Translations under genes and position numbers: made by a program
Notes under the pieces: generated by a model
The model's input: only the letters and a program-made list of their open reading frames with translations
Told to the model about the DNA's origin: nothing
Database searches by the model: none
Shown: positions 1 to 54,236 of the stretch, piece by piece
Layout: every line of letters starts with the position of its first letter
Position numbering within the stretch: the first letter of the stretch is position 1
Source: Hyphomicrobiales bacterium
GTDB taxonomy: Bacteria > Pseudomonadota > Alphaproteobacteria > Rhizobiales > Rhizobiaceae
Length of the DNA stretch: 54,236 nt
Direction of reading: 5' to 3'
NCBI GenBank assembly: GCA_900473175.1
Contig: UCKM01000023.1
Span: forward strand, 3,948-58,183

Positions 1-1265
1 AAGCAAAGCCTGGCAAGCCTGCCAAGCCCGCCGAACCAGCAACCGATCAGCCGGCTACCGCAGGAGCCCCGGCCCCTGCAGGGACGACCGCGCCCGCCGA
101 TGCGGCCAAGCCTACACAGCAGGAAGCGTCTCCTTTGCCCGAAAATGCCGCGCCGGTACTCGACAGCGACAAACCAGCGCCCGTGCGCGAAGGCAAAGAC
201 AGGGGAAAAGCCAAGGGCGGCAATGTCGGACAGGCCGAAGTTCCCACCGCTCCACAGCCGGTTGCGCAACAGCCAGCCGCACCGGCCGGACCAGCGCCAA
301 AAACTGACGCCGACGTCCAGCAGGCCCTTGCGCCGGTCAAAATCGAGCCGGTCCGCACGGAGCAAGGCACGCGCACCAGGGATCGCCGGCGCGACGAGCG
401 TCCAAGCGACGTGCAGGTCATCAAGCAATATGACAACCGCGCCATTGTCGAAGTCGACAACAACGTCTTCGTCGAAAGTTCGGATCGCCCGCGCATGTCG
501 CGTGGCGCACAGGACGTCTACTACGAGGATCTGCCGCGGCGCCGCACCCGCGAGACCATCGTGCGCGACAATGGCATCCAGATTGTCACCATCCGCAACC
601 GCTATGGCGACGTGATCCAGCGTTCACGCATCATGCCGGATGGGCGTGAGGTATTGCTGAGCTACACCCCCGACTATGACCGCGAGGAACGTGTCGCATG
701 GCGTGACCCGGGCGACGACCTGCCGCCACTCCGCCTGACTATTCCGGTTCGCGACTATATTCTCGACGCGGAAGAAGCGCCGGAAGAGGATGTCTACGAC
801 TTCTTCGCTCGGCCGCCCGTCGAACGGGTCGAGCGCATCTATTCGATCGATGAAGTCAAGCGTTCAGCGCGTATCCGCGACAAGGTTCGCCGCGTCGATC
901 TGGATACGATCACCTTCCCCTTCGGGTCTGCCGAGATCGGCGAGGACCAGATCGCGCGCATCGAAGGCGTTGCCAAGGCCATGGCACAGATATTGAAAAA
1001 GAATCCGGCCGAGACTTTCCTGATCGAGGGCCATACGGATGCTGTCGGTTCGGACCAGGCCAACCTCGTCCTCTCGGACAAGCGTGCAGAATCTGTCGCC
1101 CAGGCGCTCACCAACGTGTTCGACATTCCGCCGGAGAACATGGCGACGCAGGGCTATGGCGAGCGTTACCTGAAGATCAAAGCGGATGGACCGGAACAGC
1201 AAAACCGCCGCGTCGCCATTCGCCGCATCACTCCGCTGGTCGCTCCGATCGCCAGCAACAACTGA
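1..1265 (+). CDS. OmpA-family outer-membrane/peptidoglycan-binding protein (5' partial)
   Basis: The reading frame is open from the first bases of the window, so the N-terminus lies upstream. The visible part starts with a low-complexity Pro/Ala/Lys tract (PAKPAEPA-like), then a charged linker rich in Arg and Asp, and ends in an OmpA C-terminal domain at about positions 885-1230. That domain shows the family signatures FLIEGHTDAVGS and ANLVLSDKRAESV followed by GYGE and NRRVAI, which form the peptidoglycan (diaminopimelate) binding fold. Proteins of this shape tether the outer membrane to the cell wall. A strong terminator follows at once, so the gene ends its transcript here. The exact family of the N-terminal part is not recognisable; the OmpA-like C-terminus is certain. 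Confidence 0.9.
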   Translation, partial: AKPGKPAKPAEPATDQPATAGAPAPAGTTAPADAAKPTQQEASPLPENAAPVLDSDKPAPVREGKDRGKAKGGNVGQAEVPTAPQPVAQQPAAPAGPAPKTDADVQQALAPVKIEPVRTEQGTRTRDRRRDERPSDVQVIKQYDNRAIVEVDNNVFVESSDRPRMSRGAQDVYYEDLPRRRTRETIVRDNGIQIVTIRNRYGDVIQRSRIMPDGREVLLSYTPDYDREERVAWRDPGDDLPPLRLTIPVRDYILDAEEAPEEDVYDFFARPPVERVERIYSIDEVKRSARIRDKVRRVDLDTITFPFGSAEIGEDQIARIEGVAKAMAQILKKNPAETFLIEGHTDAVGSDQANLVLSDKRAESVAQALTNVFDIPPENMATQGYGERYLKIKADGPEQQNRRVAIRRITPLVAPIASNN

Positions 1266-1284
1266 CCTGCCAGATCAGCTGCAG

Positions 1285-1316
1285 AAAAAAACCCGGACCT
1301 TGGCCCGGGTTTTTTT
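1285..1316 (+). terminator. Rho-independent terminator after the OmpA-like gene
   Basis: A GC stem (CCCGG...CCCGGG arms around ACCTTGG) is flanked by an A-run on the left and seven T on the right. It lies about 20 bases after the stop codon. Confidence 0.85.
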
Positions 1317-1406
1317 CTGATCATCGCTTGAGTTCGCACCCTTCGTCGCTATGTGTTGGTTTCGCCAACCATTGGCTGAGCCCAGTTTCAACGACCGGAC
1401 CCAAAT

Positions 1407-1931
1407 ATGAAACGCATCGAAATTTTCGTCGAAAACATCATCCTTGCTTCGCGCTGGCTTCTCGTGGTGTTCTATCTGGGCCTTGCCTTTGCGCTGGCCA
1501 TATATGCCTTCTCCTTCGCGGGAAAGCTCATCGATTTCGTTGCCAAGGTGACGGTCCTCGATGAAACCGATACGATCCTGAAAATGCTCGGGCTGATCGA
1601 CGCGGCGCTGGTCGCAAGCCTCATCGTCATGGTGATCATTTCCGGCTATGAGAACTTTGTCAGCCGTTTTGACAGCGCTGAAGAAGTGCATTGGCTCGGA
1701 ACCATCGATGCCGGCTCGCTGAAGATCAAGGTTGCATCGACCATCGTCGCCATTTCCTCAATCCATTTGCTGCAGATCTTCCTCAACCTCACGCAGTATA
1801 CGACGGATCAACTCCTCTGGTTTACGCTGATCCACCTTGCCTTCGTCTTCTCGGCGCTGTTCCTGGCCTATATTGACAAGCTGATGGTGAAGGAAAAGGT
1901 GGGCAAGAAGTCGAACGAACCCTCGCTCTGA
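1407..1931 (+). CDS. YqhA/UPF0114 (TIGR00645) integral membrane protein
   Basis: This is a 174-residue membrane protein starting MKRIEIFVENIILASRW, the typical opening of the UPF0114/YqhA family. There are four hydrophobic segments at about residues 12-34, 60-80, 105-125 and 135-155, and a short basic tail. The SRFDS and GSLKIKVASTIVAIS stretches are family-like. Length matches the family (about 165-180 residues). Function is unknown; E. coli YqhA is an uncharacterised inner-membrane protein. It stands alone between a terminator and a repeat element. Confidence 0.9.
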   Translation: MKRIEIFVENIILASRWLLVVFYLGLAFALAIYAFSFAGKLIDFVAKVTVLDETDTILKMLGLIDAALVASLIVMVIISGYENFVSRFDSAEEVHWLGTIDAGSLKIKVASTIVAISSIHLLQIFLNLTQYTTDQLLWFTLIHLAFVFSALFLAYIDKLMVKEKVGKKSNEPSL

Positions 1932-1973
1932 ATCTGGGATCAATGAAGGCCAGGCCTGCTGCATAGTGCGGTA

Positions 1974-2157
1974 GGGTGCCGCTTCTTTCCCTCCCCCTTG
2001 TGGGGGCCTGAAGGGCGGGCGAGACCAGTGGCTCGCCCCGTACGTCGGACCGCAGGTCCGGGGCGGGGTTCTTTTTTGGCCGCGAGACAATTTCAAACCA
2101 TTTCAAGAATTGCCCCTCCCGGCTGCTTCGCAGCCCCCTCCCCACAAGGGGAGGGAA
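1974..2157. repeat. Palindromic intergenic repeat with CCCTCCCCCTTGTGG ends
   Basis: This fills most of the gap between the YqhA-like gene and rpoD. The left arm at 1987-2005 (TTCCCTCCCCCTTGTGGGG) is the near-exact inverse of the right arm at 2140-2157. Smaller hairpins sit inside, for example GGCTGCTTCGCAGCC. Bases 1974-2004 recur with one mismatch at the window end (54206-54236), and the arms recur at 34601-34754. It looks like a dispersed rhizobial mosaic palindrome rather than a gene. Confidence 0.8.
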
Positions 2158-2226
2158 GGACGAGACCGTACTTCGTGCTTCGATACCGCGAAATAGCGTC
2201 ACTTTGCGCGGTAAGTCCCTCCAGAC

Positions 2227-2259
2227 AAACAAAAACGGGATGGGTTTCCACCCATCCCG
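2227..2259 (-). terminator. Rho-independent terminator of rpoD
   Basis: On the minus strand a perfect 10-bp stem CGGGATGGGT/ACCCATCCCG with a GGAA loop is followed by TTTTTGTTT. It starts about 30 bases after the rpoD stop codon. Confidence 0.92.
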
Positions 2260-2288
2260 CTCCAACTCTCCGGCGTCTGTCGATCCGA

Positions 2289-4316
2289 TCAGCTATCCAG
2301 GAACGAACGCAGCTTGCGCGAACGGCTTGGATGCTTGAGCTTGCGCAGCGCCTTTGCCTCAATCTGGCGAATACGCTCGCGTGTAACCGAGAACTGCTGG
2401 CCGACTTCCTCGAGCGTGTGATCGGTGTTCATGCCGATACCGAAGCGCATGCGCAGCACGCGTTCCTCGCGCGGTGTCAGCGAAGCCAGAACCCTTGTCG
2501 TCGTATCGCGCAAATTGGCCTGAATGGCAGCGTCGATCGGCAACAGGGCGTTCTTGTCTTCGATGAAATCGCCGAGATGTGAATCCTCTTCGTCGCCCAC
2601 CGGAGTTTCCAGTGAAATCGGCTCCTTGGCGATCTTCAGCACCTTGCGCACTTTTTCGAGCGGCATGGCAAGCTTCTCGGCCAGTTCTTCGGGTGTCGGC
2701 TCACGTCCGATTTCATGCAGCATTTGGCGCGAGGTACGCACGATCTTGTTGATTGTTTCGATCATGTGCACCGGAATACGGATGGTGCGCGCCTGATCGG
2801 CGATCGAACGGGTGATCGCCTGGCGAATCCACCAGGTCGCATAGGTCGAGAACTTGTACCCACGGCGGTATTCGAACTTGTCGACCGCCTTCATCAGGCC
2901 GATATTGCCTTCCTGGATGAGATCGAGGAACTGCAGACCGCGGTTGGTGTATTTCTTGGCAATGGAGATGACGAGACGCAAGTTTGCCTCAACCATTTCC
3001 TTCTTCGCAAGCGCGGCTTCGCGTTCGCCTTTCTGCACCTGATTGACGATGCGGCGGAATTCCGAGATCGAAATGGCGGTTTCCTGCGCCATATTCTGGA
3101 TTTCCGTCCGCAGGTTCTTGATTGTGTCTTTTTCGTTCTTGGTGAACTCTTTCCAGCCACGGGTCGTCAGGTTCGAAACAGCTTTCAGCCAGTTCGGATC
3201 AAGTTCGTTGCCCTGGTATTCCTTGAGGAAATCCTCGCGGCGCACCCCATAGGATTCAGCAAGACGCAGCAAGCGGCCTTCGTTCTGAACGAGGCGCTTG
3301 TTGATATCGTAAAGCTGTGCGACCAGCGCCTCGATACGGTTCTGGTTCAGCGATAGCGACTTCACCGCCTTGATCAGCTGATCCTTGAGTTCCTTGTAGC
3401 GGCGTTCCTGGCTCGGCGAGAGCGAACCCGAAGCGGCAAGGCGGTTCTCGACCTGCTGGTCCTGCAGCTTGCGAAGCTTCTTATAGGTATCGGCGATGAC
3501 GTCGAGTGTTTCCATGACCTGCGGACGCAATTCCGCTTCCATCGCGGCGAGCGACAGATTGGCCTCGTCATCCTCGTCGTCTTCTTCCTCGGCCGGTGCA
3601 TCGCCGCCGACATTGGTGATGTCGTCATCGTCGCGCGAGCGGCGCGCCTTGTCGTTACCCGCGGCCGGGCGTTCTTCCTCGACACGCTCGATCACCGGCG
3701 CCTGCTTGGCTTCCGGCCCTGCATAGGTTGTTTCAAGATCGATGATTTCGCGCAGCAGAATCTTCGACTCGTTCAGATCCTCGCGCCAGATGATGATCGC
3801 CTGGAATGTCAGCGGGCTCTCGCACAGACCGGAGATCATCGTCTCGCGGCCAGCCTCGATGCGCTTGGCGATGGCGATTTCGCCTTCGCGCGACAACAGC
3901 TCGACCGTGCCCATCTCGCGCAGATACATACGAACGGGATCGTCCGTGCGGTCTGTCGGTTCTTTCTTTGTGGTCGTCGGTGCGACGGCGGTGCCGGTCG
4001 CGTCGGCGAGTTCCCGCGCATCGCTCTCTTCATCAGCGCTGCTGTCGGTCTCTTCCGCGTCGGCGTCCTGCTCATCGTCTTCCACGACATTGATACCCAT
4101 GTCGCTGAGCATGGCCATCGTATCTTCGATCTGCTCGGAAGTGACCTCTTCGGACGGAAGAACAGCGTTGAGCTCATCCATCGTCACATAGCCGCGCTTC
4201 TTCGCGAGCTTGATCATCTTCTTGACAGCGTCATCGGAAAGGTCGAGAAGCGGACCGTCCGGCGCACCCTCGCGCTCGACTTCTACTTCTTCGTTTTCCT
4301 TTGCCTTCGTTGCCAT
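2289..4316 (-). CDS. rpoD: RNA polymerase primary sigma factor RpoD (sigma-70)
   Basis: This is the housekeeping sigma factor, 675 residues from the chosen start [10 protein letters not shown]. That ATG has GGAG nine bases upstream; a longer in-frame extension of 13 residues lacks such support. Region 1.1 lies near the N-terminus. Region 1.2 ([21 protein letters not shown]) is followed by the acidic non-conserved insert ([13 protein letters not shown]) usual in alphaproteobacteria. Region 2 shows [19 protein letters not shown] and [10 protein letters not shown], which melt and read the -10 box. Region 3 and region 4 ([21 protein letters not shown]), the -35-binding helix-turn-helix, complete the protein. 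It follows dnaG in the same direction, the tail of the classical macromolecular synthesis operon, with its own 300-base leader and a strong terminator. Confidence 0.98.
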
Positions 4317-4619
4317 ATTCTGTATCTCCAAGCGACGTTCGCTTTGTTCGTGCATGGGACCAACGTGTGCGGCGGCACACCGGTTCCCCTACACCATCAA
4401 GGTAATAAATGATCGACTAGCCGAAATCCCGTTAATGTCGGATTAACCTTGTTATCCCGGTGGCGAGCACGTTGCACATCTGCCGTATTTGCCGGTTTTT
4501 CTGCTGGACCCGCAAACATCAAGACAATATCTTCAATTCCGCGCAATCTGATTCCGTCATTATTGACCCACGTCAACCCCGACTCAACTGATTCGCGTTA
4601 AAAAAGCGAATCAATTCGG
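4317..4619 (-). promoter_or_regulatory. dnaG-rpoD intergenic region (rpoD leader/promoter)
   Basis: This 303-base gap separates dnaG from rpoD. An inverted repeat at 4589-4611 (GATTCGC, 9-base T-rich loop on the minus strand, GCGAATC) lies just after the dnaG stop and may weakly terminate or stabilise the dnaG message. The rest is AT-richer than the genes, as expected for the rpoD promoter, but I cannot assign -35/-10 boxes with confidence. Confidence 0.5.
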
Positions 4620-6587
4620 TCAAAAGCCCTTGCCCGACCGTCCCGAAGGTATTCCGAACCCTTCGATGAGCGCTTCTGTCGCCTGCGCATTGCGAATGGC
4701 ATTCTGAATATCGAGCAGCCGGTTGAGGTTTTCGTCGGTGGCTTCCGTAGCCAAGGCGGTTTCAGCGACTTTCAGCTCTTTATGTAGTGTGCTTGCGCGC
4801 TGATGCAAGTGAATTGCCTGCCGTAAGGCTTCCAATGCGTCTTCTTCCGCCGCTTCCGCGGTCGCGGTCCACATGCGGGCTCGGCGTGTCAGCGCCTCGA
4901 GCGCTTCGATGAGCGCGCCGTGGCCGGTTTCCGCCATCGCCTTGCGCATCTCGGCACCATTGGCGACGTGATGTTCGGCCATCGCGTTGAGCATCGCCGC
5001 GTGGAAGCGCTTCAGATCCGGGTGGCTGAATTCGAGCCGCACGATGGTTTCGAAATCCTCTTCGATCAGACGCGGGTGATTGAAGAGCGTCATGAGTATA
5101 GCGGTCTCGCGCAACGGCGGCGCTGCCGATGTGGTCTTGACCAGAACAGAACGCGCCAGGCTGTCCGACACGGCAAGACGGCCATGGGCCGCGCCCCTGC
5201 CCCGCTGCCCGTAGCCGTTCTGCGCGCCAAAGCCGTTCTGGTTGTTGCCGCGCGGTCCGCCATTGCGGCGGTCGTTGTTGCGCTGGCCTGAACTGAAGAA
5301 TTGCTGGATGCGGTCGCGGACGTCCTGGGCATAATGGCGGCGGACATTTTCATCGCCGATCAACGCCGTCATCTGTTTTAGCCGCGCTTCGAGCTCCGCC
5401 CGTCGTTCCGGCGTATCGAAGATCCCGCCGCTCGTCTCGCGCTGCCACAGCATGTCGGCGAGCGGCCGCGCATCGTCGAGTACGGCCTGGAAGGCCTGCG
5501 GCCCAGACGCCTTGACGAGGTCGTCGGGGTCCTTGCCGTCCGGCAGTACGGCAAAGCGCAGCGAGCGGCCCGGCTTCAAGGCAGGCAAGGCAAGATCGAT
5601 GGCGCGATGCGCCGCCTTGATGCCCGCATTGTCGCCGTCGAAGCACAGAACCGGCTCCGGTGACATGCGCCAGAGCAGATCGAGCTGGTCTTCGGTGAGC
5701 GCCGTGCCAAGTGGCGCAACGGCTTGCGCGAATCCCGCCTGTGCCAGTGCGATGACGTCCATGTAGCCCTCGACGGCAATCACAGCCTTTGCCGCCTGCC
5801 CGCCCTGAGGCTGCGCTGCCTTCCTGGCGCGCAGGGCGTTGAACAGCACCTTGCCCTTGTGGAAGAGTTCCGTCTCGTTGGAGTTCATGTACTTCGCGAT
5901 GGCATTGGGTGCGAGCGCCCGCCCGCCAAAGGCAATGATGCGGCCACGCAGATCTTCGATCGGAAACATGATGCGATCACGGAACCGGTCGAAGGACACC
6001 GGCTTGTCGTCGCCGTAGACCACAAGGCCGCAAGCCTCGATCTGCTCCTTGGCGGCCCCTTTCAGCGCCAGATGTTCCTTTAGCGCGTTGCGGCTCTCGG
6101 GTGCATAGCCGAGCCGATAGGCATGCTGGGTCGTCGCGCTCAATCCCCGATCGCGAAGATAAGCCCGCGCCTTGGCTCCGGTCGCCGATTGCAGCTGCTC
6201 TTCGAAGAATTTCGTCGCCATCTCCATGACGTCATAGAGGGTAGCGCGCTTCGCCTCGCGAATTTCCATTTCGGCGTCCCGCGCCGGCATTGGAACGCCT
6301 GCCATGTCGGCGACGCGCTGGACCGCCTCGGGAAAGCTCAAGCCTTCGAGTTCGGTCAGAAAACGAAAGTGATCACCCGTTACGCCGCAGCCGAAGCAAT
6401 GGTATCGCCCCTTGCGATCCTCGCAGTGAAAGCTTGGCGATTTTTCCCCATGAAAAGGACAGCAGGCCCAGAAATCGCCCTTCGGCGCATTGGTCTTTTT
6501 CCGGTCGAACGAAACCCGCGTGCCGATCACGCTGGAGATCGGTACACGCTCCCTGATCTCATCGAGAAAGGATGGCGGAAATCGCAT
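4620..6587 (-). CDS. dnaG: DNA primase DnaG
   Basis: DnaG synthesises RNA primers for replication. The 655-residue protein begins MRFPPSFLDEIRERVPISSVIG. It has the CHC2 zinc finger at residues 43-67 (C43, H46, C64, C67), then the catalytic core and TOPRIM domain. The TOPRIM shows VIAVEGYMDVIALAQAG, with the metal-binding glutamate, and VLCFDGDNAGIKAA, with the acidic DxD-like pair. A Gly/Asn/Arg-rich linker (RNNDRRNGGPRGNNQNG) leads to the helicase-interacting C-terminal domain. Length is normal for rhizobia. The ribosome site is weak (AAGAA before the ATG). It runs in the same direction as rpoD. The usual rhizobial upstream neighbour, yqeY, lies 22.8 kb away instead of adjacent. Confidence 0.98.
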   Translation of the reverse strand: MRFPPSFLDEIRERVPISSVIGTRVSFDRKKTNAPKGDFWACCPFHGEKSPSFHCEDRKGRYHCFGCGVTGDHFRFLTELEGLSFPEAVQRVADMAGVPMPARDAEMEIREAKRATLYDVMEMATKFFEEQLQSATGAKARAYLRDRGLSATTQHAYRLGYAPESRNALKEHLALKGAAKEQIEACGLVVYGDDKPVSFDRFRDRIMFPIEDLRGRIIAFGGRALAPNAIAKYMNSNETELFHKGKVLFNALRARKAAQPQGGQAAKAVIAVEGYMDVIALAQAGFAQAVAPLGTALTEDQLDLLWRMSPEPVLCFDGDNAGIKAAHRAIDLALPALKPGRSLRFAVLPDGKDPDDLVKASGPQAFQAVLDDARPLADMLWQRETSGGIFDTPERRAELEARLKQMTALIGDENVRRHYAQDVRDRIQQFFSSGQRNNDRRNGGPRGNNQNGFGAQNGYGQRGRGAAHGRLAVSDSLARSVLVKTTSAAPPLRETAILMTLFNHPRLIEEDFETIVRLEFSHPDLKRFHAAMLNAMAEHHVANGAEMRKAMAETGHGALIEALEALTRRARMWTATAEAAEEDALEALRQAIHLHQRASTLHKELKVAETALATEATDENLNRLLDIQNAIRNAQATEALIEGFGIPSGRSGKGF

Positions 6588-6944
6588 GTGGTTCTTCGTT
6601 CGTTAAATTGAGCGGGCGGAGGCGAGGCTTCGAGCAGCCCGTAGCCCAAGTCTCGTTTCATACTGCAATAAATATGACCGCCGCGATAGGGCCGCAAGTC
6701 CGTCATCCCCTGCTCATCGCAGGGGGAAAACGGGTTCCGACCCGCTGATTTTACCTGACCAGAAAGACAAAGCGCGACTGTCTCAAATCTGTCATGAAAC
6801 TAATACACTTTGCCAAAAGCGACACATTTTTTCTTAGCCGGAACATATTTTTTTCTCTTTCTGCACCATATGTTATCTTAATAAAATGCAGCTAGATTCG
6901 TCTCGTTGCATTACCATGCTCTCGAACGTATCAGGACGCATCTG
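6588..6944. other. Divergent intergenic region dnaG / Na-Pi cotransporter
   Basis: It carries two small hairpins at about 6698-6750 (CCCCTGctcatcgCAGGGG and CGGGttccgaCCCG), the Pho box described separately, and a T-rich stretch before the transporter gene. A 20-codon frame starting ATGCAGCTAG at 6886 overlaps the transporter start but has no good ribosome site. Confidence 0.5.
6778..6806 (+). promoter_or_regulatory. Putative Pho box (PhoB binding site)
   Basis: Two 7-base units in direct repeat with 11-base period, CTGTCTC-AAAT-CTGTCAT (6778-6795), match the PhoB consensus CTGTCAT-(A/T)4-CTGTCAC in 12 of 14 unit positions. A third, weaker unit CTAATAC follows after GAAA at the same 11-base spacing. 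It lies about 140-165 bases upstream of the phosphate transporter gene. Confidence 0.7.
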
Positions 6945-8615
6945 GTGAACGGTTCTTCGGTCTTGTTGCATCTGGCGGGTGCTGTGGCGTTGCTTCTTTG
7001 GGCAACGCGCATGGTGCGCACCGGTGTCGAGCGTGCCTATGGCGAGCGCATGCGCCAGAGCCTGCGCGGTGTCCTGCACAATCCGCTGCTTGCCGCCGCT
7101 TGGGGCCTGATGCTCTCCATCGCCCTGCAAAGTTCGACGGCGGTGAGCCTGCTTGTCGGCTCCTTCGTCGGCTCCGGCATCGTCAGCGGCATTGCCGGGT
7201 TGATGGCGGTGCGCGGCGCCGAAGTCGGCTCGGCCCTCGTCGTCAAGATCCTTTCCTTCGATCTCACGCTCCTGGTGCCGCTCTGCCTGGTGGCCGGCAC
7301 AGTCATCTTCATGTCGACCGAGCGCAGCAACTGGCGGCAGATGGGCCGTATTCTCATTGGCATCGGCCTCTTGGTGCTGTCGCTCCAAATGACCGGACAG
7401 GCAACCGAGCCCCTGCGCAACAGCGACCTGTTGCCCGTGATCGTCGGTTACCTCGACACCGATCCCGTCACCGCTTTCCTTTTGGCGGCCGTCATGACCT
7501 GGCTGTTCCATTCGAGCATCGCCGCCGTCTTGCTGGTCGTCACATTCGCTTCCCGCGGCCTGATCCAGCCAGAACTCGGCGTCGTCATGATCTGTGGCGT
7601 CAACCTTGGCTCGTCGTTCATCGCCCCCATTTTGACCCGCAATGCGGCGCCGCAAATTCGCATCGTTCCTATGGGCAACCTGTTGATGCGCGGGCTCGGT
7701 TCGATCGTGATCCTGATCCTCTATCTGACCTTCAAGCCATCGATTGCATTCCTCGGCGCCGCGCCGGCCGATCAGGTGATCAATGGCCATATTCTCTTCA
7801 ACATCATCATCCTCCTTGCCGGGCTTCCCCTCTCCCGTCTTGTTCTCAAAGCCACGAAGACTGTCGTCGCCCTCAACGCGCCAACCGAACCGCCCCGGTC
7901 GCTCGACCATACCGAACTCAGTGCTCTGGATGAGAGCGTGCTGGACACGCCGAGCCTTGCCCTTGCCAATGCAACACGCGAGGCAGTTGCCGTTTGCGAG
8001 ACGGTTGAAATCATGCTGCGGCGGATTATCGATCTTTATGAGCATCCGGCACAGGATCGCATCGACGAATTGTCGGCGCTCGATGACAAGGTCGACCGCC
8101 AGCACGCCGCCATCAAGCTCTATCTCGCCAAGCTGACCTCGAGGCAACTGTCGGGCTACGAGATCGCCCGAGCCCGCGAACTGCTCGGCGCCTGCGTCAA
8201 GCTCGAACAGGTCGGAGACATCATCGTGCGCAACATGCTGGCTCTGGTGCAGAAGAAGATGGACCGCAAGCTCAAATTCACCGATGAAGGCTGGCTCGAA
8301 CTCAGCAATTTTCACGCCAAGGTTCTGACCAACGCCCGCATGGCGTTCAACGTCCTCGTTTCACGCGATCGCGAAACGGCGCATCAGCTTGTGCTTGAGA
8401 AAGATCATTTGCGGGATGTGGAAAAGCAGACCAGCGACCGGCATTTTAGCCGCCTGCGCGAGGGAACGCCGCGCAGCCTGGAGACAAGCTCCATCCACCT
8501 TGACACGATCCGCGACCTGAAACAGATCAACTCGCTGCTCGCCTCGATGGCTTATCCGGTGCTCGAAGAACAGGGGCTTTTGAATACGACGCGTCTGCGA
8601 GAATTGCACAGCTGA
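6945..8615 (+). CDS. Na/Pi cotransporter family protein with C-terminal PhoU-like domain
   Basis: This is a sodium-dependent phosphate transporter of the NptA/PF02690 type. The first 300 residues hold about eight membrane segments and two copies of the family's QSSTAV motif region: ALQSSTAVSLLVGS in the first half and WLFHSSIAAVLLVV in the second, where the glutamine is replaced by histidine. The last 200 residues form a helical PhoU-like domain (IDELSALDDKVDRQHAAI). I chose the GTG at 6945 because AGGA lies eight bases upstream and the protein then opens directly into the first helix; an upstream TTG at 6906 would add 13 residues without a ribosome site. The Pho box upstream predicts induction in phosphate starvation. 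It is divergent from dnaG. Confidence 0.9.
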   Translation: MNGSSVLLHLAGAVALLLWATRMVRTGVERAYGERMRQSLRGVLHNPLLAAAWGLMLSIALQSSTAVSLLVGSFVGSGIVSGIAGLMAVRGAEVGSALVVKILSFDLTLLVPLCLVAGTVIFMSTERSNWRQMGRILIGIGLLVLSLQMTGQATEPLRNSDLLPVIVGYLDTDPVTAFLLAAVMTWLFHSSIAAVLLVVTFASRGLIQPELGVVMICGVNLGSSFIAPILTRNAAPQIRIVPMGNLLMRGLGSIVILILYLTFKPSIAFLGAAPADQVINGHILFNIIILLAGLPLSRLVLKATKTVVALNAPTEPPRSLDHTELSALDESVLDTPSLALANATREAVAVCETVEIMLRRIIDLYEHPAQDRIDELSALDDKVDRQHAAIKLYLAKLTSRQLSGYEIARARELLGACVKLEQVGDIIVRNMLALVQKKMDRKLKFTDEGWLELSNFHAKVLTNARMAFNVLVSRDRETAHQLVLEKDHLRDVEKQTSDRHFSRLREGTPRSLETSSIHLDTIRDLKQINSLLASMAYPVLEEQGLLNTTRLRELHS

Positions 8616-8688
8616 CCAGATGAATTTCGGCCAAACAAACGCCATCCCCAAAGCGAGCCGAAACCAACCTGAGCCCTACAAAACTGGC

Positions 8689-8853
8689 TTAATAATCACG
8701 ATGGATATGGGTATTGGATCCGATGAACGCGCCCATCGCGGTGCCGATCAGCAACCCAAGCAATATATTTCCCATCATTGCTTCGCCGACGCCTGCCCCA
8801 ATCGACAGCCCGGCCAGTATTCCGATTATAGTCGACCATCCGTGTTCTTTCAT
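8689..8853 (-). CDS. Small glycine-rich membrane protein (54 residues)
   Basis: The protein starts MKEHGWSTIIGILAGLSIGA, directly behind a strong GGAGG five bases from the ATG, which argues that it is a real gene. It is one or two hydrophobic glycine-zipper-like segments (GLLIGTAMGAFIG) with a short polar His-containing tail. No family is recognised. It lies convergent to the Na/Pi transporter and alone on its strand. It may be a small inner-membrane stress protein, but this is only inferred from its shape. Confidence 0.6.
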   Translation of the reverse strand: MKEHGWSTIIGILAGLSIGAGVGEAMMGNILLGLLIGTAMGAFIGSNTHIHRDY

Positions 8854-9151
8854 GTTCGCCTCCATTGCTTGCAACAATAAACGCGAAAGTGACGCCGCAG
8901 TTCCAAAGTGGGCATCTGATCAAATTCATTTGATCTGTTTTCTTGCGCCGATTGTAAACGCGAACTCAAAGGCTTGCGCGTCGACAGTGGAACAGCAAGG
9001 TTAGACGCCTATCCAATATCCTTCGGATAGCCGGCAAAAAATGGCCGCTACGCAGTGGACTATCGAGATTTTTGAAGTAATTTCAAACATTTGACGGGAT
9101 CGATTTATTGATCAAGATGGCCACAAAGCGTCCTTGGTGGGAGATTCTTGA

Positions 9152-11044
9152 ATGGCGACTGTTGTTGGCTCGGACAATATTGATGTGCTCAAAGGTACGG
9201 CGGATGAAGATACCATGTCCGGCCTTGCCGGCAATGACCGCCTGATCGGCAGCCTTGGCGAGGACCGCATAGACGGCGGTGACGGCAGCGATACTGTCGA
9301 CTATCGGAACTCGGAAGCTGCCATCAGTGTCAATCTCGAACTCGAACAGCAGAACGGGGTCGCTGGAAGCCTGAGCTATGCGAGCGGCGATACGCTGGTC
9401 AACGTCGAGAATGTCATGGGATCAGCGTTTGACGACTACCTCGTCGGGAATGGCAAGAACAACGTCTTTACCGGCGGCGGCGGGGCAGACCAGATATTCG
9501 GCGGATCAGACATCAGTGGGCCCTATAGCGACCATGATCGGGCGAGTTACAAGACGTCATCGGAAGCCGTGGATGTCGACTTGCGCCGCACAGGACAGCA
9601 GTTCGGCGGCGACGCCCAAGGTGACCGCCTGCACGGCATCGAGAACCTCAGCGGCTCTGCCTTCAACGACAGGCTGATCGGCGATGCCGGCAACAATGTT
9701 CTCAACGGAGGCGAGGGTGCAGATTTCCTTGATGGCGGTTCAGGCACCGAGGACATAGCGGAATATACCGGATCCAAGGCCGGGATCGATGTCGATCTCA
9801 ACCGCATTGTCCAGCATGGCGGGGCAGCCGAAGGTGACCAGCTTGTCGGCTTTGAGGGGGTCTATGGCACAAAGTTCGACGATCATATCGTCGGTGATGC
9901 AGGCGACAACTTTCTGACTGGAAACGGCGGCAACGACACGATCATCGGCGGCGGCGGCTTTGACCGCATCAATGCCGGTGACGGCGACGATATTGTCGAA
10001 ATCAGCAGCCTGTCCAAGGCATCGGGCGGCGAAGGATTCGATACGCTGGTCGTGAACGTGACGGAGTACGACCGTTATGAGAGCCACAGCGATGGATTTT
10101 ACGCCAACTTCAATTATTTCGATGGGAGCATAACGCTCTCGACCTCCGACGATCCCTATTCCTCGCCTTCCCACACAAAGGTCGCGACTGGCTTTGAGCG
10201 GCTGGAATTTTACGGAAGCAAACACGATGACCTTGCCTATGGCACCACGGGGGACGACAAGCTGATAGGCAATGACGGTGACGACTATCTCGTCGGGAAT
10301 GACGGTGCCGATCATCTGGAAGGCGGAGCGGGCAATGACACCCTTTCCGCCGGGGTAGCATTCTTTAACAACGATACACCGAACGCCGGCGATGAACTCT
10401 ATGGCGGTGCAGGTGACGATCGGCTCTACGCCGGATCAAAATTCGCCTTTATCGATGGTGGTGAAGGGAATGATCTGCTGCGGCTGATGCTGACCAACAG
10501 CGACGGCGATGGCTATCTCGACGTGCGCGAAACCGGCCTGCAGGGACAGAACATCATCAATGTAGAGCGTTTTGAGCTGATCGGGCTTCAGGGAGACGAC
10601 GTGCTTATCGGAGGGAGCAAGATCGATTTGCTCGAAGGCGGCGATGGCAACGACCTGCTGCGCGCCGGCAACAATGACGATACCCTGCTTGGTGGCAATG
10701 GCGATGACGTGCTTTACGGTGAAGATGGCAAGGATCAATTGACGGGCGGCACGGGCAATGACGTATTGTCGGGCGGCGCCGGTGCCGATTTGTTCTTCTT
10801 CAACAGCATCGCCGGACAGGGTCACGACGTCATCACTGATTTCAATGGCGACGCGGGCGACATCCTGGTCTTGCAGCGCGATCTATTCTCCACGATCACA
10901 TCCTTCGACGATTTCCTGCATGCGGCAACGCAAACAGAAAACGGCGTGCTGATCGATCTTGATGGAAATGGCTCATCCTCATCCAGTCTCCTGATAGCGA
11001 ACGCCACGCTGGAGGACTTCAGCCACGACAACGTCTACGTTTAG
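9152..11044 (+). CDS. RTX-type calcium-binding repeat protein, probably secreted by a type I system
   Basis: The 630-residue acidic protein is built almost wholly of hemolysin-type nonapeptides (GGxGxDxLx), such as LEGGDGNDLLRAGNND and LTGGTGNDVLSGGAGAD, which bind calcium. It has no N-terminal signal peptide; the C-terminus (DITDFN-like, then LLIANATLEDFSHDNVYV) is the usual uncleaved type I secretion signal region of rhizobial RTX proteins. Residues 45-275 contain three diverged tandem modules of about 70-75 residues, each with a Y(R/K/T)xS/G..A..V(N/D)(V/L) start, a GD.L.x.EN..GS.FDD core and an RTX run. No catalytic domain is visible. GGGAGA lies nine bases before the ATG. No ABC/MFP secretion genes are adjacent. 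Surface adhesion or biofilm matrix roles are typical of the class but unproved here. Confidence 0.9.
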   Translation: MATVVGSDNIDVLKGTADEDTMSGLAGNDRLIGSLGEDRIDGGDGSDTVDYRNSEAAISVNLELEQQNGVAGSLSYASGDTLVNVENVMGSAFDDYLVGNGKNNVFTGGGGADQIFGGSDISGPYSDHDRASYKTSSEAVDVDLRRTGQQFGGDAQGDRLHGIENLSGSAFNDRLIGDAGNNVLNGGEGADFLDGGSGTEDIAEYTGSKAGIDVDLNRIVQHGGAAEGDQLVGFEGVYGTKFDDHIVGDAGDNFLTGNGGNDTIIGGGGFDRINAGDGDDIVEISSLSKASGGEGFDTLVVNVTEYDRYESHSDGFYANFNYFDGSITLSTSDDPYSSPSHTKVATGFERLEFYGSKHDDLAYGTTGDDKLIGNDGDDYLVGNDGADHLEGGAGNDTLSAGVAFFNNDTPNAGDELYGGAGDDRLYAGSKFAFIDGGEGNDLLRLMLTNSDGDGYLDVRETGLQGQNIINVERFELIGLQGDDVLIGGSKIDLLEGGDGNDLLRAGNNDDTLLGGNGDDVLYGEDGKDQLTGGTGNDVLSGGAGADLFFFNSIAGQGHDVITDFNGDAGDILVLQRDLFSTITSFDDFLHAATQTENGVLIDLDGNGSSSSSLLIANATLEDFSHDNVYV

Positions 11045-11125
11045 GCCTCGATTGTTCTATCTTTGAAACGGGCGCACCCCCGCGCCCGCTTCGCTGTTGG
11101 GGAACGACCAACAATCGACGGCCCG

Positions 11126-11809
11126 CTACACATCCTCCCGCCTGCGCAGTGACATTTTGCCTTCGTCATCAAGAACCATTTCCACGTGGCGGTAATCGAA
11201 CATCATCGCATGGGCGGTTTCCAGCGCGTGCTTGTGGGTTGCGGTAATCACCAGCACGTCGGCGCCCGCCGCATCGCCGGCAAGAATGCCGGGGACGGCA
11301 TCCTCGAAGACGAGGCAATCGGTGATATTCGCCCCAAGCTTTTGCGCCGCAAGCAGATAGCAATCGGGATTGGGCTTGCCGATCGCCACATCTTCGGCGG
11401 CAACCAGGGTGTCGGGCAGCGGCAGTCCTGCGGCCTCAAGGCGCCGCTGCGCAAGGTCGCGGGGCGCGGAAGTGACGATCGCCCATTTTGAGCGCGGCAA
11501 CCGATCGAGAAATTGCGCCGCGCCAGGAAGTTCGAAAATGCCCTCGACGTCGTCCATTTCCGCGCGGGTGATCTTTGCCGCCTCCACCGCGGGATCGATG
11601 CCCGGCAGCCCCAGCCTGCGCACTGTATCGACGGCGCGCGCACCGTGCATCGTCGGCAGGAAGGTCCTCACATCAAGGCCATGCTGTTCGGCCCATCGCG
11701 ACCATACGCGCTCGGCGGCAAGGGTCGAACTGATCAGCGTCCCATCCATGTCGAACAGGAAGGCGGAATAGCTCTTTTCGAACACGGCTGTTGCTGGCAC
11801 TCTGCTCAT
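11126..11809 (-). CDS. HAD-superfamily phosphatase (sugar-phosphatase/GPP-like)
   Basis: This is a 227-residue subfamily IA haloacid-dehalogenase-like hydrolase. Motif I is FLFDMDGTLISS, with nucleophile D20 and acid D22. Motif II is IVTSAP, motif III GKPNPDCYLLAA, with the conserved lysine, and motif IV VFEDAVPGI with acidic metal ligands. The helical cap between motifs I and II contains a PTMHGARAVDTV stretch, as in yeast GPP and E. coli YfbT/HxpA sugar phosphatases. Substrate is likely a small sugar or polyol phosphate. It is convergent to the RTX gene and divergent from the DUF1003 gene. Confidence 0.88.
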   Translation of the reverse strand: MSRVPATAVFEKSYSAFLFDMDGTLISSTLAAERVWSRWAEQHGLDVRTFLPTMHGARAVDTVRRLGLPGIDPAVEAAKITRAEMDDVEGIFELPGAAQFLDRLPRSKWAIVTSAPRDLAQRRLEAAGLPLPDTLVAAEDVAIGKPNPDCYLLAAQKLGANITDCLVFEDAVPGILAGDAAGADVLVITATHKHALETAHAMMFDYRHVEMVLDDEGKMSLRRREDV

Positions 11810-11875
11810 CCTTTCAGGTGCGATGATTCTGCGTACAATTATTCAGTTTGTACTTTTTCGGCCATTGCCAGATGA

Positions 11876-12430
11876 ATGGCAATGCCGCCATCCAACGGGA
11901 CAGCGCCAATGCCTAATGTCGAAGATGTAAAGAAGGGCCTGCAGGACGCCGAACTCAGGCTCCTGCATCATCTGCGGGCAGTTCGCCGCGAACACCGCAA
12001 GGAAAAACCGGCCGACCGCGAACAGCTGACCACCGGACAGAAGATCGCCGATTCCGTCGCCGCGACGATGGGGTCGTGGACGTTCATCATCATTCAGACC
12101 ACGATCCTGTTCTTCTGGATCATACTCAATATCACCGCCTATGTGCGCGAATGGGATCCCTACCCGTTTATTCTGCTAAATCTGGCACTATCGTTCCAGG
12201 CCGCCTACGCCGCACCGTTCATCATGATGAGCCAGAATCGCCAGCAGGACATTGACCGCAAGGAGGCGGAGAACGACTATCGCATCAACATCAAGGCAGA
12301 GCTCGAAATCGAGTTGCTGCACGAGAAGATCGAACTGCTTCACCAGAAGATCGATCAGATGCGCGAAAAGGAAGTGGTTTCGCTGGCGGAAACCGTCCAG
12401 AAGCTGGTCGATCCCGACCAGAAGTCTTAA
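11876..12430 (+). CDS. DUF1003 membrane protein
   Basis: This 184-residue protein belongs to DUF1003. An N-terminal basic segment (EHRKEKPADREQLTTGQKIAD) is followed by the family core GSWTFIIIQTTILFFWIILN and a second membrane helix in YPFILLNLALSFQAAYAAPFIMMSQ. It ends in a long coiled coil (ELEIELLHEKIELLHQKIDQMREK). The protein is probably anchored in the inner membrane with the coiled coil in the cytoplasm. The first ATG has no clear ribosome site; a second in-frame ATG at 11909 has GGGA nine bases upstream and is an equally good start. Function unknown. Confidence 0.85.
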   Translation: MAMPPSNGTAPMPNVEDVKKGLQDAELRLLHHLRAVRREHRKEKPADREQLTTGQKIADSVAATMGSWTFIIIQTTILFFWIILNITAYVREWDPYPFILLNLALSFQAAYAAPFIMMSQNRQQDIDRKEAENDYRINIKAELEIELLHEKIELLHQKIDQMREKEVVSLAETVQKLVDPDQKS

Positions 12431-12442
12431 ACTTGGAACAAT

Positions 12443-12553
12443 GAAAAAGGACCGCTGCGGGAGGAGGTGCAGCGGTCCTGATTGTAAATGTACCGCGGGA
12501 GGAGGTGCAGTACATTCCAGGTTGGGGTATCTGGGAGGAGAAGAACCCAACAA
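12443..12553 (-). ncRNA. nfeR1: NfeR1/alpha-r14 (suhB-type) anti-Shine-Dalgarno small RNA
   Basis: Read on the minus strand, a roughly 110-nt transcript carries three CUCCUCCC motifs complementary to ribosome binding sites. The first is near the 5' end (UUCUCCUCCCAG). The second is in the loop of a 10-bp hairpin (+ strand 12487-12516, one mismatch). The third is in the 10-nt loop of a perfect 11-bp stem AGGACCGCUGC/GCAGCGGUCCU (12448-12479) followed by UUUU, the terminator. Both hairpin loops contain identical ACCUCCUCCC. This is the architecture known for alpha-r14 sRNAs, including Sinorhizobium NfeR1, which down-regulate transporter mRNAs with redundant anti-SD motifs. The 5' end is inferred from a possible -10 (CTATCT) at 12559-12564. 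Confidence 0.88.
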
Positions 12554-12593
12554 CTTCAAGATAGCGCTGCCTTGAAAAATCGCAACGCGCAGA

Positions 12594-12614
12594 TTTGCAT
12601 GATAGCTATGCAAA
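12594..12614 (-). promoter_or_regulatory. Palindrome upstream of the NfeR1-like sRNA promoter
   Basis: TTTGCAT-GATAGCT-ATGCAAA is a perfect 7+7 inverted repeat about 40-60 bases upstream of the inferred sRNA start, a normal activator position. NfeR1 genes of alphaproteobacteria are known to share a conserved promoter motif; whether this is the same one needs alignment. Confidence 0.55.
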
Positions 12615-12793
12615 CGGACGCATTGACGCGACTGAAGCTGTAGCGCCTCTTTTGAATGTCGACTCTCTGTATCTTGAAAAGCGCAACAAAATCAACGATG
12701 GATGGACGCACAGTCGCCGACGTTTGGTTCTGAGCGATTAGTCCGCGCTTTTGCATGACCACCGCTTTTTAGGCCGACAGCACACACTCCGCC

Positions 12794-12823
12794 AGTGTCC
12801 GCTATGCGCCAATAGCGGACACT
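12794..12823. repeat. 12-bp perfect inverted repeat
   Basis: AGTGTCCGCTAT, six-base spacer GCGCCA, then ATAGCGGACACT. No T-run follows on either strand, so it is not a classical terminator. It resembles short dispersed palindromes of rhizobial intergenic DNA. Confidence 0.7.
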
Positions 12824-12947
12824 CATCTGTCTGCTGGGACACTTAGGGACGATATGCATGTCTGGAAGATTCGTCCACCGTACGGCAATGCAGTCTGATC
12901 TGGGCATCGTTCGCGCCCGCCCTCACCTCCATTGCCCTCTCGTCCGC

Positions 12948-13742
12948 TTATGTCCGTCGCTCGGCTTGGCTGAGGCCATAGTCCCGCTGGTAGACAAGGC
13001 TCATATAGACCACGATTGCTACTATGCAGCCCAGGAACATGAGGCTTGTAATAATCGTCCCGAAGCCAAGGCCGCCATATTCCACCGGTTGGGAAAGGAA
13101 ATCTCCAAGTGAGGCACCCAGCGGTCTTGTGAAAATATAGGCGAGCCAAAAGGCGAGGATCGCATCCAGATTGAAGAAATAGTAAGCGGCAGCAATCAAG
13201 ACGATGATCGCGCCGAACATGGCGCCGGTTGCCATGAAACCGAGCTCAAATTTTTCCGCAACAAGGTCGCCGGCTGCGGTTCCGAGCGCGAATGTGAACA
13301 GTATTGCCAGCCAATAGAATGTCTCGCGGCGTGTCGTGAAAATGGAATGGATGGAAAGCGTGTGTTCGACCGCGTACCAGACCGCGAATGTCACAAGCAG
13401 CGCAATGCTGAAAACGATGGTCGTAACCTCGAGCGGAACCTTGAAATTGTCGACCAGGTTGTCGGTTATGAGTGTGCCGACAATGCTGATGAGGACGACC
13501 GCCGTCCAGTATCTAGAGGGAACATATCGCTTTTGCATGAATTGCAGAACGAGCGCTACTGCAAGAAAGGCGGTCATGATCAATGACGTCGCCGTCAATC
13601 CCAAGCCGAGATTCACCGCCAGGTAGTCCGCAGCCGTTTCACCCATGGTGACGGCCATGAGTTTTATCAGCCAGAAGTCGACCTTGACCTCCGGAACGCG
13701 ATTGAAATTCTGCTGCAATGATGCGCGCGCAAGCGTTGTCAT
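12948..13742 (-). CDS. COG4705/DUF347-type integral membrane protein
   Basis: This is a 264-residue membrane protein with repeated family signatures: KLMAVTMGETAADYLAVNLG near the N-terminus, TFALGTAAGDLVAEKFELG in the middle and RPLGASLGDFLSQP near the C-terminus, with about eight hydrophobic helices. These G(E/T)xAxD motifs mark DUF347 repeats (COG4705). I chose MTTLARAS at 13742 because GGGAG lies eight bases upstream. It lies 21 bases after the small periplasmic gene in the same direction, so the two form an operon that diverges from the two-component system. Function is unknown; transport of a small solute or metal is a guess. Confidence 0.85.
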   Translation of the reverse strand: MTTLARASLQQNFNRVPEVKVDFWLIKLMAVTMGETAADYLAVNLGLGLTATSLIMTAFLAVALVLQFMQKRYVPSRYWTAVVLISIVGTLITDNLVDNFKVPLEVTTIVFSIALLVTFAVWYAVEHTLSIHSIFTTRRETFYWLAILFTFALGTAAGDLVAEKFELGFMATGAMFGAIIVLIAAAYYFFNLDAILAFWLAYIFTRPLGASLGDFLSQPVEYGGLGFGTIITSLMFLGCIVAIVVYMSLVYQRDYGLSQAERRT

Positions 13743-13763
13743 GGAAAGCACTCCCAATCCGAT

Positions 13764-14027
13764 TCATTGGCCAATAATCTTGAGAGCCTGGGTGAAGTAA
13801 TCATCCGCCCGCTTGTCATCGTCCGCATTGCAACGCTCGACGCCTTTGGCCTCCAGGTCCTGCACCTTCGATTTTTCGGAATCGTTCAGTTTTGCCGCCG
13901 CCATCTTGGCGCGCACATCCTTGAGCATATCCTCGCAAGGGACTGGGCTCTGAGCAAAAACTGCCGATGAGGTGAGGTTGGCGACAAAGATCGCGGCGAT
14001 CAGCGAGAGTGGGAAGCGTCTGTCCAT
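13764..14027 (-). CDS. Small secreted periplasmic protein (87 residues)
   Basis: A clear signal peptide (MDRRFPLSLIAAIFVANL, cleavage after SAVFA) precedes a small helical mature domain of about 62 residues with two cysteines (PCEDM and ERCNAD), probably a disulfide. AAGGA stands seven bases before the ATG. It is the first gene of a two-gene unit with the DUF347 protein and diverges from the response regulator. It resembles small rhizobial hypothetical periplasmic proteins; no function is assigned. Confidence 0.75.
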   Translation of the reverse strand: MDRRFPLSLIAAIFVANLTSSAVFAQSPVPCEDMLKDVRAKMAAAKLNDSEKSKVQDLEAKGVERCNADDDKRADDYFTQALKIIGQ

Positions 14028-14136
14028 GGCTGGATCCTTTCGGGTGGAAAGCGGGAGAGGAGGCCTTTGCGTGCCTCCGGAACGCTTTCACTCCTAACCG
14101 CCTCCAAATACGCCAGCCTTTCCTCCACCATACAGA

Positions 14137-14196
14137 TTCGTAAGGAAGCAAACGCTCAGGTGGTCGAAAGCCGAAGCTTTCTTACGAAAAGGTAAG
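14137..14196. promoter_or_regulatory. Candidate response-regulator operator in the divergent promoter region
   Basis: The 292-base divergent region contains TTCGTAAG at 14137 and its inverse CTTACGAA at 14181. The second site is part of CTTAC-GAAAAG-GTAAG (14181-14196). Repeated GTAAG half-sites between a response regulator gene and its divergent neighbour suggest autoregulation; this is inference. Confidence 0.4.
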
Positions 14197-14319
14197 AACA
14201 CGGCAAGGTCGACGTGACTTTTTCGGAGTAGCTCGTGTCAGGCGACGCCTTCGGAAAAGCAAACAATGACTTCCAGAACCGATGATCTATAATTGCGTCG
14301 ATTAGAGCGGAAACGTAGC

Positions 14320-14997
14320 ATGCGCATTTTGATCATCGAGGATGACAAGCCCACATTTGACTTCATTGTAAGGGGCTTCAGCGAAGCCGGGCACGTCGCC
14401 GAGGTAATTTCGGATGGGCGAGCCGCCCTCTCGCACGCGACCGGCGAAGGCTATGACGCACTTATCGTCGACAGAATGATTCCCGGTTTGGATGGGCTGG
14501 CACTCGTGAAGGCCCTACGTGCGGCGGGCGTAAAGACGCCTGTGATTTTTTTGACTTCGGTCGGTGGACTTGACGATCGTGTCGAGGGGCTGGAAGCGGG
14601 TGGCGACGATTATCTCGTCAAGCCTTTCGCGTTCTCCGAGCTTGCGGCGCGGGTCAATGCCCTCACCCGGCGTCCGCCCTTCCAAATGGAAAGGAACGTG
14701 ATATCCGTCGATGATCTTGAGGTTGATCTGATGCGACGCACCGTCAAGCGCGCAGGCAAATTTATCGACCTCCAGCCCCGAGAATATCGGCTGCTGGAAG
14801 TGCTCGCCCGCAACGAAGGCCGTATCCTGACGCGCACTATGCTGCTTGAACGCGTCTGGGATTTTCACTTCGATCCGAAGACCAGCGTGGTTGAGACGCA
14901 TATCAGCCGGCTGCGTACCAAGATCGACAAGCCGTTTCCCTATCCGTTGCTCCATACAATCCGCAATACCGGCTATAGCCTGCATGCGCCGCATTAA
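14320..14997 (+). CDS. OmpR/PhoB-family two-component response regulator
   Basis: A 225-residue regulator with an N-terminal receiver domain (acidic pair E8/D9, phospho-acceptor D51 in ALIVDRMIPGLDG, conserved lysine in DDYLVKPFAF) and a C-terminal winged-helix DNA-binding domain (QPREYRLLEVLARNEGRILTR split over two helices, then VVETHISRLRTKID). Start MRILIIEDD is preceded by a moderate AGCGGAAA; the longer frame from 14293 adds nine unsupported residues. The histidine kinase ATG lies inside its last codons, so the pair is translationally coupled. Confidence 0.95.
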   Translation: MRILIIEDDKPTFDFIVRGFSEAGHVAEVISDGRAALSHATGEGYDALIVDRMIPGLDGLALVKALRAAGVKTPVIFLTSVGGLDDRVEGLEAGGDDYLVKPFAFSELAARVNALTRRPPFQMERNVISVDDLEVDLMRRTVKRAGKFIDLQPREYRLLEVLARNEGRILTRTMLLERVWDFHFDPKTSVVETHISRLRTKIDKPFPYPLLHTIRNTGYSLHAPH

Positions 14998-16417
14998 TCT
15001 GCTCAAGAGCACGCCGTTCCGACTGGCGATCATCGTTGCGGCGCTTTTCATCAGTTCATTCCTGGTGGCTGCAGCCGTGACCTACCAATTGTTCAGGAGC
15101 GAGCTCGCAGACCGGCTCGACGCCACGATCCAAGACACCTATTCTGTACTTGCAGATGCCTATGGCGATCGTGATGTCACTGATCTCGTTGAGGCGGTTG
15201 CGAGCCATGCCAATTCGACCTCGGGCGACAACGCAGTCTATTTGCTCCAGTCAAAGGACGGCCAACGCCTATCAGGAAACATCGCGAGTGCGGACGTCCC
15301 GTTGGGCTGGTCGACCGTTGACGGCTCGTTATTGGGTTTTCCCTCCGGTAAGGATTATCGGGTCTATTCCAATAAGGTCGATGACCAGCCGTTGATTGTC
15401 GGACGAAGCTTTGAAGAAAGCCAGGAGTACCTGGAGATCGTTCGCAGCAGCTTCGGCTGGGCAACAATCGCGGTTCTTGCTCTTGCCGTGGCTGGCGGTG
15501 CATTGCTGGCCTACCGCGTGCAACGGCGGTTAGAGGCCATCGCAACAACGATGCGCGATATCGGTTCGGGTAAGCTCGACGCAAGGATTTCGCTTGTTGG
15601 CAATGGGGACGATGTTGATGTCCTTTCCGCCCAGGTCAATGATGCGCTTGGCCGGCTCGCTGCCCTTGTCGAAGGGATGCGGCAAGTCAGCACCGATATT
15701 GCTCACGATCTGAAGACACCGCTGCAGAGATTGTCGCTAACCATCGATCAGGCAATTGACAAGCTTTCCGCGGGCGGCGACGGCAACGCAGAACTGCTTG
15801 AGGCAAAGGAGGAAAGCACTCAAATCAACGCCACGTTCGACGCGCTTTTGCGCATCGCCCAGATCGAGGCCGGTGCACGACGCGCGCGCTTTCGTGCCAT
15901 TGACATGCAACAGTGCGTTGCAACCATCGCCGAAATCTATACGGACGTCGCAGCGGACAACGGTCAAGAGCTTGTCCTGAGCGAGACGACCTGCGACCCG
16001 ATGCTGGTTGATGGCGACGAAGAACTTCTGGTGCAGCTTTTTGCAAACGCTGTTGAGAACGCGATCCGACACTGCCCACAAAGCGCGCGCATTGAGATCG
16101 GTGCCAGTCTTATCGCTGATAGAGTCAGGGTCGAGGTTGCGGACAACGGACCAGGAATACCGGAGAGCGAGCGCGAGAAGGTGTTCCAGCGACTCTACCG
16201 CCTCGACAAAAGCCGGACAACGCCCGGAACGGGTCTCGGATTGAGTTTGGCCAAAGCGATTGCCGATCTTCATTACGCCCAAATTATCATGCTGGATAAC
16301 CGCCCCGGCTTGCGCGTTGAAGTCAATTTTCCCATCTCGAAACGTGCAAGGACGCGACACGGCGCTACTTCGCCTGTCTCGAGATCAGCTGAAGGTACGG
16401 TAGATCATGAATTCTAG
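14984..16417 (+). CDS. Membrane-bound sensor histidine kinase
   Basis: This 477-residue kinase starts at ATG 14984, overlapping the regulator's stop by 14 bases. Residues 14-34 and 158-178 are membrane helices that bracket a periplasmic sensor of about 120 residues. A HAMP linker follows, then the dimerisation domain with H241 (DIAHDLKTPLQRL) and the ATPase domain with the N-box (NAVENAIRHC), G1 (VADNGPGIP) and G2 (GTGLGLSLAKAIADLH). The organisation is that of EnvZ/PmrB-type sensors. Ligand is unknown. Its stop overlaps the start of the phosphatase gene. Confidence 0.94.
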   Translation: MRRINLLKSTPFRLAIIVAALFISSFLVAAAVTYQLFRSELADRLDATIQDTYSVLADAYGDRDVTDLVEAVASHANSTSGDNAVYLLQSKDGQRLSGNIASADVPLGWSTVDGSLLGFPSGKDYRVYSNKVDDQPLIVGRSFEESQEYLEIVRSSFGWATIAVLALAVAGGALLAYRVQRRLEAIATTMRDIGSGKLDARISLVGNGDDVDVLSAQVNDALGRLAALVEGMRQVSTDIAHDLKTPLQRLSLTIDQAIDKLSAGGDGNAELLEAKEESTQINATFDALLRIAQIEAGARRARFRAIDMQQCVATIAEIYTDVAADNGQELVLSETTCDPMLVDGDEELLVQLFANAVENAIRHCPQSARIEIGASLIADRVRVEVADNGPGIPESEREKVFQRLYRLDKSRTTPGTGLGLSLAKAIADLHYAQIIMLDNRPGLRVEVNFPISKRARTRHGATSPVSRSAEGTVDHEF

Positions 16418-17006
16418 CCAAGGCTCCAGCTTCTTGGACAACGTGCTGCGGCATGCGGTGAAAGGTTTCGCCGCGATCCTTGTTCTGGCGGTTGCCATTG
16501 CAAGCTACTACTGCGTCATGCGGCTCGGCGGCAATTTTCACACGACAATTCCCGGTGAACTCTACCGCTCCGCTCAGCTCAGTCCCACGCAGCTGGCGTC
16601 ATATCATAGCGCTTACGGCATCAAGACGATTGTCAATCTGCGCGGTGAACACGTCGGCCAGGCTTGGTACGACAAGGAGGTTGCAGCGTCATCCCGGCTG
16701 GGGATCAACCACTTTGACTTCCCAATGTCGTCCCGCAAGCAACTGTCCCGGGACGAAGCCATGGCGCTCATTTCGATACTGGAGAAGGCGGAGAAGCCGA
16801 TCCTCATCCATTGCGAAGGCGGTGCCGATCGTAGTGGGTTGGCCGCCGCGCTCTACGTAGCAGCATTGGCTCATGGGAGCGAAAAGCAGGCTGAAGCGCA
16901 GATGTCCATCCAGTATGGACATATCTCGCTATCTCCCAATCCAGCCTTCGCAATGGACCGCACATTCGAAGCGCTTGAACCATGGCTGGGCTTTCCGCAT
17001 TCCTAA
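16407..17006 (+). CDS. Membrane-anchored dual-specificity/tyrosine phosphatase-like protein
   Basis: A 199-residue protein with one N-terminal membrane helix (residues 20-37) and a cysteine-phosphatase domain outside the membrane. The active-site loop is HCEGGADRSG with C136 and R142, the classical HCx5R motif; an upstream GELYRSAQLS stretch and TIVNLRGE match the PF13350/DSP-like bacterial family, similar to proteins annotated as tyrosine phosphatase or phosphatidylglycerophosphatase-like. The start lies 11 bases inside the kinase gene, so it belongs to the same operon. It may dephosphorylate a lipid or protein phosphate in the envelope; lipid A modification clusters often hold such phosphatases. 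Confidence 0.85.
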   Translation: MNSSQGSSFLDNVLRHAVKGFAAILVLAVAIASYYCVMRLGGNFHTTIPGELYRSAQLSPTQLASYHSAYGIKTIVNLRGEHVGQAWYDKEVAASSRLGINHFDFPMSSRKQLSRDEAMALISILEKAEKPILIHCEGGADRSGLAAALYVAALAHGSEKQAEAQMSIQYGHISLSPNPAFAMDRTFEALEPWLGFPHS

Positions 17007-17179
17007 GACCGGTGCCGTTCAAGGTTGGGGGTTAGAACCTGGCGACGATTTTCTATCGATTGTGGTTGTCTCGGCCGTTGATCGTGATTCTACAGAACCT
17101 TACCGTAACTTATAGATCGAATTAGTTCGCTTTCAGCCGGGGCGTTCAGCCTGTTGTCAGCATCCCCGCAAAAAACGTG

Positions 17180-18844
17180 ATGGAGATTATCCCAGCGCGC
17201 GGGCACATGGTGACGGCAACTTTTCAACAAATTCCTTCTAGCGGCACTTTTGAGACAGGCCAACTTCCGGTTGATAATCAAAACTATGCCTCGGTGGACG
17301 CGGTTATCACACGAAATGGTGTGTTGATCGCGGTCTGCTTGAGCATCGTCTTGATCTTGGTCGCCGTCCTGCTCCGCCCCTTGATACCAATTGATGAAAC
17401 GCGGTACATGACCGTCGCTTGGGAAATGTCCCACACGGGTGACTGGCTTGTCCCCCACCTTAACGGTGAGCCGTACAGTCATAAGCCACCGATGCTTTTC
17501 TGGTTGATCAATGCCGCATGGAAAATGGCTGGCTCACCCAGCGAACTTGTCGCCCGGTTGGTTCCTGCCGCCTCCTTACCGTTGAATATTCTTCTGACAT
17601 TCATCCTTGGAAGCAAGATTGCGCGCCGGAGCCATGCCTCGATTGCCGCATTGGTCTTGCTCGGTTTCGCGGCTTTTTGCCTGTTCTCTTCGCTCGTATT
17701 GTTCGACCAGCTACTTGCCGCGGCGAGCTTGTTGGGTGTCATTGGTCTGGTCGACGCAGCAAAGGGAAAAGTCTGGCGAGGCTTTTTGCTTTTTGGTTCT
17801 GCTATTGGATTTGGACTTCTGGCCAAAGGCCCGGCAATTTTCATTCACGTTTTGCCCGCGGCTTTGCTGGGTCCGCTTTGGGTGCCTACGAAAACGCGAT
17901 GGTCCATGTGGTATCTGTCGCTATTGGGCGCTATTGCGTTAGGCGCCGGCATAGGACTTGCGTGGGCCATCCCCGCCGCCCGCTCTGGCGGAGCAGAATA
18001 TGCGAATATGATTCTTTGGGGACAGACGGCCGGGCGGATCGTACATTCGTTTGACCATGCGCAACCGTTCTGGTTTTACGCCGCCGTATCGCCCCTCCTG
18101 CTGTTTCCCTGGGTCTTGAGTCGTAACGTTTGGGCTGCGGCACTGGGCAAATCCGGGATCCCAAAGGACCGCTTGCAACGGCTTCCATTGATCGTCGCAC
18201 TGGCGAGTTTCGTATTTTTCAGCGCAATCTCAGGCAAGCAAATCTACTATCTGGTTCCTGCCCTGCCTTTCGTGGCAATTGCAATTGCCCAAATCTTGGT
18301 TAACCGGCAAGGGGTGAAATTGAGCGAACCGGGCTTTGCTGTACTCTTCCTCACTATTGGGTTGGCGGTGTTCGCTTTTGCACTGTTACCGCACAAGGTT
18401 TCGACTGCGCAGATCGCGATAAACCCATGGATCGGCGGGCTTTTTCTCACGATGGCGGCCATAGCCTGGCTGCTGCGCCGCAATCTGTTTGCCGTTACCA
18501 TTTTCACGACCTGCGGATTGTTTTTTGGAGCACATCTGGCAGGCTATGTCGGAGCCTTCGGTCCGTTCGACCTGAACCGGCTGGGCAAACAATTGCGCGA
18601 TCACCCGAACGCACAGGTTGCATACAGCGGCGGCTACAAGGGACAGATCGGCTTCCTTGGTCGCCTTGACAACCCGGTGGTTGAGGTCGACCGTTCGAAT
18701 GCGGCTGCCTGGCTAAGGGTACACAAGGATGGCATTCTCGTCGCATCCGGCCATGATTCTGCGAAAATCGTCCCCGAGCGCGCACCCGACGAGACGCAAC
18801 CCTATCGGGGAAATGAAATCAGTATGTGGCTGCCGAAAAAATAG
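17180..18844 (+). CDS. ArnT-like (GT83/PMT family) membrane glycosyltransferase
   Basis: A 554-residue protein with about eleven membrane helices. The first periplasmic loop shows the family's catalytic signature DETRYMTVAWEM followed by GDWLVPHLNGEPYSHKPP, as in ArnT, which transfers a sugar from undecaprenyl phosphate to lipid A. A soluble C-terminal part (about residues 460-554) follows the last helix. No strong ribosome site exists; ATG 17180 and ATG 17207 are both possible. It lies 173 bases after the phosphatase gene and runs in the same direction, so regulation by the neighbouring two-component system is plausible. The transferred sugar cannot be read from sequence. Confidence 0.85.
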   Translation: MEIIPARGHMVTATFQQIPSSGTFETGQLPVDNQNYASVDAVITRNGVLIAVCLSIVLILVAVLLRPLIPIDETRYMTVAWEMSHTGDWLVPHLNGEPYSHKPPMLFWLINAAWKMAGSPSELVARLVPAASLPLNILLTFILGSKIARRSHASIAALVLLGFAAFCLFSSLVLFDQLLAAASLLGVIGLVDAAKGKVWRGFLLFGSAIGFGLLAKGPAIFIHVLPAALLGPLWVPTKTRWSMWYLSLLGAIALGAGIGLAWAIPAARSGGAEYANMILWGQTAGRIVHSFDHAQPFWFYAAVSPLLLFPWVLSRNVWAAALGKSGIPKDRLQRLPLIVALASFVFFSAISGKQIYYLVPALPFVAIAIAQILVNRQGVKLSEPGFAVLFLTIGLAVFAFALLPHKVSTAQIAINPWIGGLFLTMAAIAWLLRRNLFAVTIFTTCGLFFGAHLAGYVGAFGPFDLNRLGKQLRDHPNAQVAYSGGYKGQIGFLGRLDNPVVEVDRSNAAAWLRVHKDGILVASGHDSAKIVPERAPDETQPYRGNEISMWLPKK

Positions 18845-19226
18845 GCCTGAGCAAACATATTCACGCCATTGCCTCGTCCCTATTCGATTGCTCGTAGATT
18901 ATGGGGGCTACCCATTCAAGCGAGGTGGTGCCGCCGATACCTCCGACAGGCAGAGCGCCCATGCCCTACCTTAGATGTCCTCACCCGGCCGATGATGTCG
19001 CGACGTCGGTAGTGATGTCGCCAAACTCGGCGACGATCTCATCCATAAGGGAGTGCCCAATTAAGCGGCACAACAGCTAAGCACAATGATTTATTTCATT
19101 ACGTATTGCGAAGAATCTTCTTATCTGGGATCGTTTAAGCAATAGAGGAGGAAATATAAAAGAATTCAAGTGGAGGAGACGGGCAGGAAACATAGTTGAA
19201 GTAATCTCTGTTAAGGAGCAATGACT
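18845..19226. other. Intergenic region before the glucan-synthase-type operon
   Basis: The left 200 bases are GC-rich and, read on the minus strand, contain a coding-like stretch (LMDEIVAEFGDITTD, later LPVGGIGGTTSLEW) broken by stops, possibly a gene remnant. The right 150 bases are AT-rich with several GGAGGA runs and form the leader of the operon. No complete gene is seen. Confidence 0.35.
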
Positions 19227-20771
19227 ATGATTTCACAAGACCGAAAAACCCCGCTTGCGGGTCGACCGACCTCCATTCGAATCGCCTCCTATGGTGTTCT
19301 TGGGATCCTGTCGACCGTTTTCACAACGTCAGTCATGCCGCCGATATTTACCTCGACGTCAGTTCGAGCCGTCGTCAACGCTCCTGTCACGTCGATAACG
19401 TCCCCAATCAGTGGTACTGTCACTAATGTACAGGCAATGCGGGATCAATTTCCTGAAGGACCCGTTGCGGTCGTCGAGAATGAACGCGTCGATCGCTCCA
19501 CCCTTATCGGACTTCAAGTCGAGTCGACGTCACTTCGAAACGAATTGACGCTCAAGCAGGGCAACCTTGAGGATTACCGCAGGCGCGTCAAGGACCTTGA
19601 AACAGAGCTCGCAACCCAGCAGAGTGCTCTAATTGCCCGCACGAGCAATGCCCTCCGTGACGCTGAAGTCTCGCTCAACCTCGCCACATACTCGGCCGAG
19701 AACGAAAAACTCGATTCCGAACGCAAGCTCCGGCTGGTTTCGAAGGGCGTGTTTCCTGGAACCAAGGACGAACTGATCAATAAGATCAAATGGGAGGATG
19801 CCAAGGTCGAGGGGGCCAAGATCAAAGTGGCGATGTCGACGGATGACCTCAACTTTGCGCAGCGAGGCATCTATGTGGGCGACAATAACCAGTATCTGCA
19901 GAACCTCCAGAACGAAATACGCGCGCGAACAGCCGATATTTCGCAAATCGACATGCAGATTGCGTCGATAAGAACACGCCTTGCTGAGCTCCAAAACTTC
20001 ACTGACGCCGAGAACAGGCGCATCAACAAATTGGCGAGGGCAGAAGTCGGCGTTGCACCGTCCGAAAAGATTTACAAGGCCATTGCGCAAGCCGGAAAAC
20101 AGGTGAATGCGGGCGATACCCTTGTTCAATCCGTAGATTGCAGCGACGCCTTCGTAGTGGCCATCTTTTCGGAACGCCAAGCACAGGCGTTATCGATCGG
20201 ATCGAAAGTTCTCGTCAAGTCGGATGCATGGCAGCAGCCAGTCCATGGAAGGGTAAGCCGGCTCCTGCCGCGCACCACCGACCGCGTTGATCTCGATTAC
20301 GCGGTGCCGTTCCCGCCGACGGAGCGACGCGAACTCTACGCGTTCATCGTGCCGGAAACTTCGGACGCTGACACCGCAAAGAGCTTCTGTTCGGTCGGCA
20401 CATGGGTGGAGGTAGAACGGCCATGGGACTGGCCGCGCAAGGCCGGCAACTATCTAGTCGCGGCGACGGCAACGCTCAAGGAGGAGGTCAACGATCTGGA
20501 GATCGCATTGACAAGAAGCGTTTCCAGGCTCGCGCTGACCGTGCCATCTTTCTTAAACCGGGCTGCTGCCGCCGAGGCAAACGTTCATGCAAGCGCAGCA
20601 GGGACATCGCCACTCGATATGGCACGACGGGTAACGGCTCAATGCTCGGAGCGAGAATGCCGGGCGCCTGCCTATCTCTTCAAGGACCAGGTAGAGACGC
20701 CGACGACCACATTCAGCCGCGAGCGTCCTATCACGGATACACGGACGATATTTGAAGCGCGATGGAATTGA
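19227..20771 (+). CDS. HlyD-type membrane fusion protein of an exopolysaccharide synthase operon
   Basis: A 514-residue protein with one N-terminal membrane helix (about residues 20-40), a split biotinyl-lipoyl-like region (NAPVTSITSPISGTVTNV and, after the hairpin, KQVNAGDTLVQSVDCSD), a long alpha-helical coiled coil (residues 95-275) and a beta-barrel C-terminal half. This is the membrane fusion protein plan seen in BgsB of the Sinorhizobium mixed-linkage glucan operon and in alginate Alg44-like proteins. The start at 19227 is chosen because AAGGAG is eight bases upstream; ATG 19221 is too close to it. It is the first of three tightly spaced genes and should form the periplasmic part of the polymer exporter. 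Confidence 0.8.
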   Translation: MISQDRKTPLAGRPTSIRIASYGVLGILSTVFTTSVMPPIFTSTSVRAVVNAPVTSITSPISGTVTNVQAMRDQFPEGPVAVVENERVDRSTLIGLQVESTSLRNELTLKQGNLEDYRRRVKDLETELATQQSALIARTSNALRDAEVSLNLATYSAENEKLDSERKLRLVSKGVFPGTKDELINKIKWEDAKVEGAKIKVAMSTDDLNFAQRGIYVGDNNQYLQNLQNEIRARTADISQIDMQIASIRTRLAELQNFTDAENRRINKLARAEVGVAPSEKIYKAIAQAGKQVNAGDTLVQSVDCSDAFVVAIFSERQAQALSIGSKVLVKSDAWQQPVHGRVSRLLPRTTDRVDLDYAVPFPPTERRELYAFIVPETSDADTAKSFCSVGTWVEVERPWDWPRKAGNYLVAATATLKEEVNDLEIALTRSVSRLALTVPSFLNRAAAAEANVHASAAGTSPLDMARRVTAQCSERECRAPAYLFKDQVETPTTTFSRERPITDTRTIFEARWN

Positions 20772-20772
20772 G

Positions 20773-21999
20773 ATGCGTCTGCGAAAGATCGCGGGCGCGC
20801 TGATTATTGGTGTTCTGGCAACATCGGCGCATGGAGCGGACCGTCAATCGGGGTTGGCTCTTTGTGCGGCGATGGCAAAAGTGATGGTACAGCCCCCGGC
20901 CGAAAATGGTGCGTTTCTGCCGAGCTACCTGTCCTCAGAAAGCGGCGAAGCGCTTCCGCAGCCAATGCAGGACACCGCTTTTGTCTACGACAATGCACTG
21001 GCTGTGATGGCTTTTATTGCTTGCGATCAGGTGGACCGTGCGCGCGCGATCGGCGATGCATTTCTTGCCGCCGCTTTGAAGGATCGTTTCTACAAGGATG
21101 GCCGCCTCCGCAACGCCTATCGTTCAGGTGTTGTCGCGGAAAAAATCATATTGCCGGGTTGGTGGGATGATACTGCCAATCGCTGGGCGGAAGACGAGTA
21201 TCAGATAAGCACCGCTTCAGGAAATGTCGCCTGGGCCGCGCTGGCCCTTCTCCAACTTAACGAAAAGACATCCGACTCCAAATATTTGGCAGGCGCGGAA
21301 CGCCTCGCAGACTGGCTGGCGGCATTGGACCGAGATGATGAGAACCCAGGGATTGCCGGCGGCTATTACGGCTTTGAACCGAACGCAGTCCGCATCGAGT
21401 GGATGTCCACAGAGCATAACATCGACACGTTGGCGGTGGCCCAATGGCTCTGGTTGAAAACCGAGAATCCGCAATGGCAGCATCTTGCCGAGAGTAGCCT
21501 GCGCTTCCTGACCGCAATGTACCGCGAGAAGCGCCATTTTCTGATTGGGACGGACATTGCCGGAAGGCCGGTCGATGGGGCCGACATCTGGCTGGACGTA
21601 CAGGTCTGGCCAGTGTTGGCTGTACCCCCCTCACAACGTCTCGCCTCCTCGGAGGAAACCATGAAGTTACTCGACGCGAGCTTCGCAGTTCCGGGTGGAT
21701 ACGACTTCAACAGCGATCGCGATGGCCTATGGGTTGAAGGAACGGCGCAAGTCGCCTTGATGCTGGGTATAGCGGGCGACCGTGCGCGGGCGTCAAGCCT
21801 CATCGACAGCAGTCTTCGATACGTCGATCCGGGCAGTGGCTGGCTTTTCGCTACCCCTAAGGCACAGCTTTCAACAGGCCTCACAATCGACGCCATCGGT
21901 CAGGGGAGCGCCTTTACGTACCATCATTGGCCGCATCTTGGAGCGACGGCGTGGACCGTCCTCGCCGCGATGGACTTCAACCCCTTCCAACCCAACTGA
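20773..21999 (+). CDS. Periplasmic alpha/alpha-toroid protein, probable glycan hydrolase or lyase
   Basis: A 408-residue protein with a signal peptide (MRLRKIAGALIIGVLATSAHG). The mature part is a chain of helical hairpins typical of six-hairpin (alpha/alpha)6 glycosidases: YDNALAVMAFIACDQ, TASGNVAWAALALLQLNE, MSTEHNIDTLAVAQWLWL and DGLWVEGTAQVALML, each a helix with aromatic/acidic residues that could line a sugar cleft. Conserved-looking acids are E and D in STEHNID and the D/E pair in DGLWVEG. It starts one base after the previous stop codon and lies directly before the synthase, the position held by endoglucanase BcsZ in cellulose operons. The GH/PL family is not recognised, so its activity is inferred from fold and context. 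Confidence 0.7.
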   Translation: MRLRKIAGALIIGVLATSAHGADRQSGLALCAAMAKVMVQPPAENGAFLPSYLSSESGEALPQPMQDTAFVYDNALAVMAFIACDQVDRARAIGDAFLAAALKDRFYKDGRLRNAYRSGVVAEKIILPGWWDDTANRWAEDEYQISTASGNVAWAALALLQLNEKTSDSKYLAGAERLADWLAALDRDDENPGIAGGYYGFEPNAVRIEWMSTEHNIDTLAVAQWLWLKTENPQWQHLAESSLRFLTAMYREKRHFLIGTDIAGRPVDGADIWLDVQVWPVLAVPPSQRLASSEETMKLLDASFAVPGGYDFNSDRDGLWVEGTAQVALMLGIAGDRARASSLIDSSLRYVDPGSGWLFATPKAQLSTGLTIDAIGQGSAFTYHHWPHLGATAWTVLAAMDFNPFQPN

Positions 22000-22005
22000 G
22001 GCGAC

Positions 22006-23973
22006 ATGTTTTTCAATGCTGACAATGACGCTGCCGGAGTTCTGCTGTTCGATGTCGGCATTGGGTTGATGTTCATCGCCTTCGCGAAACTTGCCGACCG
22101 GACTCGCCTCCTGGACAGGCTGCTGTTCGGCGGCATGACAATGCTCTCACTTGTGCTTTACCTGTCTTGGCGGTGGCTTGATACGCTGCCGGATCTTGAG
22201 CTGACCGGAGCCAGCCTGTGGCAGCATGGGTACTTTACCTTCGAGGCGATCTCGATTGTCTATGCGCTGGGTTCGATCATCATACTCTTTCGAAGTTCCG
22301 ACTGGACGAACGAGGCCGATCTTCGCCAAGGGCAGATGCAAATGACGGGAATTTACCCCTCCGTCGATGTCTTCATCTGTACCTATAACGAACCGATAAA
22401 CATCCTCGAGAAATCGGTGATAAGCGCGAACGCCATGGACTATCCGAAGCTGCGCGTATTCGTGTGCGACGACACGCGCCGCCCTGAAATCAGGGAATAT
22501 TGTTCGCGGGTCGGCGTGAACTATTTAACCCGTCCCGACAACCAGCATGCAAAGGCGGGAAATCTCAACAACGCTCTGCAGGCGACCAACGAACCAAACG
22601 ATCGTTCGGACTTGATCATGGTTCTTGATGCCGATTTCGCCCCGCAAGAAAACTTTCTCATGCGGGTTGTCGGCTTGTTCGGCGACGAAAGCGTCGGGCT
22701 CGTCCAGACGCCGCAGTTTTATTTCAACTCTGATCCGATCCAGCACAATCTTGGCGTTCGATCATGCTTCGTCGATGATCAGAGGGTGTTTTTTGACACT
22801 TTCCAGCCCGCCAAGGATGCGGTGGGTTGTGCATTTTGTGTGGGAACGAGTTTCGTCGTACGCCGGTCTGCGCTCAACGAGATGGGCGGATTTCCCCACG
22901 AAGCACTTTCGGAAGACATGCTCCTCACATACAGGCTGATGGAACGCGGCTACATAACACGGTGGCTGAATGAGAAGTTGAGCGTCGGGCTTTCTGCCGA
23001 GGGGATTCCTGAGTACATTACCCAGCGGACGCGCTGGTGTCTTGGCACGATTCAGATCGGACTTCTCAGAGACGGTCCGTTGTGGCTTGGCAACTTCACG
23101 CTGACGCAGCGTCTGCACTATGTCCACGGCCTTCTGTGCTGGCTGTCGAAACCGTTCATTCTCTGCATGCTGTTTGCGCCATCGATCTACTGGCTGTTCG
23201 ACGTGACGGCGATCCAGGCCGACGAGATCGTCTTCATGAAGTATGGAATCTCGGCCCTTTTCGTGTTCTGGAGTTATTCGTCATGGATTTCGGCAGGGCG
23301 AACACTACCGCTTTTCACCGAGGTTACGCATGCAATCACGGCGCTGCCGATCACCATTGCTCTCTGGCAGGCGGTGCGCCAACCTTTCGGGCGACCGTTC
23401 AAGGTGACAGAAAAAGGTGGCGACCGATCAACGATCCGGATCCATGCACCCACAGCGATTTTCTTCGGCTTGGTTACGTTGCTTTCGGCGATTTCCGTTG
23501 CCACAACGGTATTCGTCTGGAGTTCACCGACGGAATTCTCGCAGCGCGATTGCCTCAACCTCGTGTGGTCTGCTTTCTCGATGCTTATTGCCTTCGTCAG
23601 CCTTCTCGTCTGCATAGAACTGCCCCGGTTCGGCCAGGAGGAATTGATCAAGGTCGCGGTCCCTGCCACGTTGCGGCTCGGTGACGTCGTGCGTCAGGTG
23701 GAAATCGAAGCGATGTCGACCGAGCACGTTGTGATCAGTAATTTAGACGCGCTGGGCAGTGGAGACAAAGCACTCCACCTTGCTGGGGTCGGCTGGATAA
23801 AGATCGACCTGAACGGTGAAAATTCCAGAAACGCCTTCCGAATCTCGCCGGGTTTCGAGCAGCATAACGCGATCCTTCGCACGCTCTTTCGCCAAGCGCC
23901 CAACAATGTTGCAAGTACGGGAACGCTAGGCCAATCCATGCTGACGCTCTGCAAACGCGCATTCATTGGCTGA
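22006..23973 (+). CDS. BcsA-like processive GT2 beta-glycan synthase
   Basis: A 655-residue inner-membrane synthase. Two or three N-terminal helices precede the GT-A domain (residues 115-350) with all family-2 processive motifs: DVFICTYNEP (119-130), CDD at 154-156, HAKAGNLNNAL (181-191), DAD at 208-210, FCVGTSFVVRR (277-287), SED at 302-304 in place of TED, and QRTRW at 340-344. Four to five further helices form the translocation channel. The last 75 residues look like a PilZ barrel lacking the RxxxR arginines. Family relatives are cellulose BcsA, curdlan CrdS and mixed-linkage BgsA. GAGG lies four bases before the ATG, seven bases after the previous gene. It probably makes a beta-glucan; linkage cannot be told. 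Confidence 0.88.
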   Translation: MFFNADNDAAGVLLFDVGIGLMFIAFAKLADRTRLLDRLLFGGMTMLSLVLYLSWRWLDTLPDLELTGASLWQHGYFTFEAISIVYALGSIIILFRSSDWTNEADLRQGQMQMTGIYPSVDVFICTYNEPINILEKSVISANAMDYPKLRVFVCDDTRRPEIREYCSRVGVNYLTRPDNQHAKAGNLNNALQATNEPNDRSDLIMVLDADFAPQENFLMRVVGLFGDESVGLVQTPQFYFNSDPIQHNLGVRSCFVDDQRVFFDTFQPAKDAVGCAFCVGTSFVVRRSALNEMGGFPHEALSEDMLLTYRLMERGYITRWLNEKLSVGLSAEGIPEYITQRTRWCLGTIQIGLLRDGPLWLGNFTLTQRLHYVHGLLCWLSKPFILCMLFAPSIYWLFDVTAIQADEIVFMKYGISALFVFWSYSSWISAGRTLPLFTEVTHAITALPITIALWQAVRQPFGRPFKVTEKGGDRSTIRIHAPTAIFFGLVTLLSAISVATTVFVWSSPTEFSQRDCLNLVWSAFSMLIAFVSLLVCIELPRFGQEELIKVAVPATLRLGDVVRQVEIEAMSTEHVVISNLDALGSGDKALHLAGVGWIKIDLNGENSRNAFRISPGFEQHNAILRTLFRQAPNNVASTGTLGQSMLTLCKRAFIG

Positions 23974-24204
23974 CCGGAAGTGGCTGCGAATCTTGATCGC
24001 GGCGCGCAAAAAGGAAGGCTCACCAATTGGCGACAAAGAACACAGCGAAGCACGCGCACACGTCAACAGCCAGAATAATCTTGTTGGTCTTCTATCCGGC
24101 ATATGCCGGCATGACGTTGGCCGAATTCCGGGACCTGTACCTGCTCCCTCTCTTCGGATTCCCGCCACGATTCGCTGTTCGAACCAAGTGAGGCCCGAAA
24201 AGCG

Positions 24205-25026
24205 TCAATCCTTCGTTTCGAAAGCCTCCGGTTCATATTCTCGCAGGCCCTGCTCCTTGGAGAATAGGACGCAGGGGCCATTCGAACCACGAGGGTCGTA
24301 TGCAAAGCCTTTCGCTGCCAAAGCCTGCGTAATTTCACGGATGCCTGGCAATCCGTAGAGGTGATCGTGCAGTTCAAGGAAGACCCGCTCAATGCCAGGA
24401 AGCTCAGATCTTCCAAGTAGATCTCGTTCAGCGCCCTCAATGTCCATGACGAGAACGTTAATGGCATGATCTGCAATAAAACTATCAATGTTTGTTGACG
24501 CCAGTGATATTTCGCGTTGGTAAGGACCTTGATTTTTGTCCATGGACGACATCCAAAGATCCTGTCGAACATAGAACGGAACGGTACGAGGTTCACCCGC
24601 CGCCAACAATCCCTGCGACAGAACGACATTGCCAAGATTGTTTGCATTGATCACACGATGTGCAAGTGCCGCTGTCGATGGATTTGCTTCGAATGACCAC
24701 ACTCGGACGCCCGGAACCTTTGCGATAAGCGACGTAATGACGCCGATTCCTGTCCCCAGTTCCAGCACCCGATCATTCAACCTTACGGCCTTGAAGACCC
24801 ACTTGGCCTCTTTCGCTTCGTAGCTGCCACTTGTAAGAGCCCGCCAGATAGCTGGTGAAACCTCGTCTGGTGTCAGAGGTACCGTAATCCCATGAACGGT
24901 CAGTAAATCCAAACCAAACTCCTTTGGATGCTTATGAGGTTGCGGCCGCCAGATCGCTGTGTTCAAGAATGACAATGCGGAATTGGGCCGGAACGGCTCA
25001 CCCTCTGCCAAATACTGCTTGGGCAT
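24205..25026 (-). CDS. FkbM-family SAM-dependent methyltransferase
   Basis: A 273-residue methyltransferase. The SAM-binding glycine loop is VLELGTGIGVITSLIA, followed by the acidic end of strand 2 (VWSFEANPSTAALA) and the FkbM hallmark block LVMDIEGAERDLL with a downstream VFLELHDHLYGLPG. FkbM enzymes O-methylate sugars, polyketides or glycans. The gene overlaps the end of the GGDEF-EAL gene by 29 bases in the same direction, so the two are co-transcribed and likely coupled. Being opposite to a glucan synthase operon, it may decorate the same polymer; this is inference. Confidence 0.85.
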   Translation of the reverse strand: MPKQYLAEGEPFRPNSALSFLNTAIWRPQPHKHPKEFGLDLLTVHGITVPLTPDEVSPAIWRALTSGSYEAKEAKWVFKAVRLNDRVLELGTGIGVITSLIAKVPGVRVWSFEANPSTAALAHRVINANNLGNVVLSQGLLAAGEPRTVPFYVRQDLWMSSMDKNQGPYQREISLASTNIDSFIADHAINVLVMDIEGAERDLLGRSELPGIERVFLELHDHLYGLPGIREITQALAAKGFAYDPRGSNGPCVLFSKEQGLREYEPEAFETKD

Positions 25027-26998
25027 CGACCAGACGTTCGTATTCCATCAAGCCATCGTAATCGACAACTTGGCGATGATGCTCCAACCGCGCTGCAGGT
25101 ACGGGCATGCCCATCAAGTAGCCTTGAACCTGCTCGCATCCAACTTGTTTGACGCATGCGAATTGCTCTTCGGTCTCGATGCCCTCAGCGATCGTGGTCA
25201 TCCCGAGGCTTCGACCGACTCCTGTCACCAATTCAACGATGGCGAAGGCATCTGCGCGGGTTGTAACGTCGCGGACGAAAGAGCGATCGATTTTAATTTT
25301 GTCGAAGGGAAAACTCCTGAGGCTGCCAAGCGACGAATATCCGGTGCCAAAGTCGTCCATCGCTATCTGGATGCCAACTGCCTTCAGTTCCGTCAAAGTG
25401 TCAAGCGTCTGTTCATTCTTGTCCAACAGCACAGATTCGGTGATCTCAAGCTCCAGTCGATTCGGATCGAGACCACTTTGAGTGAGTATGGTAACGACGC
25501 TCTGAATGAGATTTCGACTGCGGAACTGTACTGGCGACAGATTGACCGCAACTTTGAGCGACCTTGGCCAACGGGCCGCCTCCAGGCAAGCCGTTCTTAA
25601 AACCCACTCCCCCAATTCATGGATTAGGCCGATATTTTCGGCGACCGGAATGAATTCTGAAGGGGGAACTTGGCCGCGTATCGGATGGAACCACCGCAGG
25701 AGGGCTTCGTAGCCACAAATCTCGCGCGTAATTGTATTCACTTGCGGTTGGTAAAATAGTTCCAACTCTCCATTCCGCAGCGCCTGCTTGAGGTCAGCCT
25801 CGAAAGATTTTTTCTCCGTCAATCTTGTTTGCATCTGCGATTGGAAGACACACGCATGGCCGGAGCCGAGAGACTTTGCCTCGTAAAGCGCAAGGTCCGC
25901 GTGCTTGAACAGTTCATCCGCGTCGGGTTCCGCTTCCGATATGGCAACGCCGACGCAAGTACCGATTTTGATCTCCCGTTCACTGACCTGGTAGGGAAAA
26001 CTGATTTCATCCATCACGTGACGAGCAAAATCATAAGCCTGTATCTCGCTCAGGCCCGCGGTCAGGATCGCGAACTCATCGCCGCCCAACCGGCAGATGA
26101 GATCACCGTCGCGACTGAGTTTTGTGAGGCGACTTGCGACCGCTTGGAGGAGACCGTCGCCCACGTCATGACCTAGCGTATCGTTAACATCCTTGAATCC
26201 ATCGAGATCAAGGAGAAAGATCACAGCAGTTGGTCCGCCAGCGATCGCTGTTTTCAACCGCGCTTCAAGGTCCGTGCGAAACAAAATACGATTGGGGAGC
26301 CCGGTGAGCGCATCATGGTGGGCAACATGCTTCAGACGATAGTTCTGTAGCTTCAATTCCCCTGACGCCTCGCGAAGGTTATCCGTCAAGTCCTTCATCT
26401 TGCGGTGAGCACCGTCCAGGAGGCTGTTGTGGCGCAGGAGCAGAACAACAAGCCCCACCCCGCAGAAAATCAACCCGCCCGCAAGCCCGGTATAGATGAG
26501 ATGGAGCTGCCGTAATTCTGCCTGAGCAGCGTCTATCAGTCCCACATCGAACTCAACCGCAGTGGATGCAAGCGCAGTCATCGACGCATCCAAGGCAGCC
26601 ATCGATTCCAGTATGGTCTTGAGACCTTCGGAATCGAGGGCGTCGAGCCGCTGATCAAGCGTCTCGAGAACATTGGTAAGCTTTAGAAGCAGCTCGCGTC
26701 GCTGAGGGTCTTGCTCGACGAAAGCATGGAGATTGCCCTGCTTCAGAAGTTCCATTCGGCCAATCATGATATCAAGACGGAGGCGGACCTCATCGCGATT
26801 AACATCGTCCATACCCAGAGCATAGGCGGCCAAGCGATGTTCGAGTCTCATATATTCAGAGACCGTCTGACCAACAGCCCAGGAGTCATTATAGCGGGCA
26901 AACTTCTGCAGCGCTGTTTGCCGCTCGGCAATGACATAGGCGATGTATGCCGTCGCCACGACAAAGCAACAGATAATGATCCCGAGAAACCGCTTCAC
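24998..26998 (-). CDS. Membrane GGDEF-EAL protein (diguanylate cyclase/phosphodiesterase)
   Basis: A 666-residue bifunctional c-di-GMP enzyme with a GTG start. Helices at about residues 4-24 and 170-188 bracket a 145-residue helical periplasmic sensor. The GGDEF domain has an intact GGDEF at 305-309, and an RxxD inhibitory site (R296, D299) at the right spacing. The EAL domain is also intact: EAL at 431-433, N487, E518, DDFG at 548-551, K569, AEGIE at 604-608 and QGYLMG at 625-630. Both activities are therefore possible. It starts nine bases after the periplasmic molybdopterin-fold gene and overlaps the methyltransferase gene. The neighbouring synthase makes it a likely regulator of polysaccharide production. 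Confidence 0.95.
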   Translation of the reverse strand: MKRFLGIIICCFVVATAYIAYVIAERQTALQKFARYNDSWAVGQTVSEYMRLEHRLAAYALGMDDVNRDEVRLRLDIMIGRMELLKQGNLHAFVEQDPQRRELLLKLTNVLETLDQRLDALDSEGLKTILESMAALDASMTALASTAVEFDVGLIDAAQAELRQLHLIYTGLAGGLIFCGVGLVVLLLRHNSLLDGAHRKMKDLTDNLREASGELKLQNYRLKHVAHHDALTGLPNRILFRTDLEARLKTAIAGGPTAVIFLLDLDGFKDVNDTLGHDVGDGLLQAVASRLTKLSRDGDLICRLGGDEFAILTAGLSEIQAYDFARHVMDEISFPYQVSEREIKIGTCVGVAISEAEPDADELFKHADLALYEAKSLGSGHACVFQSQMQTRLTEKKSFEADLKQALRNGELELFYQPQVNTITREICGYEALLRWFHPIRGQVPPSEFIPVAENIGLIHELGEWVLRTACLEAARWPRSLKVAVNLSPVQFRSRNLIQSVVTILTQSGLDPNRLELEITESVLLDKNEQTLDTLTELKAVGIQIAMDDFGTGYSSLGSLRSFPFDKIKIDRSFVRDVTTRADAFAIVELVTGVGRSLGMTTIAEGIETEEQFACVKQVGCEQVQGYLMGMPVPAARLEHHRQVVDYDGLMEYERLVDAQAVFGRG

Positions 26999-27007
26999 AC
27001 TGTGTCT

Positions 27008-27514
27008 CTACTCGATTATCAGTTTGGCCACCTGCCAGGCGGATCGTGTGTAATAGGTCTGGCTTTGCAGCTGCGGATCACTGTCGTAAGGATAGACAAT
27101 GAACAACGGCCCCTTATCGCGCACGGGCATGTAATTCCCATCGCGCTTCAGGGCGAGCAGGACCTTGAATTTCTTGAAGTCATCCAGGGGAATGGTGGTC
27201 ACGTAGTCGTTGAGTGCAACTGCCGTCACTTTCGTTCCTGTCGCCCCCACCAGTTCCATAAGCTTATCGAGGGGTACGCCCTCGAAGCGTACGCGGGCGT
27301 CGTACCATGGGGTTGCAGTTTCGATGGTCTGCAAGCCGATTTTTTCCAGCATCGCACGGTCGAATTCTGCCGCGGAACCGTTGTTCGTGTTTTCAATTTT
27401 CCCGGATACAACCAGTATTGCCTTACCTTCCGGCTTGGCAAGCGATCCGGCGAATGCGTTTGAAATCGTGACGATCGACAACGCCATATAGATAAAAAGG
27501 CGGATAAAGTTCAT
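27008..27514 (-). CDS. Small periplasmic oxidoreductase molybdopterin-binding-fold protein
   Basis: A 168-residue protein with a signal peptide (about 22 residues ending SNAFA). The mature domain (VRFEGVPLDKLMELVGATG and YVTTIPLDDFKKF, then GPLFIVYPYDSDP) matches a short version of the sulfite-oxidase-like PF00174 fold. It lacks the cysteine that ligates molybdenum in true sulfite oxidases, so it may serve as a sensor or binding protein rather than an enzyme. GGAG lies seven bases before the ATG. It precedes the GGDEF-EAL gene by nine bases, so it may feed a periplasmic signal to that sensor; this is inference. Confidence 0.75.
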   Translation of the reverse strand: MNFIRLFIYMALSIVTISNAFAGSLAKPEGKAILVVSGKIENTNNGSAAEFDRAMLEKIGLQTIETATPWYDARVRFEGVPLDKLMELVGATGTKVTAVALNDYVTTIPLDDFKKFKVLLALKRDGNYMPVRDKGPLFIVYPYDSDPQLQSQTYYTRSAWQVAKLIIE

Positions 27515-27767
27515 TGCACATCTCCATTATTAATTAGGTTAATAGCGCAAATGAACTAAAATGAGGATCAAAAAATAACATAGCTTCGCATCCTTTCGTG
27601 GCTGGGCACGAAATGAATAGCCTTGTAGCAAGATACATTTATCTGCGATCATGAATCCATTAACGCCAGCAAGACATCCTGGAAAATTCAGATGGGCACT
27701 GCCAATAGGTTCCTCGCCGATCCAAACGAGATGTTGCCGGGATAACGATCGCTTTTGTCAAACGATT

Positions 27768-28247
27768 CTAAGGCGCTGATTTGATTGGCCTGCCGCGGCC
27801 GAGTGCGCCATCGGCGCGGGCCTGTAGATAGGCATAGATATCATCGATGTAGGGTGCGATGTTGGGGTCTTCGGCGAAGCCCTTCATGACGGACGTGCCG
27901 CTGGATTGGCCACCGCTGACAATGCGCCGGAATGCGTCGGCCTCGGGCAGGTGGTCAACGAGGGGGGTGGCGAAAGTCGACCCCATGCCATCCGGGCCGT
28001 GGCAGTGACTGCAGCTACCCTGATACAGCCGGTAGCCATGGTAGGTCCGGGCATCGACCTTGCCGCCCGTGATCCTGTAGAACTTGCCGGCAGTTGTTTC
28101 AGTCTGTGCAGAAGCGCCGGCAATAGCTCCCAGACTGGAAACGATGGCAGACAGCAGAAATACTTGCTTTAACAGGCGACTGGTCGCGATCCGGCGCGCT
28201 GCGCTGCACTGCGACCAGCCCTTTGTCTCAACGTGAATTGGCGACAT
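27768..28247 (-). CDS. Class I c-type cytochrome
   Basis: A 159-residue periplasmic cytochrome c from the start MSPIHVETKG. An N-terminal hydrophobic helix (residues 26-45) ends at SAQ, a probable signal peptidase site. The heme site is CSHCH (C79, C82, H83); M121 in SVMKGF is the likely sixth ligand. Residues 100-150 resemble the small cytochromes paired with PQQ alcohol dehydrogenases, but no dehydrogenase lies beside it. It overlaps the upstream gene by 20 bases and so shares its transcript. The frame continues upstream to 28322 without support. Confidence 0.88.
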   Translation of the reverse strand: MSPIHVETKGWSQCSAARRIATSRLLKQVFLLSAIVSSLGAIAGASAQTETTAGKFYRITGGKVDARTYHGYRLYQGSCSHCHGPDGMGSTFATPLVDHLPEADAFRRIVSGGQSSGTSVMKGFAEDPNIAPYIDDIYAYLQARADGALGRGRPIKSAP

Positions 28248-28677
28248 CGCTCGGAAGCGCAAGCGCTTGATGTGCGACGAGTGTGTCCCTGTCGCCGGTA
28301 TCCAGCAGCATCGTCGCGGCATTCTCGCCGCAAGTAAGGTTGACCGAGCGGCCTTCCTCGCTGTCGAGGCCCACGACCTGCCCTGGGTTCAACACCAGAC
28401 GCACACGTGTCGCTGATGCCGTTGGCACTGTCTCGAGCGCATCTTTATCTATGACCATGAACGCAACGAAGCAGGTAGCGTTCTGCTGCTGCACGAAATA
28501 GCCGCTCATGGTTTTCGAACCGAATTCATGGCTGATACTCTGGATTGGCTGATACCGTATTTGACTTCCCATCGTCTCCAGCGATCCGCTTGTCGCTGCC
28601 GGTGCCCAAGCGCACAGGCTCGCAGCGATCGTCCCAGCACCTGCCAAGATGCTTAGTGGGCTTATGCGTAACATCAT
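28228..28677 (-). CDS. Secreted protein of unknown function, co-transcribed with cytochrome c
   Basis: A 149-residue protein with a signal peptide (MMLRISPLSILAGAGTIAAS, cleavage near APA). The mature part is beta-rich with two cysteines (NATCFVAFMV and NLTCGENAA) and the sequence SKTMSGYFVQQQ. AGGAGG stands four to seven bases before tandem ATGs, a strong ribosome site. The frame overlaps the cytochrome start. No known family is recognised; a periplasmic partner of the cytochrome is the simplest view. Confidence 0.75.
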   Translation of the reverse strand: MMLRISPLSILAGAGTIAASLCAWAPAATSGSLETMGSQIRYQPIQSISHEFGSKTMSGYFVQQQNATCFVAFMVIDKDALETVPTASATRVRLVLNPGQVVGLDSEEGRSVNLTCGENAATMLLDTGDRDTLVAHQALALPSDVANSR

Positions 28678-29426
28678 TCTTCCTCCTGATCAGGTGACGC
28701 GGCTAGTCGCCACCCCGTGTCAATTTCTGACGCGGTGCCGACACCCTTCTTCAAAAGCCAAGTTCAAAAGCCAAGGCCTTCGCGAACGTGGTCATACAGT
28801 CGCGCATCGCCGAGCCTCCTCCGAGATCGGCGAACTCATCAATGGTCCTGGCTATGTGAGCCGAGCGGAAACTCTTAATAGGTGACGCCGTTTAGTCAGC
28901 TCCAGCAACACCGTGCTCGTCGGCTTCGGTTTCCGATTTCTTTGCGAATAATTTCGCAATTCTCCGTCGATAAGAGCATCGCGATATTCCGCCTGCTCCA
29001 GCGAGAATTCAATGCACCACTTGGAATTAATCAGTCTCGGGTAAGCCAATTTGATAAGCTTCCAGGGGCTCGTGATCCGTTACTCTGAAACGAGTGGAGG
29101 CGTATACACCGCGACGCATACCTTCGCAGTTAGGTAGCAATAATCACCAGATCTGCATCCAGCATGACATAACCTCGATTCGTTCCACCGTTGCCTTGGC
29201 ACTATTGTTGGAGGGGTGCTTTCTAACATCGGAGCGAGATTAACTCCGATCGAGGGTGTCCACGCCGATCACAATACGATTGCAATGAGTTAACGCCCAG
29301 CATTCAACATTACCGATACCAGAGAAGGAATTGACGGTTGAGACAAGATTCTGCGGCAATCGAGTCAAACATCATCCGGTAACGAGTCAAGTTTCCGCTG
29401 GGCGCTACACCGAAGCAGCGATTCGC
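28678..29426. other. 749-base region without a supported gene
   Basis: It separates the cytochrome operon promoter from the 3' end of yqeY. Short open frames (for example 28852-29049 on the minus strand, 65 codons) have no ribosome site and no recognisable product. A 7-bp inverted repeat ATCGGAG/CTCCGAT occurs at 29228-29250. Base composition is less GC-rich than the core genes, in keeping with the right edge of an inserted block. Confidence 0.45.
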
Positions 29427-29876
29427 CTATTGCAAGATCTCCTTCACGATGCCGCTGGCCTTGCTGAAATCCATCTGCCCGGCATATTTTTCCTTCAGCG
29501 CATTCATGCACTTGCCCATGTCGCGCAAGCCGCTTGCGCCGATTTCATCGATGACCTTCGAACAGGCTTCACGGATATCGGCCTCACCCAGCTGCTTCGG
29601 CATGAAGTCGCGGATGATCTCGATCTCCGCCCGCTCCTGCTCGGCAAGTTCGGCACGTCCGCCCTCCTCGTAGAGTTTCGCTGATTCCTCGCGCTGCTTG
29701 ATCATCTTGGCAAGAATGGAGCTGATCTCCTCATCGGTTACCGGTTCCTTGCCCGCGCCGCGATTGAGGATATCGCGATCCTTGATGGCGGCCATGATCA
29801 GGCGCAGCGTCGGCACGCGGCCCTTGTCCTGGGCCTTGATGGCCGTGGTCAGTGCTTTGGCGATCGTATCGCGCAT
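29427..29876 (-). CDS. yqeY: GatB/YqeY domain-containing protein
   Basis: A 149-residue protein of the YqeY family, related to the tail domain of the GatB amidotransferase subunit. It shows MRDTIAKALTTAIKAQDK, LRLIMAAIKDRDI, the EEISSILAKMIKQREES block and GKCMNALKEKYAGQMD near the end. The start at 29876 is supported by AAGGAG ten bases upstream; the longer frame to 29963 is not. It diverges from carA, the arrangement known in rhizobia, where dnaG then normally follows directly; here dnaG is 22.8 kb away. Confidence 0.95.
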   Translation of the reverse strand: MRDTIAKALTTAIKAQDKGRVPTLRLIMAAIKDRDILNRGAGKEPVTDEEISSILAKMIKQREESAKLYEEGGRAELAEQERAEIEIIRDFMPKQLGEADIREACSKVIDEIGASGLRDMGKCMNALKEKYAGQMDFSKASGIVKEILQ

Positions 29877-30174
29877 GTCGGCAGTCTCCTTATGGTCCAC
29901 GCACACTAGCCGTGACCGCGACCTGAAACAATCATCGTGAATCCCGCACTTGGCTGAATTCACGAAGAGTTTTCGTGTCGCAATTGACCGGAGGCGCGGC
30001 TTTGTTTATGGACTGGGCCTTAGCCAGACTTTTTTTGTTGTTGCTGCGGTGGAGCGCTTTACCGGCCACCGCGTTCAGCCATGTCATATGGAATAGTGGA
30101 CGGCATTTTTCAATGCCCGCAACGGCAGCAACGCACGGCGACAAACACGATGCAACCACGCTCAGGAGTGCCGC

Positions 30175-31425
30175 ATGACCGCCACGATAATGACAGACGC
30201 CGTTGCGCAGCATGGTCCGAAGACCGCTGCATGGACCGAAATAAAGCCGACGGCTGTCCTCGTTCTCGCCGATGGTACGGTCATCGAAGGCAAGGGCCTC
30301 GGTGCGACCGGCAGCTGCGAGGCGGAAGTCTGCTTTAACACGGCGCTCACCGGCTATGAGGAAATCCTCACCGATCCCTCCTATGCCGGTCAGATCGTAA
30401 CCTTCACATTTCCCCACATCGGCAATGTCGGCACCAACAAGGAAGACATCGAGGATCTGACGCCCGCAAACCGCGCCGGCGCTGTCGGCGCGATCTTCAA
30501 GGCCGACATCACGGCGCCATCGAGCTATCGCGCCGCCGATCATCTCGATCATTGGCTGAAAGCACGCGGCATCGTCGCCCTTGCAGGCGTCGATACCCGC
30601 GCACTGACAGTTCTGATCCGCGAGAAGGGCATGCCGAATGCGGTGATTGCCCATGACCCGGATGGGAAGTTCGACATCCCTGCACTGAAGCAGCGCGCGG
30701 CGGCATGGCACGGTCTCCTCGATCTCGACCTCGCCAAGGATGTCACCTCCGGCCAGACTTCGGTCTGGACCGAAAAGCCGTGGGTCTGGAACGAAGGCTT
30801 CGCCGAACAGGCAGCGCCGGAATTCCACGTGGTGGCCATCGACTACGGCATCAAGCGGAACATTCTGCGGCTGATCGCCGGTCTCGGGGCCAAGATCACC
30901 ATCCTTCCAGCGACTGCAACGGCCGATGATGTGCTCGCCCATAAGCCGGACGGCGTCTTCCTGTCCAATGGACCCGGCGACCCGGCAGCCACCGGCAAAT
31001 ATGCCGTTCCCGCCATCAAGGACCTGATCAAGACCGATATCCCCGTTTTCGGCATCTGCCTCGGCCACCAGATGCTGGCACTTGCCCTTGGCGGCGACAC
31101 CAGGAAGATGCATCAGGGCCACCATGGCGCCAATCACCCGGTACGCGACGACACCACCGGCAAGGTCGAGATCGTCTCGATGAATCATGGCTTCGCCGTC
31201 GATGCCCAGTCGTTCCCAGACGGCGTCGAGGAGACCCACGTGTCCCTTTTCGACGGGAGCAATTGCGGCCTGCGCGTTGTCGGCCGGCCGGTGTTCTCGG
31301 TGCAGCACCACCCGGAAGCCTCGCCCGGTCCGCAGGACTCGCACTACCTGTTCCGCCGGTTCTTCAACCTGATCCGCGCGCGCAAGGGCCTTGAGGCATT
31401 GCCCGAACGCGACCACGCCGCCTGA
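30175..31425 (+). CDS. carA: Carbamoyl phosphate synthase small subunit
   Basis: The glutaminase subunit (416 residues) supplies ammonia to CarB for arginine and pyrimidine synthesis. The N-terminal CPSase domain (VFNTALTGYEEIL-like: CFNTALTGYEEILTDPSY) is followed by a class I glutamine amidotransferase domain with catalytic C295 in FGICLGHQML and the H379/E381 pair in QHHPEAS. AGGAG lies seven bases before the ATG. carB is 4.6 kb downstream on the same strand, so the two subunits are made from separate transcripts. Confidence 0.98.
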   Translation: MTATIMTDAVAQHGPKTAAWTEIKPTAVLVLADGTVIEGKGLGATGSCEAEVCFNTALTGYEEILTDPSYAGQIVTFTFPHIGNVGTNKEDIEDLTPANRAGAVGAIFKADITAPSSYRAADHLDHWLKARGIVALAGVDTRALTVLIREKGMPNAVIAHDPDGKFDIPALKQRAAAWHGLLDLDLAKDVTSGQTSVWTEKPWVWNEGFAEQAAPEFHVVAIDYGIKRNILRLIAGLGAKITILPATATADDVLAHKPDGVFLSNGPGDPAATGKYAVPAIKDLIKTDIPVFGICLGHQMLALALGGDTRKMHQGHHGANHPVRDDTTGKVEIVSMNHGFAVDAQSFPDGVEETHVSLFDGSNCGLRVVGRPVFSVQHHPEASPGPQDSHYLFRRFFNLIRARKGLEALPERDHAA

Positions 31426-31436
31426 TTCAAAAGAGA

Positions 31437-31560
31437 TGCGTGGTTCGACAAGCTCACCATGAGGGAAGTGGATTGACTTCAGGGAGCCAATAGTGCGGAC
31501 GCTGGCGATTTCCGGCTAAAGTTTGCTCCCTCCCTCATGGTGAGGTTGTCGAACCACGCA
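31437..31560. repeat. 30-bp inverted repeat with 64-base spacer
   Basis: Left arm 31437-31466 starts TGCGTGGTTCGACAAGCTCA; right arm 31531-31560 is its inverse with one mismatch. The element lies between carA and the truncated AKR gene and could form a large cruciform or terminate both transcripts. It resembles dispersed rhizobial palindromes. Confidence 0.85.
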
Positions 31561-31595
31561 CAACGCAAACTTACGCCACATCCTGGCCGGTGCTG

Positions 31596-31691
31596 GCTTT
31601 CGGGATCGTTCAACAGTCGCCAGGCGCCCAGAACCAGGCGAGACAGGCTCGGGCCATCGGCGTCGAGCGCGATACGCTTCTCATAGGACAT
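31596..31691 (-). pseudogene. Truncated aldo/keto reductase remnant (N-terminal fragment)
   Basis: The minus-strand frame from the ATG at 31691 reads MSYEKRIALDADGPSLSRLV followed by LGAWRLLNDPES. This matches the N-terminus of YdhF-type aldo/keto reductases (GPxxSRxVxGxWRL). After 32 codons the similarity stops and the frame runs into the palindromic repeat, so the remaining roughly 270 codons are lost. Confidence 0.7.
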
Positions 31692-31780
31692 GGAGATTCT
31701 ACCTTGACTTGAATGGAAGTCATGCATGTCCAGAACAAAGCTCAGGTCGAGAAAATAGGCGGTAGCCGAACGACCACCTT

Positions 31781-33052
31781 TCATCCCGTCTCGCTCGATG
31801 CCAGCGCGCCAGGCACCAAAGCACCATCCTTGGCGAGAGAGGGCTTCTCCACGCGCAGCACGAACACGATCAGGCCGATCAGGACGAAGATGCCGCCAAG
31901 CACATAGGCCGCGCCGCTGAAGGTGACAGGGGCATCGGTTGCTGTGAAAATCGCAAAAATCTGGGTGAAGATCAGTGGCCCAATAATATTGGTGATGCTG
32001 AAGAGACTGGTCATCGCCCCCTGCAACTCGCCCTGCTCGGAGGCCGGCACCTTGGCGGACGCAATGCTGCGCATGGCCGGATCAGCCATGCCCTCCAGGC
32101 AGGTCGCAATGATCACCGCATAGACCAGCCAGCCTTGCCAGGCGCTGGCATAACCAAAGAAACCAAGCATGGCGAAGGTAAGCCCGATGACCGCCGTCCG
32201 CCACTCGCCAAACCTTGACACCACACGCGGCAGGACCAGGCCCATGATGATGGCGCTGCACATGCCATAGACGCCAAGCGAAAGTCCAATGTCGCTTTCG
32301 CTCCAGCCATAGCGGTAGCTGCCCACATAGGACCAGACGGAAGGATAAGCCATGTGACCGAGCGTCAGCATGAAGAAGGCGAGGCCAATCGGCAGGATGC
32401 CCTTGTGCATACGCATATGTTTCAATGCGCCGACCGGATTGGCGCGCCTCCATTCGAACGTCCGTCGGTTCTTGGCGTCCAGCGTTTCAGGCAGCATGAA
32501 CCAAGCGACGATGAAGTTCAGGAATGAAATCGCTGCCGCTCCGAAGAACGGCACGCGAGGCCCGAACTCCCCAAGAAAGCCGCCAATAATCGGCCCCAGT
32601 ATGAAGCCGATGCCGAAAGCGATGCCGAGAAGGCCGAAATTCTTCGCCCGGTTCTCGTCCGTGCTGACATCGGCGATATAGGCGGAAGCCGTCGAGTAGC
32701 TGCCGCCACTGATGCCGGCAAGGACACGGCCGATCAGGAGGATTGCGAAATTCGGCGCAAGTGCGCAGATCAGATTGTCGATTGCGAAGGTGATCACCGA
32801 AACCAGAAGCACAGGACGGCGGCCAAAACGGTCGCTCAAATTGCCGATCAGTGGTGCAAACACAAACTGCATTCCGGCATAGACGAAGAGCAGCCAGCCG
32901 CCATAAATCGCCGCTTGGCTGACATCGGAACCGGTCAGTTCTTCGAGATATTCGGGTAGCACCGGGATGATGATCCCGATGCCGATAATATCGAGGAGCA
33001 GGATCATGAAGACGAGGATAAGGCCGCGCTTGGCGAGGATCGGATCAATCAT
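31781..33052 (-). CDS. MFS multidrug/tetracycline-type efflux protein (TetA-like)
   Basis: A 423-residue, twelve-helix major facilitator with the drug/proton antiporter signatures: motif A GNLSDRFGRRPVLL between helices 2 and 3, motif C-like LGIAFGIGFILGPIIGGFLG in helix 5, and IDPILAKRGLILVFMILLLDIIGIGIIIPVLPEYL-type opening typical of the TCR/Tet family. The ATG at 33052 is used; the in-frame TTG at 33064 is weaker. Exports a drug or metabolite by proton exchange; the substrate is unknown. Confidence 0.92.
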   Translation of the reverse strand: MIDPILAKRGLILVFMILLLDIIGIGIIIPVLPEYLEELTGSDVSQAAIYGGWLLFVYAGMQFVFAPLIGNLSDRFGRRPVLLVSVITFAIDNLICALAPNFAILLIGRVLAGISGGSYSTASAYIADVSTDENRAKNFGLLGIAFGIGFILGPIIGGFLGEFGPRVPFFGAAAISFLNFIVAWFMLPETLDAKNRRTFEWRRANPVGALKHMRMHKGILPIGLAFFMLTLGHMAYPSVWSYVGSYRYGWSESDIGLSLGVYGMCSAIIMGLVLPRVVSRFGEWRTAVIGLTFAMLGFFGYASAWQGWLVYAVIIATCLEGMADPAMRSIASAKVPASEQGELQGAMTSLFSITNIIGPLIFTQIFAIFTATDAPVTFSGAAYVLGGIFVLIGLIVFVLRVEKPSLAKDGALVPGALASSETG

Positions 33053-33248
33053 CGGAAAACTCAAAAAACGGGGTTACGTCCGCGATTGACGCGGAAAACT
33101 GTCATATTCGATCTGGTAGCCCGAAACAATCCGTGAACATGATCAGGAAACGGTTCAAACCGCCATCTCAATTTGCGGTTTGGACAATCGATTGCTGACA
33201 ACTCCTGTCATTTCCTGCTGGCTGGCAAGGCAGAGAGGCAGCACTCGT

Positions 33249-33713
33249 CTAGCGAACATAGTGCGTCGGTACAGCGGTGGTCGCCTTCAACGTCTCCATG
33301 GAGACCGAGGCCGAGATGTCGAAGAACTCGACCTTTTCCACCAGCGTCTTGTAGATGCCGTCATAGGCTTCGACGCGTGGCAGCACGAGCTTCAATATGT
33401 AGTCGATCGTCCCGGTCATGCGATGCACCTCGACGATCTCCGGAATGTCGCTGATCGCCTTGCGAAATTGTTCCAGCCAATCGGCGGAATGACGCGCCGT
33501 TCTGACAATGACAAACATCGTCGTTGGCAGGCCCATGTGCGGGCGATCGAGGAGCACGACGCGGCGGGCAATATAGCCTTCCTCTTCAAGCCGCTGGATT
33601 CGCCGCGAGCATGCCGAGATGGAAAGGTTCACCCGATCGGCCAGATCCGACACGGCAAGCGATGCATCATCCTGCAGCAAATCAAGGATCCTGCGATCAC
33701 GATCGTCGAACAT
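33249..33713 (-). CDS. Lrp/AsnC-family transcriptional regulator
   Basis: A 154-residue regulator: N-terminal helix-turn-helix (LAVSDLADRVNLSISACSRR) and C-terminal RAM effector domain (VHRMTGTIDYILKLVLP). Start MFDDRDRRILDLLQDD is supported by GAGG five bases upstream. It diverges from the Asp/Glu racemase gene across a 146-base AT-rich region and probably controls it in response to an amino acid. Confidence 0.93.
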   Translation of the reverse strand: MFDDRDRRILDLLQDDASLAVSDLADRVNLSISACSRRIQRLEEEGYIARRVVLLDRPHMGLPTTMFVIVRTARHSADWLEQFRKAISDIPEIVEVHRMTGTIDYILKLVLPRVEAYDGIYKTLVEKVEFFDISASVSMETLKATTAVPTHYVR

Positions 33714-33859
33714 GATAACCTCTACGCCCAGATTTTGCGTTCTCCAAGAATAATAGGCTGATATTTTGCGCCATCGCAAGTAACGATTGCAAACTTTGCG
33801 AACCATTTGCGTGCGCTCCACGCTATGTTCTGGGCATTCAACAATCAGAGGGAATTTGC

Positions 33860-34582
33860 ATGCACACTATTGGGTTGATCGGCGGCATGAGCTGGGAAAG
33901 CACCGCAGTCTACTACCGCCAGATCAATGAGATGGTCCGGGCGCGCCTTGGCGGTCTCGCCTCAGCGAAGGTTACGATGCAATCGCTGGATTTTGCCGAA
34001 GTTGTCGCGCTGCAGAAGACCAACCGCTGGGATGAGGCCGCAGCGCTTCTCTCCGATGCCGCCAAGCGTCTCGAAAGTGCTGGGGCCGACTGCATTCTCA
34101 TTTGCACCAATACGATGCACCTCGTCGCCGGGCCTGTCGCGGCTTCCGTCGGCGTGCCGCTTATCGATATCAGGTCCGAGACGGCGAAGACCCTCGCTGC
34201 CGCCGGGAAGAAGCGCCCGCTGCTCCTCGCCACACGCTATACGATGGAGCACGGCTTCTACGCTGACTATATGCGCGACGGCTTCGGCATCGAAGTTGTC
34301 GTTCCCAATGAGATTGATCGCGCCAAGGTTCACTCGGTGATATTCGATGAGCTCTGCTGCGGTATCGTCAAGGACGACTCGCGCAATGCACTGGAGAAGA
34401 TCGTCCAGCGCGGCAAGGACGCCGGCGCCGACAGCGTCATTCTCGGCTGCACGGAAATCTGCCTGTCGCTGACCGACGACAATCTTGCCTTGCCGATGTT
34501 CGATTCGACGACAATCCATTCAAAGGCGGCCGTAGCGCATGCCCTGGGTTTCGATTTTGCGAGTGAACAGGACGCGGTTTAG
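33860..34582 (+). CDS. Aspartate/glutamate racemase family protein
   Basis: A 240-residue cofactor-independent racemase (YgeA/aspartate racemase type). It opens HTIGLIGGMSWESTAVYYRQ and carries the two catalytic cysteine motifs ICTNTMHLV and LGCTEICLS at the proper spacing. It would interconvert an amino acid such as aspartate or glutamate. Divergent from the Lrp regulator, whose family often controls amino-acid metabolic neighbours. Confidence 0.92.
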   Translation: MHTIGLIGGMSWESTAVYYRQINEMVRARLGGLASAKVTMQSLDFAEVVALQKTNRWDEAAALLSDAAKRLESAGADCILICTNTMHLVAGPVAASVGVPLIDIRSETAKTLAAAGKKRPLLLATRYTMEHGFYADYMRDGFGIEVVVPNEIDRAKVHSVIFDELCCGIVKDDSRNALEKIVQRGKDAGADSVILGCTEICLSLTDDNLALPMFDSTTIHSKAAVAHALGFDFASEQDAV

Positions 34583-34600
34583 TTCGCGGACGGGTTGCAA

Positions 34601-34754
34601 GACCCCTCCCTGCTGCTCCGCAGCCTCCCTCCCCACAAGGGGGAGGGTCTGGAGCTAAATTCTGGCCGATGCCGAAAGTGCCTTGGCCCGGGTGTGCGCT
34701 TCTTACCCTCCCCCTTGTGGGGAGGGACGGAGCGAAGCGACGGGGAGGGGTTTT
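34601..34754. repeat. Mosaic palindromic repeat, second copy
   Basis: Two arms, 34601-34650 and 34704-34754, each hold CCCTCCCC(A/C)...AAGGGG-type sequence in opposite orientation, with internal GCTGCTCCGCAGC and GGAGCGAAGCGAC hairpins. Related to the elements at 1974-2157 and at the window end. It lies between convergent genes. Confidence 0.8.
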
Positions 34755-34759
34755 GATTT

Positions 34760-35695
34760 CTAGATACTACCGCTGAACGTATCGCAGCTTTCGAGCTTGC
34801 CGCTATCGAAACCACGCTTGAACCACGTCGCGCGCTGCGCCGACGTGCCGTGGTTGAAGCTTTCCGGCACGACATAGCCCTGCATCTTCCGTTGCAATGT
34901 GTCGTCGCCGATTTGCTTGGCCGCATTCAATGCCTCTTCCAGGTCACCTGCCTCGAGTATGCCCTTTTGCTGGGTGAAGTGCCCCCAGATGCCGGCAAAG
35001 CAATCGGCCTGAAGTTCGACCCGCACTGACATGGCGTTCGCATCGGCCTCGCTCATGTTCTGGCGCATTGCGTTGAACTTCGGCAGCACGCCAATCAGGT
35101 TCTGCACGTGATGGCCGACTTCATGCGCCAGCACATAGGCTTGAGCAAAATCACCGGACGCACCGAATTTCCTGTCGAGTTCATCGTAGAAACTGAGGTC
35201 GATATAAAGCTTGCGGTCACCCGGGCAGTAGAATGGCCCGGATGCGGCACTGGCAAACCCGCAGGCTGATCGCACCTGACCGTTGAAAAGCACCATGGTC
35301 GGCGCCGGATAGGTCTTGCCCTGGGACTGGAAAATGCCGGTCCAGACGTCTTCGGTCTCGGCAAGGACGGTGCGGACGAACTGCGTCATCTCGTCATTGT
35401 TCTTGACCGAGGTGTCTCCCGACGGCGCCTCACTCTGGCTCGGCACCAACTGGCCGCCGCCACCGCCGGAATCGACGAGGATCTGCATCGGATCGATGTT
35501 TGTGCAGAACTTCAGAAACAGAAAGATTGCCGCCAGAATGACGATGCCCGAAAACCCGCCGCCGCGCGCCGTCCGCATGCCGCCCCCGGGAAAGCGAAAG
35601 CCGCCGCCTTGACCCATACCGCCGCCAAAGCCGCCGCTATCGTCGCCGCGTTGATCTTCAACATTGTCACTCTGCCTGCGGCCCTGCCAACGCAT
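34760..35695 (-). CDS. YpfJ/KPN_02809-family neutral zinc metallopeptidase
   Basis: A 311-residue membrane-anchored protease. The glycine/arginine-rich N-terminus (GFGGGMGQGGGFRFPGGG) is followed by a single helix (GIVILAAIFLFLKFC) and a periplasmic domain with the zinc motif AHEVGHHVQNLIG and a downstream ELQADCFAGIWG, which supplies the third ligand. Start MRWQGRRQS is supported by GGGAGACGG just upstream. Length matches the family. Function in E. coli and relatives is poorly known, probably envelope proteolysis. Confidence 0.92.
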   Translation of the reverse strand: MRWQGRRQSDNVEDQRGDDSGGFGGGMGQGGGFRFPGGGMRTARGGGFSGIVILAAIFLFLKFCTNIDPMQILVDSGGGGGQLVPSQSEAPSGDTSVKNNDEMTQFVRTVLAETEDVWTGIFQSQGKTYPAPTMVLFNGQVRSACGFASAASGPFYCPGDRKLYIDLSFYDELDRKFGASGDFAQAYVLAHEVGHHVQNLIGVLPKFNAMRQNMSEADANAMSVRVELQADCFAGIWGHFTQQKGILEAGDLEEALNAAKQIGDDTLQRKMQGYVVPESFNHGTSAQRATWFKRGFDSGKLESCDTFSGSI

Positions 35696-36035
35696 TTTCC
35701 GTCTCCCGATCACCCGCCGGCCCAAACGACCGATATGCTGCACTTTCAACAGTATAGTGCGATATTAGTTTCACGCACGATGCTATTTTTCAACGTTGGG
35801 CTCTCTTGATTGCATAATCAATTTTCGTGACCGGTTGATGCAAGGCAGCGCCACAGTGCCGAACAAGGCGAAAAACTGCGGCGAAAAAGCATGAAACCGC
35901 GCGTTTTTGGGGTTACGCAATACGATTCCTTTGCCTATAAGGCAGCCTTAGCCTCGCATCTGGAATTATGTGTCTGCCCGTACGGTCGAACCCCGTGCGG
36001 TTTTTTGTGCAGCACGCTGTGGATAGGAACCGAAC
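35696..36035 (+). promoter_or_regulatory. carB leader region
   Basis: This 340-base region must contain the carB promoter. It has an AT-rich stretch at 35750-35850, a small hairpin TGCCT-ATA-AGGCA near 35932, and the terminator-like hairpin listed separately. No convincing protein gene is present; a frame ATGTGTCTGCCC at 35968 runs across the hairpin into carB. Confidence 0.5.
35978..36006 (+). terminator. Attenuator-like terminator just upstream of carB
   Basis: CCGTACGG-TCGAACC-CCGTGCGG (8-bp stem, one G-U pair) followed by TTTTTT ends 30 bases before the carB ATG. Either it ends an upstream leader RNA, or it is a transcription attenuator of carB. Both are inferred. Confidence 0.7.
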
Positions 36036-39521
<3,486 letters not shown>

Positions 39522-39594
39522 GTTGATTGGCGCAGACTGGCAACTTCCATGCACAAAGTTCTTCGCTATACCGCACCACGATCATATGATAAAA

Positions 39595-39620
39595 TGACCA
39601 TAGGCAAATGACTATGGTCA
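39595..39620 (+). promoter_or_regulatory. Operator-like inverted repeat over the antitoxin start codon
   Basis: TGACCATA (39595-39602) and TATGGTCA (39613-39620) are perfect inverse arms with a 10-base spacer that holds the ATG. A second palindrome, ATCATATGAT, lies at 39581-39590. This is the expected position for antitoxin autoregulation. Confidence 0.6.
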
Positions 39621-39862
39621 GAACGATGAAAATCAATCAGGTTTCAAAATCTGAATTCAAAGCCAAGGCGCTTGAATTTTTCAGGCTGGTGGAGACGTCC
39701 GGCGAAAGCCTTGTTGTTACAGACCATGGCCGCCCCGTGCTCGAGGTGCGACCCTACCGTAGCGACCAACCTAGCCCGCTCGAATTGCTGCGCAACTCGG
39801 TCATACGCTACGATGAACCGACCAATCCCATTGCCGAGGATGAATGGGATGCAGCGAAATGA
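39608..39862 (+). CDS. Phd/YefM-family antitoxin
   Basis: An 84-residue DNA-binding antitoxin. MKINQVSKSEFKAKALEFF and LVVTDHGRPVLEVRPY are the Phd/YefM fold signatures, and the disordered C-terminus would wrap the toxin. Its stop codon overlaps the toxin start (ATGA). It pairs with the PIN protein downstream and probably represses its own promoter. Confidence 0.9.
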   Translation: MTMVRTMKINQVSKSEFKAKALEFFRLVETSGESLVVTDHGRPVLEVRPYRSDQPSPLELLRNSVIRYDEPTNPIAEDEWDAAK

Positions 39863-40254
39863 TCGTCCTCGACACGCACGTACTCGTTTGGTGGGTGACT
39901 AGCGATGCGGCCTTGAGCAAAGCTGCGGCAGCGTCGATTGAGCGAGAGCGCATTGCAGGTGAAATTCTTCTCTCGTCCATTTCAGCTTGGGAAATCGCAA
40001 TGCTTGTGAGCCGCGAGAGACTGCTGCTTTCGATGGACGTGAGCTCCTGGCTTTCCTCGGTAACCCAAATTGAGGCCGTTCGCTTCGTTCCGGTCGATAT
40101 GTCGATTGCAGTAAAGTCAGTGACGCTTCCGGGTACGTTTCATAAGGATCCGGCTGACCGCATGATCGTTGCCACTGCGCGCGCGCTGGCCGCACCCTTG
40201 GTCACTGCGGACGAAAAGATACGTGGCTACGCGCACGTGAAGACAATCTGGTAA
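39859..40254 (+). CDS. VapC-type PIN-domain toxin ribonuclease
   Basis: A 131-residue PIN nuclease starting MIVLDTHVLVWWV. The acidic metal-binding residues appear in LDTH (first Asp), SAWEIAML (Glu), and KDPADRMIVATARAL (Asp), with a final Asp in LVTADEKI. The class cleaves tRNA or rRNA when the antitoxin is lost. The ATGA overlap with the antitoxin stop shows translational coupling. Confidence 0.92.
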   Translation: MIVLDTHVLVWWVTSDAALSKAAAASIERERIAGEILLSSISAWEIAMLVSRERLLLSMDVSSWLSSVTQIEAVRFVPVDMSIAVKSVTLPGTFHKDPADRMIVATARALAAPLVTADEKIRGYAHVKTIW

Positions 40255-40297
40255 GGTGGCGGACTGTCGCCAACGAGCGCGCCAGTCTACGGCTAAC

Positions 40298-42082
40298 TCA
40301 AACCCCTTCAATTCCTTCCTCTTCCAGCCCGTGACCTGAAGGGTCGCTGACGAAATGTAGTACCTTGGCAAAGACGTGATCGCCTCTGTCTTCACGCCCG
40401 ATATGGACCACCGTCGATTTGGAAAGGTGATTGCGCAAGACCTTCATCACGCGGTCATGGGCGTCGGGCTCCATCGCGTCGAGCGCTTCGTCGATCACCA
40501 CCCAGTTCGGCTCATGCAGTTTCAGTCGGGCGAAGGCCAGCGATTGCTGTTCGTCATCGCTCAATTCCCTGTCCCAGCGAGCCTGGAAGTCGAGCATGGT
40601 TTCAAGTCGGATCAAACCCAGATCCTGCAGCGCTGAAATGAGCTGTTCATCGGAAAACGCGTCCTTCCCCCGTGGGTAAGACATGGCCTCCCTGAGGCTC
40701 CCCGGTGGGAAATAAGGCGAGCGCGGCATATAGAGGATCGAGACATTGGCCGGCAGCGTCACCGTTCCGGCGCCCCAGGGCCACAGACCAGCGATGGCCC
40801 GAAACAGCAGCGTCCGGTCGATGCCGGCTTCGCTGGTGATGAGGACGCGCTCGCCTTCCTTGACGACGGCCTTTTTCTCCTTCAGCCGGACCGTTGCGCG
40901 CGGCGCGGTAATCTTCAGCGAATCGAGCACGATCTGGTTCGCATCGGAATCGGCGAACTTGATCCGCTGTTCGACGCTGTTGCGGATATCGGTCGCTTGC
41001 ACCGCCTGCCGGAACGAAGTGACACGCAGGAGGGTCGCGCGCCAGTCAGCGATCGCGCCGAAATTGTTGACGAACCACTTCAGCGCATCGTGAACCTGGT
41101 TGAATGCGCCGATTGCCATCATCAGGCCACCGAATGTCAGGTTACCCGCGAAATAGACCGGAGCCGCCACAAGAATTGGCGCGACAATGGTGATCCAACC
41201 ATAGCCGGACGTCACCCAGGTGAGTTGTGTAAGCGCGGTGACCAACAGGCGAATGGCGGCGAGAAGGCGGTCGATATCGAAGCCAAGCCTCCGGTTCTCG
41301 TCTGCTTCGCCGCGATAGAGTGAAATCGCGTCGATGTGTTCGTTGACCCGCATCAGCGAGAAACGCAGCTCGGATTCCTTCTGATAACGATCCGCGTTGT
41401 ATTTGATCAGCTTGCGCCCGACGATCCAGCTCAGCCAGGACGCGATACCGGCATAGAGGAAAGCTGCCCAGACCATATATCCCGGCATGGAAAAACTGTA
41501 GCCGCCAACGTTGAAGACGAAGCCGCTGGAGAGCGCCCACAACACCCCGACAAAGCTGATCAACAGTATCGAGGCCTGAAGGAGACCGAACCCGAGGTCC
41601 GTGGACATTTCGGAAAGGTGGCGAGCATCTTCGTGCAGACGTTGATCAGGGTTCACGCCGATCGGCCCGGAATTCGAAAGCTTGAAGGCCCGCCGCGGCT
41701 GCAGCCACTCACCGACAAGGTCTCGGGTAAGGCCTTCACGCAGTTTCAGGCGCGTCATCTGGTTCAGCCAGGTCTGCGCCACGTTGAGCACAAGGAGCAC
41801 CGACGCGATTGCGAAGAACACCATAAGCTGATCGACGAAGGCCGGAAAGTCACGGCGCGACAGCGCATCGTAGAATGGCACGTTCCAGCGGTTGAGGAGA
41901 ACCTGACCCGCGGACGTGACGATGATGATGCTGAATACACCGAGGACCAAAAGGATAAGCCGGTTGCGAACCGGCGAAATCCAATAGATGTTGGCGATCA
42001 CGCGTAGCTGGGCCAGCAGACCGGCTTCCACTTCCCCTGCGACGGAGGTGGCTGTGGATCGGCTCTGTTTCTGCTCCGCCAT
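40298..42082 (-). CDS. SbmA/YddA-like ABC transporter with degenerate ATPase motifs
   Basis: A 594-residue fused permease/ATPase of the SbmA_BacA-related family. The N-terminal half has about six helices and family features (NRWNVPFYDALSRRDF, NPDQRLHEDARHL). The C-terminal ATPase-like domain is full length, but its motifs are eroded: Walker A reads SEAGIDRT (417-424), with the lysine replaced; the Q-loop glutamine is lost in PRSPY (453-457); the signature reads LSDDE (507-511); and the H-loop histidine is Arg in IGRED. Only Walker B (VVIDE, 528-532) is intact. BacA/SbmA relatives use proton motive force. It may move peptides or fatty-acid derivatives without ATP hydrolysis; this is inference. 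Confidence 0.85.
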   Translation of the reverse strand: MAEQKQSRSTATSVAGEVEAGLLAQLRVIANIYWISPVRNRLILLVLGVFSIIIVTSAGQVLLNRWNVPFYDALSRRDFPAFVDQLMVFFAIASVLLVLNVAQTWLNQMTRLKLREGLTRDLVGEWLQPRRAFKLSNSGPIGVNPDQRLHEDARHLSEMSTDLGFGLLQASILLISFVGVLWALSSGFVFNVGGYSFSMPGYMVWAAFLYAGIASWLSWIVGRKLIKYNADRYQKESELRFSLMRVNEHIDAISLYRGEADENRRLGFDIDRLLAAIRLLVTALTQLTWVTSGYGWITIVAPILVAAPVYFAGNLTFGGLMMAIGAFNQVHDALKWFVNNFGAIADWRATLLRVTSFRQAVQATDIRNSVEQRIKFADSDANQIVLDSLKITAPRATVRLKEKKAVVKEGERVLITSEAGIDRTLLFRAIAGLWPWGAGTVTLPANVSILYMPRSPYFPPGSLREAMSYPRGKDAFSDEQLISALQDLGLIRLETMLDFQARWDRELSDDEQQSLAFARLKLHEPNWVVIDEALDAMEPDAHDRVMKVLRNHLSKSTVVHIGREDRGDHVFAKVLHFVSDPSGHGLEEEGIEGV

Positions 42083-42511
42083 GCGTTTCCTCTGTGGAAC
42101 GGCTGCGATTCGGGCCCGTTCACTTTATCATCTAGTGTTAGAGCCTTTCTCACCCAAATAGAACCAGTTCTGTTTGGCGGAAGGCGAGACAGTCCACCAG
42201 CAAAATGGTAGGGCCACTGCGGGCGGAAAAACGTCATCACATGGGATAATGCACTGAAATCGAACCGGGAATGTAGGGGTAAAACCGGCCCTTGCAAGAC
42301 GACTACCTTAACCCAGCTCATAAGCCCATTTGAATACAGCTTGTTTTGGCTCAAATTCTGTCATATGTATCCGGCATCGATTTTATCGGTCGAGTGACTT
42401 TGCGACCTGCGTAACCCGTTGCGCTTCCTGATGAACTCCATTGCATAGGTTCGATTCCCTGGGCCGCATATGTGCATGCTGCCTGTCTAATATCTCTGAA
42501 AGGAATTTCCC
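42083..42511 (+). promoter_or_regulatory. Divergent promoter region and long 5' leader of cspA
   Basis: This 429-base gap serves the ABC gene (minus strand) and cspA (plus strand). A long untranslated leader is usual for cold-shock genes, which use it as an RNA thermosensor. I see no terminator and no gene. AAGGA stands eight bases before the cspA ATG. Confidence 0.5.
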
Positions 42512-42724
42512 ATGGCTACGGGAACAGTGAAATGGTTCAACAGCACTAAGGGCTACGGTTTCATCCAGCCTGACACTGGCGGTGCAGACGTTTTCGTACA
42601 CATCTCCGCTGTTGAACGCGCAGGTCTGCGCGGTCTCAATGACGGCCAGAAGGTCAACTACGAGATCGTCCAGGACCGTCGTTCGGGCAAGTCCTCGGCT
42701 GACAACCTCAGCGTTGCAGGCTAA
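42512..42724 (+). CDS. cspA: Cold-shock protein, CspA family
   Basis: A 70-residue single OB-fold RNA chaperone: [20 protein letters not shown] carries RNP1 (KGYGFI), and [10 protein letters not shown] is RNP2. Length and sequence match rhizobial CspA. It melts RNA secondary structure and is induced by cold or growth changes. A strong terminator follows. Confidence 0.97.
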
Positions 42725-42770
42725 CAGCCCATACGGGAATCGTCTGATTTCTGAACGCACATGAATTGAG

Positions 42771-42801
42771 AAAGGCGGGATTTTTCCCGCCTTTCTTTTT
42801 T
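42771..42801 (+). terminator. Rho-independent terminator of cspA
   Basis: AAAGGCGGGA/TCCCGCCTTT, a perfect 10-bp stem with a four-T loop, followed by CTTTTTT. Confidence 0.92.
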
Positions 42802-42895
42802 GCATCAATGATTTAGAGGCACACACGGAATCAGCTTCTAATCGACTTCAACAACAATCTAGCCAACCCAGCATTAACCGAACCCTATGCAGAGC

Positions 42896-43507
42896 CTAGG
42901 GTAGCCATGTGATCGGCACGTGGCCCTCGTCGCCGGCAACGCGGCTCAGCCATTTCGCCACGGACGGATAGGCGGAAAGATCATAGCCCCCGCGATTTGC
43001 TTCATGCGTATAGGCATAAAGCGCAATATCAGCGATGCTCATTGTGCTCCCGGTAAAATAGGGCGTCTTCTGCAACTGGGTTTCCATGACGAGCAGAGCC
43101 TTGTTGCCGCCCTCAAGCGTTGCAGCGAGACGCTCCGGCGTCGCGTCCTTGGCCCGCTCCGGATAGAGCAACAGGGCACGCCGCACGGCGATGTTCGGCT
43201 CATGCGTATATTGTTCGAAGAACAGCCACTGATACATCAACGCCCGCTCGTAAGAATCCTCAGGTATGAACCTTGATCCTTCCGCAAGATGCAGGAGGAT
43301 CGCGTTTGATTCTGCCAGGAACCGCCCGTCGTCGAGTTCGAGAAGGGGCACCTTGCCGTTGGGGTTCTTGGCCAGATATTCCGGTTTGCGCGTTGAACCA
43401 TCGACGGAAGACACATTGATATGTTCGAATGGAACGGCAAGTTTTGCCATCAAAAGCCGTGGCTTGTAGCAGTTTCCGGAATCGGGCTGTGAATAGAGTT
43501 TCTGCAT
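42896..43507 (-). CDS. Glutathione S-transferase family protein
   Basis: A 203-residue GST. The thioredoxin-like N-terminal domain opens MQKLYSQPDSGNCYKPRLLM and contains NPNGKVPLLELDDGRFLAES, in which the cis-proline and glutathione-contacting ES pair appear. The helical C-terminal domain ends MSIADIALYAYTHEA, the conserved capping box. Conjugates or reduces electrophiles with glutathione. Start chosen because GGAGAAAG lies upstream; the frame upstream to 43567 is unsupported. Divergent from the aminotransferase gene. Confidence 0.92.
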   Translation of the reverse strand: MQKLYSQPDSGNCYKPRLLMAKLAVPFEHINVSSVDGSTRKPEYLAKNPNGKVPLLELDDGRFLAESNAILLHLAEGSRFIPEDSYERALMYQWLFFEQYTHEPNIAVRRALLLYPERAKDATPERLAATLEGGNKALLVMETQLQKTPYFTGSTMSIADIALYAYTHEANRGGYDLSAYPSVAKWLSRVAGDEGHVPITWLP

Positions 43508-45057
<1,550 letters not shown>

Positions 45058-45080
45058 GCCGGACAGCATCATTGGATTTG

Positions 45081-45103
45081 AGGGGCCCGTGTGGCCCCTT
45101 TTT
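45081..45103 (+). terminator. Rho-independent terminator of the aminotransferase gene
   Basis: AGGGGCC/GGCCCCT stem with a short CGTGT loop and a five-T run, 24 bases after the stop codon. Confidence 0.88.
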
Positions 45104-45190
45104 CATTGGTCCTGAACGATATGACGAAGAGACGCTGTCCCTAACGAGGGACTGGAGAACGAAAAGCTCTATTGGTGAAACATACCCCAG

Positions 45191-45311
45191 AAAAGAAAAG
45201 AGGCCGGACAATTGCCCGGCCTTAAGTTTTGAAGGGATGCCGTTTCCGGCGAAACCTCCAGAGGGGAACACTTGCGGGCGCGCAATGGGAGGAGGAGACG
45301 CACCGGCAAGT
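45191..45311 (-). ncRNA. Anti-Shine-Dalgarno-type small RNA candidate upstream-adjacent to the lsrB 3' end
   Basis: Read on the minus strand, the roughly 120-nt region has CUCCUCCUCCC in the loop of a hairpin formed by GCGCACC-like arms (+ strand 45275-45305), an unpaired middle, and a terminator with stem AGGCCGG/CCGGCCT (45201-45222) followed by CUUUUCUUUU. A possible promoter lies upstream: TTGTGA, 17-base spacer, CATATC (about 45318-45323 on the + strand). The loop is complementary to ribosome binding sites, as in alpha-r14 sRNAs, but it has only one such motif. No protein frame in this strand is convincing. Its exact family is uncertain. Confidence 0.7.
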
Positions 45312-45466
45312 GACGTGGATATGAAGGTTTCGGCCCGTACTCACAACACCCAATTGTGCAACGCACCCATGCATGAGACGCATAGCGACAAAATCCCGCG
45401 AAAATGCCTTGGTCGACAAGGGTTTACGCGCCAACAGGCAATGCAGATTGCCTCGATTGAATCCTG

Positions 45467-46363
45467 TTAATAGGACCAGGTGCGCGCTTTCGAGAACAGG
45501 AAATCGCGGAAGACGTGCAGCTTGGCCGCGTTCTTGATGCCCTCCGGATAGCAGAAGAAAGTATCGAAGGACGGCAGCTCCATCTCCGGCAGCAGCCTTA
45601 CGAGCGTCGAGTCCTTTTCCACCATATAGTCAGGCAGCACGCCAATGCCGACGCCCCTCTGTATCGCCCGCTTGATCGACAGAAGATTGTTGATCTGCAG
45701 GACCGCCGGCCGCAGATTGCCATCCGACCGGCCGATGATTTCCAGCCAGTTGAGATTGGTGAGGTAGGAGGGCGCAGGCTCACCAAAGCTGATGATGCGG
45801 TGGGAGTCGATTTCGTCGATATTTTCGATCTTGCCGTATTTCGCAATGTAGCCAGGCGCCGCATAGACGTGCATGTGCACGGTAAAGAGCCGCCGCTGGA
45901 TCAAGTCTGGCTGTTGCGGCTGGCGCAAGCGAATGGCGCAATCCGCGTGACGCATTGTCAGGTCGAGCTCCTCATTGTCGAGAAGCAATTGCAGCTGGAC
46001 TTCCGGATAAAGCTCGATGAATTCCTGCACGCGTTCGATCAGCCAGCCCGAACCAAGGCCGACAGTCGTCGTAACGCGTAGTTTCCCCGACGGCCTGTCC
46101 TTGCTCTCGGTCAGACGCGAGCGGACGTTCTCGAGTTTCATGAGGACTTCATGGGCGGTGCGGTAGAGCACCTCGCCCTGCTCCGTCAGGATAAGACCGC
46201 GGGCGTGACGGTGGAACAGCGGAACGCCGACATCCTGTTCAAGCGCACTAACCTGACGGGAAATGGCAGATTGCGACAGATGCAGCGTCTCGGCGGCGTG
46301 GGTGAACGACCCCGCCTCCGCCGCAGCATGAAATATTCGCAATTTGTCCCAATCAAGCGACAT
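45467..46363 (-). CDS. lsrB: LysR-type regulator LsrB (VtlR)
   Basis: A 298-residue LysR regulator that begins MSLDWDKLRIFHAAAEAGSF and has the N-terminal helix-turn-helix THAAETLHLSQSAISRQVSA. The effector domain includes LLDNEELDLTMRHADCAIRL and QPQQPDLIQRRLFTVHMHVY, which I recognise from rhizobial LsrB and Brucella VtlR. The adjacent trxB, 157 bases upstream on the same strand, is the known genomic neighbour. LsrB/VtlR controls symbiosis, LPS and redox genes and AbcR-type sRNAs in relatives. Only two cysteines are present (C142 and C271); in Sinorhizobium three are linked to redox sensing. The start at 46363 is supported by family N-terminus. Confidence 0.92.
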   Translation of the reverse strand: MSLDWDKLRIFHAAAEAGSFTHAAETLHLSQSAISRQVSALEQDVGVPLFHRHARGLILTEQGEVLYRTAHEVLMKLENVRSRLTESKDRPSGKLRVTTTVGLGSGWLIERVQEFIELYPEVQLQLLLDNEELDLTMRHADCAIRLRQPQQPDLIQRRLFTVHMHVYAAPGYIAKYGKIENIDEIDSHRIISFGEPAPSYLTNLNWLEIIGRSDGNLRPAVLQINNLLSIKRAIQRGVGIGVLPDYMVEKDSTLVRLLPEMELPSFDTFFCYPEGIKNAAKLHVFRDFLFSKARTWSY

Positions 46364-46520
46364 CGCGCGGTCTCTCCCCGTTCTGGCCACACAAACGGGC
46401 CAGCTCCATTCAGCGCACAACCCCAAAAATCATCTGGATTCTTGGATCAGTCACACGCCACTCAAAATGCGGCTGCGTCCTCCTCGCGCCTTGTTCCGGC
46501 GCAGGGCGCAGCTCCGACTG

Positions 46521-47552
<1,032 letters not shown>

Positions 47553-47630
47553 TCAGCCGCTATAAGGTAGTGGTTCAGACCCCGTTGTTGCAAGGTCTGT
47601 GCATAACATAGCGACGTTAGCCACAGCTTC

Positions 47631-49160
47631 ATGCTGCATTGCGGGGCTTTTCCGTCCGTTGTACCGTCTGCCAGAAGCGTTTGTGAAGTTCAAGATGTCC
47701 TCGAGGTCCACTCCATTTTTCGCGCTGTCATCAACATCTGCTCAAGGTTCGGCCTGGTCATGGCAGCGACCATGCTCGTTCCGGCTTTGGTCGACCTGCA
47801 TAGTGGCAACGGCGACTGGATCGTCTTTGCCAAATCGGCGATCCTGGCCGGCGTTCTCTGCGGACTGATCAGCCTCGCGACGCATAATCCTGAGATCCGG
47901 TTCAGCCCTCGCCTTGGCTTCCTGCTGATTGTCGCGATCTGGTTGACGGCCGCGGTACTAGGCTCGCTGCCATTCATCTTCTCGCCGCTTCCTATCAGCA
48001 TCATCAAAGCTTTCTTTGAATCGATGTCAGGCATTACCTCGACTGGAGCGACGGTTCTGACCGGGCTCGACACAATGCCGCGCGGCATCCTTATGTGGCG
48101 TTCGCTGCTCTGCTGGTTCGGTGGCCTCGGCTTCATCGGATTGGGCCTCCTGCTTCTACCAGCGCTGCGGGTCGGCGGCATTCAGCTTCTGCACATGGAA
48201 TCTTCTGACAAATCCGAGAAAGTGCTGCCGCGCATCCATCAGATCGCCACGGGCATCGTCCTCGCCTATGTCAGTCTGACCCTTCTGTGCACGCTGCTTT
48301 ATTTTGCTGCCGGCATGGGCATGTTCGACGCCATCAACCACGGCATGACCACTGTAGCTACCGCCGGCTTTTCCACCCATGATTCATCGCTGGGCTTTTA
48401 TGCCCATAACCGCGCCATCCTCATCATCGCAACGATCTTCATGATCCTCGGCGCCCTGCCGTTCGTGCTGTACATCAAAGCGGTGATGCCGCAGCGCCAG
48501 ATGTCGCTTCGCGACCCGCAGGTGACGCTTTTTTTCATCATAATCATTGGCTTCAGCCTGTTTCTTGCTGTTGGCTTGCGGATCGAGACCGGCATCGGCT
48601 TCGGTGATGCCCTGATTGCGGCGTCCTTCAACCTCGTATCAGTCATCACGACGACCGGCTTCGTCACTGAAGATTATACGCTGTGGGGCGCCGAAGCGCT
48701 CGGCATCTTCTTCCTCGTTACCTTCATCGGCAGTTGCTCCGGCTCGACCTCCGGCGGCATCAAGGTCAACCGGCTCATCATCCTGTGGCAATTGGCGTCC
48801 GCCAACCTGACCCGGTTGATCATGCCAAATGCCATTCTGAAGATGCGCTACGGACGCTCCGAAATCTCTCAGGAGGTGGCGCAATCCGCCCTGCTGTTCA
48901 TCTTCCTCTATATGGCCTCGCTCGTCGTTGGAGCGACGGTCCTTGCCATGCTCGGCAATGATCTCGGCACAGCCTTCAGCGGCGCGTTGACGGCGCTCTC
49001 CAATGTCGGGCCCGGCTTTGGGGAAACGATCGGTCCCGCCGGAAATTTCTCGACGATCGGCGATCCGTCCCTGCTCGTTCTCAGCTACCTGATGCTTGCC
49101 GGGCGGCTCGAGATCATCACCGTCGTCATCCTGTTCACCCGCCGTTTCTGGAGCAGGTAA
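47631..49160 (+). CDS. trkH: TrkH-family potassium uptake transporter subunit
   Basis: A 509-residue K+ transporter with eight or more membrane helices and four selectivity-loop regions of the TrkH/KtrB fold: MSGITSTGATVLTG, HGMTTVATAGFSTHD, LVSVITTTGFVTEDY and TALSNVGPGFGET. The glycine in each loop is intact. The TSGGIKVNRLIILWQL block follows the third. The start ATG at 47631 has no strong ribosome site, and the first 30 residues look unlike the family; a start nearer AVINICSRFGLV is possible. No trkA lies adjacent. Confidence 0.9.
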   Translation: MLHCGAFPSVVPSARSVCEVQDVLEVHSIFRAVINICSRFGLVMAATMLVPALVDLHSGNGDWIVFAKSAILAGVLCGLISLATHNPEIRFSPRLGFLLIVAIWLTAAVLGSLPFIFSPLPISIIKAFFESMSGITSTGATVLTGLDTMPRGILMWRSLLCWFGGLGFIGLGLLLLPALRVGGIQLLHMESSDKSEKVLPRIHQIATGIVLAYVSLTLLCTLLYFAAGMGMFDAINHGMTTVATAGFSTHDSSLGFYAHNRAILIIATIFMILGALPFVLYIKAVMPQRQMSLRDPQVTLFFIIIIGFSLFLAVGLRIETGIGFGDALIAASFNLVSVITTTGFVTEDYTLWGAEALGIFFLVTFIGSCSGSTSGGIKVNRLIILWQLASANLTRLIMPNAILKMRYGRSEISQEVAQSALLFIFLYMASLVVGATVLAMLGNDLGTAFSGALTALSNVGPGFGETIGPAGNFSTIGDPSLLVLSYLMLAGRLEIITVVILFTRRFWSR

Positions 49161-49260
49161 TCGCGAAGCTGTTTGCAACCGGCGAGGGATACATTACACA
49201 AGCAGCAGGAATCGCTTATGTATGATGCATTTACGATCTGAGACAGGATAGAACCAAGCC

Positions 49261-49731
49261 ATGCCTTTGAAGGCTGAACTGGACGCGATCGACTGGAAAA
49301 TCCTGAAACAATTGCAGGATAATGGCCGCATCACCAATGTGGAGCTCGCCGAGCGCGTCGGCATCTCCGCGCCGCCCTGTTTGCGCCGCGTGCGTAAGCT
49401 TGAGGAAAGTGGCGTCATCCAGGGCTACCGGGCAATCCTCAACGGCTCGGTGCTCGGTCAGGATATCGTCGCCTTCTGCATGATCCGCCTGCATCGCCAG
49501 TCCGATGCGGACCTTAAGAGTTTTGCCGAGAAAACGCAGAACTGGACACTGGTCCGCCGCGCCTGGATGGTCTCGGGCGAGTCGGATTTCCTGCTCCATT
49601 GCGTTGCCAGTGACCTTTCCACGTTCCAGAACTTCGTTATCGAGGACCTGACCTCGACGCCGAATGTTGATTCCGTGCGCACCTCGCTGACGATCCGCTC
49701 GGTCAAGAACGAACCATTGATGGTGCTTTAA
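49261..49731 (+). CDS. Lrp/AsnC-family transcriptional regulator
   Basis: A 156-residue regulator: helix-turn-helix NVELAERVGISAPPCLRRVRKLEESG followed by a RAM domain (VSGESDFLLHCVASD). This is the second Lrp-type protein in the window and differs clearly from the one at 33.2 kb. It lies between trkH and lpsB/greA, a common rhizobial position, 100 bases after trkH. Effector unknown. Confidence 0.93.
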   Translation: MPLKAELDAIDWKILKQLQDNGRITNVELAERVGISAPPCLRRVRKLEESGVIQGYRAILNGSVLGQDIVAFCMIRLHRQSDADLKSFAEKTQNWTLVRRAWMVSGESDFLLHCVASDLSTFQNFVIEDLTSTPNVDSVRTSLTIRSVKNEPLMVL

Positions 49732-49752
49732 ACTGCCCGCTGAAATATCCCT

Positions 49753-50790
49753 TCAGCTCGCAAACATTTGCTCGTAGACGCGAAGGATGCTGGCGGCCTC
49801 TTTCTGCAACGGAAAATTCGCGCGCACGTGGGCAAGCCCTGCCTTGCCGACCTCTTCGCACCGGACTGGGTCGGCAAGATAGGGAGCGATCGCTTGCTCA
49901 AGCGCCTTGCCGTCGCCTGCGGCAACGACGCTGCCAGTTTCAGGTCCGATCATCTCGGCATAGGCGCCCGCATCGCTGGCCACGACGGCGGTCTGCGATG
50001 CCATTGCTTCAAGCGGCGTCAGCCCGAACCCCTCGTTGCGCGAGGGAGCGACGTAAAGCGACATGCGGCGAAACCAGATTCGCACGTCCGGTACTTCGCC
50101 AAGAAAGACGATACGATCGCTGAGCCCCGCAGCTGCGATCTTGTCGCGCAGCGCCTGTTCGAACGCCTTGTTTTCGACTGTCGTGCGCCCGGTCATGATC
50201 GCCGTCCACTGCGGATAGTGCGGCAGAAGATTGATCATGGCATCGACAAAAAGATCGGTGCCCTTCGAATGGCGGATACGACCTGAACAGCCGACCAGAT
50301 ATTGCCCAGGCAGACCCGACGCTGCGAAGCGATCTTCGGCATCGCGCGGTGGATGGAACCGTTCGGTATCGACGCCATGCATGATGACCGTATGCGGAAC
50401 TTTCAGGAAACTGCCGGATTTGCCGCTTGTCGCAATCACGGCATTCATCTGCCGGATCAGCCATTTGGTGAAGGGTTTGTGGTCGCGTTGCGCCGCCGAG
50501 GTGAAGAGGAGTTTCAGCTTCATGCGCAGCACCGAACGCATGAGAATGCCGGCGATCATTTCCGTGTTGCGCCGGGCGTGCCAGATGCGAAAGGGCCGCG
50601 TTCGCGGCTTCAACCACAGGCCAGGCAAGGACGACCAGCCGATCCTTGGCAGATCGTCCGGTAATCCCGGTCCCAACGTCGCGATTTTGAGACCGTTCAG
50701 CCGTTGCAGTGGGATAAGCTGGATGATGGTCGAGGTAACGCCCGAAAGCTTGTGCTTGAAATTTGGAGCGATCACCTCGACGCTGCTCAC
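49753..50790 (-). CDS. lpsB: LPS core glycosyltransferase LpsB/LpcC (GT4)
   Basis: A 345-residue GT4 glycosyltransferase. From the GTG at 50790 it opens VSSVEVIAPNFKHKLSGVTS, as in rhizobial LpcC/LpsB, which adds mannose to the LPS inner core. The C-terminal GT-B half shows YLVGCSGRIRHSKGTDLFVD and the UDP/GDP-sugar-binding EGFGLTPLEAMASQTAVVAS. It follows greA by 19 bases. The frame extends upstream to 50871 inside greA without support. Confidence 0.88.
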   Translation of the reverse strand: MSSVEVIAPNFKHKLSGVTSTIIQLIPLQRLNGLKIATLGPGLPDDLPRIGWSSLPGLWLKPRTRPFRIWHARRNTEMIAGILMRSVLRMKLKLLFTSAAQRDHKPFTKWLIRQMNAVIATSGKSGSFLKVPHTVIMHGVDTERFHPPRDAEDRFAASGLPGQYLVGCSGRIRHSKGTDLFVDAMINLLPHYPQWTAIMTGRTTVENKAFEQALRDKIAAAGLSDRIVFLGEVPDVRIWFRRMSLYVAPSRNEGFGLTPLEAMASQTAVVASDAGAYAEMIGPETGSVVAAGDGKALEQAIAPYLADPVRCEEVGKAGLAHVRANFPLQKEAASILRVYEQMFAS

Positions 50791-50809
50791 GGTATCGAAC
50801 GACACCGGA

Positions 50810-51283
50810 TCAGACGAATCTGAAACCGATGATTTCGTAGGAGCGCGCGCCGCCAGGTGCATTGACTTCAATCGTATCGCCTTCGCTCTTGCCGATCAGC
50901 GCACGCGCAATCGGCGACGAAATGGAAATCCGCCCCGCCTTGGGATCGGCTTCCTGATCGCCGACGATCTGGTAGATCCGCTTTTCTTCCGTGTCTTCGT
51001 CGATTAGATGGATCGTGGCGCCAAATTTGATCTTGTCGCCGGACAGTTTCGAAATATCGATGATCTCGGCACGCGCAGTGTAATCTTCGAGTTCGCCAAC
51101 GCGACCCTCATTGTGGCTCTGCGCCTCCTTGGCGGCATGATACTCGGCATTTTCCGACAGGTCGCCATGGGCGCGCGCTTCCGAAATTGCCTGGATGATG
51201 CGTGGCCGCTCTTCCTGCTGACGCCAGCGCAATTCTTCCTTGAGCTTGTCAAATCCTGCCTGAGTCATCGGGACCTTTTCCAT
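50810..51283 (-). CDS. greA: Transcription elongation factor GreA
   Basis: A 157-residue factor that restarts backtracked RNA polymerase by cleaving the 3' RNA end. The N-terminal coiled coil carries the acidic tip [20 protein letters not shown] with D and E residues that coordinate Mg in the polymerase active site. The C-terminal FKBP-like domain follows ([16 protein letters not shown]). GGAGAGGA just before the ATG fixes the start. Same orientation as lpsB. Confidence 0.98.
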
Positions 51284-51571
51284 GTCCTCTCCTTTCGTCA
51301 TCAGTGTCGAGCGGGCTTCTTCAAAGGCCGCGCGGCACAAAAAGAAAACGGTCGCCGAAGCTCAAGACCTCGGAACCGTTCAGTCATACGTGGCTCAATA
51401 TAGCATTGTTTCCGGCAATTTCACGAAGAAAGTGGAAAATGTCGCGGCAAAGCTCCACGCCGAAAACTCGATCATCACGGAGCCGTGATTCACACCACTG
51501 TGACGCGACCGGACCGAGCGAGGCGTGCAAAATGCTGCATCAACCGCTCGAGCGGAGGAGAATCGCTGACA
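51284..51571. other. Divergent intergenic region greA / PQQ sugar dehydrogenase
   Basis: This 288-base stretch holds promoters for both directions. Short frames on the plus strand (51282-51488 and 51304-51696) have no ribosome site. GGAGGAG lies about eleven bases before the PQQ gene start. Confidence 0.4.
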
Positions 51572-52717
51572 ATGAAACCAATATCCGGCCTTGTATCCGC
51601 GATCACTTTCCCCTTGCTGCTGGCCCTCCCCTTCGCGGCGCATGCGAAAGATTTCAAGACGGAGGCGGTGACCGTCAGAGCGGAAACCATCGCTAAGGGA
51701 CTTGGTCACCCCTGGGGCCTTGCTTTCCTGCCTGATGGCGCGCTCCTTGTTACCGAGCGTGACGGCGCAATGAGGATCGTGACCGATGGCAAGCTTTCGA
51801 AACCGGTCGCCAATGTTCCGGATGTCGTCGTCAAGGGTGAAGGCGGACTTCTCGATGTCGCGCTGGCGCCGGATTTCGCCAAAAGCGGAACCATCTACTT
51901 CACCTACACGCAGCCCGGAACGACTGGCGTCGCGACAGCCTTGGCGCGGGCCAAGCTGGTGCGTGATCAGGGCAGCGCCGCCCTTGAAGACGTGACGGTA
52001 CTGCTTTCCCTGAAAAAGCGGACGACCAGAAATCAACATTTCGGTTCACGCATCGTCGTGATGCCGGACGGCAAGCTTTTCGTCACGATCGGTGACCAGG
52101 GCGATAGGGATCGCGCGCAGGATTTTAAGGATGAGGCAGGCTCCGTGCTCCGGATCAATTCGGATGGCAGCATACCGGCGGACAATCCCTTTGCCGACGG
52201 CAAGAAAGGTTTGGCCGATATCTGGTCGAAGGGTCACCGCAATCCGCAAGGCGCGGTTTGGGATCCGGTCACCAAGTCGCTCCTCACCATCGAACATGGG
52301 GCGATGGGCGGTGACGAGCTCAACCGCCCCGAAGCTGGAAAGAACTATGGCTGGCCCGTGATCACCTATGGCAAGGATTATTCGGGCGCGAAGATCGGCA
52401 TAGGCACCGCGGCCAAGGGCTATGAACAGCCGCTCTATTATTGGGATCCGTCGATCGCCCCCTCGGGACTTGTCGTCTACGAGGGAGCAATGTTTCCGGA
52501 ATGGCAAGGCGACCTGTTGGCCGGAGCGCTCAAATTCGAGATGCTTGTGCGCCTTGACCGCGATGACAAAGGCACGATCAAAAGCGAAGAACGCATGCTG
52601 AAGGGCGAGTTCGGGCGCATTCGTGATGTTCGCGTGGCGGCCGACGGCTCGATCTATCTCCTTACTGACGAGGACGATGGCAAGATCATCCGGTTGTCGC
52701 GCGCCAAAAGCAGCTGA
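51572..52717 (+). CDS. PQQ-dependent sugar dehydrogenase (Asd/YliI type)
   Basis: A 381-residue periplasmic six-bladed beta-propeller with a signal peptide (MKPISGLVSAITFPLLLALP, cleavage near AHA). Blade motifs HPWGLAFLPDGALLVTERDG, KSLLTIEHGAMGGDELNRPE and GKNYGWPVITYG match soluble aldose sugar dehydrogenases, in which these residues coordinate calcium and PQQ. Oxidises aldoses to lactones and passes electrons to the respiratory chain. The window contains no pqq biosynthesis genes. Confidence 0.92.
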   Translation: MKPISGLVSAITFPLLLALPFAAHAKDFKTEAVTVRAETIAKGLGHPWGLAFLPDGALLVTERDGAMRIVTDGKLSKPVANVPDVVVKGEGGLLDVALAPDFAKSGTIYFTYTQPGTTGVATALARAKLVRDQGSAALEDVTVLLSLKKRTTRNQHFGSRIVVMPDGKLFVTIGDQGDRDRAQDFKDEAGSVLRINSDGSIPADNPFADGKKGLADIWSKGHRNPQGAVWDPVTKSLLTIEHGAMGGDELNRPEAGKNYGWPVITYGKDYSGAKIGIGTAAKGYEQPLYYWDPSIAPSGLVVYEGAMFPEWQGDLLAGALKFEMLVRLDRDDKGTIKSEERMLKGEFGRIRDVRVAADGSIYLLTDEDDGKIIRLSRAKSS

Positions 52718-52797
52718 GACTTGCCGTCTCGAACGACAATCTGTACAGCAAATCCCATCGCGGACTTCAGGTGACCGCAGAACACTGTGGGACCAAC

Positions 52798-53688
52798 ATG
52801 ACGCATGTCCGCGCCAATCTTTTGCTGCTTGCCGCCGGGGCAATCTGGGGCTTCGGTTTCGTGGCGCAGGCGAGTGCCATGGACAGCGTCAGTCCGTTCA
52901 TGTTCATCGGCCTGCGCTTTGCGCTCGCTGCCCTGACCGTCGCGCCGCTGGCAATCCGCGAAGCGAGGGCTGCGACCAGCAAGCTGGCGCGTTCCGACTA
53001 TTATGGCTTTGCCTTCATTGGATTATTGCTTTTTACCGGCGCTGCGCTTCAGCAGATAGGCATGCAGACAACCTCCGTCACCAATGCCGGGTTTCTCACC
53101 GGCCTTTACGTTGTGATGGTCCCATTCCTGGCGGTCATCCTGTTCCGGCAGTGGCCTCACCCCATCGTCTGGCCTTGCGCCCTGACGGCGCTGGCCGGCA
53201 TTTATCTGTTGTCGGGCGGACGCCTCGAAGGTCTGACCACGGGTGATTGGCTGATCGTTGCCTGCGCCGTGTTCTGGGCATTACAGATTATCTTCATCAC
53301 ACGCATCGGCTCCGGCAGCGGCCGGCCGATCATGCTGTCGCTTGTGCAATTCACCCTGTGCGCGGTGCTCGGCCTCGCCGCAGCCTTCACTGTCGAGCAC
53401 AACGAATTTGCTTCGATCCTGGCAGCCGCGCCGGAAATTCTCTTTGCCGGCATTGTCTCCTCCGGCATTGCCTTTACCTTGCAGGCAGTCGGTCAGCGCT
53501 TCACCACGGCGCCGCAGGCGGCAATCATGCTGTCTTCGGAAGCGTTGTTCGCGGCACTCTTCGGCGCTCTTGTCCTCGGCGAGCGCATGACCAGCCAGGG
53601 TGCAGCAGGCTGCGCGCTCATCTTCGCCGCAATGATCACCGTCGAGCTGATCCCGGCCTTGCGCGAACGCGCTGGCGTCAGGCCTTGA
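52798..53688 (+). CDS. EamA/DMT-family transporter
   Basis: A 296-residue ten-helix drug/metabolite transporter with two EamA repeats: first ANLLLLAAGAIWGFGFVAQA, second DWLIVACAVFWALQIIFITR, and the C-terminal QAAIMLSSEALFAALFGALV signature. Start at MTHVRANL has GGGA upstream. Convergent with and overlapping by 11 bases the small DUF486 gene. Confidence 0.9.
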   Translation: MTHVRANLLLLAAGAIWGFGFVAQASAMDSVSPFMFIGLRFALAALTVAPLAIREARAATSKLARSDYYGFAFIGLLLFTGAALQQIGMQTTSVTNAGFLTGLYVVMVPFLAVILFRQWPHPIVWPCALTALAGIYLLSGGRLEGLTTGDWLIVACAVFWALQIIFITRIGSGSGRPIMLSLVQFTLCAVLGLAAAFTVEHNEFASILAAAPEILFAGIVSSGIAFTLQAVGQRFTTAPQAAIMLSSEALFAALFGALVLGERMTSQGAAGCALIFAAMITVELIPALRERAGVRP

Positions 53689-54028
53689 AGATCAGCGTTG
53701 CACCGCCTGCAATCAGCACGAAACCGGCAATGTGCTGCCAGGTGAACGATTCCTTCAGGTAAAACACCGAGAAGATGCTGAAGACAACCAGTGTGATCAC
53801 CTCCTGCATCGTCTTGAGCTCGGCTGTCGAATAGACCGTGTGGCCGATCCGATTGGCTGGAATGGCGAGCCAATACTCCATCAACGCAATACCCCAGCTG
53901 GCAAACACCACAAGCGCGAGTGGTGAAGCCGGATATTTCAGGTGGCCATACCAGGCGAAGGTCATGAAAACATTTGAGGCAATGAGCAATATGATCGGCG
54001 CAATGGAAGGCGAGAGAAAACTTTGCAT
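53678..54028 (-). CDS. DUF486 (DMT-superfamily) small membrane protein
   Basis: A 116-residue four-helix membrane protein. NVFMTFAWYGHLKYP and EYWLAIPANRIGHTVYSTAELK followed by QEVITLVVFSIFSVFYLKE are DUF486 hallmarks. Length is right for the family (about 110-120). The start MQSFLSPSIAPI is chosen because the upstream part of the frame (to 54190) is not membrane-like. Function unknown. Confidence 0.88.
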   Translation of the reverse strand: MQSFLSPSIAPIILLIASNVFMTFAWYGHLKYPASPLALVVFASWGIALMEYWLAIPANRIGHTVYSTAELKTMQEVITLVVFSIFSVFYLKESFTWQHIAGFVLIAGGATLIFKA

Positions 54029-54205
54029 GGTGTCGTCTTTCGGGAGGAGGCTGAATGCTGTTCGCAGTTGCAATAATGATTGCAGCAAAATCAAGCCGGT
54101 TCGATGTGATTGGGGCGAAGAGTGAGAACGCGTAGCAAGTTTCCCTTCCCCGCTCCAGAGGTGTGGCCTGCGGATCGCCTTGCATTTCACGATAGTTCAC
54201 ACGTG

Positions 54206-54236
54206 AGGGTGCCGCTACTTTCCCTCCCCCTTGTGG
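54206..54236. repeat. Partial copy of the CCCTCCCCCTTGTGG repeat at the window end
   Basis: AGGGTGCCGCTACTTTCCCT and following bases match 1974-2004 with one mismatch. The element continues beyond the window. Confidence 0.75.

Follow-up and report, generated by a model that had tools for sequence, protein, structure and literature searches.

A probable relative of the curdlan (crd) operon with crdC between crdA and crdS, and the predicted fold of CrdC

A compact three-gene operon in the window (the whole 54,236-nucleotide stretch of Hyphomicrobiales DNA that was analysed) was identified as a probable relative of the crd operon for curdlan, a beta-1,3-glucan, with the gene order crdA-crdC-crdS; taken jointly with the full mechanism proposed below, this reading is held with reasonable confidence. 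Judged by the mapping of published primers in its homologue, the middle gene corresponds to crdC, which stands third in crdASC, and its product was modelled as a secreted (alpha/alpha)6-toroid protein, probably a glucan-active enzyme. Gene identities, gene order, predicted fold, conservation and phylogeny were established directly for the window operon.

The operon, its adaptor and its synthase

All three genes lie on the + strand. The crdA-type gene, encoding an HlyD-like periplasmic adaptor (membrane fusion protein), was assigned to an open reading frame of 516 aa at 19221..20771, with an in-frame ATG at 19227 that agrees with the start in the original prediction; the crdC-type gene occupies 20773..21999, and the crdS-type gene, encoding a processive GT2 beta-glucan synthase of 655 aa, lies at 22006..23973. 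The crdC frame was listed from a TTG at 20752 (20752-21999), and the ATG at 20773 is the likelier start; it sits one base past the crdA stop (TGA-G-ATG) and yields 408 aa, the length of the protein's own database entry (P0001). The spacing of 1 base between crdA and crdC and of 6 bases between crdC and crdS, as originally given, was confirmed from the positions of the reading frames. In 74 of the 80 loci that a crdC-baited search retained, the three genes were grouped on a single strand, so that their grouping is not due to chance.

The claim that an HlyD-like protein leads the operon was borne out by a Pfam match of the crdA product to HlyD_3 (1.9e-7, above the cut-off), and an N-terminal hydrophobic segment was discerned by eye. 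CrdA shared a mean identity of 50% with CrdA of seven loci of crdA-crdS-crdC (A-S-C) order, and the window crdA fell inside a 14-row clade shared with A-S-C rows in the crdA tree (support 100). Additionally, the published crdA start primer landed on the start codon of the crdA homologue in two Agrobacterium-type loci (L099 and L108).

The designation as a glucan-synthase operon likewise held, CrdS matching Pfam GT2 families (1.2e-22), and the processive GT2 motifs were retained as claimed: DD (155/156), DxD (208/210; D208-A-D210 at 22627..22635, +), ED (303/304) and the Q340, R343 and W344 of QxxRW (23023..23037, +) were invariant in an alignment of 15 sequences (A2). In a tree of 45 synthases, the window CrdS grouped with three Agrobacterium-type CrdS in a clade of 13 rows (SH-aLRT 100), and BgsA (R. 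etli and S. meliloti) and BcsA stood on separate long branches. This topology agrees with the earlier view that the synthase departs from standard cellulose synthases, and it does not sustain bgsBA as the model system. The mean identity of CrdS to CrdS of the seven A-S-C loci was 66%, and the CrdS tree returned the same 14-row clade with the Agrobacterium-type A-S-C rows (support 100). Published crdS primers matched the window at 22733 (3 mismatches) and 22936 (5 mismatches).

Other readings of the product were weighed against this phylogeny. That the unit is a cellulose operon whose BcsZ is atypical is extremely improbable: CrdS hits TIGR03030, the model for cellulose synthase, at 2e-100 and its relatives are often labelled 'cellulose synthase' by the sources, but the score of 337 compares with a cut-off of 699, and a PilZ-bearing BcsA and a GH8 BcsZ are encoded elsewhere in this genome in an operon of their own. 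The bcsABZ operons resemble the window in placing a GT2 synthase beside a gene for a secreted (alpha/alpha)6 glycan enzyme; however, membership in bcs was rejected, with no PilZ match in the window CrdS (Pfam search), no GH8 match in CrdC, to which BcsZ has no sequence match, and no BcsB in the three-gene unit. A bgsBA-like locus, making a mixed-linkage (1,3;1,4)-beta-glucan and carrying an added trimming enzyme, is very unlikely. The bgsBA operons of S. meliloti and R. etli also join an HlyD-like adaptor to a BcsA-like GT2 synthase, and sequence cannot reveal linkage, but the identities point away from bgsBA: the window CrdS shares 65% with an Agrobacterium CrdS and 30% with R. etli BgsA, and the window CrdA 42% with its L099 counterpart and 20% with BgsB. 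The BgsA branch is distant, the window synthase falling outside that clade, which led to the rejection of bgsBA membership, and a counterpart of the middle gene is missing from the bgs locus: no crdC homologue was found among the annotated neighbours of R. etli bgsBA, and plasmid p42e, which carries them, was not among the 43 plasmid records matching CrdC. BgsA is reported to bind c-di-GMP via its own C-terminal domain (PMC9495663). It is also unlikely, though less so, that the synthase is related to CrdS but makes another beta-glucan, within a wide crd family whose link to curdlan is confined to the Agrobacterium branch. Mean CrdS identity to the window is only 45-49% for the R. mongolense-type, Bradyrhizobium/Methylobacterium and Burkholderiales groups, and we know of no product for any of them; against this stand the 66% mean identity to the A-S-C loci and the well-supported placement of both crdA and crdS of the window in the 14-row clade.

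Identity and predicted fold of CrdC

The original prediction that no described crd locus has the middle gene was overturned by primer mapping, in which published Agrobacterium crdC primers gave the exact product length inside the crdC homologue of the two Agrobacterium-type loci. The window CrdC was 42% identical to gene C of L099 over 384 residues. When 12 primers from PMC4327974 were mapped against L099 and L108, five were supportive (q-crdC-1, q-crdC-2, crdP1-1, crdSP-1 and, in L108, crdP-2). The other seven gave no or poor support and count against the crd identification: q-crdA-1/-2, q-crdS-1/-2, crdP-1 and crdA395-2 had no match at the expected place in either locus, and crdSP-2 was absent from L099 and matched L108 with 6 mismatches, for a product of 450 against the expected 446. 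Transposon insertion in crdC led to the loss of curdlan (PMC10819609), and the function of CrdC was given as unknown in a 2023 paper.

The secreted, six-hairpin character foreseen for the middle protein was upheld by a probable Sec signal peptide judged by eye (MRLRKIAGALIIGVLATSAHGA; 20773..20838, +) and by an AlphaFold2 model (mean pLDDT 92.4) with 12 main helices, equal to six hairpins. The best structural matches of the model were (alpha/alpha)6 sugar-active enzymes, and the six helical hairpins together with a significant structural match assign CrdC to the (alpha/alpha)6-toroid carbohydrate-active fold. The closest folds were those of enzymes acting on alpha-linkages or isomerising sugars, so the fold does not indicate a beta-1,3-glucanase; squalene-hopene cyclase titles appeared at ranks 44 and 49 among the best 50 matches. 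The suggested BcsZ-like role remains a sensible analogy, but BcsZ was not singled out by Foldseek, where a P. putida endo-1,4-glucanase, which we take to be GH8 BcsZ, ranked 37, and no sequence match was found between CrdC and the same genome's own BcsZ, which matches GH8 PF01270 at 1.3e-48. Of the comparisons originally proposed for the middle protein, the structural one led to sugar-active enzymes, and the family search found no match in Pfam or NCBIfam; among PDB profiles the top hit (3k7x, E 0.0018) was partial (~100 residues), so that these searches specify neither hydrolysis nor a linkage for CrdC.

PF01270 was neither matched by the window CrdC nor found among the five Pfam families matched at E <= 0.05 by 39 homologues (A1), namely GH127 (24), GH76 (8), AGE (7), GH88 (4) and GH9 (3); these weak matches suggest a shared fold rather than family membership. 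In profile-profile comparison, GH8 (probability 0.1%, alignment of 2 sequences) and GH15 (2%, 3 sequences) were rejected as families for CrdC, and AGE, of the AGE / cellobiose 2-epimerase superfamily, reached 10% (8 sequences); all three alignments were small. Numbered from the TTG at 20752, the acidic pair E147-D148 (21190..21195, +) was invariant in 85/85 rows and in 6/6 orphan relatives encoded by lone crdC-like genes. Candidate active-site residues lie in the STEHNxD motif (E221-H222-N223-x-D225; 21412..21426, +), with E221, N223 and D225 present in 85/85 rows, H222 in 84 and all four in 6/6 orphans, and in DGxWxEGTAQ (D324-x-x-W327-x-E329; 21721..21738, +; 85/85 rows and 6/6 orphans). Within the open-access literature searched, it seems to be new that CrdC is modelled confidently with an (alpha/alpha)6 carbohydrate-active fold and that acidic residues in it are invariant.

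Gene order and probable exchange of crdC

The operon in the window has the order A-C-S and not the textbook order crdA-crdS-crdC. A-C-S is the commoner order, with 70 of the 80 loci kept from the crdC-baited search, followed by crdC alone (6) and A-S-C (4), and gene order was treated as a variant rather than a defining feature of the crd operon. A-C-S is apparently ancestral and the textbook crdASC derived. The crdASC operon of Agrobacterium sp. ATCC 31749 / C58 is, like that of the window, a compact same-strand set of CrdA (HlyD-like), CrdS and a CrdC homologue, but it differs in its A-S-C order and in the lineage of its CrdC. Since crdA and crdS of the A-S-C loci group with those of the window and crdC does not, tree topology suggests that the A-S-C lineage carries a xenologue, i.e., a swapped crdC. 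Among AU hypotheses chosen after the trees were inspected, the grouping of the window CrdC with A-S-C CrdC was rejected (p 5.6e-9); the A-S-C rows did not form one clade in the CrdC tree, but a single A-S-C clade was not rejected (p 0.26), so that one or two replacements of crdC are both possible. The predominance of A-C-S and the crdC xenology seem new within the open-access papers searched.

Orphan CrdC relatives occurred in genomes without CrdS in five of the six cases tested, and the CrdC family is therefore not specific to curdlan. The orphans were not one clade (4 changes in the tree), a scatter that implies repeated gains and losses of crdC beside the synthase. Their neighbours were mixed, GH3 adjoining only in L142 and L168 among 17 class-survey loci.

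Proposed roles of CrdA, CrdS and CrdC

Polymer linkage, export route and CrdC activity are inferred for the window operon as follows. CrdS, in the inner membrane, would use UDP-glucose to build a beta-glucan that is linear and most likely (1->3)-linked (curdlan), and thread it through its own channel, and the HlyD-like CrdA, anchored in the inner membrane, would line or bridge the path across the periplasm. By analogy with BcsZ for cellulose and AlgL for alginate, we infer that CrdC processes the nascent glucan: once exported, it would be a periplasmic carbohydrate-active enzyme of (alpha/alpha)6 fold that keeps export from jamming by cutting or trimming chains that are misplaced or still nascent. 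The Alg8-Alg44-AlgL alginate machinery also combines a GT2 synthase, an HlyD-like co-polymerase and a periplasmic alpha-toroid enzyme, although AlgL acts as a lyase and its substrates are uronic acids. Mutants in bcsZ show a milder polymer loss than the curdlan loss of crdC mutants, and a clearing role may therefore be too weak.

It is on balance doubtful, but plausible, that CrdC is non-catalytic, its toroid fold serving as a structural, glucan-binding or chaperone part of the curdlan export complex. The need for crdC in curdlan production (PMC10819609) is a stronger effect than a trimming enzyme would predict, and C adjoins S in 12/12 family genomes having a CrdS-like synthase. Against this, 11 acidic or histidine positions are fixed in 85/85 rows (10 of them also in 6/6 orphans), orphans exist without a synthase, a distant CrdC took over in the A-S-C lineage, and a CrdC relative shares one operon with GH3. 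For the enzymatic reading, we tentatively propose, as one joint claim, that CrdC founds a new glycoside-active family of periplasmic (alpha/alpha)6 enzymes, obligatory for curdlan export and interchangeable across synthase lineages, whose ancestral copy between crdA and crdS was lost and gave way to one of foreign origin behind crdS in the lineage of curdlan genetics. The window locus and its relatives assign testable roles, with CrdA as an HlyD-type adaptor and CrdC as a glycan enzyme of toroid fold for which candidate residues are named, and naturally occurring versions of CrdC offer a way to probe what the protein needs to recognise. Cleavage of beta-1,3-glucan by CrdC, if it occurs, would provide a lever on chain length and yield.

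Around the operon, a promoter scan of the upstream region gave chance-level results only. Among seven flanking proteins compared, only a GGDEF-EAL protein was matched outside the window's own genome at E <= 1e-20; its matches lie ~3.6 kb from the operon in L043 and ~0.7 kb upstream of crdA, on the opposite strand, in L084.

Identity of the middle gene and of the synthase

The original prediction of a three-gene operon was confirmed in the ORF listing where it had been placed, with intergenic gaps of 1 and 6 bases. All three genes lie on the forward strand and encode an HlyD-type protein (19221-20771; Pfam HlyD_3), a secreted protein of 408 aa (20773-21999, for which the ORF call lists a start at TTG 20752) and a GT2 synthase of 655 aa (22006-23973), in which alignment showed the processive motifs DD, DxD, ED and QxxRW to be retained, as anticipated. 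The middle protein gave zero matches to Pfam and NCBIfam profiles.

The curdlan operon of Agrobacterium is given as crdA-crdS-crdC in PMC3293034. Published ATCC 31749 primers were mapped onto two Agrobacterium-type loci with this order (A-S-C): L099, from a genome of the host's family whose CrdS is 81% identical to Agrobacterium P0148, and L108, on the A. tumefaciens plasmid pAt15-1187-1-2a1. Twelve primers came from Table 2 of PMC4327974. The q-crdC pair was placed inside the third gene of both loci in the correct orientation and exactly 248 bases apart, the product size given there, with 9 and 10 mismatches in 40; none of 500 shuffled pairs per locus was as good. The crdA start primer fell on the start codon of the first gene (1 and 2 mismatches). 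From the site of crdSP-1, the stated product of 446 bases would end on the start codon of crdS in L099, and 4 bases away from it in L108. In neither locus did crdP-1, crdA395-2 or the pairs q-crdA and q-crdS map where expected, and crdSP-2 of that table mapped poorly, in L108 only. The crdS pair of PMC3293034 lies 223 bases apart in both loci; the synthase gene of the window shows this spacing too, with 3 and 5 mismatches to the primers.

The window middle protein shares 42% identity over 384 residues with its L099 counterpart, including the motifs STEHN, DRDGxWxEGTAQ and PHxGATAW. Because the crdC primers map in that counterpart and the two proteins are homologous at this level, the middle gene is identified, on sequence grounds, as crdC. 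The idea that it was new to crd or bgs loci falls with the placement of published primers inside its homologue. BcsZ and AlgL are the analogues invoked for the crdC product. What remains of interest is the putative CrdC enzyme and the apparently swapped crdC.

Relatives of the window synthase include a Rhizobium freirei protein named 'Beta 1,3 glucan synthase catalytic subunit' and, at 65% identity, an Agrobacterium protein of 654 aa. In a tree of 45 synthases, comprising a selected subset of loci and named references, the window synthase and Agrobacterium CrdS shared a 13-row clade with a support of 100, outside of which were found BgsA of R. etli p42e and S. meliloti pSymB, as well as BcsA of the window's genome and of Pararhizobium. 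The suggested kinship with the BgsA mixed-linkage glucan synthase of Sinorhizobium bgsBA was thus not borne out. The mutual order of the outgroups is unsafe, since their long branches meet (a tool warning), and the 13-row clade is independent of that order. The window locus is predicted to be a genuine curdlan-type operon with a variant gene order. Cellulose synthesis would be accounted for elsewhere in the genome, since a separate operon (G000:C26:119000-137000, locus L112) carries BcsA with PilZ and a GH8 BcsZ by Pfam; its BcsN-, BcsB- and TPR-like neighbours were named by position.

Gene order and origin of crdC

In both the crdS and crdA trees, the A-S-C rows (n = 7) formed one clade (support 100) inside the rows with the window's order, crdA-crdC-crdS (A-C-S), and neighbored the window's group (14 rows jointly, support 100). 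Because of this nesting, A-C-S is by parsimony apparently ancestral and the textbook A-S-C order derived. The crdC tree placed these rows not with the window's group but among R. mongolense-type loci (15 rows, support 99; 100/99 in a careful tree). Constraining A-S-C and window-type crdC together cost 92 log-likelihood units (AU p 5.6e-9), and the cost of joining A-S-C to the R. mongolense type was 313 units for crdS and 187 for crdA (L055 left out). Both crdC halves, taken separately, joined A-S-C to the R. mongolense type, and each rejected grouping with the window type, though less strongly (p 0.02 and 0.03). The mean identities of L099 to the R. mongolense and window types agree with a crdC replacement, being 54% and 42% for crdC, 24% and 50% for crdA, and 45% and 63% for crdS, respectively. 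The ancestor of the Agrobacterium-type operons probably lost the crdC between crdA and crdS and acquired a foreign crdC behind crdS, once or twice.

PilZ domains and flanking genes

Pfam found no PilZ in CrdS of the window or of L099, and matched it in BcsA of the window's genome. Ten more CrdS-type proteins were scanned, with PilZ present in 4/4 from Burkholderiales and 0/6 from Alphaproteobacteria. Similarly, a motif search of 84 CrdS rows found RxxxR plus D/NxSCNG retained in the C-terminal part of all 15 Burkholderiales rows (L015, L032, L033, L035, L036, L040, L049, L052, L055, L061, L068, L070, L078, L080 and L084). Two alphaproteobacterial rows, L017 and L023, matched both loose patterns, and Pfam did not find PilZ in L017 CrdS. 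Since PilZ occurs in Burkholderiales CrdS and not in the scanned alphaproteobacterial CrdS, direct c-di-GMP control has probably disappeared from the alphaproteobacterial lines. This agrees with PMC10819609, according to which the curdlan regulation reported to date is transcriptional. In Burkholderiales, CrdS is predicted to be a curdlan-type synthase that c-di-GMP controls directly.

An FkbM methyltransferase and a GGDEF-EAL c-di-GMP enzyme (24205-26998, reverse strand) converge on the 3' end of the window operon, although the window CrdS lacks PilZ. In the Burkholderiales locus L084, a relative of this GGDEF-EAL protein is encoded about 0.7 kb upstream of crdA and on the other strand (3722-5791, reverse strand); the CrdS of L084 retains the PilZ motif. 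Upstream of the window operon (14293-18844), a two-component system, a tyrosine-phosphatase-like protein and an ArnT-like protein had no match at E ≤ 1e-20 in the other loci compared.

Distribution of crdC-like genes

Scanning the middle-protein alignment over one genome per species yielded 334 stretches encoding relatives, of which the best 80 loci were retained. Among these best 80 of 334, all three genes occurred together on one strand in 74 (A-C-S in 70, A-S-C in 4), and crdC stood without crdA or crdS in 6. In the family, 12/394 genomes encoded a CrdS-like protein at E ≤ 1e-150, and crdC adjoined its gene in all 12, the window's genome counted. With the latter also counted, crdC was present in 5/20 genomes of a genus sample and in 17/385 of a class-wide sample; in none of the 17 class-sample loci besides the window's did crdA or crdS occur in the flanking sequence, which spanned about 1.4 kb (for L138, about 0.7 kb on one of its sides). 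Six orphan genomes, with crdC-like genes lacking an adjacent synthase, were searched whole: CrdS-like proteins were absent from five at E ≤ 1e-40, and the sixth had only a 31% match. The best 80 loci therefore over-represent synthase-linked copies, and the wider crdC family exists also without a synthase. Orphans did not form a single clade.

Relatives of crdC without an adjoining synthase were seen in other Alphaproteobacteria (L045, L063, L073, L075, L082, L083 and L126-L142). Additionally, a plasmid search returned matches in Azospirillum, and distant ones on one plasmid each of Streptomyces (33% identity) and Kitasatospora (28%). In L168 (6505-10277), a GH3 gene and an orphan crdC-like gene share a 4-base overlap, hinting at a glycan-directed action of the family. 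The Bradyrhizobium locus L042 carries two crdC copies (4962-6179 and 7899-9149), one of them immediately upstream of crdA.
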